Origin: Linanthus parryae
Lineage: Eukaryota > Streptophyta > Magnoliopsida > Ericales > Polemoniaceae
NCBI GenBank assembly: GCA_023055425.1
Contig: JALGPY010000003.1
Span: 77,413,491-77,477,490, forward strand
Direction: 5' to 3'
DNA length: 64,000 bases
The translations under genes were made by a program, and so were the position numbers. This document shows positions 1 to 64,000 of the stretch, in pieces. The stretch's first letter is position 1, and every line of letters starts with the position of its first letter. The notes below the pieces were generated by a model. The model searched no databases, was not told the origin of the DNA, and saw only the letters and a list, made by a program, of their open reading frames with translations.

Positions 1-483
1 TCTCTCCAATTACGGTTTTGACATGTCCCGGTCCTCACAATTAACATGGATGGTGCAGTGGCGGTGCTAATCAGAAGGCGAAGGGCACAGTGGAGGTGAC
101 GGGGGAGGTCAAACCTCGCCAGTATAGGTCATGCTTTATTTTGTTGTGATTGACTCAAGGGCTGTTTTGATCGAGAATATAAGTATTCAATTAAACAAGC
201 TTACTTCATTTTATCACCAAATCTGACCCACTAGACTTATGAAAAAACGTAATATAAATCCATGACGGTGATGAAAATAAAGTTCAAGAGAAGTGTGAAG
301 GTGGGGGCATTAGTTGTTGCGACAAACTCTATGGTTGTTTCGACGTTAAAGGAATAACTAAAATAGATGGTTTGTAATATTTCAAATTTTGTAATGTGCA
401 GTATTTGAGTTTGATTATGTTACTTATGTATTTTTCTAGGTTTTAGATGATAGATATTTTTTTGAGAGAATTTCATCATATAG

Positions 484-545
484 TCGGGTTTGAACCCGCC
501 ACATCATGCAAGGTCTCTAAATGCTATAACATTGAGCTAGAGGAT
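484..545 (-). repeat. tRNA-like Pol III A/B-box pair (decayed tRNA or SINE head)
   Basis: Read on the minus strand, TAGCTCAATGTTATAGCA (522-539) resembles an A box and GGGTTCAAACCC (486-497) resembles a B box, spaced roughly as in a tRNA. A full cloverleaf is not convincing: I cannot see a clear acceptor stem. A tRNA pseudogene or the head of a tRNA-derived SINE is the likely source. The call is tentative. Confidence 0.35.
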
Positions 546-1598
546 AAGTATTTCATTGTAGTAGACATGTGTAATAAATTTGTAGTGGAATGAAAAATAT
601 TAATGATGTGATTCTTAGAAAGATTAATGCATTACAATTTGGTGCAGAAAAAATAAAATTACGACTATTTAGGATTTTTTGAAAACACAAAATTGTTAAC
701 AAAAAATATTACGAACGCATTAAGTAATGTTGACGTCCAATCAAATGGACGTGTGTGATCAAGCAACATAAGAAACGATTGTAAATGCACAAACACAGAG
801 AAGAATGTCTCTCGGGTTCGAAATAATTTTTGTGATCTCCAGAATTCTGGTCACAAGTCAGGCATATATAGTTGAAACCCTAAAATATGCATAAAATGAC
901 AAATTTTAGAAATTGACCCAGTAGTTTAGCCTTATTTAAAGAAACATGTACGTTAAGACGGGTTAAACGGACCTAATAAGAAATAGAAATATTACAAAAA
1001 ATGGTAGAAATTAACTAAAAACACTCGTTTCACTGGTCAAGCAGTGGAATCCGGGGTCGAAGACAGGCCCTAATGGGTCTTCAACCGAACAGGCCCATGT
1101 GCGTCTCTTCAAGAGCTTTCCGAAGTAGGATGGCTTTCGTCATTCTCATGCCCGTATCCATAGTTATGGCCCGAACAATGCGGAGACACAAAAAGATGCA
1201 ATTTCTTCTATCCCTTGCGCTTATCTTACATCTCATGGTAGAGAAGCGCAACTCATTAATCGCGTCTGAAAGTTCAGCTTCATTTGGATCACCTGCTCCC
1301 GCATCAAATGTCTGCGATCCAATATTGAAACTAAACAATAATAATATATTATTGGACTAAAAGATTGGCTTAAAAAGAGCAATGCAATATTATGCATGGG
1401 GCTCCACTTTAAAATTAATTGGAAATGAACGGAGTAACCCATGACACATATTAAACCTTTTTTGTTCTTCTTCAATGTTCGATGTGGACTTCTAAACGCG
1501 CCCCTTCACGTGTAGCATTGTTTGGCCTGCACGTGGATCTTTTTTCTGCGGGGGACGATAAGCACGTGGGTTGTTAGACAATTCACGTGTGTGAATCT

Positions 1599-1611
1599 GG
1601 CTTTGATACCA
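1599..1611 (-). mobile_element. Relic of a copia-type primer-binding site
   Basis: The minus strand reads TGGTATCAAAGCC, close to the initiator-Met-tRNA primer site TGGTATCAGAGC of plant Ty1/copia elements. It directly follows TTCTTACA on the same strand, a common LTR ending. The sequence to the right (about 1612-1750) would then be LTR-derived on the minus strand. No gag or pol is visible, so this is a relic or a small non-autonomous element. Confidence 0.35.
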
Positions 1612-2111
1612 TGTAAGAATTCATGTAATTCCACCTCAAAAGTAATTAGTAATGTGGGGAGTATCGTCACAAGTAATTCTTGTAAAGCTCACCGGCTGCA
1701 TATTCATAGCTTCACATTGACGCTCGTTTGTTCGCTGCCTAGACTCGAGCGGGAAGATGCAGAAGCCCACCACTCTCCACATTTTCTATTACGGATACGA
1801 TATTACTTACCACATTTTTTGCACTCTTCATACCAAGAAGTTTCTTGTCAGAAGGGAGACAATTTTGATAAATTTCATTTCAATTTATGGGCATGGAAAT
1901 GAGAATGAAACCAGTAGTGATATTGAGAGTGAAGATAGTGAAATGAACGGTAACATCACAACTAATTAATTGACTTGAGCATTAGACGCAACACATACTT
2001 ACATGATTGTCGCGTTGGAAACGAGGCCTAGATATCAAAATTGTAAGGGTAACGTTACAACTAATGTGCTGGCAGCGTGTAGTCCAGACACAAAAATGAC
2101 ATATGTGCTAA

Positions 2112-4124
2112 TGTTGATGATCTAAAATTGCATGTTTTTAGTAGGTAAATGAACTCTTCATAACTTGCTTTTATGTGTAATTCATATATTATATCACAAT
2201 TTCTAGCTTTATACTCTGTTTTAATAGTTTTGATGTTTTCGGTTGTTTTGTAGGCGAAAACATGCTTTGAAATGCAAGACTCTAGTTTGGGAAGCTTAGA
2301 TGTTGAAATGGAAAGAGCCTAGCAGAGACAAGAAACGTGAAGAAGAAATTTGGAGGGCTTAGTTGAAGAAGAAAAGTGAATAAAGAGGCCAAAGTTAAAA
2401 GATTGAGAAGTCAAAGGACTAAAGGGAAAGTTAAAAGTGAAGTCAAGGGCCTAATAGACAAGATTCTACCGGATTTGGGCTAAAGTGGAGTTACTTGAAG
2501 CTTTTAAGAGCTGTAATGAAGCGTTTTTAATGGCTTGGGGCGTATGTGTAGTTTTCTAAACATTTTAAAGAATGAAATGAAGAGTTGGGGGCCATTTTAA
2601 AGCCCCCCAGCAAACATGAGGGGTCAATCTTGCAATTACGGCCAAAACAGCTAAGCACCAGCGGTGCTTTTCTCTCCCTGAACACGCCAAACCTAGAGAA
2701 CCCACACAGCCTCCATTGTTACAAACTGAAGCTTCTTCAAAGCCCCTCATCGACCTCAATTGTTCACCAAATCGGCTCAAATTGGTCCCAAAACGTTCTC
2801 CAGCCCAAGATCTATCCAGTGAACCTCTCAGTTCGGCCCAAAAATGAAGGTACAAGAAAACCCCAATTCTACCTAGACAAAGAGAATCGACGATTCAGAG
2901 AAGATTAGATGAATTGTAGGGTGAGGATGAAGCCTTGGAGGCTACGAAACCAATCCCTATATCTATATAAACCGAGAATTAAGAAATTTGAAGCAGTCTC
3001 TCTCCGACACCATCGGTTCTACGTAACTATGTCAAGGTCCCCTGCTTCTCCTCTCTCTCTCTCTCTCTCTCTCTGATTTCCCCCTTCTTTGGGTTGTTCT
3101 TGAGCTCTCTAAGGGTCAAGAATGGAGAAATAGGAAGAGAGGGGGAGAGGAGCATCGTTTTTTAGAAGTGACTGTGCTTAGTACTTTGTAAATTGAATCA
3201 TGTATTGGGGGTATGAAGTGATGAAAAAGTGTTGAATCCAAGTTTTGAGTATTGAAAGCTCATTTCTCTAACTCTCTTGAAACTATAATGTCTAGATAAT
3301 TCATTTGCTTGGGTGATTTGGGACTATCTAGTTCCTCAATATCCCTATTTCTTCAAGTTGAACTTCAAGGATGAATGGGTTGAATTGGGTTCACTTGAAT
3401 GCTTAGTTTAATACTTGAATCTCTCATGTTGATATATTTGATGAATTGAATAGGTAGATGTGAAAATATGCTTGACGTGTTTGATTTGAGGTTGAACTTG
3501 AGTGAGAGGAACTTATCAATCCTAACTTTGAGAAATTGGGTACTAGTTATGTGATTTGTGTGAGAATTTACAAATCTCCTTTGTTGCTTGATTTTTCATG
3601 TTGAAACACCTATGTGTGTTTACATATGTTTGATGCTTGAAACACTTGAAATTTGAGAATCTCATTTGAATAACGTCTTTAGTGCTTGATTGGCATGTTA
3701 TAATTACACACTTAATTTGTGGCGAGTAGGATTGCAATGAGAAATCTCTTCTCGAGATACTTGTCTTGTGGAATGCTACATGTGATTTGAGAACCGGGCT
3801 TGAATCTAATATGAGGATTGGTCACTAGAGAAACCGATGATCCCTAGTCCCTCTCTACTTGGTATTCACTTCTTTCTTAGTTATTTAGTTTAGCAAAATC
3901 ACAAATCTCAACTAGCTCCATCACTTTTGTGGTGGATTTGATAGTTTCGCTAGCTTTAAAGCCATTGAGAAATTTCGTTTAATTGTTTTACCTAGTTGCT
4001 TAGTCAATTTCTATTACTAGTATAGTAAGTCATTGTCTAACCCTCCTCTCCTTGTGAGTTCGACTCCGGTCTTACCGGATATTACTTGGAACGGTAACTA
4101 TATACTTGGAATTTCATCGCAACA
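2112..4124. mobile_element. Solo LTR of a gypsy-type retrotransposon (2,013 bp)
   Basis: The element begins TGTTGATGAT and ends ATCGCAACA, so the termini form the inverted pair TGTTG/CAACA. It is flanked by the perfect 5-bp direct repeat GCTAA (2107-2111 and 4125-4129), the expected LTR-element target duplication. No gag, pol, primer-binding site or second LTR is present, as expected after LTR-LTR recombination. Inside is a (CT)n run at 3049-3074. The last 300 bp has the 'gagttcgactccggtcttacc' style seen near the 3' end of plant gypsy LTRs. A small non-autonomous element of another class is less likely, given the TG...CA ends. Confidence 0.75.
3049..3074. repeat. (CT)n microsatellite inside the solo LTR
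   Basis: About 13 CT units in a pyrimidine-rich stretch. In a plant LTR such a tract is often near the transcription start or 5' leader. No function is shown here. Confidence 0.9.
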
Positions 4125-4507
4125 GCTAACTTGGTGGGAGGGATCTTCCTAATGTTCTTTGGCACTGCGAGATGCTTTGGCAGGCAAAACGGTCTCCAAG
4201 TGTGAAATTCTAATTTTATATAAAAATTCCCAGGTTATATTGTGTGTGATAAATGGAACAATAAGAGCACATTGATGGATTGATAAAGAAGTGATACACT
4301 AAATAATAATAGTGATGGGTAATAATTGGTGTTTTGTGAAGGGACATTTTTAGGAGAGATCAATACCCCTTATCATTTATTCTTCTTATATGCCTAAAAT
4401 CTAATTCCACGTAGGTGGAATTAAAAACTAGAGTTTTAATATATTTTTTTATTATGGTTAAAACAGACAAGTTACATAACCCTACATACATAATTAATAC
4501 TCCCTTA
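4125..4507. other. Intergenic host DNA, nothing recognised
   Basis: AT-rich sequence between the solo LTR and the Harbinger-type element. It starts with the LTR's GCTAA duplication and ends with the TTA duplication of the next element. No gene or repeat was recognised. Confidence 0.6.
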
Positions 4508-5353
4508 GAGCATCGTCCACTGTTGATATCAAATTTCACATCAAATCCTATATTTTGTGGAGAAAAATGGTTCGGCCTCGCACAGTTGACCCCCTAAAAC
4601 ATCATTTCACCATTTTTAGTGGAGAAGTAGAATTTTGGTGTCTCACATATTTCACCAATTTTTACGTCACATAGCATTTCATCAAATTTGGAGAATGGAT
4701 TTTTGGCCTCCCACAACAGCTCAACAAATTTATTATCAATGCATGAATTCCATAACTATCAAAATAAAAAATATATATATTTTATTTCCGAAATAAAATT
4801 ACACGAAATTACTAAATGATTAAATTATAAAAGATTGTTGATACAATCTTAAAAAACATTTCAAAACTAATATAATAAAATAGTACACAAAGTTATTGGA
4901 ATTATAGAAACTTAAATAACACCTCAAAAATATACTAATAATTATATTAGTCACTTAAATTTTTTTTAACACTAATTATTTGCAAAATATGAAACTATGT
5001 CTCTAGCTATATGAAAGTAAATAAAAAATATGCCTTAAACACTAATTAATAATTTGGTGTAGATTACACCAAATCTTATTTTTACATCCATCAAATGTGA
5101 TGGTAAAAAAGAATTTGGTGATATGAAATAGGATTTGGGGGTATTGTGGGAAGATGCATTTCACCATTTCACAAAAGCTACACGAAATATAAGATTTAGT
5201 GATTTGATGTTTTTCTCGTCAACGACTGTGGGAAGCCTACAAAAAAATCACCATCTATTTGATGATTTGGTGACTTGGTGATTTACTGTGGGAGGCCGAA
5301 TATACGAAATTTTACCATCAAATATATGATTTGGTGCACTGTGAAAGATGCTC
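4508..5353. mobile_element. PIF/Harbinger-like non-autonomous DNA transposon (MITE-like, 846 bp)
   Basis: The left end GAGCATCGTCCACTGT pairs with the reverse complement of the right end (GAGCATCTTTCACAGTG), giving an imperfect terminal inverted repeat. TTA flanks both sides (4505-4507 and 5354-5356), the typical PIF/Harbinger target duplication. A second inner inverted pair lies further in: TTCGGCCTCGCACAGT near 4571 and, inverted, ACTGTGGGAGGCCGAA near 5285. The interior is very AT-rich, with TTTGGTGATTTGGTG-like runs, and has no transposase ORF. It would depend on a transposase supplied elsewhere. Confidence 0.65.
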
Positions 5354-5671
5354 TTAGCATCAATATACCCTATAATACTTTAAGGCCGCATGTACCTCAT
5401 GTTTTCAATCTAAGCAACAAGCGTGCCCTAACTAGATAAAATTATCATTGTGTAGATAAAAATTAACTTGTGGATGCGGGAGATACAGATGCTCCACAAT
5501 TTTTAGCTTAGTATTGCAGGATACGATACCATCTTAATGAGTAGGTTGGAAAATTACAAAGAACTTGTTAAATCTCTGCTCTAGTGTTGTTAGGAATACA
5601 ATATAAATATCATTTGGACTATTAGAAAGAGATGAAGTATCTTACAAATGCGTCCTTTTTCGATGTGCAAA

Positions 5672-5741
5672 CACAAATACGGATTTGCATTGCACACAAA
5701 TACGGATTTGCATTGCACACAAATACGGATTTGCAATGCGT
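5672..5741. repeat. Three tandem copies of a 23-bp unit
   Basis: The unit CACAAATACGGATTTGCATT plus GCA is repeated at 5672, 5695 and 5718. Each copy contains the short dyad CAAAT-n4-ATTTG. The role is unknown. Confidence 0.85.
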
Positions 5742-6293
5742 GTTGCATGCTACAAATTGGTAAGAACAAGATATATTTCTACAAGCTAGAGAGCATCCAT
5801 TTCTGGAATCAGTGAACCAGAACCACGCAAAAGTGGGAATGATGGAGGCAAATTTTTTAGTTGCAATGTTACGAGTGACTTTTAAATTTTACATGAGTGC
5901 AATATACTAAGATAAAATGTCGACATGTCTCCTTATAGGTCCGAAACCAAATCGAAAATTATCTTGCTCAAGTTCAACGAGCAACTGAAGAAACCAAACA
6001 AGCATTAATTCTCCTATTATTTTACACAAATTATGTCCTGACAATGACAATACACTCCCAACTACAAGTCTACAAACAGTTTTCACAAGAATAACACAAG
6101 AAATACTGTATAATAACCAACCGAAGAGTTTACAACCTAAGAAATCAACAAATATTTCAAATTATCTATGAAGGGAAACTATTTAATTACACGTAGTTTC
6201 AGAATCAAGACCACCAACATATCACAGCCCAGCAGTTGGCTTTATCAAACAGAAGAAACGCTGCACCAGGAAATAAAATTGAAGTCATTCCTG

Positions 6294-6299
6294 TTTATT
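6294..6299 (-). terminator. Likely poly(A) signal of the caleosin gene
   Basis: AATAAA on the minus strand, about 75 nt past the stop codon. Distance and sequence fit a plant near-upstream element. It is inferred from position only. Confidence 0.5.
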
Positions 6300-6371
6300 T
6301 CACCCCAATCTTCTATTTTCAAATATCTGAATGATCTGCGCACTCGGTTATTTCAAATCGTGTAACCAAAG

Positions 6372-7268
6372 TTACCTTTGTTTCTTTGATGAAGCCTTTT
6401 CCTTAGCCATGCTTTCAAACAAGCTTCCATCATAAACAGCTCGGACCGTGTCTTTGTGCAGCAATCCATTCTTGTCCTTGCAAAGAAGATACAGGATCTT
6501 CCACTCCGAGTAACCTCCAATCCTGCAACAATTCCGCAGTAGTAAATAATAAGATGGGAAGGAATGCAATTACAATAATTAATACTACATTGGAAACATA
6601 GTTTCAGAGAAACTAACCATCCTGCGAGGTCCTTCGGCTCTCTGTTTGCCTTTAGCAATGCTCCCAATTCATCTGATGTTAAAGCATTTGCGTTTGAGCG
6701 AGCATGCTTTTGAAAGATCTCCTCAAACTTTGAAGCGACAAACCTTGAAAGCAATGCAAATACATTCCATAAGGAAGAGAGTATAATCAAGTAAATAATT
6801 ACTGCGTAGTAAAATTATTCAGACTTAAAGATGAAAATAAATGAAGTGCAAACCTATCCATACGCAACCAAGTATTTACCAGATATCGTAATTGAGAGAT
6901 AAAAAGAGTGAGAGATGAATGTCTACCTTCCATCTGTGTCGTAGACTCCAGAGTCACTCCCGTGCTTGGCTTTGTGAATGTTGTTGACAAATATTGGGAA
7001 GCGGAAACTAAATTTACCCTGCAGTACATGAGTTCTGAGTAAGGACATCACATCGTATAATCATACTTGCAGATTATTTACCATCTCTTTAAAGTGTTCT
7101 TGAAGATGCACTCATAAGTTCATCAGCTGGTTTGACATTAATAAAGTCACTTGACTTGTAGAACATAACATAAGCTACTCTATTAAGCCTCCAGCTCAAA
7201 GACGACTCCTCATTCACATCAATAAACTTGAAGCACCTCCAAAATAGTAGGTGTTTTCAAGATAAATT

Positions 7269-7315
<47 letters not shown>

Positions 7316-9465
7316 CACATACAATACACTTCATTAATGAAAGATGTGGAGGGGCACAAATTGAAATCCAATCCAAATGTGATATTGGATATAAGTTACG
7401 CGATGATACAATATAGGCAGATAAAACATAAAGATACAAAGTCATTCATTAGTTTACAGTTTTCATTGCTTAAGAGTACTGTCAATCTATGAACTCCTTC
7501 GAGATTAAGGTAAGCCAACCATGTATGAACGATTCCAAAACAGCACATGTTTATTACATATCCATAAAATTAGAAACATGACTTTCTCTCCATGGTTGGA
7601 AGGTACGTCATTAAAGTTACAGTACAAATAACAATGAGCTCTCATTTTGCTGGAAAGTTATGAAGATCGGTTGTTTAATACGTTACGTAATATGCTTTAC
7701 TACCCATTACGTAAAGAAACTATCAATAAATAACAGACAAGCTAATAATTTGAAGTTGGATCCTATAAAACAACCATATTCCATAATAAACAAACAATTT
7801 CTGTTTGTACACAACTCTCCTTTATGAGTATCAAAAATCAACGTCAGAAAATAATGAATTCCACCAACCACCAGGAAAATATTAAATTGTAGCACACCTA
7901 ATTTTTTAAGACAAAGAAAAGCATAAACATTCCATGTTAGACTGATGAACATGCCTGCTAGCGAGATTGTGTTATCAATAATTCCTTAATCAAACCTCAT
8001 GGCAGCCCCCATCTATTTTTATTCTAATAGACATGAGACCCGGACGCTAGTATCCACGTCTAGAACATTAAACCGACTGTTATGGGAAACTTGGGATCAC
8101 CATGTCAAGGTCGCTTTCACGATAAAAATAGTGGCTAATCTCGAGCACATAATTCCAAGTATGAGGTGGGAAGGAAAGCATCGTCGGTTGAACATATTCT
8201 TTTAGACTAATCATACCCATTTTTTCTTTAGCTTTATACGTTATTTATAGATTCTATTTGTACCGGCATTGATTCTTGATAGTGTCTTTACATTTGACAA
8301 TAAGATATAAAAGTGAAAAAATTCCAACAATTGTCCAAAGTATTATACTTTCTTCACTCCAAGACATACACTAGGCTGCCAATCATCTCCTGGTACCCTC
8401 CCTTGAGTTGCATTGTTGAGAGAGTTGCCTTGGGTTCTCCTCTCCCTTGTTAAAAGAACACGGGGATATGTTTATTTTAAGATGTCTTTAACGTTTACGC
8501 ACAAATGCATATAGACTAGCAAGAGGAGGTGTATCTTGCACTCATGAGTCCAATTCTCGGTTATATATGGCTCCATCACTGTAGCAGGCACATTATTCGG
8601 GAGGTATATTAGTTTATAGATAGAATTTCACAGCAATAACTCATATCATAGGTGCATACAAACTCAAGGTGGTTCAGCCAAGTGGTAAACTGGGTTGTGG
8701 ATCCCATATTGACCAAATATTAGGTAGTATCTTCAATTCCTACTAGACCATCTTCCTTTTTTCACGACCAGACTCGAGATTGCGTGAGTAGTGTCTCCGA
8801 AGTTATAAGTAACCACAATGATGTTTAAGCATAAAGAATTGTGTGGTCCTAAATTACTTGCCCTAACCAGTCACTTGTACACACTCCATATACTAGACCA
8901 CTCCCGACGTTCAATTATTGTATCCTAGAATCTATATACGACAGAGAACTCAACCTATGACAAACAATAAGTAATTCCCGAATTATTCAATTGCAGTTGA
9001 GAGAGACGAAGCAATTACAGTTTGAGTTTTGCTGCTGAGGCCGAGGTGGATGAAAATGGAAGCGAACGCTGACAGTAGAAGTCCAGAACCAATCGCACGA
9101 AAACCTGATTTCGATCACCACAAATAAATCCGCCCATATCACATCATTAAACAAACCAAACAAAAAAAACCCAGAAAAATGAAAACAATGACGAAATCGA
9201 GGGTTTCAGAGATGGAGGGAGAGAGACAACCTTCGAAGGTTTCAGATGGGTAAATCACACCGTCTTTGTTCCTATCGAAGAAGGCAACGTGCTTTTGCAG
9301 TGCCGTCATTTCCTTACCATCGACTCCTACAACGTCCATAATCCAGAATTCCATATTTATGCGGCAGAGAGAGAATTAGAGAAACGAGATAGCGAATTGT
9401 GTGAGCGTACCTTGGTAGTGAATCGAGTTCGGGGAGGTTCTGGAATCGGTTGAAGGTAAAGCCAT
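6372..9465 (-). CDS. PXG4: Caleosin-type peroxygenase (short L-form), six exons
   Basis: Exons on the minus strand are 9465-9411, 9326-9231, 9104-9019, 7018-6927, 6743-6618 and 6522-6372. All five introns are GT-AG, and the join is 606 nt, or 201 aa. The family are calcium-binding haem peroxygenases of lipid droplets, ER or plasma membrane that oxidise unsaturated fatty acids using hydroperoxides. Visible features: LQKHVAFFD with a candidate haem histidine (H31), an EF-hand loop [12 protein letters not shown] (36-47), a hydrophobic segment around 55-72, [13 protein letters not shown] with the second conserved histidine, and a C-terminal [12 protein letters not shown] block. The short N terminus and lack of a proline-rich knot match the L-type group. 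The pattern resembles Arabidopsis PXG4/CLO4; orthology is inferred. Intron 3 is about 2 kb. It is the only intact host gene here. Confidence 0.92.
7271..7313. repeat. (CT)n microsatellite in caleosin intron 3
   Basis: About 21 uninterrupted CT units, which read as a purine (GA)n tract in the transcribed sense. It is a likely polymorphic marker. Confidence 0.95.
8667..8745 (+). repeat. Possible tRNA-derived SINE fragment in caleosin intron 3
   Basis: TGGTTCAGCCAAGTGG (8670-8685) resembles a Pol III A box. A degenerate B-box-like stretch, CTTCAATTCC, lies about 45 nt later. The order and spacing match the tRNA-like head of plant SINEs. No tail or target duplication was identified, so the call is tentative. 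Confidence 0.35.
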
Positions 9466-9619
9466 CGTTGTTGCGAACTAGTATGATGCTTGCAGTACTA
9501 TGGGGTTCACACTAATAAAAGAAAGAGACAGAGAGAATGTGTAAGGGTGGGTGGCAGTTCTGAGTCCGCAGTTATTTGATTTGTTTGGAAGTAAGGGTTG
9601 AGAAAGGGGGGCATCGGGT

Positions 9620-9627
9620 AAATATAG
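9620..9627 (-). promoter_or_regulatory. Candidate TATA box of the caleosin gene
   Basis: The minus strand reads CTATATTT, about 155 nt upstream of the start codon. It lies next to GA/CT-rich sequence typical of plant core promoters and 5' UTRs. It is inferred from position. Confidence 0.35.
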
Positions 9628-11036
9628 AGAGAGAGATATGAATAAGTGTTCGGTTGCTTTACTAATTACTTCCGTGATGTCATTACGATAATGTGTGTAT
9701 GCTTAATATGATTTGTTCATTTTATATTTCTATTCATTTTAATTGTTTCAAAATTCGATCAAATTGATGTAAAATATAACATTGATCAATCATATTAATG
9801 ATACTTTACCAAAAAAAAAAAACATATTAATGATACAGGAAAGAATACAAACAGAAAATATAGAGGATTCGGACTCATCGGAAAGGCCCCATCTACACTC
9901 TTTCGTTGTACGTATTTTTTAATTTTTTTCTTTTTTTTTAGTGAAATATTTTTTTCCCTCTTTTGAAATGTAATTCCGGTATAAATGTTTCACACAATTT
10001 ATAAATGCACAGCTTTTTAACATTGGGATATAGAATTCCAACCATAATAAAAGGGCAAAACACACTTTCACCCCTTCAAGTTTGATCAAAGACACTTTCA
10101 TCCTTTCTAGTTAGGAAAATGACAATTCACCCCTTTATTGTATAAAATTTACAATCACGAATTGTGACGTTGGTCGCTGGTAGTTGTTTTAGAGTGGATG
10201 AAGGTGTGGGTAAAGTTGTATTTTACCCATAGTAAAAAAGCAAATGTTAAATCCCAATTTATTTGTTATTCCTTGGAAAACAAATTGCATGTTCCTTATT
10301 CTAAAAAAACCCTACACGATGTGCTCAAAAAAAGTTAAAAGACACTTTGCACCCCTATGTTTAGGAAAAAAGACATTCTGCACCCCTGTATTTTAAAAGT
10401 TTCACTTTACCTCCCTCCTGAAAGACAAATAAAGGGACGACACTTAACACCCTTCTGGCATACTCCGTCCATAAAGCTAATTTTTAGCTTTTTTGACAGT
10501 AATCCCCCTAATTTGAGTAAAGTATATTGTGGACTTAACCACCTAACAAAATTACATCACCCACCAAAAAGAAATTTTTCACTTCATCTTTGTTTTTGAC
10601 GAAATAAAACCTTCATTAGAAACGATAAAATTAACAACTAGCTACCATAATGGTTGCAATTCTCTCGTTTTAACAGACAGAAGATAGCGGCCTTTTTCGC
10701 ATAAGCCTGAACAAGCAAAATTTCGTACAACGGACAACTCCTCCCGCTACTTGGGAGCTTACACCAATTAGGACTAGCAATCCTGCAGCCCTGAGGACAA
10801 AATTACTGCAAGAGCCCTAGACGAAGCAAGAAAAAGATCTAAATTGCTCAACAAGCAAACTACCACATCACTACTAGCTAAGCATACATAATTTACACAT
10901 TTTAAGTTTCTCCATTTTTAATAACCGAGGCATTCCATTGCTTTATTCTTCGTCTCCATAAGCTCCTTCTTCTTTAGCATCTGAAAAAATAAGAAATCGT
11001 TAACTTTGAATATCAAAGGAATGAATGAAGAGCAAC
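9628..11036. other. Intergenic DNA with decayed repeat traces
   Basis: Two stretches (about 10045-10145 and 10330-10450) repeat the wording AAGACACTTT-CACCCCT in the same orientation, as in an old dispersed repeat. Around 10590-10620 the minus strand reads like a plant LINE 3' end (AAGGTTTTATTTCGTC followed by A-rich sequence), but no RT is visible. Otherwise nothing was recognised. Confidence 0.4.
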
Positions 11037-11402
11037 TCAAGAAATAGACAAATTCAGGTTTACAAATTTAGCAGTGCATGAATCATCATTTGCGTTGAAG
11101 GTCTTGTGAATAATAAGGTCCCCATTGTTGTAGGCTTTCAATGTAACTGCAATAACATTCGTGTGTGTGCAATGCGTACTACACTCAATCTCCACATAAT
11201 TAGAAGACCCTCCTCGGTTAACATGAATTAGAATCACACCATCCTTATTGAAATGAGAATTAGTATTGGAAAAGGATTTCAGCATATGAGAGTGTAAGGA
11301 TATGATAGTAATCTTAGCAGCAGAGACAGAGAAGCTACAACAGGTGTCAAAACATCTCCTATTTATTTTTCCTATGAAATGACCCAAGTGACTGCTACCA
11401 TC
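11037..11402 (-). other. Unrecognised ORF, possible gene fragment
   Basis: This is an open frame of about 120 codons without an ATG; the frame is closed upstream by TAA. The product is rich in N, H and S and has several cysteines (IECSTHCTHT). I recognise no domain. A possible donor (GCTAAATTT followed by GTAAAC) near the end and a possible acceptor at about 10985 would allow a short 3' exon, so it could be the end of an old spliced gene. It could equally be chance. Confidence 0.25.
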
Positions 11403-11683
11403 CACAAATTATTTCTATAATATGGGGAGGGTGATTTTCTTGAAACTTGAAGCTATTGGAAATATTTCTATGGGTACAAGGCGATCTCATCCAAAGAGCC
11501 TTGCTATTAGTTGAGCAAGTAATCAAAATATTATCAATATTTTCTTCCTTCTACCCCCATAAAATTCCTCTGATCTTTACTCTTTTCTTGAAAACCACTC
11601 TTTTCGCAAATGTTGCCATACTCTATTCAACCCCACTTCTAGAGTATTGATCATTCATTACTTGCCTACATACTGTCTTTGAA

Positions 11684-12011
11684 TTGGTATCAGAGCTAGT
11701 ATCACTGCATAGATCTAACAATCTGGTAATCATGAGTATTGTAAGTGATGGTTGTTTCTCACCGGGAAGAGCTGCTAACAGACCTCCATTGCTCTGTGAA
11801 GACAACTTTGTACACTGGAAGGCCTTGATGATAATATTCATCATTTATCAAGACAATGAACTGTGGTCTATCATCCAGAATGGTCCTCACATGTTCTACA
11901 CTGAAAAAGGATGAGATTAAAACTCCCAAACCTGAAAGTTCTTTCTCTGCTCCTGAAATAGAACAACTTTCTAAGAATTATAGAGGTATGAATCTCTTAT
12001 ATTGTTCTTTG
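11684..12011 (+). mobile_element. Truncated Ty1/copia element: primer-binding site and start of gag
   Basis: TTGGTATCAGAGC at about 11686 is the initiator-Met-tRNA primer site of copia elements. It is followed by a gag N terminus with PPLLCEDNFVHWKALM and DNELWSIIQNGP, the start of the UBN2-type copia gag, then a frameshift and GMNLLYCSL, a conserved gag motif. The element stops abruptly at 12011, where a gypsy LTR begins (TGATAACTCC). The 5' LTR should lie just left of 11684 (about 11400-11683), but I cannot fix its start. The rest of the element is not found to the right of element A. Confidence 0.7.
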
Positions 12012-13330
12012 TGATAACTCCGTTTTCGGAGTTGTTTTATTACTTTTTTTCTGGAATTTGTGTACTTACCATGGAGAATTTGTCGTCTTATTGAGTGAAT
12101 TGTGCATAAATTGCAAATCTTGAGTTTATATGCGTTTATTGTCGAATCCGGGTGTTTTTCATAGATTTTGATGCTTTTATTATTATATGATTGCGGGTTC
12201 TTGTTTCGTGTTGTGGTTTGAAGGAAATAGGACGCGAGGATCGAAGAGGATGGAGAGACGAGCTTCGGAAACGAGAAACTCAAGGAAAAAGGGCCAAGAA
12301 ATTCAGAACACAAGCTCTTCGTACGAAGAGAATTTCTCGTCGCACGAAGAGAGTTAGCCAAATTTCAGAAACTCTTCGAGAAATAGCTTGCAGTATTGAA
12401 ATAAGAAGGTCTTCATGCGAAGAATGAATCTCTTCGCACGAAGTTCTTCGCACGAAAAGAACAAAGTTTTCGCACAAAGAGAAGGCCAGAAGCAGCAAAT
12501 TCGTTGGGGTCTTTTGTCAATTACTTGAAAATTTATACCATCTTTTTGGAAACGTATTAGAACGGGTTAGGGAGTATTGTATCAGTATCTTGACCTAGGA
12601 AACACGTTCTTGGGAGCTTGGGAGCATTGTGGAAGCTTTGGGATCATTCGTTTTTCTTCTAAACTTCATCTTTTCTTGTATTTTGGATTATGATCAAAGA
12701 CCTTTGTAGTTTGATCATGTGTTTACATAGCTAAACTCATATTTTGGGATATCTCGTAGGGAACTAGGGTTTGATCACCACGGTTTGTGGTTTATGGATT
12801 TGATTTCATGTTTTTAAGCTTTATTGATTATTTTTTGTTTATTTATGCGTGTTTTATGATTGCCATTCATCATTTCTATTGTTCGACGTATGAATAGGAT
12901 TGTGCTAGGTTCTAAACGTTAGAGGATTCAACATATGTTGCCCAGAAACTTGAAACAGGCACTAGGCGTATCTAGGGTTGAGTAATCTTGCTAGTAAGCT
13001 AAGAACTAAGAGTATACGAATGAATATAATGCATGCTTAAACTTGATTAGGCTAGAGTAATCAGATAAAAGAGTTTAAGCATAGGTGTTGGTTGAGGAAT
13101 CTTCAACATAGTCGTGCTCGTTTAACTAAGCAAAGTATAATCATGTTATCGAAACGTAAATCCAATGTGGTGTGAGTTCCTTAGTGACCCGCAGAGATAT
13201 CCTGAACTTGTCACAATATTTATAAACTCCAACAAAAATTCATCTTTGTTAATTGTGAAGCGATTCATTCAATTAATTGGGATTCGTGTTCGTTTCACTT
13301 TTTATAGAATTAGTAAAACAAACCACTGCG
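12012..13330 (+). mobile_element. 5'-side LTR of an Athila-like gypsy element (right end uncertain)
   Basis: It starts TGATAACTCCGTTTTCGGAG right after the truncated copia gag. It has the usual plan of plant Athila-type LTRs: a U3 with a palindrome cluster, then an AT-rich R/U5. The right end is not clear, because the expected TGGCGCC-type primer site is missing before gag, so a deletion probably joins the LTR to gag at about 13.3 kb. Beyond the first nine bases (TGATAACTC) it does not match the 3' LTR at 31093, which suggests a recombinant or two different elements. Confidence 0.55.
12309..12478. repeat. Cluster of CTTCG-n2-CGAAG palindromes in the LTR
   Basis: CTTCGTACGAAG is a perfect 12-bp palindrome. 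Variants follow: CGTCGCACGAAG, CTTCATGCGAAG, CTTCGCACGAAG (close to twice) and TTTCGCACAAAG. They sit about 300-470 bp into the LTR. See the findings for parallel clusters in other elements. Confidence 0.8.
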
Positions 13331-13345
13331 CTTCACCACCACCTG

Positions 13346-14223
13346 GTGAAGGGGTATTTGTTGGAAACAATGGAGGAGCGAATGGTGGAAACAATGGGGG
13401 CAACAGAAATAATGGGCATAACCCAACAGCCCGAGTAGAGGATGTTGAGAATGAAGACCGTCCTATGGTAGATTATTTCCAAACTACTCCATCCTTCTAT
13501 CATCCCACCATTGTCAGGCCACACATCAATTCCCAACACTTTGATTTGCGCCAGCACATGATCAATATGGTTCGTGATGAGTGCTCATTCACCGTAGCTC
13601 CACGAGATGATCTCAACCACCATCTTCTTATTTTTGAGAAAAATAACTTCTACTTTGCACGACCAGAGGGTTCCAGATGAGACCGTTAAGCTATTAATGT
13701 TTCCCTTCTCTTTATCTGGAAAATCCAAGCAGTGGCTTATGGAGCTTCCAGCTGGGAGTATTGTGACATGGGCCGATTGCTGCCATGAATTACTGAGGAG
13801 GTATTTACCATCGTCCAAGGTTTCTCAGCAAATGACGAGATTACAAAGTTTACTCAAGAAGAGGACAGCTCACTGGGAGACACATGGAGAAAGTTCAGCC
13901 AAATTCTTTGTAGATGCCCGAAGCATGGGGAGCCATGTAACAAGCTCCTCCATTACTTCTACAGTGCATTAGACAAGGAGACGGCTGACCAGTTGGATAT
14001 GCTAACTGGGGGTAACCTTATGGGGCTCGGGACACAGCGAGCTCAGGATCTGCTGAACAACGTGGCCAAGAGAGAGACTACAAGGTCTGAGACTCGTAGG
14101 TATTCGAGACCTGGGGATGTTGCTTTAGTCAACAAAATTGATTCTATGGAGCACAAGCTTGAGTCCATGACCTCATTATTTAACGGCATGCAACCTCCAT
14201 CACAGGCAAAGCCCATGAGTTAG
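13346..14223 (+). pseudogene. Element A gag, Athila-like, frameshifted
   Basis: The region encodes a glycine/asparagine-rich stretch (GNNGGANGGNNGGN), then a gypsy gag core with MFPFSLSGKSKQWLMELP and an LLRRYLPSSK block. This matches the retrotransposon gag family of the Athila lineage, which forms the particle around the RNA. The reading frame changes at about 13660 and again at about 13860, and the frame ends with a stop at about 14221. It is not functional as read. Confidence 0.75.
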
Positions 14224-15240
14224 TTACTAGCAGATGAAATTCAGAGATACGATGGTAGTGTTGAGGATTTGAATTTTATGAGACAGCAGCAGTGGCCTAA
14301 TACATATCATCCCAACAATCGCAATCATCCAAATTTCAGCTTTGCCAACCCAAATAGTGGACTTTATGCACACGTTCAGCAGCCCAATGCTCAGTATCAA
14401 GCTCAAAGGAAATTTCCATAGCAGCAAGCGTAAGAGAAACAACAACCAAAGCCAGACATATACAGCTTTCTAACAAAGATGAATGAGAAACTGGTTTCTA
14501 TTGAGGCTGTTGTGAAAAGTCATGAGACGCAGATTGGCCAGATAGCCAATCAAAATACTTGACCTCCACTGGCATACTTCCTTCTAACACAATTACTCCA
14601 CCGGAGCAGTCGAAGGCTATCACTACTCGCAGTGGGAAGGATCATCCATATCCTAACCACGACGCGAGTTGAGGCGACTAAGGCAACTGAAAAAGCATTG
14701 GATGACGAAATGCATGTGCCTATCGTGATTCCCCAAGTAGGAAGTCGGAGAAGAAGCCAAATCCCAAGAAAGAGTACAGTATGCATGTGCCATACCCGCA
14801 GAGGTTGAAAAGCCAAGAGGATGCAAAGCACTTCATGAAGTTTGTGGATATCTTCAAGAAGTTGCATATTAATATCACCTCTGCGGAAGCCATATCGCAA
14901 ATGCCAAAATATGCACAGTGTCTCAAGGACCTCCTATCCAATAAGAGACGCATGGATGATTTTGAGACTGTGACCCTGAATGAAGAATGTATCGTCGTGG
15001 TGTAAAAAGTGTTGCCTAAAATAATGAAGGATCCGGGTGGTTTCATTATTCCTGTGACACTTGGAGATGCCTTTCATGGAAGGGCATTGTGTGATCTTGG
15101 TGCAAGCATCAACTTGATGCCCACATCAGTTTCTTTGAGCAGCTTGGTATGGGAGAACCAAAACCGACTAGGATGTGCTTGCAGATGACAAACCGCACCA
15201 TCAAGCGTCCTATGGAAATTTCTGCCGGTAATTGTTTCGT
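14224..15240 (+). pseudogene. Element A gag C-terminus and protease, degenerate
   Basis: A conserved Athila block (IFKKLHINITSAEAISQMPKY) lies at about 14850-14910. It is followed by an aspartic-protease-like site, CDLGASINLMP, near 15090-15120, where DLGA replaces the usual D(S/T)GA, as is normal in this lineage. Stops and frame changes are frequent (for example at 14224 and 15003). Confidence 0.7.
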
Positions 15241-16690
15241 CTCTTATATCTCAGGAACATGAGCATAAATTACTGGAAGTACTGCGAGATCACAAGGAGG
15301 CAATAGGCTGGACCATCACAGGTATCAAAGGAATCAACGCTTCCTACTGCATGCACAAAATTAGGATCGAAGAAGGCAAGAAGCCAGTGATCCATCCCCA
15401 GCGGAGGCTAAATCCAAACATGAAAGATGTGCGTAAGGAGGTCATGAAGTGGATGGAGGCAGGAATTATATACCCCATCTCAGACAGCACTTGGGTCAAT
15501 CCAGTCCAGTGTGTGCCTAAGTAGGGGGGTATGACACTGGTGCAAAATTCCAATCAGGAGCAGATCGCCCAACGCACTGTCACAAACTGGCGAATCTTTA
15601 TAGATTATAGCAGGCTGAACGACGCAACGCTGAAGGACCACTTTTCACTACCATTCATGGATTAGATGCGAGATAGGTTGGCTCATCATGCTTATTATTT
15701 CTTTCTGGACGAAAATTCCAGATAAAATTATATTTTTATAGTACCGGAAGATCAGGAGAAGACCACTTTTACCTGCCCATATGGTACGTTTGCCTTCCGG
15801 CGTATGTCGTTTGGGTTGTGTAATACTCCTGCAACATTCCAGAGACGCATGATGGCCATATTATCGGATATAGTCGAGAAAAATCTGGAGGTATTTATGG
15901 ACGATTTTCACTGTTCGGAGACAGTTTTGAAGACTTCCTGTACCACTTATCTAGAGTTCTGGTCCGATGCAAGAAAACTAATCTGGTGTTGAACTGGGAA
16001 AAAAGCCATTTTATGGTCACTGAAGGCATAGTTCAGGGACACAGGATTTCGAGCAAGGGTCTGGAAGTTGACAGGGCCGAAATGGAGGTGATAAAGCAGA
16101 TGTCGTATCCAACCACAATCAGAGCAATCAAAAGTTTTTTGGGCCATGCAGGATTCGACAGGAGATTCTTCAAAGATATTTCCAAGATCACCAAACCATT
16201 ATGCACACAGCTTGGAAATGACGGACCCTTCTTGTTTAATGAACCCCGCAAACAGGCCTTCGACTTGCCCAAAAAAACGCCTGCCCACAACACCAGTCAT
16301 AACTACTCTAGACTGGTCACTCCCGTTTGATCTTATGTGCGATGCAAATGACTACGTCGTTGGAGTAGTTCTGGGACAAAGGAAGGACAAAGTTTGTCAT
16401 GTCATCTACTACGCGGCGGAGTTCTGAATGAAGTGCAATATAATTATGGCACAACAGAAAGGGAGCTGCTGACAGTTGTGTTTTCCCTGGACAAGTTCAG
16501 ACCATATCTGGTGGGATAAAAAGTCATTATCTTCACTGATCACATTGCCCTGAAGTATCTGGTGGTCAAGAAAGATGAAAAACCGAGGCTATTGTGTTGG
16601 TTCTTGCTTATGCAGGAATTTGACGTCGAGATCAAGGAAAAGAAAGGAGTCGAGAATGTCATAGCAGATCACCTGTCTCGTCTGGAGAAC
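15241..16690 (+). pseudogene. Element A reverse transcriptase and RNase H, degenerate
   Basis: RT motifs in order: IEEGKKPVIHPQRRLNP, a WRIFIDYSRLND block, FAFRRMSFGLCNTPATFQRRM and FMDDF. The last stands where the catalytic YVDD-type motif should be. RNase H relics follow (LMCDANDYVVGVVLGQR, then a frame-shifted ITDH-like region near 16540 and VIADHLSRLE at about 16660). Several stops and frameshifts interrupt it, so it is inactive. Confidence 0.8.
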
Positions 16691-16839
16691 TTAACAGTGG
16701 AGACTGTCCCGATTGAGGAAAACTTCCATGACGAGCATATAATGAAGTTCAAAGCCAAAAAAGAGCCATGGTACTATGCCATCGCTAATTATCTGGTGAA
16801 CAGAATAGTGCTAGAAAACATCACGCCATAACAGAAGAA

Positions 16840-18092
16840 GTTCATCTCAGAATGCAGAAAGTATTTCTAGGACAACCCCTGTATGTTCAAACAGGGGGCC
16901 GATAACATCCTACGCAGGTGTATTCCATGTCACGAGATCCGACAGGTAATCCAGCATTGTCACTCAGCTCAGTGTGGGGTCATTTCAGTGGATCCAGAAT
17001 AACACACAAAGTACTGCATTTAGGATTTTTCTGGCCGACAGTTTCTGAAGATTGCCATGATTATGCTCATAGTTGTGACCTCTGCCAGTGTACAAGAAAT
17101 ATGTCCCAGAGAAACGAAATGCCAACAACTTCGTGGCAGGAGGTTTAGCCTTTCGACGAATGGGGTATTGACTGTATGGGTCCATTCCCGTCTTCCATGG
17201 GGAATCTCTATATATCCTATTGGCAGTAGATTATGTATCTAAGTGGCTCGAGGCCATGGCATGTCAAAAAAATGATGCAGCAACAGTGGAGAGTTTTCTT
17301 CGGCGTAATATTTTCACCAGGTTTGGGACACCGAGAGCCATGGTAGTTGATGAAGGTTCTCATTTTATCAAAAAAGTCTTCGCCCATGTATTAAATCAGT
17401 ACGGGGAGTCTATCCATAAGGTATCACTACCTTATCACCCTCAAGAAAATGGGAAAGCAGAGGTGTCAAATAAGGAAATTAACAGCATATTAGAGAAACC
17501 TGTGAATCCACGACGCAAGAATTGGTCCCTGAAACTGGATGATGCGCTTTGGGTATACAGGACAGCTTACAAAACCCCATTGGGAATGTCCCATACCAGG
17601 TGGTGTTCGGTAAAGCCTGTCACTTACCAGTGGAATTGGAGCACAAAGCCGATTGGGCAATCAAGCAGTTGAACATGGATCACAGTCTATGTGGAGATAA
17701 AAGGAAGATGGCACTTCTTTGACCTGGAGGAATTCAGAAAGACAGCTTACGAGAGTGACAAGATCTATAAAGAGAAAACGAAGAAATGGCATGATCAGCG
17801 CATTCTGCCCAAGAAGATAGAAATTGGGCAGAAGGTTCTCCTATACAACTCAAGGATGAAATTTTATCCAGGAAAGCTGCGCTCATGGTGGTCTGGACCA
17901 TTTATTGTGAAAGAAATCGCGTCATGGGGGAAGTTCAATGGAAACCCGCGCGATGACACAGTTTTCAAGGTGAGTGGAAATCGGGGCAAGCCATATATAC
18001 AGAGATCCCCAGGAGGTGGAAGAAGTCGAGGCCATCTACCTCGACGATCCATGATCACCAAGGAGGTAACTGAGTCGGGCTGTCAACCTTAA
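16840..18092 (+). pseudogene. Element A integrase, degenerate
   Basis: The zinc-finger region is split across frames (16900-17130: a FWPT motif, then paired cysteines, CDLCQC). The catalytic core is at 17220-17672, with AVDYVSKWLEA, VVDEGSHF and YHPQENGKAEVSNKEI carrying the DDE-type residues. A C-terminal block (WSGPFIVKEI) follows at about 17890. Stops and frame changes separate these pieces. Such enzymes insert the DNA copy into chromosomes; this one is broken. Confidence 0.82.
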
Positions 18093-18146
18093 ATCAAAAG
18101 CGCTGGTTTAGAGGCAACCCAACATAAGAGTAGGTTTTAGATACAG

Positions 18147-18178
18147 TCTCATAAAAAAGAGAGAGAGGGGAGAAAAGG
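18147..18178 (+). promoter_or_regulatory. Purine-rich tract after element A integrase
   Basis: AAAAAAGAGAGAGAGGGG-type sequence. It could be an internal polypurine tract, which some Athila-like elements have before their third ORF. The function is inferred. Confidence 0.35.
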
Positions 18179-18238
18179 GTTTCTAATGTTGAATTTCAGT
18201 GTTTCAGAGATACAGGAACAATTTCCACAAGATAGAAG

Positions 18239-18442
18239 TTGCGTTCAAAATAAGAGTCCGTGTTCAGACGCATGACTTGAGTTCAAACGCAGAAGACAAA
18301 GATACAGTAATCATCAGTAAAAATCAGAGAAGTAATATTCAAGTGGAGTCCTGCGTTCAAACGCACAGGCAGCGTTCAAACTCAAGAGCTCCAGTCGAGG
18401 TTCAGAATTTTTGAACACAACATACATGCTTTCAAATGTAGG
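18239..18442. repeat. CTGCGTTCAAACGCAG palindrome array, left part
   Basis: Variants of TGCGTTCAAACGCA (arms TGCGTT/AACGCA around CA) occur at about 18239, 18262, 18280, 18352, 18370 and 18428. The array is cut by element B. It resumes at 27083 after the GTAGG duplication. Confidence 0.85.
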
Positions 18443-20006
18443 TGACACGTATTCTTACGTGTGTACGCAAGTGCACGGTCGAGTAATAAAGTGTGAGTAT
18501 TTTTAATACTCGGGTTGTCGAATCCCACGAGGAGAAGCTCGTAACAAGCTTTAACTAACTAATTAATTGAGTTTACTAAGTAACCGGTAAAAGGTGTTGA
18601 GAATTGTGAGGTTTCCACCCCCAAACAAGTAGCTGTATGTAACGACTGAAATAGTAGAAAATTGAATTAAGAAGAAGTTCTTTATAAATTTTTGAAGAAA
18701 CTAGGCAATCTATGGATCACCTGGAAGTGTTAGACAGTTCCGGATACTGTATTGAAACACGCTAATCATAATTCAGTTGTGCCAGCTAACTAGTTACGAC
18801 AATCTTCTTTCGATCTCATGCAGTTCTATGTCTCGGTCTACTTCTGGTCTTCTCGGTCCACCTCCGTCTACATAAATGGCCAATCCTATTTAAATTACCT
18901 TTCAGTATCATTGATTATGGACTGTGATCATGTTCTCTATCACACTAAGTTAGGTCTCTCTCGAGCACCCCACCTAATTACTAGCAATTGCTGGTAGCTA
19001 CTCCATTGTTGCTAAGCATTAAGCATCAAACATGAACAATAACTAAACTAAATTAAACATTAAGTAAGATAACATAATCATGAAGTAAAATCATTCTCTA
19101 ATGGCCATTCATCTCATAAATAGAGTGTGTCAATAACCCTAGTTCAACAATACACCAAACTTTGTGAAGAATCGTCACAATCATGAATCTAATACCTGAA
19201 TCAAACACAATAATCCGGAAAAGGTGTCTAATCATAACCCTAGGCTCTCCATAGAGCCTAGAAATGTATCTAGCTACTCATAGTAGTTGAACAATACAAT
19301 AGTTTCTCCATATATAATAAAAGAGAAGAGAAGAAGAGATCAAACGCTAGAAATCGTGAAGATTTGAGCGATCCGGGCTCTTCCCGTTGCTTGAGGTTGC
19401 TCCCAATAGAGTCTCCTTGCTCTCCTCCTTCTTCGTGGCTCTCTGGATGAGTGAATGGTGATGATTTCCGTCCCTAGGTCGTCCTTCCTTCATAACCAGC
19501 AAAAATCTTCAGTAATTGCACAATAGCCCCTTGAAATCTGCTCCTGACTTCAATAGGCCATATCTTTTTCGTCTGAACTCGGATTTGGCTCCGTGAGCTA
19601 TCGATAGAAAGCTATCGGAGTCTAATTTAATTTTGCACCGATCTCACTCCAAAATTATTTGTATAACTCCAGATAGGATCAAAATAGGGAAAATTGGTCA
19701 TCCAAGCTCCTCCAATTCGACTTCTCTTGACTCCACTTGAGCTCCCGTTGTTTCCGAAGTTCGTTCCATGCCTCCTATCAATCGCTTAGCATCCGTTCTT
19801 GCCAAAACAACATGAACAAACATACCAAGCGATTATATTTGACAAATAACAATGAAATATGCACAGAAAACGCCCGGACTATTAATATAGCACATGGAAA
19901 GCAACAAGTGATAAAACGACCTCTTATTCTCTTTAATTAAGCTCAAATCACTCGTAATGATGAGGTAAAATGGAGGTAATAGATAGATCCTGAAATTTGC
20001 TATCCA
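18443..20006 (-). repeat. Element B 3' LTR
   Basis: It matches the copy at 25542-27082 over its whole length, with scattered substitutions and small indels. It includes the hairpin-like AGGCTCTCCATAGAGCCTAG and a CTCGGTCCACCTCCG motif also present (inverted) in the element A 3' LTR. Confidence 0.92.
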
Positions 20007-20019
20007 ATTCCCCCACACT
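20007..20019 (-). promoter_or_regulatory. Element B polypurine tract
   Basis: The minus strand reads AGTGTGGGGGAATT directly upstream of the 3' LTR. Just before it is GGGACGAGCAAGAAGG, the usual wording before the tract in plant gypsy elements. It primes plus-strand DNA synthesis. Confidence 0.8.
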
Positions 20020-23000
20020 ACCTTCTTGCTCGTCCCGAGCAACACTTGCTTTCTAGATTCACATATATCTTTACTTTGCCTTAGGCACAACGACTCAAAC
20101 ACCGGACCATGCATTCTATATGACTATAAACAATGCAACACGATTATGTACAATGCAATAAAGTAAAGAAAATATTTTTTTTTTTCTTTTTAGTTATAGA
20201 TTGGGCAATCTCGAAAAGCAAACCGACATGTCATAAGGCTCTCACATCCCCTAGAAGATTCTATAACTTTGGTGATCGGTAGAACTTGCGGCCTGTTTCT
20301 TCAGAAAGAACGGGCACGAACACAAAATAAGTTGCTTCCGCACACTCATCAAACATATCTCTAGCCCTTACCATCCGAGCTATTTATCCACGGGTTAAAA
20401 TGTTGATGGCTTTAGGACGGGTAGGATAGGATATTTAAAAGCGCAGTCCTAGACGTCATGATACCACTCACAAAATACGATTCACACACTCCCTCACCAA
20501 AATTCAAGGAGCCCCACCGAATCAAACTACTCCGGCCCTCATTCCCTCAATCTTGGTGAAATGCCGTTCTCGCGGCCACAAATGTGAAGAAGTGATCTCC
20601 AACAATAGCTAATCTCCCCGGTCTTCAATTTCAAGTTTGCTCCTTTATTCCCTTTCATTTTCAATTTCGATTTTCTTTTCTAATTTCTGTTTTTTTCTAA
20701 TCACAACACAATAAATCACATGGAGCTCATAATAGTAGTAAAAATCCGGGGCGATCAATCCGTCAAAGCAAATAACGTAGGGGTGGAACGTGTAGAATCA
20801 ATGATTTAATCAATATAGATATCGACACCCTCACACTCGTTGTAAACCATATCAACAACCCTGGTAATCAATGTATAAACGTGCTTTTCCAACCAATCCT
20901 CCTTATCACCTAAGATGTAGGAAATAAAAATTAAGCACAAGCACGCCCTCCTATAAAATCAACCAACCCCCACCCCATATCGTGCGGAAAGAATGTCACG
21001 CACTACAACTCTCCACCTATGATCCTGGTGTAAGGACACGAATCATCGCCACACCGAAATGTGCTGCCGTCTCTAACTCACCCTCACATCCCCTCAAACG
21101 ATAACATGTAAGAAGATCCACGTAAGATGTATGTATAATATCAGCTCACCCTCAATGAACCTCCCTAACTCAACTCCCTCTATCATGACGCATAGGAAGG
21201 GACCATTCTAACTAGTGATGAAAGTTACAAGGAATAGCTTCCTAGGCTAGAGGTTGTGAATAAAAGGGGTAAATGGATCAAATTGGGGTAACTAGTGGAC
21301 CTAGGCGATGGAGACGGAACGTGAGGTCCCCATAAAAATCACTCGCACAGCTGTTCCGTTGCCCCTACGAGGAGGGTTGACGACTACCTAAGTGACGGTG
21401 GTGTAGCGCTAGTAGGATAACCAATTTGAGAGACAGCTACTCACAATTCTCGAGTGCATTAGCCCTATAGCCTTCCTAATCCAGATTCTCGCATCTACCT
21501 CACCTCAGATTTTCCTACTTCTAGGGAATTTATATCATTGAGCCCTGACCACGCTTACTCTCTCCAATTGTCCTTTCTCAAAAAAATTCAATTTTCAGAA
21601 TTTTTCAATTTTTAATTTTTTCTTTGTTTTTGTTTTAACTTTCCTAACTCCATATGCTTGGAAAAACTCGATTAACGAACAACTATTGGTTAGGGGGACT
21701 CACTATTTAAAAGTGCAACAATTATATACAATGCAAATATTAAAACGTGCACATGCAATCCTAATTCTGACACCTACGTGCAAACTGACTCATTATTCTA
21801 TATGCAACGAGGCAATGGAAGTTAAGGCAAGTAAAGATATGCGTAAACCCCCCCCCCCCCCACACACACACACTTGAGATAATCATTGTCCTAAATGAAT
21901 TTAGAGTGTCCCCCCAATGGCATGATCTCAAAGTGTAAGGATTTAAAAAGACAAGTGTTGCATGGCACTTTGCGAAAATGAATCATATCGTCTAGAGCGA
22001 TTATTTAAAGCGAGATAAAATATGGTACCTATGATCCTGGAGTACCATTCTTACGGGATTGGTTTCGCGAAAATTGGTCAAGAAAGGACCTAATCGGTCG
22101 ACCAAAGTTTCCGAAAACTAGAGCAAGTTGAGGCAAGCATACCCTTGATGTGCTCCTCGGTGTTCCCGTCTTAAGTTCCTCATTGAGCTTTGGCCGAATC
22201 CCCCTCCAAAGAAACGAATTTGAAGATTTAAATTGTTGGAGCTCTTCCTCTTTGAATTCCACCACACTCAATCTGCTCACTATCTCAAAAGCTCAAGAGT
22301 TAATCTTGTAAATTTTGCGATTTGGATGCGTTTTGGGTTTGGGGTGTGTTGGTGTGTTGGTGTTCTTGAGGTTTTGGAGAGGAAGAAGATTAAAAAAAGG
22401 AGTGTTTGATTCAAATTGGGGTGTTAGGGGACTTGTTGGTTGGTTCTTGGCTTAAAAAAAATCTTCCAAAATGTCAAAATAACCCCCAAAAAGTATCAAA
22501 AATACCCCCAAAAAGTGAGCTGTCCGGCTGGTTTCGGCCCCCATTTCGGCCCGAAATGGAGCCCGAAATCACTGGGAAAAATCAAAGCAGAACTTATGTT
22601 ATAGTTCGGGCCGAAATGGCTTGATTTCGGCCCGAAATGGAGCTCGAAATTACTGGGAAAAATCAAAGCAGAACTTATGTTTTAGTTCGGGCCGAAATGG
22701 CTTGATTTCGGCCCCCATTTCGGCCGAAATGGGTGCCGAAATCACTGGAGTAGACCACTTTATTTTTGCTCTAATTTCTTCGTCCGATCTCCGATCCGCA
22801 CGATTATTTCACCGATAGATTCCATATTCGACGAGGAATCCATATTTGACTAGAAAATTCCCAAACCAATAAATTTTCCATTTCTTCTCAATTTATCTCT
22901 CTTGTGCAAAGAATCTCGCCTCCAACGCTCTTGAACTTTATCTCCACTCCGGATTCCGATGCGTGCAACCCTGATACCCCCACTCGCCACCATGCTCCTC

Positions 23001-23433
23001 ATGACTAATTAGCTACTCCTTGACCTCGATTAGCTTCTTTATCAAGCTCAATGCTCCCGGTTAGCTCGTTTCTCCTAGTTTTGCGTGCAAAATGGTGCAC
23101 ATGCATCAAGAATGAGAATCTGGAGGGATCTTCAACACTTGTGTTCTGCACACTCAATTCAAATATCAAACTCATATCACTATAAAATATGGAGAATTCA
23201 AAGAACAAAAACTAAATGAGATAATGAAATTATTTCTCTACATTGGGTTGCCTCCCAAGAATCGCTTGTAATTTAAGATCGACAGCCCGACCCAATTACC
23301 TCTTCCACCTAGAAAGGTGGCTTGGAACGACGTGCCCATTCTTATTGTGGTGTCTGTAGGATATTCCAGACGACCTTGTGCTTCACTTTAGGATGAGGTG
23401 GATCTTCCTTTGTCACATCTCGAATTTGATGCA
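20020..23433. other. Element B non-coding interior (no pol)
   Basis: About 3.4 kb without any recognisable coding sequence on either strand. It holds a C-run next to (CA)n at 21851-21872 and a palindrome cluster at 22543-22740. The minus strand around 22030-22280 has a short open frame without recognised features. This replaces the pol region of an autonomous element. Confidence 0.7.
22543..22740. repeat. ATTTCGGCCCGAAAT palindrome cluster with an 81-bp tandem duplication
   Basis: ATTTCGGCCCGAAAT (arms ATTTCGG/CCGAAAT) occurs twice. Related forms (TTCGGGCCGAAATGG, CATTTCGGCCGAAATG) lie around it. Two near-identical units start at 22547 and 22628. It parallels the palindrome clusters in element A and in the LTR at 12012. 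Confidence 0.85.
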
Positions 23434-24486
23434 CTACATGCATGGCATGTGGAACTGCTGACTGCCCCTGAGACTGTTGGGATTGGGATTGAAAACCCTG
23501 AAAGTCTCACGTACATCATTGATCCTCATGATCAACTCCCGGTTCTCAACATCTATCAATGTCCGACCGGTAGCCAAGAAGGGCCTACCCTGAATAATCG
23601 GAACGTCTCCTGGCGGCATATCTAGAATGACAAAATAAGTTGGGATGATGAGACTCCCAAACTTCACCAAGACAACTTCAACCACCCCATAGGCTTTCTT
23701 CGATGACTTATCTGCAAATTGGAGATTGATCCAGGTGGATCGCGCCCCCACACCTAACTTCTGAAATACCGAGAGTGGCATCAGATTGACACTAGCCCCC
23801 AAGTCACATAGGTCCTGTCCAGTGTAGGCTCCACCTAGAGTAGCTTCAATTACGAAGCTTCTTGGATCCTTCTGTTTGTGAGGTAACCCATGTAAGGCAC
23901 ATGAGCTAACCTGCTCAGTCAAGTCCACAGTCTGAAAGTCATCAACAACTTTCTTACCCAACACTGCATATTTCATGAATTTAGCATACTTTGGCATCAT
24001 TTTGACTGCCTCAATGAGTTGTATGTTAATGTGCAGTTTAGAGAAGATAGATACGAATTGCCTATAATCCTCAGAGTCGTCTTTCTTCTTCCGGCTACGC
24101 AATGGAAAAAGGAGATTCTCGGAAGAAGAAAGGGGTGGAGTTACCTCATTAGTCACTTCCTCAGCTGGCGAAGTCATGCCCTTTGATTGGGGGACCATGA
24201 CATTAGTCTTCTCAGAATCGAAGACTTCATGCTCCTTTTCCTTTGATGCTTCTTCTCTGGCATGACTCGCGTAGGGAGGGTAAGTTAGTGCAATCCCGCT
24301 GTGAGTAGTGATGGCTTCATCTTGTTCCTGAGATGTATCAATACTTCTTTCCAGTGCTTTTTGGTCGAGTTGTTTCTTCAAAGACACAATTTCAGCTTTA
24401 GCCACCTCGAGTGAAGCTGCAACAGTAGTGAATTGAATTTGCATGGTCATCATGTGTTCACCCATCATCTTCATCATCTTTTTCAT
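23434..24486 (-). CDS. Element B gag C-terminus and aspartic protease (350-codon open frame)
   Basis: The frame is open on the minus strand. It starts with a methionine-rich helix (MKKMMKMMGEHMMTMQ). A coiled-coil-like stretch of about 40 residues follows, then the Athila block FSKLHINIQLIEAVKMMPKY. The protease has CDLGASVNLMPLSVFQKLG (D-L-G-A active site) and a downstream VPIIQGRPFLATGRTLIDV block, as in gypsy proteases. The protein ends shortly after the protease with MPCM and a stop, where RT should begin. Upstream gag is in the same frame past one in-frame stop at 24487. Confidence 0.8.
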   Translation of the reverse strand: MKKMMKMMGEHMMTMQIQFTTVAASLEVAKAEIVSLKKQLDQKALERSIDTSQEQDEAITTHSGIALTYPPYASHAREEASKEKEHEVFDSEKTNVMVPQSKGMTSPAEEVTNEVTPPLSSSENLLFPLRSRKKKDDSEDYRQFVSIFSKLHINIQLIEAVKMMPKYAKFMKYAVLGKKVVDDFQTVDLTEQVSSCALHGLPHKQKDPRSFVIEATLGGAYTGQDLCDLGASVNLMPLSVFQKLGVGARSTWINLQFADKSSKKAYGVVEVVLVKFGSLIIPTYFVILDMPPGDVPIIQGRPFLATGRTLIDVENRELIMRINDVRETFRVFNPNPNSLRGSQQFHMPCM

Positions 24487-25409
24487 TTATGCTAACTCTG
24501 AAGCTTTTTCTTGTTGCTGCGAATACAACTCTGCAACATCTGCTTCCCGCTTTACCTCCACTGCATTCACCTGAACAGTATTGTAGGCAACTGAGTTATT
24601 CTTCATCGGAACCGGTTTGTGGTAAGAATTTCCCATGCTCTCCTCCTGTTTAACCACACATCTAACCAGCTTATATTCCCCCTCCAAATCACAGTTGAAT
24701 AGGAAATTACCCCCAACTTCAATATCAAGCTTGTCTTTATCAGACTTGTCAAGTGCATGTCTTTATCAGACTTGTCAAGTGCATCATAGAATACAAGAAT
24801 GATGTGACCCTCGTGAATTTTGTGGTTTGGGCATTTGCGTAACAATAGGTTGATGCTCTCCCATGCGTGGACCAATGATTCACTCTCCTGTTTTCTGAAA
24901 TTCCAAATCTTGTTCTGTAGCTGAATCATCCGGGATAATGGAAAAAAAATCTAACCATAAACTGCGAGACACACTCTTCCCAAGTTTTGATGGAGTTGGA
25001 TGGCAAAGAGTCCAACCAATCCTTAGCTGCTCCCGTAAGGCAATAAGGGAACATCATCAGTTTAAGTGCTTCGGCGGTGACCCCCTTGTAGCGGGTATAA
25101 GTACAATAATGCTGAAATTCCCCAATAAATTCATGAGGATCTTCGTCTTCAAAGCCCGCGAATGGTAACTCATCCATCACAAATTGAATTTCCTTCAGCT
25201 TTAGGAAAAAATTCTCTGCCTGAATTGGTGGTCACTACAATTTCCGGCTCAGTTCATTTCAGGTTCACCTCAAATCCTTTGATGATTGCCTTCCCAGAGC
25301 GGTTGTAGGGCATTGAGGATATTGCTACCCGTGCTTGCTCTTCAATCTTAGCTAACCTAGCTTCCAGGTGTTCTTGGGTAGGGCTGCTTGGCTCTTGTCT
25401 CTCTTCCAT
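24487..25409 (-). pseudogene. Element B gag, frameshifted
   Basis: The likely start codon is at 25409 (MEERQEPSSPTQEHLEARL). A frameshift follows, then the gag core at 25180-24926 (LMMFPYCLTGAAKDWLDSLP, IKTWEECVSQFMVRFF). The core continues in another frame (NFRKQESESLVHAWE, 24920-24603), and the last part leads into the 24486 frame. A repeated 26-bp piece near 24740-24780 (CTTTATCAGACTTGTCAAG twice) marks a small tandem duplication. It does not encode an intact gag as read. Confidence 0.75.
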
Positions 25410-25517
25410 CGATTCTTGAGAAAACAGCACTAGCAAACCCGTGAGGCAACAAAGAGTAAACAAACAAAAAATAAAACGTAAACTAAACTAATTGGTAACT
25501 AAAACTTGTTAACCGTT

Positions 25518-25536
25518 GTCTTCGGCACTGGAGCCA
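25518..25536 (-). promoter_or_regulatory. Element B primer-binding site
   Basis: The minus strand reads TGGCTCCAGTGCCGAAGAC, a few bases after the 5' LTR (AGTTT spacer). It looks like a drifted form of the TGGCGCCGTTGCCGGGG site that Athila elements use. Confidence 0.7.
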
Positions 25537-25541
25537 AAACT

Positions 25542-27082
25542 TGACACGTATTCTTACGTGTGTACGCAAGTGCACAATCGAGTAAAAAAGTGTGAGTATT
25601 TTTAATACTCGGGTTGTCGAATCCCACATGGACAAGCTCGTAACAAGCTTTAACTAACTAATTAATTGATTTTACTAAGTAACCGGTAAAAAATGTTGAG
25701 AATTGTGAGGTTGCCACCCCCAAACAAGTGGCTATATGTAACGACTGAAATAGTAGAAAAGTGAATTAAGATGAAGTTCTTAATAAATTTTTGAAGAAAC
25801 TAGGCAATCTATGGATCACCTAGGGGTGTTAGATAGTTCCGGATACTATATTGAAACATGCTAATCCTAATCCAGTTATGCCATGTAACTAGTTACTGCA
25901 ATCTTATTTCGATCTCATGCAGTTTTATGTCTCGGTCTACTTCTGCTCCTCTCGGTCCACCTCCGTCTACCTAAATGGCTAATACTATTCAAATTACCTT
26001 TCAGTATCAATGATTATGGACTGTGATCATGTTCTCTATCACACTAAGTTAGGTCTCTCTCGAGCACCCCACCTAATTACTAGCAATTGCGGGTAGCTAC
26101 TCCATTGTTGCTAAGGATTAAGCATCACACATGAACAATAACTAAACTAAATTAAACAATAAGTAAGACAACATAATCATGAAGTAAAATCATTCTCTAA
26201 TGGCCATTCATCTCATAAATAGAGTGTGTCAATAACCCTAGTTCAACAATACACCAAAAGATGTGAAGAATCGTCACAATCATGAAAATAAACCCGGAAA
26301 AGATGTCTAATCATAAACCTAGGCTCTCCATAGAGCCTAGAAAAGAATCTAGCTACTCATAGTAGATTAACAATACAATAGTTTCTCCATAGATAATAAA
26401 AGAGAAGAGAAGAAGAGATCAAACGCTAGAAATCGTGAAGATTGGAGCGATCCGGGCTCTTCCCTTTCTTGAGGTTGCTCCCAATGGAGTCTCCTTGCTC
26501 TCCTCCTTCTTCGTGGCTCTCTGGATGCGTGAATGGTGATTATTTCCGTCCCTAGGTCGTCCTTCCTTCATAACCCGCAAAAGTCTTCAGTAATTGCACA
26601 ATAGCCCCTTTAAATATGCTCTTGACTTCAATAGCTCATATCTCTTTCGTCCAAACTCGGATTTATCTCCGTGAGCTATCGTTGGAAAGCTATCGGAGTA
26701 TACTTTCAATTGAAACCGGTCTCACTCAAAAATTATTTGTATAACTCCAGATAGGATCAAAATAGTGAAAATTGGTCAACCAAGCTCCTATAATTCTGCT
26801 TCTCTTGACTCCACTTGAGCTCCCATTGTTTCCGAAGTTCGTTCCATGCCTCCTATCAATCTATTAGCATCCGCTCCTACCCAAACAACATGAAAAAACA
26901 TACTAAGTGATTATATTTGACAAATAACAATGAATATGCACAGAAAACGCCCGGACTAACAATATAGCCCATGGAAAGCAACAAGTGATAAAACGGCCTC
27001 ATATTCTCTATAATTAAGCTCAAATCACTCGTAATGATGAGGTAAAATGGAGGTAATATATAGATCCTAAAAGTTTCTATCA
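25542..27082 (-). repeat. Element B 5' LTR
   Basis: It is the pair of the copy at 18443-20006, with the same termini. On the minus strand it begins TGATAGAAAC and ends ATACGTGTCA. Confidence 0.92.
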
Positions 27083-27440
27083 GTAGGACCTGCGTTCAAA
27101 CGTAGGAAAGTTGGAAGCCACAATTTCAAAAGACAGGATCTGCGTTCAAACGGCGAGTCTGCGTTCAAACGCAGAAAACTATATCAAAAATTCAGACCAA
27201 GGTACCTGCGTTTAAACACAGGATATGCTTTCACGAAATTCAATCCAATTAAACAAATTCGATAAGATGAGGCATTGCTTTCAAACACAGAATTTGCGTT
27301 CAAAGGCATAATTACTTCTGCCCAGAATTGTACCGAAAACTTAAGAATTGCGTTCAAAAGCAGGGACTGCGTTAAAAAGCATGTCATGAAGATGAAAAAC
27401 AAATTCCAGAAACTTGAAGACCTGCGTTCAAACGCAGACA
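27083..27440. repeat. CTGCGTTCAAACGCAG palindrome array, right part
   Basis: The array broken by element B continues with about ten more variants, including exact CTGCGTTCAAACGCAG near 27161 and 27421 and degenerate forms (TGCGTTTAAACACAGG, TGCTTTCAAACACAG, TGCGTTCAAAAGCAG). Spacing is irregular, about 20-60 bp. Confidence 0.88.
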
Positions 27441-27722
27441 GGTAACCATTTTCAACTTTCTCTCTCTAGAAAAATCTCCATGCCTTCTATTCCGCCCGAG
27501 GGTTTCTAGCAACAATTCGACCAGTAACCGTCACAAGTCCGCTAGACTCGTCAGATCAGTGTGGGGGTCCCCAGATCAGAAAAGATGTGACAGTTCAAAT
27601 CTGCTAACAGAGATAGTTTCCGGATCTGTACCAGTAAGATTTACTCCTGGTACACAGGTTCCGTTTTCTCTCTCTCTCTCTCTCTGCAATTTTCATTTTT
27701 TGTTGTCTTTTATTTTTCTGAA

Positions 27723-29211
27723 ATGGATGCTGATGAACCCTATATGCGAATGACCAGGCTGTCGCCCTATATAATATTATTGCTCTCCGCCTTCTGAGGG
27801 AGGACATTTCTGCGACTACCGTTTTGTGAACGAGAATGCCCACCGTTTTTCTTACAAAACCGTAAAACCCGCTACGAGGTCTCGATTGAGAAGACATTTC
27901 CTTTAGACCCCATATGTATGCCTGCGGACCTGATTGAATATAATGAAAAAGTTGGTATGTTTGGGGACATGTTCACTGGGTTTACGGGGTTTACGGCCTT
28001 CTCAGTAATTGCTAAGGAGATTTACAGTAATATCCGTGAGTTTGAACAGTGAGGCCCATTCCATTGAGTGGATCTATTGTAGGAAGAGGTGGGTGAGTAT
28101 CACACCCGCGACTATCAGAGAGACCCTAGGGTTGGAGTTTTGTTAGATGACTATCAGTTTCAGATCATGAGAGCACACCCATTTGCTGATCTTAGCACCC
28201 AAATTCCGCAGACCCTTCGACCTGACAAGGGCCCTGCTGGTCAGAAATTTCCTGCGATCTACCTGATCCGAGAGGTCAAGTGGTGGACTTTGTGGGTCCT
28301 GAACCGAATTGTGGTTATTAAGCAATGACTTGGCTGGACTACGAGGTAGACCTGTTGGTTTACTATCTTATGAAGAGGGAGCCCAATAATATCCCACAGC
28401 TCATCTGCGATTACTTGCGGGAGTGGACTGATGATGGTAGTAGGAAGGGTCTGAAGCTTTTGGGGCTGTTGACTAAGATGGCCATGGATAGTCTGGTGGT
28501 CATCCAGGCTGATATGAGAGATATGAGAGCACCCCTGGTCAGAAGTTATAGGAGGGTTAGGTATGCCCTTGAGGAATCAATTGGGGACCGCATGATTTTG
28601 TTCATGTTGATGATTCGGATGATGATGATATGCAACCACCACCCCCGCAGGGTGGGGCTGGTTGGGGTGCACCACCACCTCCAGTGGGTGCGGGGTCGCA
28701 TGCTTTACATGCGCCCTAGGGACTGCCCCGGTCGGCCAGCTTCTCTGAGTTGAGACCGACTGAGTGGGACCATGGGCAGTCAAGTAAGGGTCCCAAACGC
28801 AGTTCTTTTGGGCGCGTGGAGAGGACCGAGCAGGAGGAGTGGGTCCGAAAGAAAATCAAGTCTCAAGATAAGAAGATGAATTACCTGGTGAGGACAGTGA
28901 AGAAGATTGCGAGGGGTCTGCGGAAGTTTTTTAAGACCCAGAAGCATACCTACCATGCCAGTACTACTAGTGCTCGGGCTCATGAGGCAGCCCTTAATGA
29001 GATTCAGAGCAAGATGCAGGGTAAGAAGTTTGAATTTCCGGCGAAGTACTCTAGTGACAACTATCCTAGTTGGACGATGGAGGACAGCGCCCATATGACA
29101 CCTTTTCTGGATTTGAACCAACCTCGAGCCAAGAGCACGTGGAGTCTGCAGGAGACACTGGGAGACCTGGTACTCGATACTAGCCCCTCCAACACAAAGA
29201 TACAGCCATGA
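27723..29211 (+). pseudogene. Element A third ORF (env-like position), broken
   Basis: This lies between pol and the 3' LTR, where Athila-type elements carry an extra, sometimes env-like, ORF. Open pieces: 28089-28328, 28325-28753 and 28750-29211, in changing frames, starting from an ATG at about 27723. An acidic and proline/glycine-rich hinge (DDSDDDDMQPPPPQGG) lies at about 28610-28650. A lysine/arginine-rich, probably helical stretch (KKIKSQDKKMNYLVRTVKKI) follows. I see no clear signal peptide or membrane anchor and assign no function. A PPT-like AGTTTGGGGGTTGGG follows at about 29391. Confidence 0.5.
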
Positions 29212-31092
29212 GAAGTGCCCACCCCGGTGACAGTCATGCTGGTACAGCAGCAGCGGCTCGGCATGCAGACCGGAAGAGGCAGAGGAGATCATCCGTTGCT
29301 GAGCCAGAGCAGACTTACCAGTCCACTCATGCAGACAGTGATTCCAGTTAACAACCAGATTAGTAGTGTCACAGGAACGTGCCACCTCTAGTTTGGGGGT
29401 TGGGAATCGTGTCCTCTTGCAAAGCCATGTCTGCACGTTTTTATTTCTTTTTATTTTTCATTCTATTTTAAATTTTGATTCAGCGCGTTTTTTTAGTCAA
29501 CCCACCAACCATTTATGACCCTGCATATAGGTTTAAAAAAAGGGAAAAACAACTCAATTTTTTTTAGAAAGGGCAATTGAAATAACTAGAAACTCGGGAA
29601 GAGTCCAATGATAGGTCTTCAACGGAGAAGAAAAAGACCACACCGAGGTGTAGTTGACAGTATAATGATTAGAGCCCGCGCACCTGATAATCCGCAAGTA
29701 GTTGTCTCCAGAGCTAATAATCCGACTAGTTGCCACACCGTCGTCATCTAGGTTGTCGACAACCTGCCTACGGGCGCCATCACGGCCACAGCATCATAGT
29801 GGAGTGATTGGCGCATAAGGGACCCACTGTCCTGTTTCTTAGCCCTAGGTCGAATTAGTTAGCCATTTTGAATTCGTTTACCCCTTTTATTCATAGCCAA
29901 TGTAGCCTAGGAAGCCTTCCTTATGACGTTCATCACTTTTTTAGTTGGCTAGTACTACTCATTATGACAGAGGGAGTGATTCACGGAGGGTTTCAGTTGG
30001 ACGAGTGCTTCATTACAGATCAATTTTAGACAACTTGAGGGTGAGACAGTGTGAGTTAGAGGCAACAACATTAATTTGCAGAAGGTGATTCACTGCATAG
30101 TGATCACACGGGGAGTAGTCGCGTGCGAGGGATCTTTCCGCACAAAATGGGTTCTGGGGGTTGTAGTGATTAATTGGTGGTCGTGCTGATTTCTGCATCT
30201 TAGGTGATGAGGAGGTTAGGTAGGACTGCACATTCTGATAGTCTTCAACTACAGGGATCTGCACTTCATGATTACGGTAGGGGTGCACTTTACACTCTGA
30301 TATTTTTCCATCCCACGACTACATTATTTTTACCACTCAACTCAGCAGCTTATGTTTTTATTAATATTATTATTATTTACTCTTTTATTGTATTGTGAAA
30401 AACAGAGAAAAGAGAAAAAGAAAAAGAAAAAAATAGATCTATTTATTTGCAGTTTGTTTTAGTTGTTTATTTAGAAACTGAGCTGAGTAGGTAGTCATTG
30501 TTTGGAATTTACACTGCTTCACAATTGTGGCCGCGAGCATGGTGAAGACACACCGGGAGATTGGGGAATTGATATACAGGGACTTAGTTGTTCCATTCAG
30601 TCTTTCAGGAACTCGGTAAGCAGTGTGAGTTGGGAATAGTGAGATTGTCATACAAGTAGGAATGGCCTTACCCCGATACACATATAATCCTACATTTTAG
30701 ACTTAGATCACCAAATTGAAAATAGCTCGGATCGTAGGTAAGCTAGGGGATTGCTCAAGATGCATACAAAAGTAACAGTAACACGTGCCAGCACTAATTC
30801 TCCATTTCTAAATCTGTCTATACTCACCGATCGCTTGTGGGTTAATATTTTTTGGAGGTGAGTGAGGACTTGATGACATCCACATTTCAGTTTTGGAGAT
30901 TTCCAGGTCTCACCCAAAAATATTTTTGACAGTTTTTTTTTGTATATTCTCTATCTGATTCAGCCGAATAGTTGAGTCTTCTTGTCGGTATTCTGAATCT
31001 GGTGAAAGCAGGGAAATATGAAAATTTTGTATGCAAGGGTTGGTTATGCGAAAAGTCTTCTTGGGACGAGCAGAGTTCACTGTGGTGGTATT
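29212..31092 (+). other. Element A 3' untranslated region with polypurine tract
   Basis: There is no coding sequence. AGTTTGGGGGTTGGG lies at about 29391. Right before the 3' LTR is GGGACGAGCAGAGTTCACTGTGGTGGTATT, split by drift from the standard GGGACGAGCAA/GTGTGGGGG wording. The rest is AT-rich. Confidence 0.6.
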
Positions 31093-32743
31093 TGATAACT
31101 CTTAGATAAAGTTATACTGGGACGTCTTTTACAGTTTATTCTGACCGTATTTGGAGTATTTTTGCCTAATTCTAGCCAGTTTTAACCTTGATACTGGATA
31201 GAGAATGCTAAGATGGATAATGTGATATTTTAGTAATTTCATGCATATTTGTGTTTATTTGGATATGATCGCATGTACTTGTTGTATGTGCAGGAAACAT
31301 GTACCAAAACTGCATGGAAGAAGCTCGGGAATGGAGGCGGAGTACCAAGGTAAAAGAGCAGATAATGCATAAAAGGGGTTGGGTTTAGACGCAGCAGCCT
31401 ACGATGAGATGCGGAATCCCAGAAGAAGAATATTGGCTAAGGAAAGGAAGCTGACTGCGTTCAAATGCAGACCCTGCGTTCAAACGCATGAGGTCAAAGT
31501 GCATGAAAAGCCAGCACGCAGAAATCAAGCGCAAGAAGACAAGGGAGGTGCGTTCAAACACAGAATGTGCGTTCAGACACAAAACGCAACCCCCTGCGTT
31601 CAAACACAGAGAAGAAAAAGTCAAACTGTCAAAGTCAAAGGCTGCATTCAAATGCAGCCTCCTGCGTTCAAACGTAGTTTTCCAGAATCTTCCTGAGGCG
31701 GTTCAGGCAGGGGAAGAATGGTGATTTCAGGCATCGGTTTTGGAAATTGTGGCAGTATAAACGAGGCCTCCCGGGACACAGAAAAGTCATCCCGAATCGA
31801 ATCATCACAACAGAGCAGAGCACAGAGCAGAAGTTGGAGCACAGAGCAGTCCAAGTTTCGAGCATAAAACTCGTTTGATCCACTTTCTCCATTATTTATG
31901 AAATTCTATTTTTCAATAATGTACACTAGCTAAACACTTTACCTAGGTTCTGGGTGAACCTGAGATTTATGATTTCCGTGACTTAGTTTATTTTTTATAT
32001 TATGACTCATGACATGTTTAGTCTTAATATAGTAGAGGTTTGTTTATTATTCTATCTTCAGTTTTCACGTTTATGCATGAACGGCCTGATCAATCTGGAG
32101 TGCTATAGACAGGATGTGGTGCGCGAGAGTGGCTAGTGAAAGTTAGGAAGAGAATACTCAATTTAGTTTCCTACCTTGATAGACCGAGAGGTGAAGAGAA
32201 TCAAGGACTAGCCTGAAAAGCATATTACCAACAGTTAGATGTTTAGGAGGAGACCGAGAGGAGAGCCTGAAACCCTAGGAGACTTATAACGAACTTGCAC
32301 ATCTAAGTGGACCGAGAGGACCATAAAATCTGCAGGGGAGTAATAGGTGCATGAGACTGAGAGGAGATTGCAACATTGGTATGACGGCATAAATAAAACC
32401 GCTGTGTGTTTCTAAAATCAAGATAAACTAGAAAAGCTTAATAATAACCCTAGGGGATCCTGGAGCCTAGATCTTTAATCCATCAGTTTCAACCTTAGAA
32501 AATATTCTCAGAAAATTCATAACAGAAAATAGTAGTCTTTATTATTGATTTTATTTTTTGTTATTTAGTTCGGCAACTTTCAACTCTAAATAATCCTTCC
32601 TTTTACAGCTTTGCTATTAATTCTGATTGTCTATAGTAAGATCTAAACCTGTTCTCGTGGGTTCGATATCTAAGTCATAATATACTCTACTTTATTACTT
32701 GATCGTATACTTGCGAAAATAAGCACACTAGAATTCCGTGTCA
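31093..32743 (+). repeat. Element A 3' LTR (1,651 bp)
   Basis: It begins TGATAACTCTTAG after a polypurine-like tract and ends ATTCCGTGTCA, the same end as the LTR of element B. It contains the palindrome array at 31455-31680 and four ACCGAGAGG repeats at about 32185-32360. To the right it abuts a minus-strand copia LTR directly. Its 5' partner is not the LTR at 12012, which has a different body. Confidence 0.75.
31455..31680. repeat. CTGCGTTCAAACGCAG palindrome array inside the element A 3' LTR
   Basis: Variants lie near 31457, 31477, 31549, 31568, 31595, 31642 and 31662 (for example TGCGTTCAAACGCA and TGCATTCAAATGCA). Several compensated changes keep the dyad: TGCATT pairs with AATGCA. The array sits about 360-590 bp into the LTR. 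Confidence 0.88.
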
Positions 32744-33514
32744 AGTGTCTAGCAACACATCTATGTCACCCAACTAACATAAATAATCAGTGATCTGACA
32801 AACCTTGTGACCAATGTTACTGTATTGTATTATCCCTCTGTCTCTATAACCGGATTGGACACGAGACATACAAGTCACACTCGTATATCCAATCCATAGT
32901 TTCTCAATCCTGGGAAATGTCTTATCCATGCAGATAACATTCATATCCCATATTGATTTATCTGATTTTGGCCAGACATTCTATAAGCACTACCCCTCGA
33001 GTGGCCGTGGATATTTTCTCCCGTTATGTGGGAGGGAAAAATCATTTGTACATCACTACCATCTCTAAGATTTCTTCCTATTATGTCTGATAACCGCCTT
33101 TATTGCCAGCCAGTCACGACGCAACGTTTGTCGATATCAATCCATAATACTCCACAACTAGAGTATCTAGTGACTTCAAGTCTAAGGACCACAATATCAT
33201 TACCACTACAAGAAGCACTTGTGACTTTTACATAACTTGTATGTAGCCTTTTCGTGGTGGGTCATTCCATTATTTCATTACCCCTAATGCATACCCATGT
33301 GTTAGACTTGATATCCACATATCAATCTACCCACATACTAGTCTATAATTGATCGTCCTATTAATCAATATAAACGACTAGGGATATTTAAGATAATCAA
33401 CAATTGTAAATTAAGGACTTCATTATATTAAATATCTCCATAAATAATAAAATAATTATTCTAGCAACAATAATGTTCATACTAAACAAGATTGCCTCTA
33501 GGGCATCTATAACA
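32744..33514 (-). mobile_element. Copia LTR fragment, minus strand, truncated by element A
   Basis: The minus strand begins TGTTATAGATGCCCTAGAGG and continues like the first half of the LTRs of elements C and E (a TGATTAATAGGACGATCA block, CTCGTGTCCAATCCGG and more). It is cut on the left at 32743. It is an older relative of the C/E family. Confidence 0.75.
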
Positions 33515-33609
33515 TGGTCACAGAGGTTTAGTAGAGCACTAACTATTCATATTTCTTGGCTAGAATTGATGTGTTGCCACACACCGCTCAATTTTGTAAA
33601 TCTTACTGC
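33515..33609 (+). mobile_element. Copia LTR fragment, plus strand, left part (split by element D)
   Basis: It corresponds to the middle of the C/E-type LTR (TTCTTGGCTAGAATTGATGTG, compare 39495). It ends with ACTGC, the element D target duplication, and continues at 56680. Confidence 0.7.
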
Positions 33610-34227
33610 TGTGCACACGAGATTCCGGCGGGGAGACCTCCGTGTACACCGTATGTAGTGGATCAAGGATCGCACAGGAAGAGTGGGGTTGTGTGTAGGG
33701 AGAGAGTAAGGCAGTAGCAATGTCTGAGAGAGAGACAGAGGTTTGGCAGAGCTTCCGCGTATGGCAAGTGTGTTCTCCTTTGTATGGAAAGGGTAACGTC
33801 CTATATATAGCAGAGAACGTGACCGTTGTAGTGTGGTTAATGCGCCCATTAATGGCGGCTTAATTAGCTTAACCATAACGGCACGTTCGTCCGAGTATAT
33901 AGGGACCGTTACAGCACGTTGTGCGCGAATACCGGAACCGTTACGAGGTTGACCGGGTTTGACCGGATTGACCGGGTTCATGGAGCTCGTGCCATAAATC
34001 TCTCAAAAAAGTTACTAAAGGTCGCGTGCCCGCACGCGACAGGACTTACTCTAGCCTCCAAACCACTAAGTCCCTACAAGTCCCGTGCAGTGGTATGCGA
34101 GGGCTCTGTCTCGCAGCCCCCACATGGATCAGCTCGGCTGGTGATCCAGTGTGTGTGGAGCACAATATGGTGTGCTGGATGGTTGCCACGTGGCCAAGAT
34201 CTGTCAGCTCAGAAAGCACTATCTACA
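33610..34227 (-). repeat. Element D 3' LTR (618 bp)
   Basis: It carries a TATA box on the minus strand (TATATATA, 33802-33809) and a hairpin-like GTCGCGTGC-CC-GCACGCGAC near 34021. It is identical to the 5' copy except at two positions and in this hairpin loop. Confidence 0.95.
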
Positions 34228-34240
34228 TTAGCCCCCTTTC
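34228..34240 (-). promoter_or_regulatory. Element D polypurine tract
   Basis: The minus strand reads GAAAGGGGGCTAA right before the 3' LTR start (TGTAGATAG). It primes second-strand DNA synthesis. Confidence 0.85.
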
Positions 34241-34402
34241 TGCGCGTGAAGACTCATAGCTGTATAGACTTGCATGCGCGGAAACCAACATACGCGTTAC
34301 CGCCACGCACCAATTCAAATACGGGTAAGTTCAGCCCCCGTGCGTGTCATTATGACCTAAAACCCCTAGAGTCGTGCCGTCTGGCCTTTAGGGTTTTAGG
34401 CG

Positions 34403-34410
34403 TGACGTCA
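34403..34410 (+). promoter_or_regulatory. Candidate bZIP site (TGACGTCA) upstream of the antisense PMD gene
   Basis: This is a perfect C-box palindrome outside the LTR. It lies about 85 bp before a TATA-like GGATAAATAC (34488-34497) and 0.5 kb before the PMD start codon. The arrangement fits an independent promoter reading away from the 3' LTR. It is inferred from motifs only. Confidence 0.4.
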
Positions 34411-34487
34411 GCTTGTCCTGTGATTGCGCGATTCGACGGTGACGGTTGCGATTCGACTACCGAAAGGACGCAACCCTTCATTGTTTT

Positions 34488-34497
34488 GGATAAATAC
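34488..34497 (+). promoter_or_regulatory. Candidate TATA box of the antisense PMD gene
   Basis: GGATAAATAC lies about 420 nt upstream of the start codon at 34918. CTTCCGCAG directly before the ATG could be an acceptor of a 5' UTR intron, with a possible donor near 34650 (AAACAAG/GTTGG). Confidence 0.35.
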
Positions 34498-37400
34498 TTT
34501 GTATCCCCCATTATTGCAAAGCATCACTTCTTTCTCTTAAAGTGAATGGTACCCGGAGATCTTCGAGAGCAGATTCAGATAATCAATCACCAGTTCAGAA
34601 CTGCAAATCGTGTTCTTCAATTGTGCATATCCAAGCAGGCTTCAAGAAAACAAGGTTGGCCTCGTTTAATTTTGATTTAAGATACCAGCGTTTGCCTTGA
34701 ACTGCGTTGAATCTGTAAACCCATGGAATTTGTGAAGAGGCTTTGATCTTTGAACCCACTTTTGTTTTAATCCTTCAACAATATGAGATCTTGCAACTCC
34801 CTGATTTCTGAAATTGATACCAGAAACTGTTCGTCTTCCTTTGCATAGATCTTGAATTTCAAAATTCAAACTGAAGTGTGGTATTTCTCCCCCCTTTTTT
34901 CTTGCTCTTCCGCAGGAATGGCCAAGACAAAAGGAACCAGACCTGTCAAGGAAGATGAAGAGATACCCGACCTTCCGCAGGCCTTGTGGCGAAAAGCCCC
35001 CTATTTAGGCGGCAAAGATTTCTACCATGCGAGGGTTAAGGCGAAGAGGATGCCTGATCCTGTCCCGGTTGAGCGATTGCTGACACTGACTCGCCCAGTT
35101 AACTCAGCCTTGCTCGAGTTGATTGGTTCCGAGGATGTGGTTCGATTGGGAATCGAGAACGGGCACTTCCCCTATACTGCGATTTCTACCCAGGCGTTCG
35201 TCCAGAAATTGGACTATATGGATGAGTGGATTGACCACGTGTTGGACCATCACGCCGCGACTCTTGATGAAGCCGGCGTATACTTCGCCGTTCGTGCTAT
35301 GAAGGGTGCTGCCGTGAAGCTGGATCAGTCCATGCTTCTAGACCTTCTGTCCCGCTACTCGCCTGCGACTCACACGTTCCATTTTGCTGAGTTCGAGGCT
35401 GCCCCCACACTCGAGGACGTGCAAATGCTGTACGAGCTTTCCCCCATGGGTGAAGTTGACCCTTTGAGTCCTTTGAGGACATCTGCGGAGATTGCTTTAT
35501 ACACGCAGATGGAGGAATGCCTAGCAGAGGTGAAGAAAATCTCCACCCGGTGGACCACTACAAAGGTCCTTCCGAATTGGCAGTTGGTTGATACGTCTGC
35601 GAAGAACACCTGGAACAAATGGTTGCAGTACTTCTTCCGAGACTATGCGAACAGCAGCATCACTAAGAAGCTTCTGAGTGAGAACCCAGAGGCCGAGAAT
35701 TATGTAGAGGGTAAAGGCTATCATTTGACCCTTTGTGCTTTTATCTGTGCTTGGCTGTCGAGGTACCTGATTGATGGTCACCCCCATGACGGGGTCTTCT
35801 ACCATGTTTTGCCACTTGCTGTGAGGCTCGCCCTTGGCCAGAGAGTCGCACTCGGACCCTTGGTCTTGGGTACGGTGTACTATAGGCTTGATCAACTGGT
35901 CCTGGCCATGAAAGAGTCGCGCGGCCGTCTCGATGTACTGACTTTTGTCAATATTTCCTTTTTGACAATGTGGGTTTTCGAGCGATGGCCATCCTATGCT
36001 CCAACTGCTCTCAAACTTGACAAGTGGTGTCCCCCAGGCAAGACCGAAGAGCGTAACAGCGGAAGGCTGCGAGGTGGTTTGGAGCGAGCAACACCAAGTG
36101 CGTGTGGAGTTTGATATGTGACAAGCGGAAAGAGTTTACCACCAGGCCCTATGCCACGCGTGTCGAGAACGTGCGATGGTTTCCCAAGCTGTACCCTTCC
36201 AAGGGTGTTGTCTTCTCAGAAGAGCTTCTCTTCGAAGAGGGACCGCATTTCCATGAGCGCTACCGCGAGTTCTTTTGCTGGTGTCTGCGAGGTTCCCTTC
36301 CTGCCCTCGCAGAGCATATTCGTGAGCTCGCGCCAAGGTATGAAAAGCTTACCGTGGACGTTGACCCCACTCGAGTTTCTCCTCAGTTCGGTTTTGATGC
36401 GGTGGCCCCATCAATCTGGCCCCAGTCTGTTATCAGAGGGTGCTATAAGCGCTTGCTAACAAAGGAGTGCAAGACGATCTTCATGAACAATCTTCCCTTT
36501 GAACAGCCTGCGGGAACCCGCGAGGGTGGTTGTTCCCAAAACTGGCTCGCATACTAGATTGCCCAGCAAACGAGGATTGAGACGCAGTCGGCCGCGCAGT
36601 CAAGCAGAGCTCCCTTGATCAAAAGAAACTCTTTTCCGTTTCGCCCCAATTGCAGTCTGAGCGAGTCTGAGTATGGTTGCTACTCACTGTTGGATCGTGA
36701 GAACCATTTGTGTCCTGATGTCATTCTGAAGGAGAAGGTCGCCGCAGTTAAGAAGGGCGACACGCATGTCGTCAGATACAGCAAGGCATTCGCTGAGGTA
36801 AGCAATTTCTTCGTGTGCGTCAAGCTTCTTGATTTTCTTATGCTGACACCTTAATTCCGTGCTGTTTGCTGTAGTGTCATGTGCGGAGATTCGCATCTGG
36901 TGATCGCTCCAAGTCATTGGTTAACACCATTGTTGCCACCAGAAGACAAAAGCAGTCGTTTCGGTTAGCATGGAGGATGGACCCTGAGGTCGAAACCAAG
37001 ATTCGCGCAGTCATGAATGCTTTTGCTGACTCGCTGATAGACAATGCTCCCGTTCCGTCTCCTCCTGGAGATGATCCCTCCCCTCCAGCGACTGCGGCGC
37101 CGAGAGTGAAGAGACCTAGGCAAAAGGGAATTACAATTTCTTCCCCCAGAAGTGCTCAAGCTTCTCCTCCGGTGAAGTCCCTTTCTGTCAAGGACAAAGG
37201 CAAAGGTCGCATGCCCAGCAAAGTGCGGAAAGAGCTCGCAGTTGAGTCTTTCGTTCCATTCAACCAAGAGGAAGAGGAAGAGAGGCAGGAGCCCCGAGAA
37301 AGTGATGAAGAAGAAGAAGCAACAGTTGTGGTGCATGAGGAAGAATCAGGAGGTACCTCCGTCGCATTTCCTTTCCCATTATCGTAACTTCTTTGCACTT

Positions 37401-38771
37401 CTTTTCTTAAACCAATCATATCTTCGCAGATGATGATGATGATGAGACCATTGGTGGCCTTTTGGCCAAGAGACAAAAGAGAGATACCCATTCTGGCATT
37501 CCAGACGATCCCATAAGCGAGGACATTCTTGCTGAGTCCAGGAAGACAGCCGCGGAGGCTGCTGAAAGAAGGAGACAGCGGGAAGAGGAGGAGCTCGAGC
37601 GTGTGAGACAGCGGAGCCTCGAAGAGCAACATGTTGACGACTTAGTGCGTCCAGCTAGCAAGGAAGATGAGCTTCCCGAAGAAATGGATCCCCAGGCGGA
37701 GGAGGAAGATGCGGTTCCGGAAGAGGATGCAGCAGCGCTGGAGCAAGTCCAGGCGGACTTTGAGGAAATCGCAGGCGGCGATAAAGGTGAGATCTTCAAT
37801 CTCGCAGTAACTTATAGAGATGTTATTGTGGGTGCGTTAAAGCATGGTGTGTCAAAGACTGACATCCGCCGTTGGCTAGTAGACAAGTGCGGAGAACCTT
37901 CAGGTAAATATTTAAGTGATATGCATGTGCTAGACCTGAGCGGCTTGAAACAGGATCATGACTGGTTTCTTCGCATCCCAGGTCACGCTCCTTTTAAAGA
38001 CTTGCTTAGTGACGAGACACTAATAGGATATGGTTCCACGTCCTTAGTGTATGATGAAGATACCTCAATCCCACCTTCGCGTGGAGGTGCTTACTCTTAG
38101 CTTTAGTAAAGATAGCGAAATAACTTATAGCACAAGTTACCTCATATCATCGCATTTAATATTGCAGGTCATGCTGAGGAACCTGTGCTGGAGCAGAGAA
38201 GTCAGCCTTCTGCGTCCTATGTTCCGATTCCAAGCTCCCATACCGAGAAGCCTGTCGCAGCTGCTGAACACGCAAGTGAGCCTCTCGAGGACATCATCGA
38301 ACTTTCCGATGATGCTGAAGCAGATGCTGTGCTAATGGATGAAGATGTCCATACTGGTGCTGAGGAAGTAAGGACAAGTGCTGCTAATGCTTTCGCATCT
38401 GAGAGCGTCCTTCGCCAAGCGACTTCGGCTGTCCCTTCGCCTCCGGCGATGACTGAGCCAGTGGCACCTATTCCTGCGTGGAGCTTTTGGGGCTCGCAGG
38501 TTGGGAATGCAGTCGCAGCTGGTGCGGCCTACATTCTTCCTCCTGACTACGAGAGGTTGGTGCTCGCAGCTGATAGGAGAGCTACGGAGCGAGGACAGTC
38601 TTCAACCACCCCGGCAGCGCGCATTCCTTCTCTTCATGAGATTCTGGAAGGAACTGGTAAGCAGAGCTTTACTGTTCGCATTTCGCACTATTTACTTGCG
38701 AGTTTGACATCGTAACTTAGTTTTGACATCTCTTCAGGTTTGAAGCAAACCGATGTAGACTGGGTGGTTCG

Positions 38772-40338
38772 TGTTGGAATTGTGCCCTAGAGGCAATCAA
38801 TTAATTGTGACATTTATGGATTTACGATTCATTATGTTATCGATATGGTGATATGTTAACATGAATGAAGTCCTTAGAATATAAGTGTTATATTCTTAAA
38901 TATCCCTAGTCAATTATAATGATTAATGGGACAATCATCTATAGACTAGTATGGGGTTGGATTGATATGGAGATATCATGATCCAACACATGGGTATGTA
39001 TTAGGAGTAATGGCATACTGGATTGGCCCATCTCCGAGAAGGCTACATACACGTTATGTTAAGTCACAAGCGCTTCTCGCGGTGCAATGGTATTGTCATC
39101 CTTAGACTTGAAGTCACTAGATATTCTAGTTGTGGATTATTATGATCTTGGTAGCGTTAAACGCTACACCGTAACTGGGTAGTTATAAAGGCGTGTACTG
39201 GATACAATAAGAAGCAAGCTTAGAGATCGTAGTGGACGTAGATAGAATTTGTCCCTCCCACATAACGGGAGCAAATATCCTAGGCCACTCGAGGGATAGT
39301 GCTTATAAAATGTCTGGCCAGACTCAAATAAATCAATATGGGATATTGATGTTATTTGCACGAATAAGGCTATTCCCAGGATCGAGAAACTATGGATTGG
39401 ATATACGAGTGTGACTTGTATGTCTCGTGTCCAATCCGGATATTGAGACAAAGGGATGAGACAATTACTTGCACAAGGTTTGTCATGATGACTATTCTAT
39501 TTGTTGGCTAGAATGGATGTCTTGCTAGAGGCCGCTCCATATTAGTAAGTTGTTACTACCAACTAAATAGAACCTATGGGGTCACACGCCATATAAGGGT
39601 GAACTAGACATGGGAAATAATTAATTAATATGATTAATTAATTAGAAGGATCAAATCGCAACAACTTGCTAACTTAGTAGGACTAATATGCAAGTTGGAC
39701 TAATCCATGTATAGACATGATTAGGATTTGCCAAGGTGGCCTAATTCATGTAGAGACATGATTAGGATTAATTTGCAAAATAGAACTAATCCATGTATTG
39801 ACATGATAAGGACTATTTTTGCAAAAGGGACTAATCCGAACTTGAGGAGGATTATGAGGGGTTCTTTATGTAGTAGGACTAGGAGTTGTTGGACTATATA
39901 AAGAACACTCCTAGCTTATTTTTCTCTCTACACACCACACATCTATTTGATAGAAGTAAGGAGAGAACAAAGCAAGGAGAGAGCAAGTCCCAAAAGAGGG
40001 CCGAACCCCCTTGGGATTGCCGCCCCTCTACCCGTCGGCCTCACATGGTGGTGGCACCCCACTTTGGTACTCCATTGTTGGCGATTCCTTCTTCCTCCTC
40101 CATTCTTCCTAGCTAGCACATGGATTTGGAGGATCTAGATCTCACCTCTAGGCGTGGATCAACCGTAGAGACGTGACACTATTCGCGTTTGAAGTCATCA
40201 AGGAGAACCCAAAGGTGTGTTTATGATTTCTAACCCTTACCATCGTTATGTCTCTTGACTTGTGATCCTTGGAGGGTTTTGCATGGTTTTATGTTTGTTT
40301 ATGCTTCCGTTGTGCACTCCATGAATCAAAACCCTACA
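38772..40338 (+). repeat. Element C 5' LTR (1,567 bp)
   Basis: It begins TGTTGGAATTGTGCCCTAG and ends AAACCCTACA. The TATA box TATATAAA is at 39895-39902, within the 5' half to middle of the LTR, followed by an A/G-rich leader. Confidence 0.95.
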
Positions 40339-40339
40339 G

Positions 40340-40354
40340 TGGTATCAGAGCCAC
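40340..40354 (+). promoter_or_regulatory. Element C primer-binding site
   Basis: TGGTATCAGAGCCAC lies one base after the LTR. It is complementary to the 3' end of initiator tRNA-Met, the standard primer of plant copia elements. Confidence 0.9.
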
Positions 40355-43300
40355 AAGTCGTAGAGCATAAACGTGGTTTATGTGTTACGTTTTAGTTGTT
40401 TTACACCTTAAATTGATTGTTTATCGCGCAAAACAAGACAAATCAAGCATGGGATGGAATTTGTCAATAATCTATCATAACAAGATCTAATTTTTGCATT
40501 GGATGCATGAATTGGTGAGTTTGAGAAATTTTAGGATCTTAGATCTAGGGTTTGGGCATCCTTGGGGAAGAAGGAGTTCTTTCCATACAAGGAAACAACC
40601 AAACTTGGGCACCAAGCAAGGGAGTTGTTTTTGGAAACAACTCCCATAGAAGGGTTCGGCCCCCCTAGGGACCGCCCCCTTGCTTGCCGCCCAAGCTTGG
40701 GAGCCCTAAGGGGCCGGGCGGCCCTAACCCGTGGCCTAGGCTTGTGGGTTTTGGTCCGGGCCGGCCCTAGGGCCTAGTGGTTCACCTTATTGGGCCCGGG
40801 CAATTTGATTGTTGGGCCCATGGACCGTTTTAACCCTAGAAATCCTAAAATCAATTAAAATTGACCAAGCGCGTTAAAATTGGATTTTAACTGTTTATGT
40901 GCAAATCGCATGGTGATTGGATATGGCCTTAGGATGTGGTTTGATGTGGATGTTTAATTATGTGGTTTGGTTTTACGGCCTGCGAGCTGATCAATTAATT
41001 GTAATAATTAATTAGGGTTTTATGGCCTGCGTGCCATTTTTTCTCAACTTGTGAGATTTATTTTATTTAGTATAGATATTAGCTAGTGCTAGATAAAGTA
41101 GATTGTTAGCCAAGATTGGAGAAAAAGAAGCCCAAAGCCAAGGAAGCCACAAAAGATGGAGCATGGAGCATGGAGCAATCCACAAGACTATGAAGGATGG
41201 ACCAAAAGATCAAGACTCATGGAGATGTGTTTGCTTTAGGGTTCATAGATAATTCCATTGGCTTGGAATTATCTTAGTCTAGAAAAGGCCATATCCACAT
41301 CACGTTTAATTTCTTTTTTGTGGTTGTTTAATTATTGTCTTATTATTTGTGTGGTTGGTGTATGGATGATGCATGCAATTAGGATAATAAGATAATTAGA
41401 CAACCCGGATCTATTATTTGGAGTTGTGCCCAAACTCAAATAGATAGATTAGTTGATATTGATCAACAAAACAATTAAAAGAATTGAATTCAAAATCCCT
41501 CAAAATTCAAATATTGTGTTCTTGCCTTCTCGTTATTTAAACACTCATGATCATCATTATTTATCAAGCTCGTGCGTGCCAAAGCAGGGCGACTTGGTTC
41601 ATAATGATGGAATGCGATGGCACGTAACAATGTGCAATTGTTTAGATAAGAGGTTGAACACAACTGGGCTATTAATATGATTAAGAAACCTAGAGGCAAT
41701 CAATTGGGATTATCCATATGGATGGATAAATAAGGAGTTATTTGCCCAATTGAACCAAGAGTTGCATAAGGGATGCAATTGGAATTGTTCCTACCTAAAG
41801 TAGTCAAATTATGGGTGACTTGCCAAAGCAAGCTCATAAGGAGATGAAACATGGATCTTGGCCCACTAGAAAATATATGAATATTTTCCGCATTAATATC
41901 TTGAGGGTTATTAATCCGTAGTAAAATAGTGGGAGCTATATTTGACAATTTAAATCCTTGTTGAATATAGTTAAACGTCACAAACTTTGCATAATCCTAT
42001 TATGTTGAAAACCCATGGCATTAAACAAATAAAAACGCGACTCTATCTATTTCCTAGACTGGTATAAAATTGAGAAATGTTCTCAAATAAAAGAGAAATT
42101 GTTGTACATCGTAGAACATAAAGATCTCTTCCTACCAACTACCAAATCACACTAAAACCTAATGGAAGGGACATCAAAGAATGGTTCTTTGGATGTGACT
42201 TGCCTCATGTTAGCTGCCATGAACTCTGAGCTTTGGAAGCAAGATGAGTAACATGGAGAAGTATGATATGATCATACATTGAAAGAAGCTCTTTCAAACT
42301 AGGGAGCTAGGCAAGAAAGGTTTGAAGTGTTGCTCTACTTTGGGTTATGCAAATATACTAATTCAATATGATTGAAACATTAGTAAATATGCATTATCTA
42401 TGAGATAGATAAAGAATAAAAGGTTATTCACCCAAGTGGACCAAGAATTGCATTGGATGCAATTATAGTTTTGTTTTAAAATTGATTTACTCAATATGAT
42501 TGAAAAATCACTAAAACAAAACACTAATAATGGGCATGGGCAAAGTTGTTAATGGATAACAACATGGGTAAGGGCAAAATAGTTTGCGCCAACCCCATGG
42601 GTATAAAGCAAGTCTATTGCTAAAACCAAGTTGCCTCAAAGTCCCATAGGTGGTGTAGAGGAAGAGAGACTACCCAAAGTACATGGAAGTAAGTAATAAA
42701 GGAATTATGAATTCCGATTTGGGTAATTTTGTTATATAAATCAATGTGTCTATCTCATCATCATAAGTATATGATACTAGATGAGGATCTCACATTTATA
42801 GAAATGTGGAGGATCTCAAGAGACGAAGACAATTGGATAAGGAAGAAATAATCCTACACGTGGGGCTATGAAGCAAAGGGTTGCTGAATAAGCCGTGGGG
42901 AATTATTTCTACCTTTAAGAAATTGTTCATGAATTAGACAAAAGCGATAATGTCCCTACTATGAGTAGGATCATTATCATAGTTTCTTGTTTGGACAAGA
43001 AAGCTCCTTATCATAATAAAAAGGACAAATGTTGTTCCATTTATTATGGTGTGCATTATTGTAATGCAATTTTGTCTAAGTGGATTCTATATCCATGATC
43101 ATGATAATTTCATCTATAACATTAATACCTAGAGGTTTGCATATAATGATATGAACTTCACTTATCTTTAGCATTATTGTTTAGGCCTCCTAAATAAGAA
43201 ATACATATCTAGAAATCCATGTGGATGGATATCTGGAACTCATTTGATTATTGAATCATATGAGACATGTAAGACTTATTAGGAAAAGATATGATCTTTT

Positions 43301-45410
43301 GGGAATCATACATATTGATGTATGAAGCCCGCTAAGCACAAATACTAAAGATGGTTTTCAGTACTTCATCATATTTACTGATGGGATCAGAGAAATATGG
43401 ATTTGTGTATCTTATGAAGAAACAAATCAGAATCCTTTGAATTGTTCAAAGAATTCAGGAATGAAGTAGAAAACCAGCTTGGAAAAAGTATTTAGGCTCT
43501 ACGATTGGATCATAGAGGAAAGTACTTGAGCCAAGAGTTTGACAACAATCTATGGGAGTGTTGGATATGATCCAACACTCGCTCCACCTAGCACGCCACA
43601 AAGGTTTGCCGTGTCTAAGAGGAGATTTCGAACCTTGTAGGACACGGTTCGGACCAAGATAAGTCAAACAGAACTTCCAGTTTACTTTTGGGGCTATGTT
43701 CTAATTACAACAAATTTCGCCCTTAACCTTGTTCCATCAAAAACGGATTATGAATAACGCCATATGAGATATGGACTAGGAAAGTGTCCTAGTATGTCAT
43801 TCATAAAGATTTGGGGTTATGAAGTTTATGTAAAAGAGTTTACAAATAAACTTGGACCCAAGTCGGATAAATGTTTTGTGGGATATCCTGAAAAGGATAT
43901 TATTTCTACAACCCAATCGAGAACAAACTGTTTGTTGCTCGAACTACAGTGTTTCTAGGTAGAGATTGTCTCTAAGAGAAACAGTGGGAGGACAGTAGAA
44001 CTTGAAAAGTTCAAGAACCACAATAGAACATTGATCCGTTTGATGGAACATGAGCAGGATCACAAGGTGTTGTGGAGCAACCTACTCAGATAACACAAGA
44101 ACCTCGTAGGTCAGGTAGGATATGTTAAGGGACTAGAGAAATAAGGATTTCTCATAACCCGTGATATATTGCTCATAAAGATGAGCCTACAACCTATGAG
44201 ATGGCCACGTGTGGCCATACTCTCGGAAATGGCTTGGAGCAATGAGATACGATATGGAATCCATGTATGCCAACAAAGTATAGACTTTGATGGAACCACC
44301 TGAAGGGTAGGACCCATAGGGTGCAAGTGGGTTATGAGGAAACCAACATGGATGGTAATATGATTACCTTTAATGGAAAATTGGTAGGAAAGGGATTTCA
44401 TGTGAGCTCATAGTATAGACTATGACGAAATCTTTCCCCAATTGTGATGCTTAAATCCATTCGCATCTTGCTTGTAGCAATCTATTTATAGATTGGATCA
44501 AGCTTCTAGGAGTTGGACTCTTCAAATAGATGATGTAATCAAAGGAGTTTGATTCCATCAAAATTGAAGATGAGACTTGTGTTTACAAGAAGGTTAGTGG
44601 GAGCATAGTTATTTTTCTGGTCTTGTATGTGGAGACATACTTAATCATTGGGAATGTTGCCCCTACTTGGCAGTCTTACGTAGATTGACTAGGGAGTTGA
44701 CTTTCTAATGGTAGACTTAAGCGAAGCAACTTGTGAAGATCTATTGAGGTAGATCAAGATGGTTGTATAGCTTATGTCATAGTACATAAGTTGACAAAGG
44801 TGTTGAAATGGTTCAACGTAAAAGAATATCGATTCTTACCCATGTCACATGGAATTAGTCTTTGGAAGGCTAATTGTCTTTCCAATTAGATTGGGAATGG
44901 ACCGTATGAATTAGATTCACGAGATACGTCATGAGATGTACTAGGCCAGACGTGTCATAAAGCATGACACAAAGATACCAGTCATATCCGGGTGAGAGTC
45001 ACTGGATAAAATATCAATATTATCATTTAGTACTTGAGAAGCACTAAGGATGAATTATTGATAAATAGATAATATGAAGAGTTTGCTGTAAGGGGTTACA
45101 GTGATGCGAACTTCAAATCTGACAAAGAAGATTTCAGATTATAAGTCAAGTTTTGAGTTTTGCCTTAGTGGGAGCGACTGTGAGCTGGAAAAGTTCCGGG
45201 CAAGATTCAGTCACTGATTTTAACATAGAGGACTGAGTAAATTAATACATAAGATGCATTTACTAAGAATATTCAATCTCAATCAAATTGTTGATAGAGG
45301 AGATGTGAATATTTGCAACGTATCAACAGATGTCTCGCCCCTACGCAGCGGAAGCGTGGAGGGCCGCGCTAGATCAATAGGCATATGATGCAGGAGATTG
45401 ACTCTAGTGC
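40355..45410 (+). pseudogene. Element C interior: long leader and wrecked gag-pol
   Basis: The first 1.6 kb (40355 to about 41990) is a non-coding leader closely matching that of element E. Gag relics follow at about 42000-42300. Integrase relics lie at about 43270-43960 (best piece: GPKSDKCFVGYPEKD at 43764-43958), RT relics at about 44140-44860 and RNase H relics at about 45100-45200. The order is normal for copia, but there is no usable frame. Compared with E, whole blocks are missing or substituted. Confidence 0.75.
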
Positions 45411-45421
45411 AAGTGGGAGAC
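45411..45421 (+). promoter_or_regulatory. Element C polypurine tract
   Basis: AAGTGGGAGAC lies immediately before the 3' LTR, the usual copia wording. Confidence 0.88.
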
Positions 45422-46988
45422 TGTTGGAATTGTGCCCTAGAGGCAATCAATTAATTGTGACATTTATGGATTTACGATTCATTATGTTATCGATATGGTG
45501 ATATGTAAACATGAATGAAGTCCTTAGAATATAAGTGTTATATTCTTAAATATCCCTAGTCAATTATAATGATTAATGGGACAATCATCTATAGACTAGT
45601 ATGGGGTTGGATTGATATGGAGATATCATGATCCAACACATGGGTATGTATTAGGAGTAATGGCATACTGGATTGACCCATCTCCGAGAAGGCTACATAC
45701 ACGTTATGTTAAGTCACAAGCGCTTCTCGCGGTGCAATGGTATTGTCATCCTTAGACTTGAAGTCACTAGATATTCTAGTTGTGGATTATTGTGATCTTG
45801 GTAGCGTTAAACGCTACACCGTAACTGGGTAGTTATAAAGGCGTGTACTGGATACAATAAGAAGCAAGCTTAGAGATCGTAGTGGACGTAGATAGAATTT
45901 GTCCCTCCCACATAACGGGAGCAAATATCCTAGGCCACTCGAGGGATAGTGCTTATAAAATGTCTGGCCAGACTCAAATAAATCAATATGGGATATTGAT
46001 GTTATTTGCACGAATAAGGCTATTCCCAGGATCGAGAAACTATGGATTGGATATACGAGTGTGACTTGTATGTCTCGTGTCCAATCCGGATATTGAGACA
46101 AAGGGATGAGACAATTACTTGCACAAGGTTTGTCATGATGACTATTCTATTTGTTGGCTAGAATGGATGTCTTGCTAGAGGCCGCTCCATATTAGTAAGT
46201 TGTTACTACCAACTAAATAGAACCTATGGGGTCACACGCCATATAAGGGTGAACTAGACATGGGAAATAATTAATTAATATGATTAATTAATTAGAAGGA
46301 TCAAATCGCAACAACTTGCTAACTTAGTAGGACTAATATGCAAGTTGGACTAATCCATGTATAGATATGATTAGGATTTGCCAAGGTGGCCTAATTCATG
46401 TAGAGACATGATTAGGATTAATTTGCAAAATAGAACTAATCCATGTATTGACATGATAAGGACTATTTTTGCAAAAAGGGACTAATCCGAACTTGAGGAG
46501 GATTATGAGGGGTTCTTTATGTAGTAGGACAAGGAGTTGTTGGACTATATAAAGAACACTCCTAGCTTATTTTTCTCTCTACAAACCACACATCTATTTG
46601 ATAGAAGTAAGGAGAGAACAAAGCAAGGAGAGAGCAAGTCCCAAAAGAGGGCCGAACCCCCTTGGGATTGCCGCCCCTCACCCGTCGGCCTCACATGGTG
46701 GTGGCGCCCCACTTTGGTACTCCATTGTTGGCGATTCCTTCTTCCTCCTCCATTCTTCCTAGCTAGCACATGGATTTGGAGGATCTAGATCTCACCTCTA
46801 GGCGTGGATCAACCGTAGAGACGTGACACTATTCGCGTTTGAAGTCATCAAGGAGAACCCAAAGGTGTGTTTATGATTTCTAACCCTTACCATCGTTATG
46901 TCTCTTGACTTGTGATCCTTGGAGGGTTTTGCATGGTTTTATGTTTGTTTATGCTTCCGTTGTGCAATCCATGAATCAAAACCCTACA
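45422..46988 (+). repeat. Element C 3' LTR (1,567 bp)
   Basis: It is the pair of 38772-40338, with the TATA box at 46546-46553. Differences seen include t/a near 45507, g/a at about 45676 and c/t at about 46366, plus single-base indels at about 46476 and 46679. Confidence 0.95.
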
Positions 46989-47435
46989 GTTCGAATGCGC
47001 CTTACCTACCCCCAATCGTTCGTGAGATCTCTGGAGATAGGGCCCTTTGACAGGAGGCTGTTTCTTACTGAAGCCATTTGGATTTTGGAGCAGCTGTCTG
47101 CGGCTACGCCTGCGACCATTTCTGTCCAGAGTGCTGAATTGCTATGTGGCATGTGCCAAAATCTCCTGACCAAAGTCCAGGGCAGACTGGGTTTCAAATT
47201 TCTTATGAACAGAGTCACGCTGATTCGCGCAGCCGTAACTTTGAAACTCGGCCACCAGAATCTCGCAGCTGAGAAGCAGAAGGTGGAGCAGCAAAAGCAA
47301 AAGGTTGATGAAGCTCTGAAGCTCTATCATGAGATGAATGCCAGGTGCGAGCAGCTGAAGCAAGAAGTGAAACAGGTAGAGAAGCTGAGCCATCAGTTCG
47401 AGCCCCAAGACTCCTTGATCAAGAATTTGCTTTGA

Positions 47436-47849
47436 CTTTTCAAATTTTGAAAACTAGCAAGAAAATAGCTGAAACATTAATGTAATGTTTGAAACATTAA
47501 TGTAATGTTGCTAGGGTTTCTCCCCCTCTTTTTTTTAACAACACGAATGAATTTGCCCGTTTTGCCCTTTCCGGATTTGATAGGATATCTCTGTGCATAT
47601 CCATATGACATCAGCAATTGATACTCTGCTTGATTTTCGCGCTAATTTCTCGGCAGATAAGCACGCTTTCGTTGGGAAATCCATCCGAATCATGACCATC
47701 CGTCATTTATTAGGATACGCAATTGAATCGTCGTAGCCTTTAGTAGGGTACTTGATTGTTACCGCTTTTCAAGGCGTAAGTGATTGAACTTACCCTCTTT
47801 TCGAATTCTGCTGACTCATCCTTGGCAACTGAAGAGTCTCCACAGGGTC
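47436..47849 (+). other. Spacer between the PMD gene and a possible second cassette
   Basis: It includes a directly repeated GAAACATTAATGTAATGTT (47471-47507), a likely 3' UTR piece. AT-rich sequence without ORFs follows. Nothing else was recognised. Confidence 0.6.
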
Positions 47850-47857
47850 TATATAAA
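47850..47857 (+). promoter_or_regulatory. Strong TATA box (TATATAAA) in the element D 3' region
   Basis: TATATAAA in a good context (GGGTC before, CCCTG after), 37 bp before an ATG at 47894. It reads antisense to element D. Confidence 0.55.
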
Positions 47858-47893
47858 CCCTGTCTTTGCTATTTGGGTTCTTCATCCCAAAAA

Positions 47894-48241
47894 ATGTGCT
47901 TTGCCGTGAGTCCTTACGACTGCTGGCTTCAACGCTTGTTTTTCGTTGATTCATGGCAACTTCAAGTTTTGAATCCTGAGTTTGCGCTTTGTGCTATAGA
48001 AATAGTTTCCAAGATCCACTTTATGAGGAATATTGCTCTTTATAACCATCATAAAGAAGATGGAGATGATATCTCATGTGTATTCGAAGAATTTTCTTCG
48101 TGTATTATGTTTGCAGGTCATGTTTCCGGCCGCCTCATGGTGAGGTGCAGCGCCAAAGTGACCGTGCTACCGTCTCGTAATGAACGGCGGAATTCTCCTC
48201 CAGCATCCATGGAGGAGGATTTCTTGCCTCTTCGTTCTTGA
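47894..48241 (+). CDS. Possible small antisense ORF behind a TATA box (115 aa), unrecognised
   Basis: The frame is open from MCFAVSPYDCWLQRLFFVDS to a stop at 48239-48241. No domain was recognised. The composition is cysteine- and tryptophan-bearing, with a slightly acidic middle (HHKEDGDDISC). A possible acceptor (GTTTGCAG/GTCATG) near 48117 suggests the second half may be a separate exon. The TATA box right upstream makes it a candidate gene, but an ATG only about 37 bp from the TATA leaves a very short leader. It may be chance. Confidence 0.3.
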   Translation: MCFAVSPYDCWLQRLFFVDSWQLQVLNPEFALCAIEIVSKIHFMRNIALYNHHKEDGDDISCVFEEFSSCIMFAGHVSGRLMVRCSAKVTVLPSRNERRNSPPASMEEDFLPLRS

Positions 48242-49029
48242 ACTCAGGGGGCTTGTCAATGCCCTTGTCTATCATGACAAGGAATCCATCACCAGAGGAA
48301 TGACTGCTTCGCCTGTTTTGCAGGACAGCATATGTCGGAACAGGAGGTTCCTCCGGTGCCTATCTTGATCAGACAGAGGCTTTTGTCACCCCTTGGGGTC
48401 TTGGACGTATTATTTCGCAGATCTTGCTGCTAGGGACGTAGCGAATGACAAGCTGATCTCTTCGCAGCAGCATCCCTTTTGCTATAGATCTTTGGCCGTA
48501 GATCTGCGTATTGCATAGCCGGTGTTAGGACCGTTAGGTTCACCCTTTTTCAGTCGGGATTCCCGCGATGTGTTACTTCATGCTTTTCGAATGTATTGTA
48601 AGCCATGTTGGCTGCGTAGTTAGATTCGAGCTTTTTCGCTTGTAAGCTGCTATCTAGACAGATAAATTGTAAGTCTTTTCGACTCATAATGATAAATAGA
48701 TTTTGTATAATCTGCTGTCTCTTTACAACAAAATACAATTTCGCATGCGTTTCGGCATATTCCGCCTTGCATAATGCTATGTAATGCTTCCGCATTTGCT
48801 ATCTGCCATATGCATTCGCAGATGTTTCGCTAGATCATTCGAGATCATATTTTCGCAGCTGTGCCATCTTGGCAGATGGGCTTGTGATTAGCCTTTGATG
48901 CACGTGCTATCATATCAGATAGACCTTTGTAGATCACTTAAGATCATTTTCACAATATTGTTATCGTATTCGTAGAATGCCTCCATCACCGCAGATAGGT
49001 TTGGAAGATAAATCAAGCTTACTTTGCAC
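48242..49029. other. Element D 3' region, diverged repeat traces
   Basis: There is no gene. Short motifs TTCGCAG and GATAG recur (48410-48860). From about 48840 there are degenerate forerunners of the 54-bp unit (for example AGATCACTTAAGATCATTTTC at about 48931). Confidence 0.55.
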
Positions 49030-49520
49030 GTAAGTTGCCATCGTAGCAGATAGGCTTTTCTAGATCAATTAAGATCAGTTTCCGCACGAGTTGCTATCGT
49101 AACAGATAGGCTTTACTAGATCAATTAAGATCTCATTTATATGTAGGTTGCTATCGTAACAGATAGGCTTAAATGATCAATTAAGATCGCATCCGCATAG
49201 GCCGCTATCGTAACAGATAGGCTTAAATGATCAATTAAGATCGCATTTGCATAGGCTGCTATCATGAGAGATAGGCTTAGATGATCAATTAAGATCGCAT
49301 TTGCATAGGCTGCTATCGTGACAGATAGGCTTAGATGATCAGTTAAGGTCGCATTTGCATAGGCTGCTATCGTAACAGATAGGCTTAGATGATCAGTTAA
49401 GATCGCATTTGCATAGGCTGCTATCATAAGAGATAGGCTTAGATGATCAATTAAGATCGCATTTGCATAGACTGCTATCGTGACAGATAGGCTTAGATGA
49501 TCAATTAAGATCGCATTCGC
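49030..49520. repeat. 54-bp tandem repeat array, about nine copies
   Basis: The marker ATAGGC recurs at 49050, 49106, 49163, 49217, 49271, 49325, 49379, 49433 and 49487. The period is 54 bp in the right-hand part and 56-57 bp at the left edge. Each unit holds two dyads: CTATCGTAACAGATAG (arms CTATC/GATAG) and GATCAATTAAGATC. The minus-strand open frame across it is an 18-residue repeat and is not a real protein. Tat-lineage elements often carry such arrays between integrase and 3' LTR. Confidence 0.93.
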
Positions 49521-49752
49521 GGATTGTTATTGTAGCGGATGACTCACTGTTAATAGTTATAACAAACTGAAATAAAGTAAAATTGACATGCAGAAATACG
49601 AAGTTTCTCATTTGGGAGAATTTTCTTATTATAATGCTCTCATATGGGAGAGATGGGATTACAATCCTCTCATATGGGAGAGGAGATTGTGCAAATCGTA
49701 ATCATACAAGACATTAAGCGACGTTGTAATAAAACGCACGAAATGAGAGAAG

Positions 49753-49944
49753 TTAGGGATAGTACTTCTTTATCCAGCGCATGTTGACTGAACTCGGGGT
49801 TGAGGTTGTGCCGTGCAACCTTCGTATGCTACAGTAGCCACTGTCAAAGACTTCTGTGACTTCGAAGGGTCCTTCCCAATTGGCTGCGAACTTCGGGTGA
49901 GTCGCTTCTCGCATACAGTGGTCAGATGCGCGCAAGACCAAGTC
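49753..49944 (-). pseudogene. Element D integrase C-terminal domain (frame-shifted from pol)
   Basis: It contains FAANWEGPFEVTEVF and ends VNMRWIKKYYP with a stop, the usual tail of gypsy integrases where the protein binds DNA. It is in a different frame from the integrase core (stop at 50078), so an indel lies between 49945 and 50078. Confidence 0.75.
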
Positions 49945-50077
49945 TCAGACTGCGAAATCTCTTCGCTGGACCGTCTTATTGTAGGCGCGAGCGATTCTTT
50001 CCTGGTACCGCTTGTTGGTCCTTTTGGCTTGTTCTCGCTTTTCCTCCAGCAAAACTAAGTCATGATCGCGTTGATTT

Positions 50078-52080
50078 TCATAGTGCATGGAAGGCCAGCC
50101 TTGCCGAATTGACTCTAACCTCCGCAGGTACTACGGCCTCGGCTCCATAGCATAGTAGGAACGGTGAGGCCCCCGTGGGTGTCCTTGGAGAAGTTCGGTA
50201 AGCCCATAGAGCTATGCTTAGAGAGTCAGCCCACTTCTTGTGGTCATCCGCGACCATCTTGCTCAAAATCCTCAACAGCGTTTTGTTGGTCGCTTCAGCT
50301 TGCCCGTTCCCCTTCGGGTAATAAGGGGTAGAACATATCTGCCTGATATTGTACTCCGCTAACTTCGCAGCTACCTGGCGATTAACGAAGGGAGTACCGT
50401 TATCTGAAAGAATGGTATTTGGAATTCCGAACCTGCATACGATGTTTTCCTGAATGAAGTTGACCACCGCTAGCGCGTTCGCCGTTTTCAGTGGTATTGC
50501 CTCCACCCACTTGGTGAATAGCTCGGTTGCAGTGAGAATAAAATGATTCCCGTGCGACGTTGGCCGGATGAGACCGATGAAATCCAGAGCCCATGTGTGA
50601 AATGGCCATGGCGTCCCTAATGCATGTAGATCCACGGCGGGAGCGTGCACTAGGTTCCCTTTGAATTGGCACTCCTGGCAGCGTCGCACTTTGGTGCGGC
50701 AATCGACCTCCATCGTGGGCCAGAAATACCCAATTGAGAGGAGCTGTCTGCATAATTTCGCACCTCCTTGATTCTCTACCTGATGGGAAAGGTCCATGAC
50801 TTCTTGTGCTTCTCTGCCGTCTAGACACCGCAGCAAGTTGCCTTCATGACCTCTTCGCCAAAGCAGGTTTTCTTGTACTACGTATCGAGATGCCTTCCTT
50901 TTCAATTTCTCGGCCTCTTTTCTTGATTCGGGCAGGGTGCCCCGAGTGAGATAATCGAAGAGCGGCTTCCTCCAATCTGTGTCATCGTCTGTTAGAGGGA
51001 TGAGTAGAGAATCTTTGATTAGTGCGCAACTCTCGCACTTCCCTTGTATCAGGGCCGCGGCTGTTGACATATCCAGCCAATGAATGCCATATCTCAGAGC
51101 CTTCCGGTAGATTGACACCTCGCTTTCTCCGCAAGCATGTTGGTGAATCTTTTCTAACAACCGTTGTCCCTCTCGTTCGGAGACGCATCGCATGAGTATT
51201 CCGCCAGGACCCTTGTAGTAAAGGGTGTTGTCATGTATGCAGTACCCTTTTGTGAGTGCCCAGCTTTCACTGCTTGTGCCTTCCGCCATAGCTTGCCGGA
51301 TTGCTTTCCTCCAGTCTGCGTCATCCATGTGTTCGTCGTCGCACGCATCCTCTGTCAATGCCGACGATGTTCGCACTTCAATAGAGATCTTTGCGGGACA
51401 TTTGTCAGTGCTGACCTTAGATCCCAAGGTTGCTAAAGCGTCCGCATGCCTGTTGTCTGCTCGGGGCTTGTGCTCGTACTTCACATCGCAGAATTGCTGC
51501 ATCAGCTTTTGTACTAGGGTGCGGTAAGACAGGAGGTTGATCTCCTTCAAACCATACTCGCCCGAGGCTTGCTTAACAATCAGCTTGGAATCTCCCATGA
51601 CCGTTAAGTTGCTTACTTCCAAAGCTTTCGCCGCACGGAGCCCCGCGATGAGAGCCTCATATTCCGCTTCGTTGTTTGTGACTGCGAAGTTGAGCTTTGC
51701 GGACATCTGTATGACTTCCCCGTCTGGCTTTGTCAAGACTATCCCAATGCCTCCGCCTTTCCTGGTTGACGAACCGTCAAAGTGGAGGGTCCAATAGGGC
51801 ACGTCGATTGCGTAGATTTCAGGGCCTTCGAGCTCTTCTTCGATCACGGGTTCGTGGCTGTTGTCGGGGAACTGTGCCAACAGATCTGCTACCGCCTGCG
51901 ACTTGATCGCTCGCGGTCGCACGCATGTGATATCGTATTGAGAGATGGTCATGTACCATTTCGCCAATCTCCCGCCCGGAGTAGTGTGAGTTAGCAAATA
52001 TCGTATAGGGTCGCTCTTGGTGACCACTACTACTTGATTCAGCAGGCTGCACGATGCGAGAGATGTAGTATATAGGCCTC
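50078..52080 (-). CDS. Element D RNase H, archaeal-type RNase H and integrase (pol part 2)
   Basis: The frame is open on the minus strand. A tail of the first RNase H comes first (TKSDPIRYLLTHTTPGGRLA). The archaeal-type RNase H follows (WTLHFDGSSTRKGGG, NNEAEYEALIAGL, VMGDSKLIVKQA, RHADALATL, with the D-E-D-D residues present), which marks the Tat lineage. The integrase comes last: a drifted zinc finger (SHQVENQGG, CQECQ; one histidine lost), the core WALDFIGLI, LSDNGTPF and YPKGNGQAEATNKT (D, D, E intact), and the block ALWAYRTSPRTPTGASPF. It is out of frame with the upstream RT. Confidence 0.88.
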
Positions 52081-53396
52081 TCTTGGCCTTCATACTCCTG
52101 AGCCAAGAGCGCTCCTATAGATCTCCTTGTTGATGTCAGATATAGCAGAAGCGGTGATCCCAGTTGAGGTGCGATCATTATTTTTGAGGACGTCAGTAAA
52201 TCCTTCAGCTTTTCGAATGCGGCTTCGTGCTCCGGAGCCCAGTTGTACGCGGCGTCCTTCTTGAGGAGAGCACTAAAACAGCAGGTGATTTCTGCAATCG
52301 CTGGGATGAATCTTCGCAGATATGATAGCTTTCCCAAGAATGTTTTCAAGGTACTCTGGTTATGGGGTGGCGTCATGCTGGTGATAGCTGATACTTTCGC
52401 AGGGTCAGGATCGATCCCTTGGCGATGAACCACGCATCCCAAGAATTTCCCTGATGTTACCCCGAATGCGCACTTCATGGGATTCATTTTCAGTTGAAAA
52501 CATCTGCATCTATTGAACACCTTTCGTAGATCTGCGAGGTGGTCTGCTTCGTGCTTGGATTTGACAACCAGGTCATCCACATAGAATTCCACTTCTTTAT
52601 GCATCATGTCGTGAAACAGAGCCATCATGGCCCGCTGATAGGTTGCACCCGCATTTTTGAGACCGAATGGCATCACTGTGTAATTGAACACCCCCACCGG
52701 AGTGATGAATGCAGTTTTCCGCGCGTCTTCGGGATCCATCTTGATTTGATTGTACCCGCTGAAGTCGTCCATGAAACTGAACATGCGATGGCCCGCTGTT
52801 GAATCGATAAGCAAATCGATGTTGGGCAGTGGGAAATCGTCCTTGGGGCATAAGCGATTGAGATCTCGGAAGTCCACGAAGATGCGGAGCTGTCCGTTCT
52901 TTTTCACTACTGGCACGATATTGGCCAGCCATGTGGGATGATGATTCGGCTCTATGAATTTGGCATCCAGGAGTTTGACAATCTCCTGCTTGATTTTCAC
53001 GTTAAGCTCCGGCCTGAAGCTCCTTGTACTCTGCTTTACTGGTTTAGACCCCGGGATGATGTCTAAACGGTGCATGGTGATGCTTGTATCCAGACCTGGC
53101 ATCTCATCATATTCCCATGCGAACACATCCTTGTATTCAGTTAGGAGTTGTAGCAGCCCTTGCTCCTCTTCGCTTGTGAGGTCCGCACTTAGAAAGACTG
53201 GCCTTTTCTTTTCCTCGTTTGGGCTGAGGAACACTTCCTTTAGCTCTTGCTTTTGTGGTCTGGGCCTGTCTTCCATGCATTCAGGTGCTTCTTTGAGTTT
53301 CTTGTCTGGAGCGCCCTGTGTTGGCTCTTCCGTCAGCGCAATTTGCTCGATTTGATTGATTTGCCCAGGGATATCCCCATGCCCGTGTGAGGACAT
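52080..53396 (-). CDS. Element D reverse transcriptase (pol part 1)
   Basis: ATG at 53396, in the same frame as gag-protease but after an in-frame TGA at 53409-53411. RT motifs: TRSFRPELN, LRIFVDFRDLNRLCPKDDFP, FMDDFSGYNQI, GATYQRAM and catalytic FYVDDLVVKS (about residues 271-280). The RT thumb/connection (FLGKLSYLRRFIP) and the start of the first RNase H (ALLAQEYEGQERPIYYISR) follow. At about 52080 the frame is lost: roughly 25-35 residues expected between IYYISR and the RNase H tail appear to be deleted, with a frameshift. Confidence 0.88.
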
Positions 53397-53408
53397 CCCC
53401 GCGCACCT

Positions 53409-56012
53409 TCATATGCGATAGCATTTCTTCCCATTGGCGTAGAAGCTCTCTATCTCCTTGCCTTCGGGGTCATGCTTTGCGATTCTCTTCAGAGTATACA
53501 CATTCTTTCGATGATATGCGATACGTGGCGCCTCTTCGCGTGTAGGCGGCTTTTCCTTGGCATCTTCCCTTGTCACCATTACTCCCGCAGGTGACTGGTC
53601 CTTGATGTCCTCCCAGAGGGGCAAAGGAGTAGGGTTGAATGGTCCCGGTGTTTGCTCGTCCGCCATCTCGGTGAACCACACCGCCTCGCTGAGATGTGCT
53701 TCGTCCAGGTTGAATGGGTTCGTCGAAGCCGGTATTTCGACTATTCTGTCGTTCCAGATAGCTTTCATAACCTGGTGAGCCGTTGAAGGAACTGCGTCGA
53801 AGCGATGAATCCAGGCTCGACCTATAATCATGTGGTACGTGGTGTTCGCGTCTATGACATAGAACTTTGCTGAGCACTTGATTTTGCCAATCTGAACGCC
53901 CAGGCGGATCTATCCGATCGTCATTCTAGAGTCGCTTCCGAATCCCATCAGCGGAGATGGACGCCTGACGATCTTGTGCTCGGGGATCCCTGCTAGCTTC
54001 AGTGTGTGGAGCGAAACGACGTTGACCGCTGCTCCTCCATCGACGAACGCTCGTTTGAACTCGACGCCATTGATGATGGCGGTCACGTACAGAGGTCTCT
54101 GGTGGCTCGCATCCGTCTTCTTGTCGCTGGCAGAAAAGGTCATAATCTTTTCTGTAGAGCGGGATGCCCTGATGACTTTCCCGTTGGAGACTACGAGGTC
54201 CTCCTCGTAGTCCTCCTCTATTCTCAAGATCGCTTTCGTCATATCTGTCCGGCACTTCTCGGAGAAGTTCATCTCGTCGAAGAATCTGCTGAAGCCGTGC
54301 GACCCTTTCATCCGGTCGGCACGTTCATCCTCCGTGTCCATGCTGTAGTCTTCGTCTTCATGGAACTCGGCAACGATGGGTAGACCATCCTCTTCCAAGT
54401 CAACAATCGAGATCATGGCGACCTCTTTGCCTTTCGGGCCCTGCTCCGCATGAGCAGGAAGTGGGTTGTTGCGCACGTCCTTTCTGTGATCACTGACGAT
54501 TAGCTCGCCGTTCTTCATCTTCTGGTCGAATGTAAACCCGAGCTTTTTACATTCCGCTGTGGGGTGCATGACCTTGCCATGGTACTCGCAACACTTAGGG
54601 TCCCTCACCATCTCCTTGGAGGGTGTCTTCTCGAGCGGTGGCAGGACGCCGTCCTTGCGCCACTGTCTGCAGAGGTCGCTTGCTTCCTCTACTGAGCATG
54701 GCAGAGGCGGTACATCGAAGTTCGCAACCTTCGCTTGCTTCTGGGGCGAAACTGTATTGACCTCAGCTTCGCGTCCCCTCTTGTAACTAAATCTCCCGAT
54801 CTTGTAAGTAGTGCCGCTCGAAGGTCGCTCCGGAGCGCTCTTCTTTTTCTGTCTTTCGACTATAGGCTCGATGTTCTTCGTGCATTCGATTAGCTTTGAA
54901 AACGTAGGTGTTTGCAAATTGATGAGCATACCTTTGTATTCATCTCGCATGCACTGCAGGCATATCTCTACGAGCCGGCTTTCGGGCATTGGATCTTTGC
55001 ACTCCAAGGATTTCGCCCTGAATTTCTTGATGAAAGTGATTCCGTCCTCCTCGCGCTTCTGATACATCCGCGAGAGATGGATCATCGTCACCTTTTCTTC
55101 CATCTGGAAGAACTTGGTATAGAACTTCTGGACCATGTCGTCCCAAGTCTTCACGGATCCGGCTTCCAATGTTCGGTACCATTTGTATGCTACGTTCCCT
55201 AGAGATTTTGGGAACTCTCGCATCAGCAGCTTGGGATCAGCTCCGTACGGACCCATGACATCAATGAAACGCATGACATGCTCATGAGCGTTTCCATTGA
55301 CATCCTCGAACTTATCCCATTTAGGAGCCTTGTACCCCGCCGGGTTGGGCATGAGATAGATCTCTCGTGGAATAGGTGGATCGTTGTCTAACTTCGGGAT
55401 AATGGTATCCGCGAATGACTGATGAGCCAGAATAGTGTCCACGCGCTTCTGCAGAGACGTCATGCATTCTGGAATGCTCCCCTCGGTAGTTGACGGAGGG
55501 GTTTCCGCAGGCGGGGGCGACACATACGCCGTCGGAGGATTGGGAGCATACTGACTACCCGCATTCCCCCAGATCGCCGTTGGGGGAGGCAAAGGGTACT
55601 GCAGAGTTGGGTTAGACGCCAAAGCCGAGGGCTGAGGAGTGTGAGCAGCAAGAGGCAACATCTGAGCCATTGACCCCTGAATCGAAGGCAGCTGCGTAGT
55701 CGCCGGTGGAGTCTGCAGATTGGGGTTGGGAGGTGTGGTTGACATTCTCAATCCTGGAGCGGTAGGGGCTCCTCCTCCTTGAGGGACAGCGGTGGCTGAT
55801 GAAGGGCTTGGCGCAAGGTTTCCCAGAACGGCCAAGATCCGCTCTAGTTGCGCAGACTGAGCCTTGAGAGCTTTCGCCTGACTCTGAACAGTGGCGTCCA
55901 AAGACTCTAGCGTCGGTGTCTCGCCGGGAGTCGTAGGAGTACGGCGGGTCTCGTCTCCCGAGGGAGCTTCGGTGGAGGGCGATCTGTTGCTGACATCATC
56001 CTCCTGAGACAT
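53409..56012 (-). pseudogene. Element D gag-protease, one open frame with a nonsense codon
   Basis: The start codon chosen is ATG 56012 (MSQEDDVSNR); the frame upstream has no ATG. The first 190 residues are proline/threonine-rich. The gag core spans about residues 235-390 (KWDKFEDVNGNAHEHVMRF, MREFPKSLGNVAYKWYRTL, WDDMVQKFYTKFF). Then comes a zinc-knuckle-like CCEYHGKVMHPTAECKKL and an aspartic protease with FVDGGAAVNVV (D-G-G-A in place of D-S/T-G-A). An in-frame TAG at 53910-53912 cuts the protease, and the frame continues to TGA at 53409. Apart from that the region is well preserved. A programmed stop inside the protease fold is unlikely. Confidence 0.85.
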
Positions 56013-56034
56013 GGTTGCTTTTGTTGGTAAGTTC

Positions 56035-56049
56035 ACGTCGGGTTCACCA
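56035..56049 (-). promoter_or_regulatory. Element D primer-binding site
   Basis: The minus strand reads TGGTGAACCCGACGT, three bases after the 5' LTR. Its complement ends in CCA, as a tRNA 3' end must. I do not assign the tRNA. Confidence 0.85.
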
Positions 56050-56052
56050 AAA

Positions 56053-56679
56053 TGTGCACAAGAGATTCCGGCGGGGAGACCTCCGTGTACACCGTATGTA
56101 GTGGATCAAGGATCGCACAGGAAGAGTGGGGTTGTGTGTAGGGAGAGAGTAAGGCAGTAGCAATGTCTGAGAGAGAGACAGAGGTTTGGCAGAGCTTCCG
56201 CGTATGGCAAGTGTGTTCTCCTTTGTATGGAAAGGGTAACGTCCTATATATAGCAGAGAACGTGACCGTTGTAGTGTGGTTAATGCGCCCATTAATGGCG
56301 GCTTAATTAGCTTAACCATAACGGCACGTTCGTCCGAGTATATAGGGACCGTTACAGCACGTTGTGCGCGAATACCGGAACCGTTACGAGGTTGACCGGG
56401 TTTGACCGGATTGACCGGGTTCATGGAGCTCGTGCCATAAATCTCTCAAAACAGTTACTAAAGGTCGCGTGCGGGCTTGGCTCGCACGCGACAGGACTTA
56501 CTCTAGCCTCCAAACCACTAAGTCCCTACAAGTCCCGTGCAGTGGTATGCGAGGGCTCTGTCTCGCAGCCCCCACATGGATCAGCTCGGCTGGTGATCCA
56601 GTGTGTGTGGAGCACAATATGGTGTGCTGGATGGTTGCCACGTGGCCAAGATCTGTCAGCTCAGAAAGCACTATCTACA
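56053..56679 (-). repeat. Element D 5' LTR (627 bp)
   Basis: It is nine bases longer than the 3' LTR because the hairpin near 56466 has an 11-nt loop (GTCGCGTGC-GGGCTTGGCTC-GCACGCGAC). The TATA box on the minus strand is at 56245-56252, about 430 nt into the LTR. It drives the genomic RNA. Confidence 0.95.
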
Positions 56680-56684
56680 ACTGC

Positions 56685-57065
56685 CAATGTGATAAGAACC
56701 CGCAGGGTCACACACCGAGGGATTAAACCGCATTTAGATGTTAATTAGTTGGATTACTTAACTGTTAAAATAAATTAGGGATCAAAGTGCAACAACGTGC
56801 ATATTTAGTTGGACTAAATAGCAAATTCGACTAATCCAAATATCGATCAAATTAATAGTAGGGCAATTGTGTAATTAATAAAGAGTTATTAATTATTAAA
56901 GACTAGTCCATCCCTAATTATTCATTAAATGAAATAATTAGAGAAAGGAAGAAAAGAGAGCAAGAGAGAGAGAGAGAGAGAAGGCCGGCCTCCCCATACC
57001 CGACGACACAGAGAGGGTCGAACCCTCCCATCTTCATTGTTGCGCACTTTGTTTGATTTGATCAA
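56685..57065 (+). mobile_element. Copia LTR fragment, plus strand, right part
   Basis: This continues the copia LTR interrupted by element D at 33609. It resembles the second half of the C/E LTR (GGATCAAAGTGCAACAACGTG, then the purine-rich GAGAGCAAGAGAGAGAG leader). It runs into a (TTA)n tract. Confidence 0.65.
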
Positions 57066-57072
57066 GCTCCTA

Positions 57073-57073
<1 letters not shown>

Positions 57074-57169
<96 letters not shown>

Positions 57170-57184
57170 TTATTATTATTATTT
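57074..57184. repeat. (TTA)n microsatellite, about 37 units
   Basis: Nearly perfect over 110 bp, with one interruption near 57160 (extra T's). The long poly-Ile frame across it is an artefact. Confidence 0.97.
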
Positions 57185-57189
57185 TGTAT

Positions 57190-58597
57190 TTTTGCTGCGT
57201 AACCTACACTAAAAACCTACATAGCAAATATCTGTAAAATAAATAGAAGAACTTCACAGGCGAGGAAGAAGACGACACGCATGTCATAAAATTAATCTAA
57301 TTAATAACGTCAAAATGAAAACCAAGCCACATAAAATAAACAACCACACAACTAAGGTCACATCCACCCACTATGCAATAAAACACATAAAACAGTTAAA
57401 ATTCAATTTTATCGCGCAGGGTCGATTTTAATTGAATTGTGATAAATGGGCCAAACGGTCGAAACGGTCAGACCAATCAAACGGAACCGGTCAAACCGGT
57501 CAGGCATGGCCGAGCGGTCAGACCGATCAGCCATAGACCAGCGCTCCAAGGGGACAGGTTAGACACCATGGTCAAACCCCTTAGGGTCAAAAGATCAAAA
57601 TAATTCAGCCACCCCTTGCTGGCCGAACCCAATGTGGGACAGAAAAATCCCCATTTTTCCCCAATTGTGCCATAACTCTTGTTCATCACCAATTACTTTG
57701 TTTATCAATTATATACCTGAAAAATCAATATTTTACCATCATATGCAAATTTAATGAATCTCCACAAGAATCATATTCATGGCATATCATAATATGCATA
57801 TCAGTTTTATTACTGTTAACGGTCAAACTAAATAAAACAGGTTACCACATAAATCAGATTATGCGCTACCAAACCATGGTACGGTTTTGGTGCAGGTTAC
57901 TCAGCGGAATACAAAAATTTCCTGCCCAAAACTCTCCACGGATCTCAGGTGAAGCATCATAACATGATGAAGTAGAAGGGTTACCTTGTAAATATGTTTG
58001 ATCACTGCGCAGAAGTAGTGCCCACGCTTCTGCTGGTATCCACACAGTACAGTCTACAACTGGATCTTTCTCTAGTGTTTCTGCTAGCAGTGTAGGATAA
58101 AGAGAAATCAGTGGCTTGATCCAATCGCCTTGTACACAACAAGGGAGGAGTGAGGGGTTTGGCCCTCTTCTTTCCGTCAGGTAGGGAGGGCTTCATTCTC
58201 TCTCTTTTGTCTCTTGCTTTAATTAGTTCATCTAATGAATAATTAGGGCTGGACTAGTCTTTTACAATTAATAACTCTTTATTCAATACAAAACAGTCAC
58301 ACTAATAACTAGATCCAAACTTGGATTGACTTTCATTTTTGTCCAATTTCTCATTCATTCCAACTAAATATGCACGTTGTTGCACTTTGATCCCTGATTC
58401 TTTTAACTGTTAATTAGTCAACTAATTCAAATCCATCGAGTCCAATCCTTTGGTTTGTGACTCTGAAGGTTCCTATTAAGTTGGTAATAATAATTACAAA
58501 CATTGAGCGGTGTCCAGCAAGACATCAATGCTACGCAAGTAATAGGAATAGTCAGTAATCTGACAAACCTCAGTGACCAATGTTATCGTGTTGTATT
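57190..58597 (-). mobile_element. Copia 5' LTR part and leader, minus strand, cut by element E
   Basis: Near 57870-57900 the minus strand has a drifted version of the PBS/leader of C and E (ACCATGGTTTGGTAGCGCATAA). The leader runs leftwards to about 57190. The LTR half runs right to 58597, where E begins. It is related to, but clearly diverged from, C and E. Confidence 0.6.
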
Positions 58598-60019
58598 TGT
58601 TGGAATAGATGCCCTAGAGGCAATCTAGTTTAGTATGAATTTATTTGTGGCTAGAAATTCATTTATTATTTATTGGATATTTAATATAATGAAGTCCTTA
58701 GATTTACAATTGTGTTGTTTATCTTAAATATCCCTAGTCCAGTATAATGATTAATGGGACAATCATCTATAGACTAGTATGGGGTTGGATTGATATGGAG
58801 ATATCATGATCCAACACATGGGTGTGCATTAAGGGTAATGACACACCGGATTGACCCATCTCCGAGAAGGCTACATACACGTTATGTTGAGTCACAAGCG
58901 CTTCTCGCGATGCAATGGTATTGTGATTCTTAGACTTGAAATCGCTAGATATTCTAGTTGTGGGTTATTGTGATTTTGGTAGCGTTAAACGCTACACCGT
59001 AATTGGGTTGTTATAAAGGCGTGTACCGGATACAATAAGAAGCAAGCTTAGAGATCGTAGTGGACGTAGATGTAATTTGTCCCTCCCACATAACGGGAGC
59101 AAATATCCTAGGCCACTCGAGGGATAGTGCTCATTGAATGTCTGGCCAGACTCAAATAAATCAATATAGGATATTGATGTTATTTGCACGAATAAGGCTA
59201 CTCCCATGGATCGAGAAACTGTGGATTGGATATACGAGTGTGAATTGTATGTATCATGTCCAATCCGGATATAGAGAAAAAGGTATGAGACAATTACTTG
59301 TACAAAGGTTGTCAAGATGACTATTCTATTAGTTGGCTAGAATGGATGTTTTGCTAGAAACCGCTCCATATTGGCAAATAGTTGCTACCAACTAGATAGA
59401 ACCTATGCGGTCACACGCTATATAGAGTTGAAATAGATTTGGGAATTAATTAATTGGATTAAATAATTAGAAGGATCACTTTGAAAAACCTTGCAAACTT
59501 AGTAGGGACTAATTTGCAAGGAAGGGACTAAATTGAATTCTAGTAGGATTAGAATAGGTCCTTTAGGTAGTTGGCAAGGATTTGTTGGACTATATAAAGG
59601 ACACTCCTTCTTCCTTCCCACACTTACGATTCATTGGATCATAACTTGAGTGGGAGAGAACAAAAAGGAGAGAGAGCAAGCAAGCTACGGAGCTTGCCGC
59701 CCCCTAGCCCGCCGCCCGTCCCCGTCGGCCACAAGGAGGCCGAACACCTCCTTGTTCGTCTCGTTTTGCGTGATTCTTCTTCCTCTCTCTCTTTCCGGGC
59801 TAGCACCAAGGATTGGAAGATTTAGAAATAAACTCTAGGCGTGGATCAACTATAGAGAACGTGACACAATTCGCGTTTGAATTCATCAAAGGAGAACCCT
59901 AAGGTGTGTTAATTGATTTCTTCCTTTACCATCGTTATGTCTCTTGACTTGTGATCCTTGGAGGGTTTTGCATGGTTAATTATTGTTTCCGTTGCGCATC
60001 CATGAATCAAAACCCTTGA
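58598..60019 (+). repeat. Element E 5' LTR (1,422 bp)
   Basis: It begins TGTTGGAATAGATGCCCTAG and ends AAACCCTTGA by comparison with C. TATATAAA is at 59591-59598. It is clearly related to the C LTR but with many differences, including shorter 3' leader text. Confidence 0.9.
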
Positions 60020-60020
60020 G

Positions 60021-60035
60021 TGGTATCAGAGCCAC
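60021..60035 (+). promoter_or_regulatory. Element E primer-binding site
   Basis: TGGTATCAGAGCCAC, the initiator tRNA-Met type. Confidence 0.9.
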
Positions 60036-61704
60036 AGGTCGTAGAGCATAAACGCGGTTTATGTGTTACGTTTTGATAGTTTTACACCTTAAAATTGTTG
60101 TTTATCGCGTAAAACAAGACAAATCAAGCATGTGATGCAATTTGTCAATAATCAAACATAAGAAGACCTAGTTTTTGCATTGGATGCATGAATTTGTGAG
60201 TTTGAGAAATTTTAGGATCTTAGATCTAGGGTTTGGGCATCCTTGGGGAAGAAGGAGTTCTTCCCAAACAAGGAAACAACCAAAATTGGGAACCAAGCAA
60301 GGGAGTTGTCTTGGAAACAACTCCTAAAGGAGGATCCCCCCCCTAGGGGACCGCCCCTCCATGCTTGCCGTCCAAGCAAGGCCGATCTAGGGTTCGGGGC
60401 AGCCCTAGCCCGCTGCCTAGCCGCGTGTGTTAGGGGCCGGCCGGCCCTTAGGGCCTTGCGGATCACTTTTAGGGCCCGGGCAATTGGATTGTTGGGCCCC
60501 ATGGACCGTTTTAACCCTAGAATATCCTAAAATCAATTGAAATTGACCAAGCGCGTTAAAATTGGATTTTAACTGTTTGTGTGCAAATCGCATGGTGATT
60601 GGATATGGCCTGAGAATGTGGTTTGTTGTGGATGTTTAATTTTGTGGTTTGGTTTACGGCCTGCGAGCTGATCAATTAATTGTAATAATTAATTAGGGTT
60701 TTATGGCATGCGAGCCATTTTTTTGCTCAACTTCTGAGATTTATTTTATTTAGTATAGTTGTTAGCTAGTGCTAGATAGAGTAGATTGTTAGCCAAGATT
60801 GAAGAAAAGAAGCCGAAAGCCATAGAGGAGCCACAAAAGATGGAGCATGGAGCATTCCACATGACTATGAAGGATGGACCAAAAGATCAAGATGCATGGA
60901 GATGTATTTGCTTTTAGGGTTCATAGATAATTCCATTGGCTTGGAATTATCTTAGTCTAGAAAAGGCCATATCCACATCACGTTTTATTTATGTTTTATG
61001 GTTGTTTATGATATTGTCTTATTATTTTGTGGTTGGTGTATGGTTGGTGGATGCATGCAATTAGGATAATAAGATAATTAGACAACCCGGATCTATTATT
61101 TGGAATTGTGCCCAAACTCAAATAGATAGATTAGTTGATATTGATCACCTAAACAATTAAAAATTGAATTTAAAATCCCTCGAAATTCAAATACTGTGTT
61201 CTTGCCTTCTCGTTATTTAAACACTCATTATCATCATGATTTATCAAGTTCGTATGTGCCAAAGCATGGCGACTTGGTTCATAATGATGGAATGTGATGG
61301 CACAAGCTAGTAATGTGAAATTGTTTAAATAAGAGGTTGAAAACAACTAGGCTATTAATGTGATTAAGAAACTTCGAGGCAATCAATTGGGATTGTCCAT
61401 ATGGATGGATAAATAAGGAGTTATTTGCCCAATTGAACCAAGAGTTGCATATGGGATGCAATTGGAATTGCTCCTACCTAAAGTAGTCAAATTATGGGTG
61501 ACTTGCCAAAGCAAGCTCATAAGAAGATGAAACATGGATCTTGGCCCACTAGAAAATATAATGATATTTTCCGCATTAATATCTTGAGGGTTATTAATCC
61601 GTAGAAAAATAGTGGGAGCTATATTTGACAAACTAGCCATTATTGAATATAGTCAAAATTCACAAATACTAAAACTTGCGTATTTTCCTTTTGTAGAATT
61701 CCAA
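60036..61704 (+). other. Element E 5' leader, non-coding
   Basis: A long leader of 1.67 kb before the first gag ATG. It closely resembles 40355-41990 in element C. Short open frames in it are not conserved in a coding manner between C and E as far as I can see. Confidence 0.75.
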
Positions 61705-63294
61705 ATGGAAAATAACTCATCGAGTTCACAAAATTCCCTACGATCTTTCCTTGAGAAGGACAAGCTCTCTGGAACCAACTTCCTTGATTGGTACCGAAAC
61801 TTGAGAATCGTTCTCAAGCAAGAGAAGAAACTGTACGCCATAGAGGAGCATGTTCCAGCAGGTCCAGAGAACCAAACACCTGCAGCCCTAAAGGCGTATC
61901 AAAAGCGTGTTGATGACGCTAATGATGCGGCCTGCCTTATGCTATGCACCATGACTTCAGAGCTTCAGAAGCAACACGAAAACATGAATGATGTCGATAT
62001 GATCGAGCATCTGAAGCAGCTCTTCCAAGAGCAGGCAAGGGTTGAGAGGTATGAGGTCTCTAAGGCACTGTTCAAGTGTCATCTGGCAGAAAGGAACCCG
62101 GTGGGACCACATGTACTCCGTATGATCGGGTACTTGGAGAATCTCGCCCGGCTAGGGTTCCCGGTCGGCCAAGAGTTGGCAACCGATCTCGTGTTGCAAT
62201 CGTTGCACGAGAGTTATGGACAGTTCATCATGAACTATAACATGAACGAGATCGTGAAACCACTGCAAAATTTACTCAATATGTTGAGGACAGCTGAACA
62301 GAGCATCAACAAGGGTAAGGGCAAGGCCATTATGATGGTGCAGAAAGGAAAGGGCAAAAGGTTTGCCTCATCCTCCAAGGGCAAAGGCAAGTCAGTTGCC
62401 AAGTCTAAGGAACTTGCCCTTAATCCTGTTGGTGGCATTGCAAAAGGTGTGACTAAAGGTGAGTGTCACTACTGCAGTCAGCCTGGACACTGGAGGAGGA
62501 ATTGCCCAAAATATCTGGAGGACAAGAGGCTTGGAATAGTGATTCCACCACCACCAGGTATTTTTGTTGTAGATGTCAATTTAACTGCCTCTACATCATG
62601 GGTATTAGATTCTGGGTGTGGATCTCACATTTGTCGAAATGTGCAGGATCTAAAGAGAAGTAGAAGATTGGCTAAAGGGGAGATAGATCTGCGCGTAGGG
62701 AATGGAGCAAAAGTTGCTGCGTTGGCCGTAGGCGTGTGCGAGCTATCTCTGCCTTCAGGATTAGTTTTAGAATTAAATAATTGCTATTTTGTGCCTGCTA
62801 TGAGCAGAAACATTATTTCTATTTCTTGTTTGGACAAGGATGGTTTTATTATTTCAATAAAGAAAAATTGTTGTTCCTTTTATTTGAATAATATTCACTA
62901 TTTTAGTGAGCAATTATTGAATGGACTATATGTCCTTGATCTAAGCAATCCTGTCTACAACATCAATAACAAGCGGATTAAAATAAATGATTTAAATCCT
63001 GCTTATTTATGGCACTGTCGTTTAGGCCACATAAGCGAGAAACGTGTATCTAGACTCCATAAGGATGGACTACTAGACTCATTTGATTTTGAATCAAATG
63101 AGACATGTGAGGCTTGTTTGTTGGGAAAAATGACAAAGTCCCCTTCAATAAGAAAGGTGAGAGGACTAGTGAGCAATTGGCGCGCATACATACTGATGTG
63201 TGTGGGCCATTTGCCACGCCTGCAAGGGGTGGTTACGTCTACTTCATTACATTTACTGATAACTACAGTAGATAAGGATTTGTGTACCTCATGA
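61705..63294 (+). CDS. Element E gag-protease-integrase N-terminus
   Basis: The start is ATG 61705 (MENNSSSSQNSL); the frame is open upstream but that part is leader. Order: copia gag (LSGTNFLDWYRNLRIVLKQE; a helical core to about residue 200), a lysine/glycine-rich linker, a zinc knuckle CHYCSQPGHWRRNC (C-x2-C-x4-H-x4-C), an aspartic protease WVLDSGCGSHICRN (D-S-G), and the GAG-pre-integrase zinc region (LWHCRLGHISEKRVSRLHKDG ends near residue 450, then CEACLLGK). A one-base indel in the C run at about 63140 shifts the frame, and the true integrase continues in the other frame. The last 45 codons of this ORF are therefore spurious. Confidence 0.88.
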   Translation: MENNSSSSQNSLRSFLEKDKLSGTNFLDWYRNLRIVLKQEKKLYAIEEHVPAGPENQTPAALKAYQKRVDDANDAACLMLCTMTSELQKQHENMNDVDMIEHLKQLFQEQARVERYEVSKALFKCHLAERNPVGPHVLRMIGYLENLARLGFPVGQELATDLVLQSLHESYGQFIMNYNMNEIVKPLQNLLNMLRTAEQSINKGKGKAIMMVQKGKGKRFASSSKGKGKSVAKSKELALNPVGGIAKGVTKGECHYCSQPGHWRRNCPKYLEDKRLGIVIPPPPGIFVVDVNLTASTSWVLDSGCGSHICRNVQDLKRSRRLAKGEIDLRVGNGAKVAALAVGVCELSLPSGLVLELNNCYFVPAMSRNIISISCLDKDGFIISIKKNCCSFYLNNIHYFSEQLLNGLYVLDLSNPVYNINNKRIKINDLNPAYLWHCRLGHISEKRVSRLHKDGLLDSFDFESNETCEACLLGKMTKSPSIRKVRGLVSNWRAYILMCVGHLPRLQGVVTSTSLHLLITTVDKDLCTS

Positions 63295-64000
63295 GGGAAA
63301 AATCCGAATCCTTTGAAGTGTTCAAGGAATTATAGAATGAAGTAGAGAATCGACTTGGCAAAAGTATCAAGGGCTCTACGATCGGATCGTGGAGGAGAAT
63401 ACCTGAGCCAAGAGTTTGATGACTATCTTAGAGAGTGTGGGATCGTGTCCCAACTCACTCCACCCGGAACGCCACAATGGAATGGCGTGTCTGAGAGGAG
63501 GAATCGAACCCTATTGGATATGGTTCGATCTATGATGTGTCAAACCGATCTTCCATTATCCTTTTGGGGCCACGCTATATTAAGTGCAGCTTTCACCATT
63601 AACCGTGTTCCATCTAAATCAGTCATGAAGACACCATATGAGATGTGGAGTGGGAGGCGTCCCACACTGTCGTTCAAGAGGATTTTGGGCTGCGATGTCT
63701 ATGTAAAACATTTACAGTCAGACAAGCTAGGGCCAAAGTCGGATAAGTGTAAATTTGTGGGGTACCCTAAGGAAACTAAGGGTTACTACTTCTACAATCC
63801 AAACGAGAACAAAGTGTTTGTTGCTCGGAGCGGCGTGTTTCTAGAAAGAGAGTTTGTCTCTAAAGAAGCAAGTGGGAGGACTGTAGAACTTGAAAAGGTT
63901 CAAGAACCAAAAATCACTGAACCGATTATGGAACATGAGCAGGAACCACAAACAGTTGTGGAGCAGCCTGTTCAGGTAACAGAAGAGCTTCGTAGATCTA
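63141..64000 (+). pseudogene. Element E integrase core, frameshifted with stops
   Basis: After the frameshift the copia integrase core is readable (ARIHTDVCGPFATPARGGYV, FITFTDNYSR). A stop follows directly, then TCG-rich drift with further stops near 63274, 63330 and 63420. Later pieces (LGPKSDKCKFVGYPKE at about 63730) are the integrase C-terminal region. RT and RNase H would follow beyond 64000. Confidence 0.75.

Follow-up and report, generated by a model that had tools for sequence, protein, structure and literature searches.

The plant mobile domain (PMD) is shared by the host proteins MAIN and MAIL1, and host PMD proteins act in silencing. In the Grande element of maize, an accessory gene known as 'gene 23', reportedly described by Gomez-Orte et al. 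in 2013, is said to lie in the long 3′ region, in reverse orientation to gag-pol and with its own promoter. More generally, extra ORFs are frequent in plant Tat elements. The Tat clade is defined by a second, archaeal-type RNase H in pol, which is located between the RNase H (RH) and the integrase in the angiosperm Ogre and Retand subclades (Neumann et al. 2019, PMC6317226). According to the same survey, a PMD is present in the extra ORF of 57% of Ogre elements, tandem arrays often occur in the expanded non-coding regions of the largest elements, and the function of extra ORFs is termed rather speculative. As its ORF calling is described, single ORFs of at least 250 codons were extracted with getorf, and introns were therefore invisible to it (PMC6317226).

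Here we analysed a 64-kb stretch of Linanthus parryae DNA (the window). We read its central part, with a probability of about 0.85, as a decayed Tat-lineage element with an antisense, intron-bearing PMD gene as part of the element. This retrotransposon, called the outer element since another one is nested in it, has the following features:

33605..33609, no strand: left copy of the target duplication ACTGC, from direct sequence reading (right copy 56680-56684)
33610..34227, minus strand: 3′ LTR of the outer Tat-type element, 618 bp (blastn LTR pair; TG...CA edges)
49036..49517, no strand: 54-bp unit repeated 8.8 times in tandem, within the 3′ non-coding region of the outer element (repeat search)
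50078..52114, minus strand: pol segment with the second, archaeal-type RNase H (RVT_3) followed by the integrase (H2C2, rve)
51819..53408, minus strand: reverse transcriptase and first RNase H (RVT_1, 104 bits; RT_RNaseH_2), in a frame different from that of the next part of pol
53910..56105, minus strand: gag (Retrotrans_gag, 32.7 bits) and the start of the protease (by eye)
56053..56679, minus strand: 5′ LTR of the outer element, 627 bp (blastn LTR pair), followed by the duplication ACTGC at 56680-56684

The two outer LTRs (33610-34227 and 56053-56679, compared by blastn at both ends) differ by 3 mismatches and 9 gap positions in 627 alignment columns. On the plus strand each LTR runs from TG to CA, and ACTGC is found at either side, so that the element spans 33610-56679 with a target site duplication (TSD) of 5 bp. 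As judged by Pfam matches, gag-pol is on the minus strand, in the order gag, reverse transcriptase, first RNase H, second RNase H and integrase. RVT_3 (PF13456, 76 bits) is located between RT_RNaseH_2 and the integrase domains, as in the Tat clade, and the order of domains along the minus strand matches the Ogre/Retand layout, in which the archaeal-type RNase H separates RH from integrase. The outer element is a Tat-lineage (Ogre/Retand-type) Ty3/gypsy retrotransposon, defective and inserted recently. The presence of a PMD points tentatively to Ogre rather than Retand (PMC6317226). A preliminary description of this DNA had proposed a near-identical LTR pair with a single ACTGC duplication, enclosing a Tat-type element with a gene opposite gag-pol; the LTR comparison, the two RNase H domains of the minus-strand gag-pol and the PMD on the plus strand bear this out.

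In the present copy, pol of the outer element is broken by changes of frame and by stops. Two stops occur in one frame of the gag-reverse transcriptase stretch, at 53910-53912 and 53409-53411, and one of these may mark where one ORF normally ends and the next begins. A frame change is located between 52114 and 51819. Near 50078 the end of the integrase seems to continue in another frame, as seen by eye, with no domain match there.

On the plus strand, opposite gag-pol and inside the one LTR pair and one TSD, is located a PMD gene. Its features are listed below together with the fraction of 5000 random sequences (first-order Markov model of each piece) that were open in the given frame; these fractions are optimistic because the pieces had been picked for being open. 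The phases of introns 1-4 were worked out by hand from the coordinates.

34403..34496, plus strand: possible promoter words, TGACGTCA at 34403 and ATAAATA at 34490 (word search of 34230-34920)
34655..34915, plus strand: possible 5′-UTR intron, 261 nt (best-scoring donor in 34400-34850 for the acceptor)
34918..36797, plus strand: exon 1, with the PMD in 34918-36111, a frame change at about 36057-36114 and an in-frame TAG at 36555-36557
36798..36874, plus strand: intron 1, 77 nt, GT-AG, phase 0
36875..37352, plus strand: exon 2, open frame of 159 codons (0.0046)
37353..37429, plus strand: intron 2, 77 nt, GT-AG, phase 1
37430..38086, plus strand: exon 3, acidic, net charge -28 over 218 aa (0 of 5000)
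38087..38167, plus strand: intron 3, 81 nt, GT-AG, phase 1, with in-frame stops inside
38168..38656, plus strand: exon 4, acidic, net charge -17 over 162 aa (0.0014)
38657..38737, plus strand: intron 4, 81 nt, GT-AG, phase 1, with an in-frame stop inside
38738..38771, plus strand: left part of exon 5, including the TSD GTTCG at 38767-38771 (0.614; too short for a test of its own)
38772..46988, plus strand: nested copia-like LTR element, 8,217 bp, inside exon 5 (LTR pair and TSD GTTCG)
46989..47435, plus strand: right part of exon 5, starting with the second GTTCG (46989-46993) and with the stop codon at its end; open frame of 146 codons (0.0006)

The frame starting from the ATG at 34918 has 398 codons and carries the PMD (PF10536, in 34918-36111, plus strand), with 81.7 bits against a cut-off of 34.9, a value of 7.6e-23 and a match to positions 5-194 of the 347 of the profile (Pfam); the domain had been named correctly in the preliminary description. 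A second and weaker match of the same piece, to DUF7745, was below the cut-off (18.7 vs 26), and no Pfam match was obtained even at E 10 for 36060-36554, where the remainder of the PMD is expected. A sequence search of the PDB yielded no match at 0.1. The PMD piece and the reverse transcriptase piece had 1 and 1 pattern-matched stretches in virus contigs, with no relative by tblastn, and the PMD piece had 11 pattern-matched stretches in bacterial and archaeal contigs, again with no relative by tblastn, as is to be expected of such collections.

Upstream of the PMD frame, a fifth intron in the 5′ UTR (34655-34915) is possible, its predicted acceptor being a pyrimidine-rich CAG two bases before the ATG; the evidence for it is weaker than for introns 1-4. 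The words at 34403-34496 are a putative promoter of the antisense gene, and TATAAA and TATATA are absent from 34230-34920 (word search). Towards the other end of the protein, acidic and coiled-coil tails had been suggested. The acidic part is upheld by charge as a middle region (exons 3 and 4), and the terminal coiled coil is likely from the look of the sequence and from weak Pfam matches: the right part of exon 5 gave 12 of these at E 1, all below their cut-offs, with BORCS6 as the best (0.00047, 20.7 bits vs a cut-off of 35). By eye, a GLKQ motif followed by DW occurs both in exon 3 (about 37945) and at the start of exon 5 (38738), which may reflect a small internal duplication. Shortly after the stop codon, probably in the 3′ UTR, there is a perfect 20-bp tandem duplication (47470-47509), and further on a plus-strand frame (47783-48238) with no Pfam match at 0.01.

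The gene is damaged in the present copy. The PMD frame ends at 36114 while a different frame is open from 36057 on, indicating a change within about 36057-36114, and this second frame of exon 1 carries the TAG at 36555-36557. The exon pieces total 3,980 nt (counted by hand), no multiple of 3, and no continuous reading frame was found across the exons. Because of the frame change and nonsense codon in exon 1 and the insertion in exon 5, the present copy, as sequenced, cannot make a full-length protein. The protein of about 1,320 aa announced earlier was a sum across these breaks, and there is no such frame; likewise, the interval 34918-47435, given as that of the gene, silently included the 8.2-kb nested insert, and one intact gene over this interval is ruled out by the same three lesions. 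The frame change or the nonsense codon could stem from an assembly error, which would hardly account for the nested element with its own duplication.

The LTRs of the nested element (38772-40338 and 45422-46988, 1567 bp each) show 8 mismatches over 1566 aligned positions and 2 gap columns, and GTTCG is present on either side of the element (38767-38771 and 46989-46993). A harmless position inside an intron was considered and ruled out, as the TSD sits in exon 5 and, worked out by hand from the coordinates, the parts of exon 5 to the left and right of the insertion share one coding phase. No plus-strand frame of at least 90 aa was found in the interior; the two frames of at least this length are both on the minus strand, of 98 aa each, and neither has a Pfam match at 0.01. 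The nested element is 90% identical over 40339-41984 and 70% identical over 42722-44112 to a second element at about 58.6-64 kb. Because of this relationship to a copia element and of its short frames, it is likely a non-autonomous copia-type relative. The outer LTRs (3 mismatches) and the nested LTRs (8/1566) are both about 0.5% divergent, a similarity which does not separate their ages, and the order of the two insertions follows from the nesting alone.

Other mobile sequences are present in the window. The second copia element (58598-63998, plus strand) contains gag and the start of pol (61588-63294; Pfam), and its identity to the nested element is 88% over 58598-59520, then 86-90% and then 70%. 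Just outside the outer element, 32748-33505 is a reversed fragment of the LTR of the nested element, 80% alike. At 18443-20004 and 25542-27081, with a spacing of 7.1 kb, are two LTR-like sequences of about 1.56 kb that share 91.7% identity; between them are found a weak gag-like match (32%) at 24944-25114 and a 350-aa minus-strand frame (23434-24486) for which Pfam gave no match at 0.01. Finally, 15225-17606 (plus strand) encodes a gypsy-type reverse transcriptase and integrase, 25-38% identical to the outer pol pieces (tblastn).

Since the introns are known here from sequence signals, one could ask whether they are chance GT-AG pairs and the plus-strand frames spurious. Pairs of this kind are indeed common: among GT-AG pairs of 60-150 nt near each junction, 14, 11, 9 and 4, respectively, keep the frame open. 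Nevertheless, each of the four introns (77, 77, 81 and 81 nt, within the 77-81 nt claimed earlier) ranked first at its junction, with weights from a simple consensus of our own that was set up after the introns had been proposed. Their composition is also distinct, since none of 3551 exon windows of 79 nt was as G+C-poor and simultaneously as T-rich as any of introns 1-4. Such a composition is the usual mark of plant introns. The introns moreover join frames that are rarely open in random sequences. Besides the fractions listed above, which as noted are optimistic, the value was 0 for 34918-36111 and 0.002 for 36060-36554 (5000 trials), while 36558-36797 (80 codons, 0.057) and the left part of exon 5 (10 codons) give no evidence for their frames. 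Allowing any of the three frames raised the values by a factor of about two to four, to 0.0078 for 36060-36554, 0.0132 for exon 2, 0.0038 for exon 4 and 0.0024 for exon 5. Open frames, ranking and composition are not fully independent of each other. Taken together with the strong PMD match itself, these results make a chance origin of the introns highly improbable, and the four introns are well supported as sequence signals.

As a second alternative, this one copy of the element may have captured part of a host PMD gene, or received it by insertion, as a passenger that plays no part in the family. In favour of this reading, the gene carries three lesions, its introns are typical of host genes, and several different sources have been proposed for extra ORFs in general (PMC6317226). 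However, with a PMD reported in 57% of Ogre elements, a PMD gene is expected by descent (PMC6317226), and nothing striking frames the gene. There is no inverted pair of at least 25 nt in 34500-48000, and among the 20 inverted pairs listed for 34228-50100, the only one to bracket the gene is weak (34772-34792 with 49127-49147, 21 nt, 76% complementary); its right arm is inside the 54-bp tandem array and we regard the pair as probably due to chance. We therefore consider a host passenger quite unlikely. The gene as a separately inserted DNA transposon was also considered, and was rejected on the lack of an inverted pair of at least 25 nt in 34500-48000.

We thus favour a PMD gene belonging to the Tat-lineage element, and propose the following scheme. 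The antisense gene, with at least four small spliceosomal introns, would sit in the long 3′ region in reverse orientation and would travel as part of the element. Because the gene is antisense to the genomic RNA, this RNA would carry the introns only as complements without splice sites, and they would be kept through reverse transcription. The preliminary description had argued in this way and the reasoning is sound, all four introns being opposite gag-pol within one LTR pair and one TSD. If intact sister copies exist, the gene in them would be transcribed from a promoter located in the stretch from the 3′ LTR to the ATG, and splicing of this transcript would allow translation of a PMD protein whose middle is acidic and whose end may form a coiled coil. 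That sister copies share the PMD gene is likely because of its frequency in Ogre elements (57%, PMC6317226). Inheritance with the element is inferred from the literature and from the position of the gene, the window holding one copy: no other copies of the antisense gene pieces were found within its 64 kb (tblastn, 1e-3).

What such a protein might do is a more speculative matter. By analogy with the host PMD proteins that act in silencing, the product of intact sister copies might blunt host silencing by mimicking or competing with MAIN and MAIL1. The present copy is broken, and the function of extra ORFs is rather speculative in the literature (PMC6317226), so that we regard this role as doubtful. 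The same low confidence applies to its extension, in which antisense coding would keep a multi-intron gene whose spliceosome-dependent PMD protein, made from integrated DNA only, would be a stable cargo of the family acting on host silencing.

The four-intron antisense gene offers a clear and testable reason for antisense placement, namely that introns outlast reverse transcription. It also suggests that a survey limited to single ORFs may count too few intron-bearing antisense genes or cut them short. A single broken copy is a pointer to a family and not evidence of function.

Compared to known systems, the gene shares its PMD with MAIN and MAIL1, which are host genes and not carried by a retroelement. 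With 'gene 23' of Grande in maize it shares, as far as that gene is reported, the status of an accessory gene in the 3′ region on the strand opposite to gag-pol. The novelty of a PMD cargo had been overstated in the preliminary description, since Ogre (Tat) elements with a PMD in an extra ORF had already been published (PMC6317226); a layout with several introns is perhaps less familiar, given that the ORFs called in that survey were intron-less. The present gene differs from those extra ORFs by its four introns and by the broken state of this copy, and resembles them in combining PF10536 with a Tat element in which the second RNase H is located between RH and integrase (PMC6317226).
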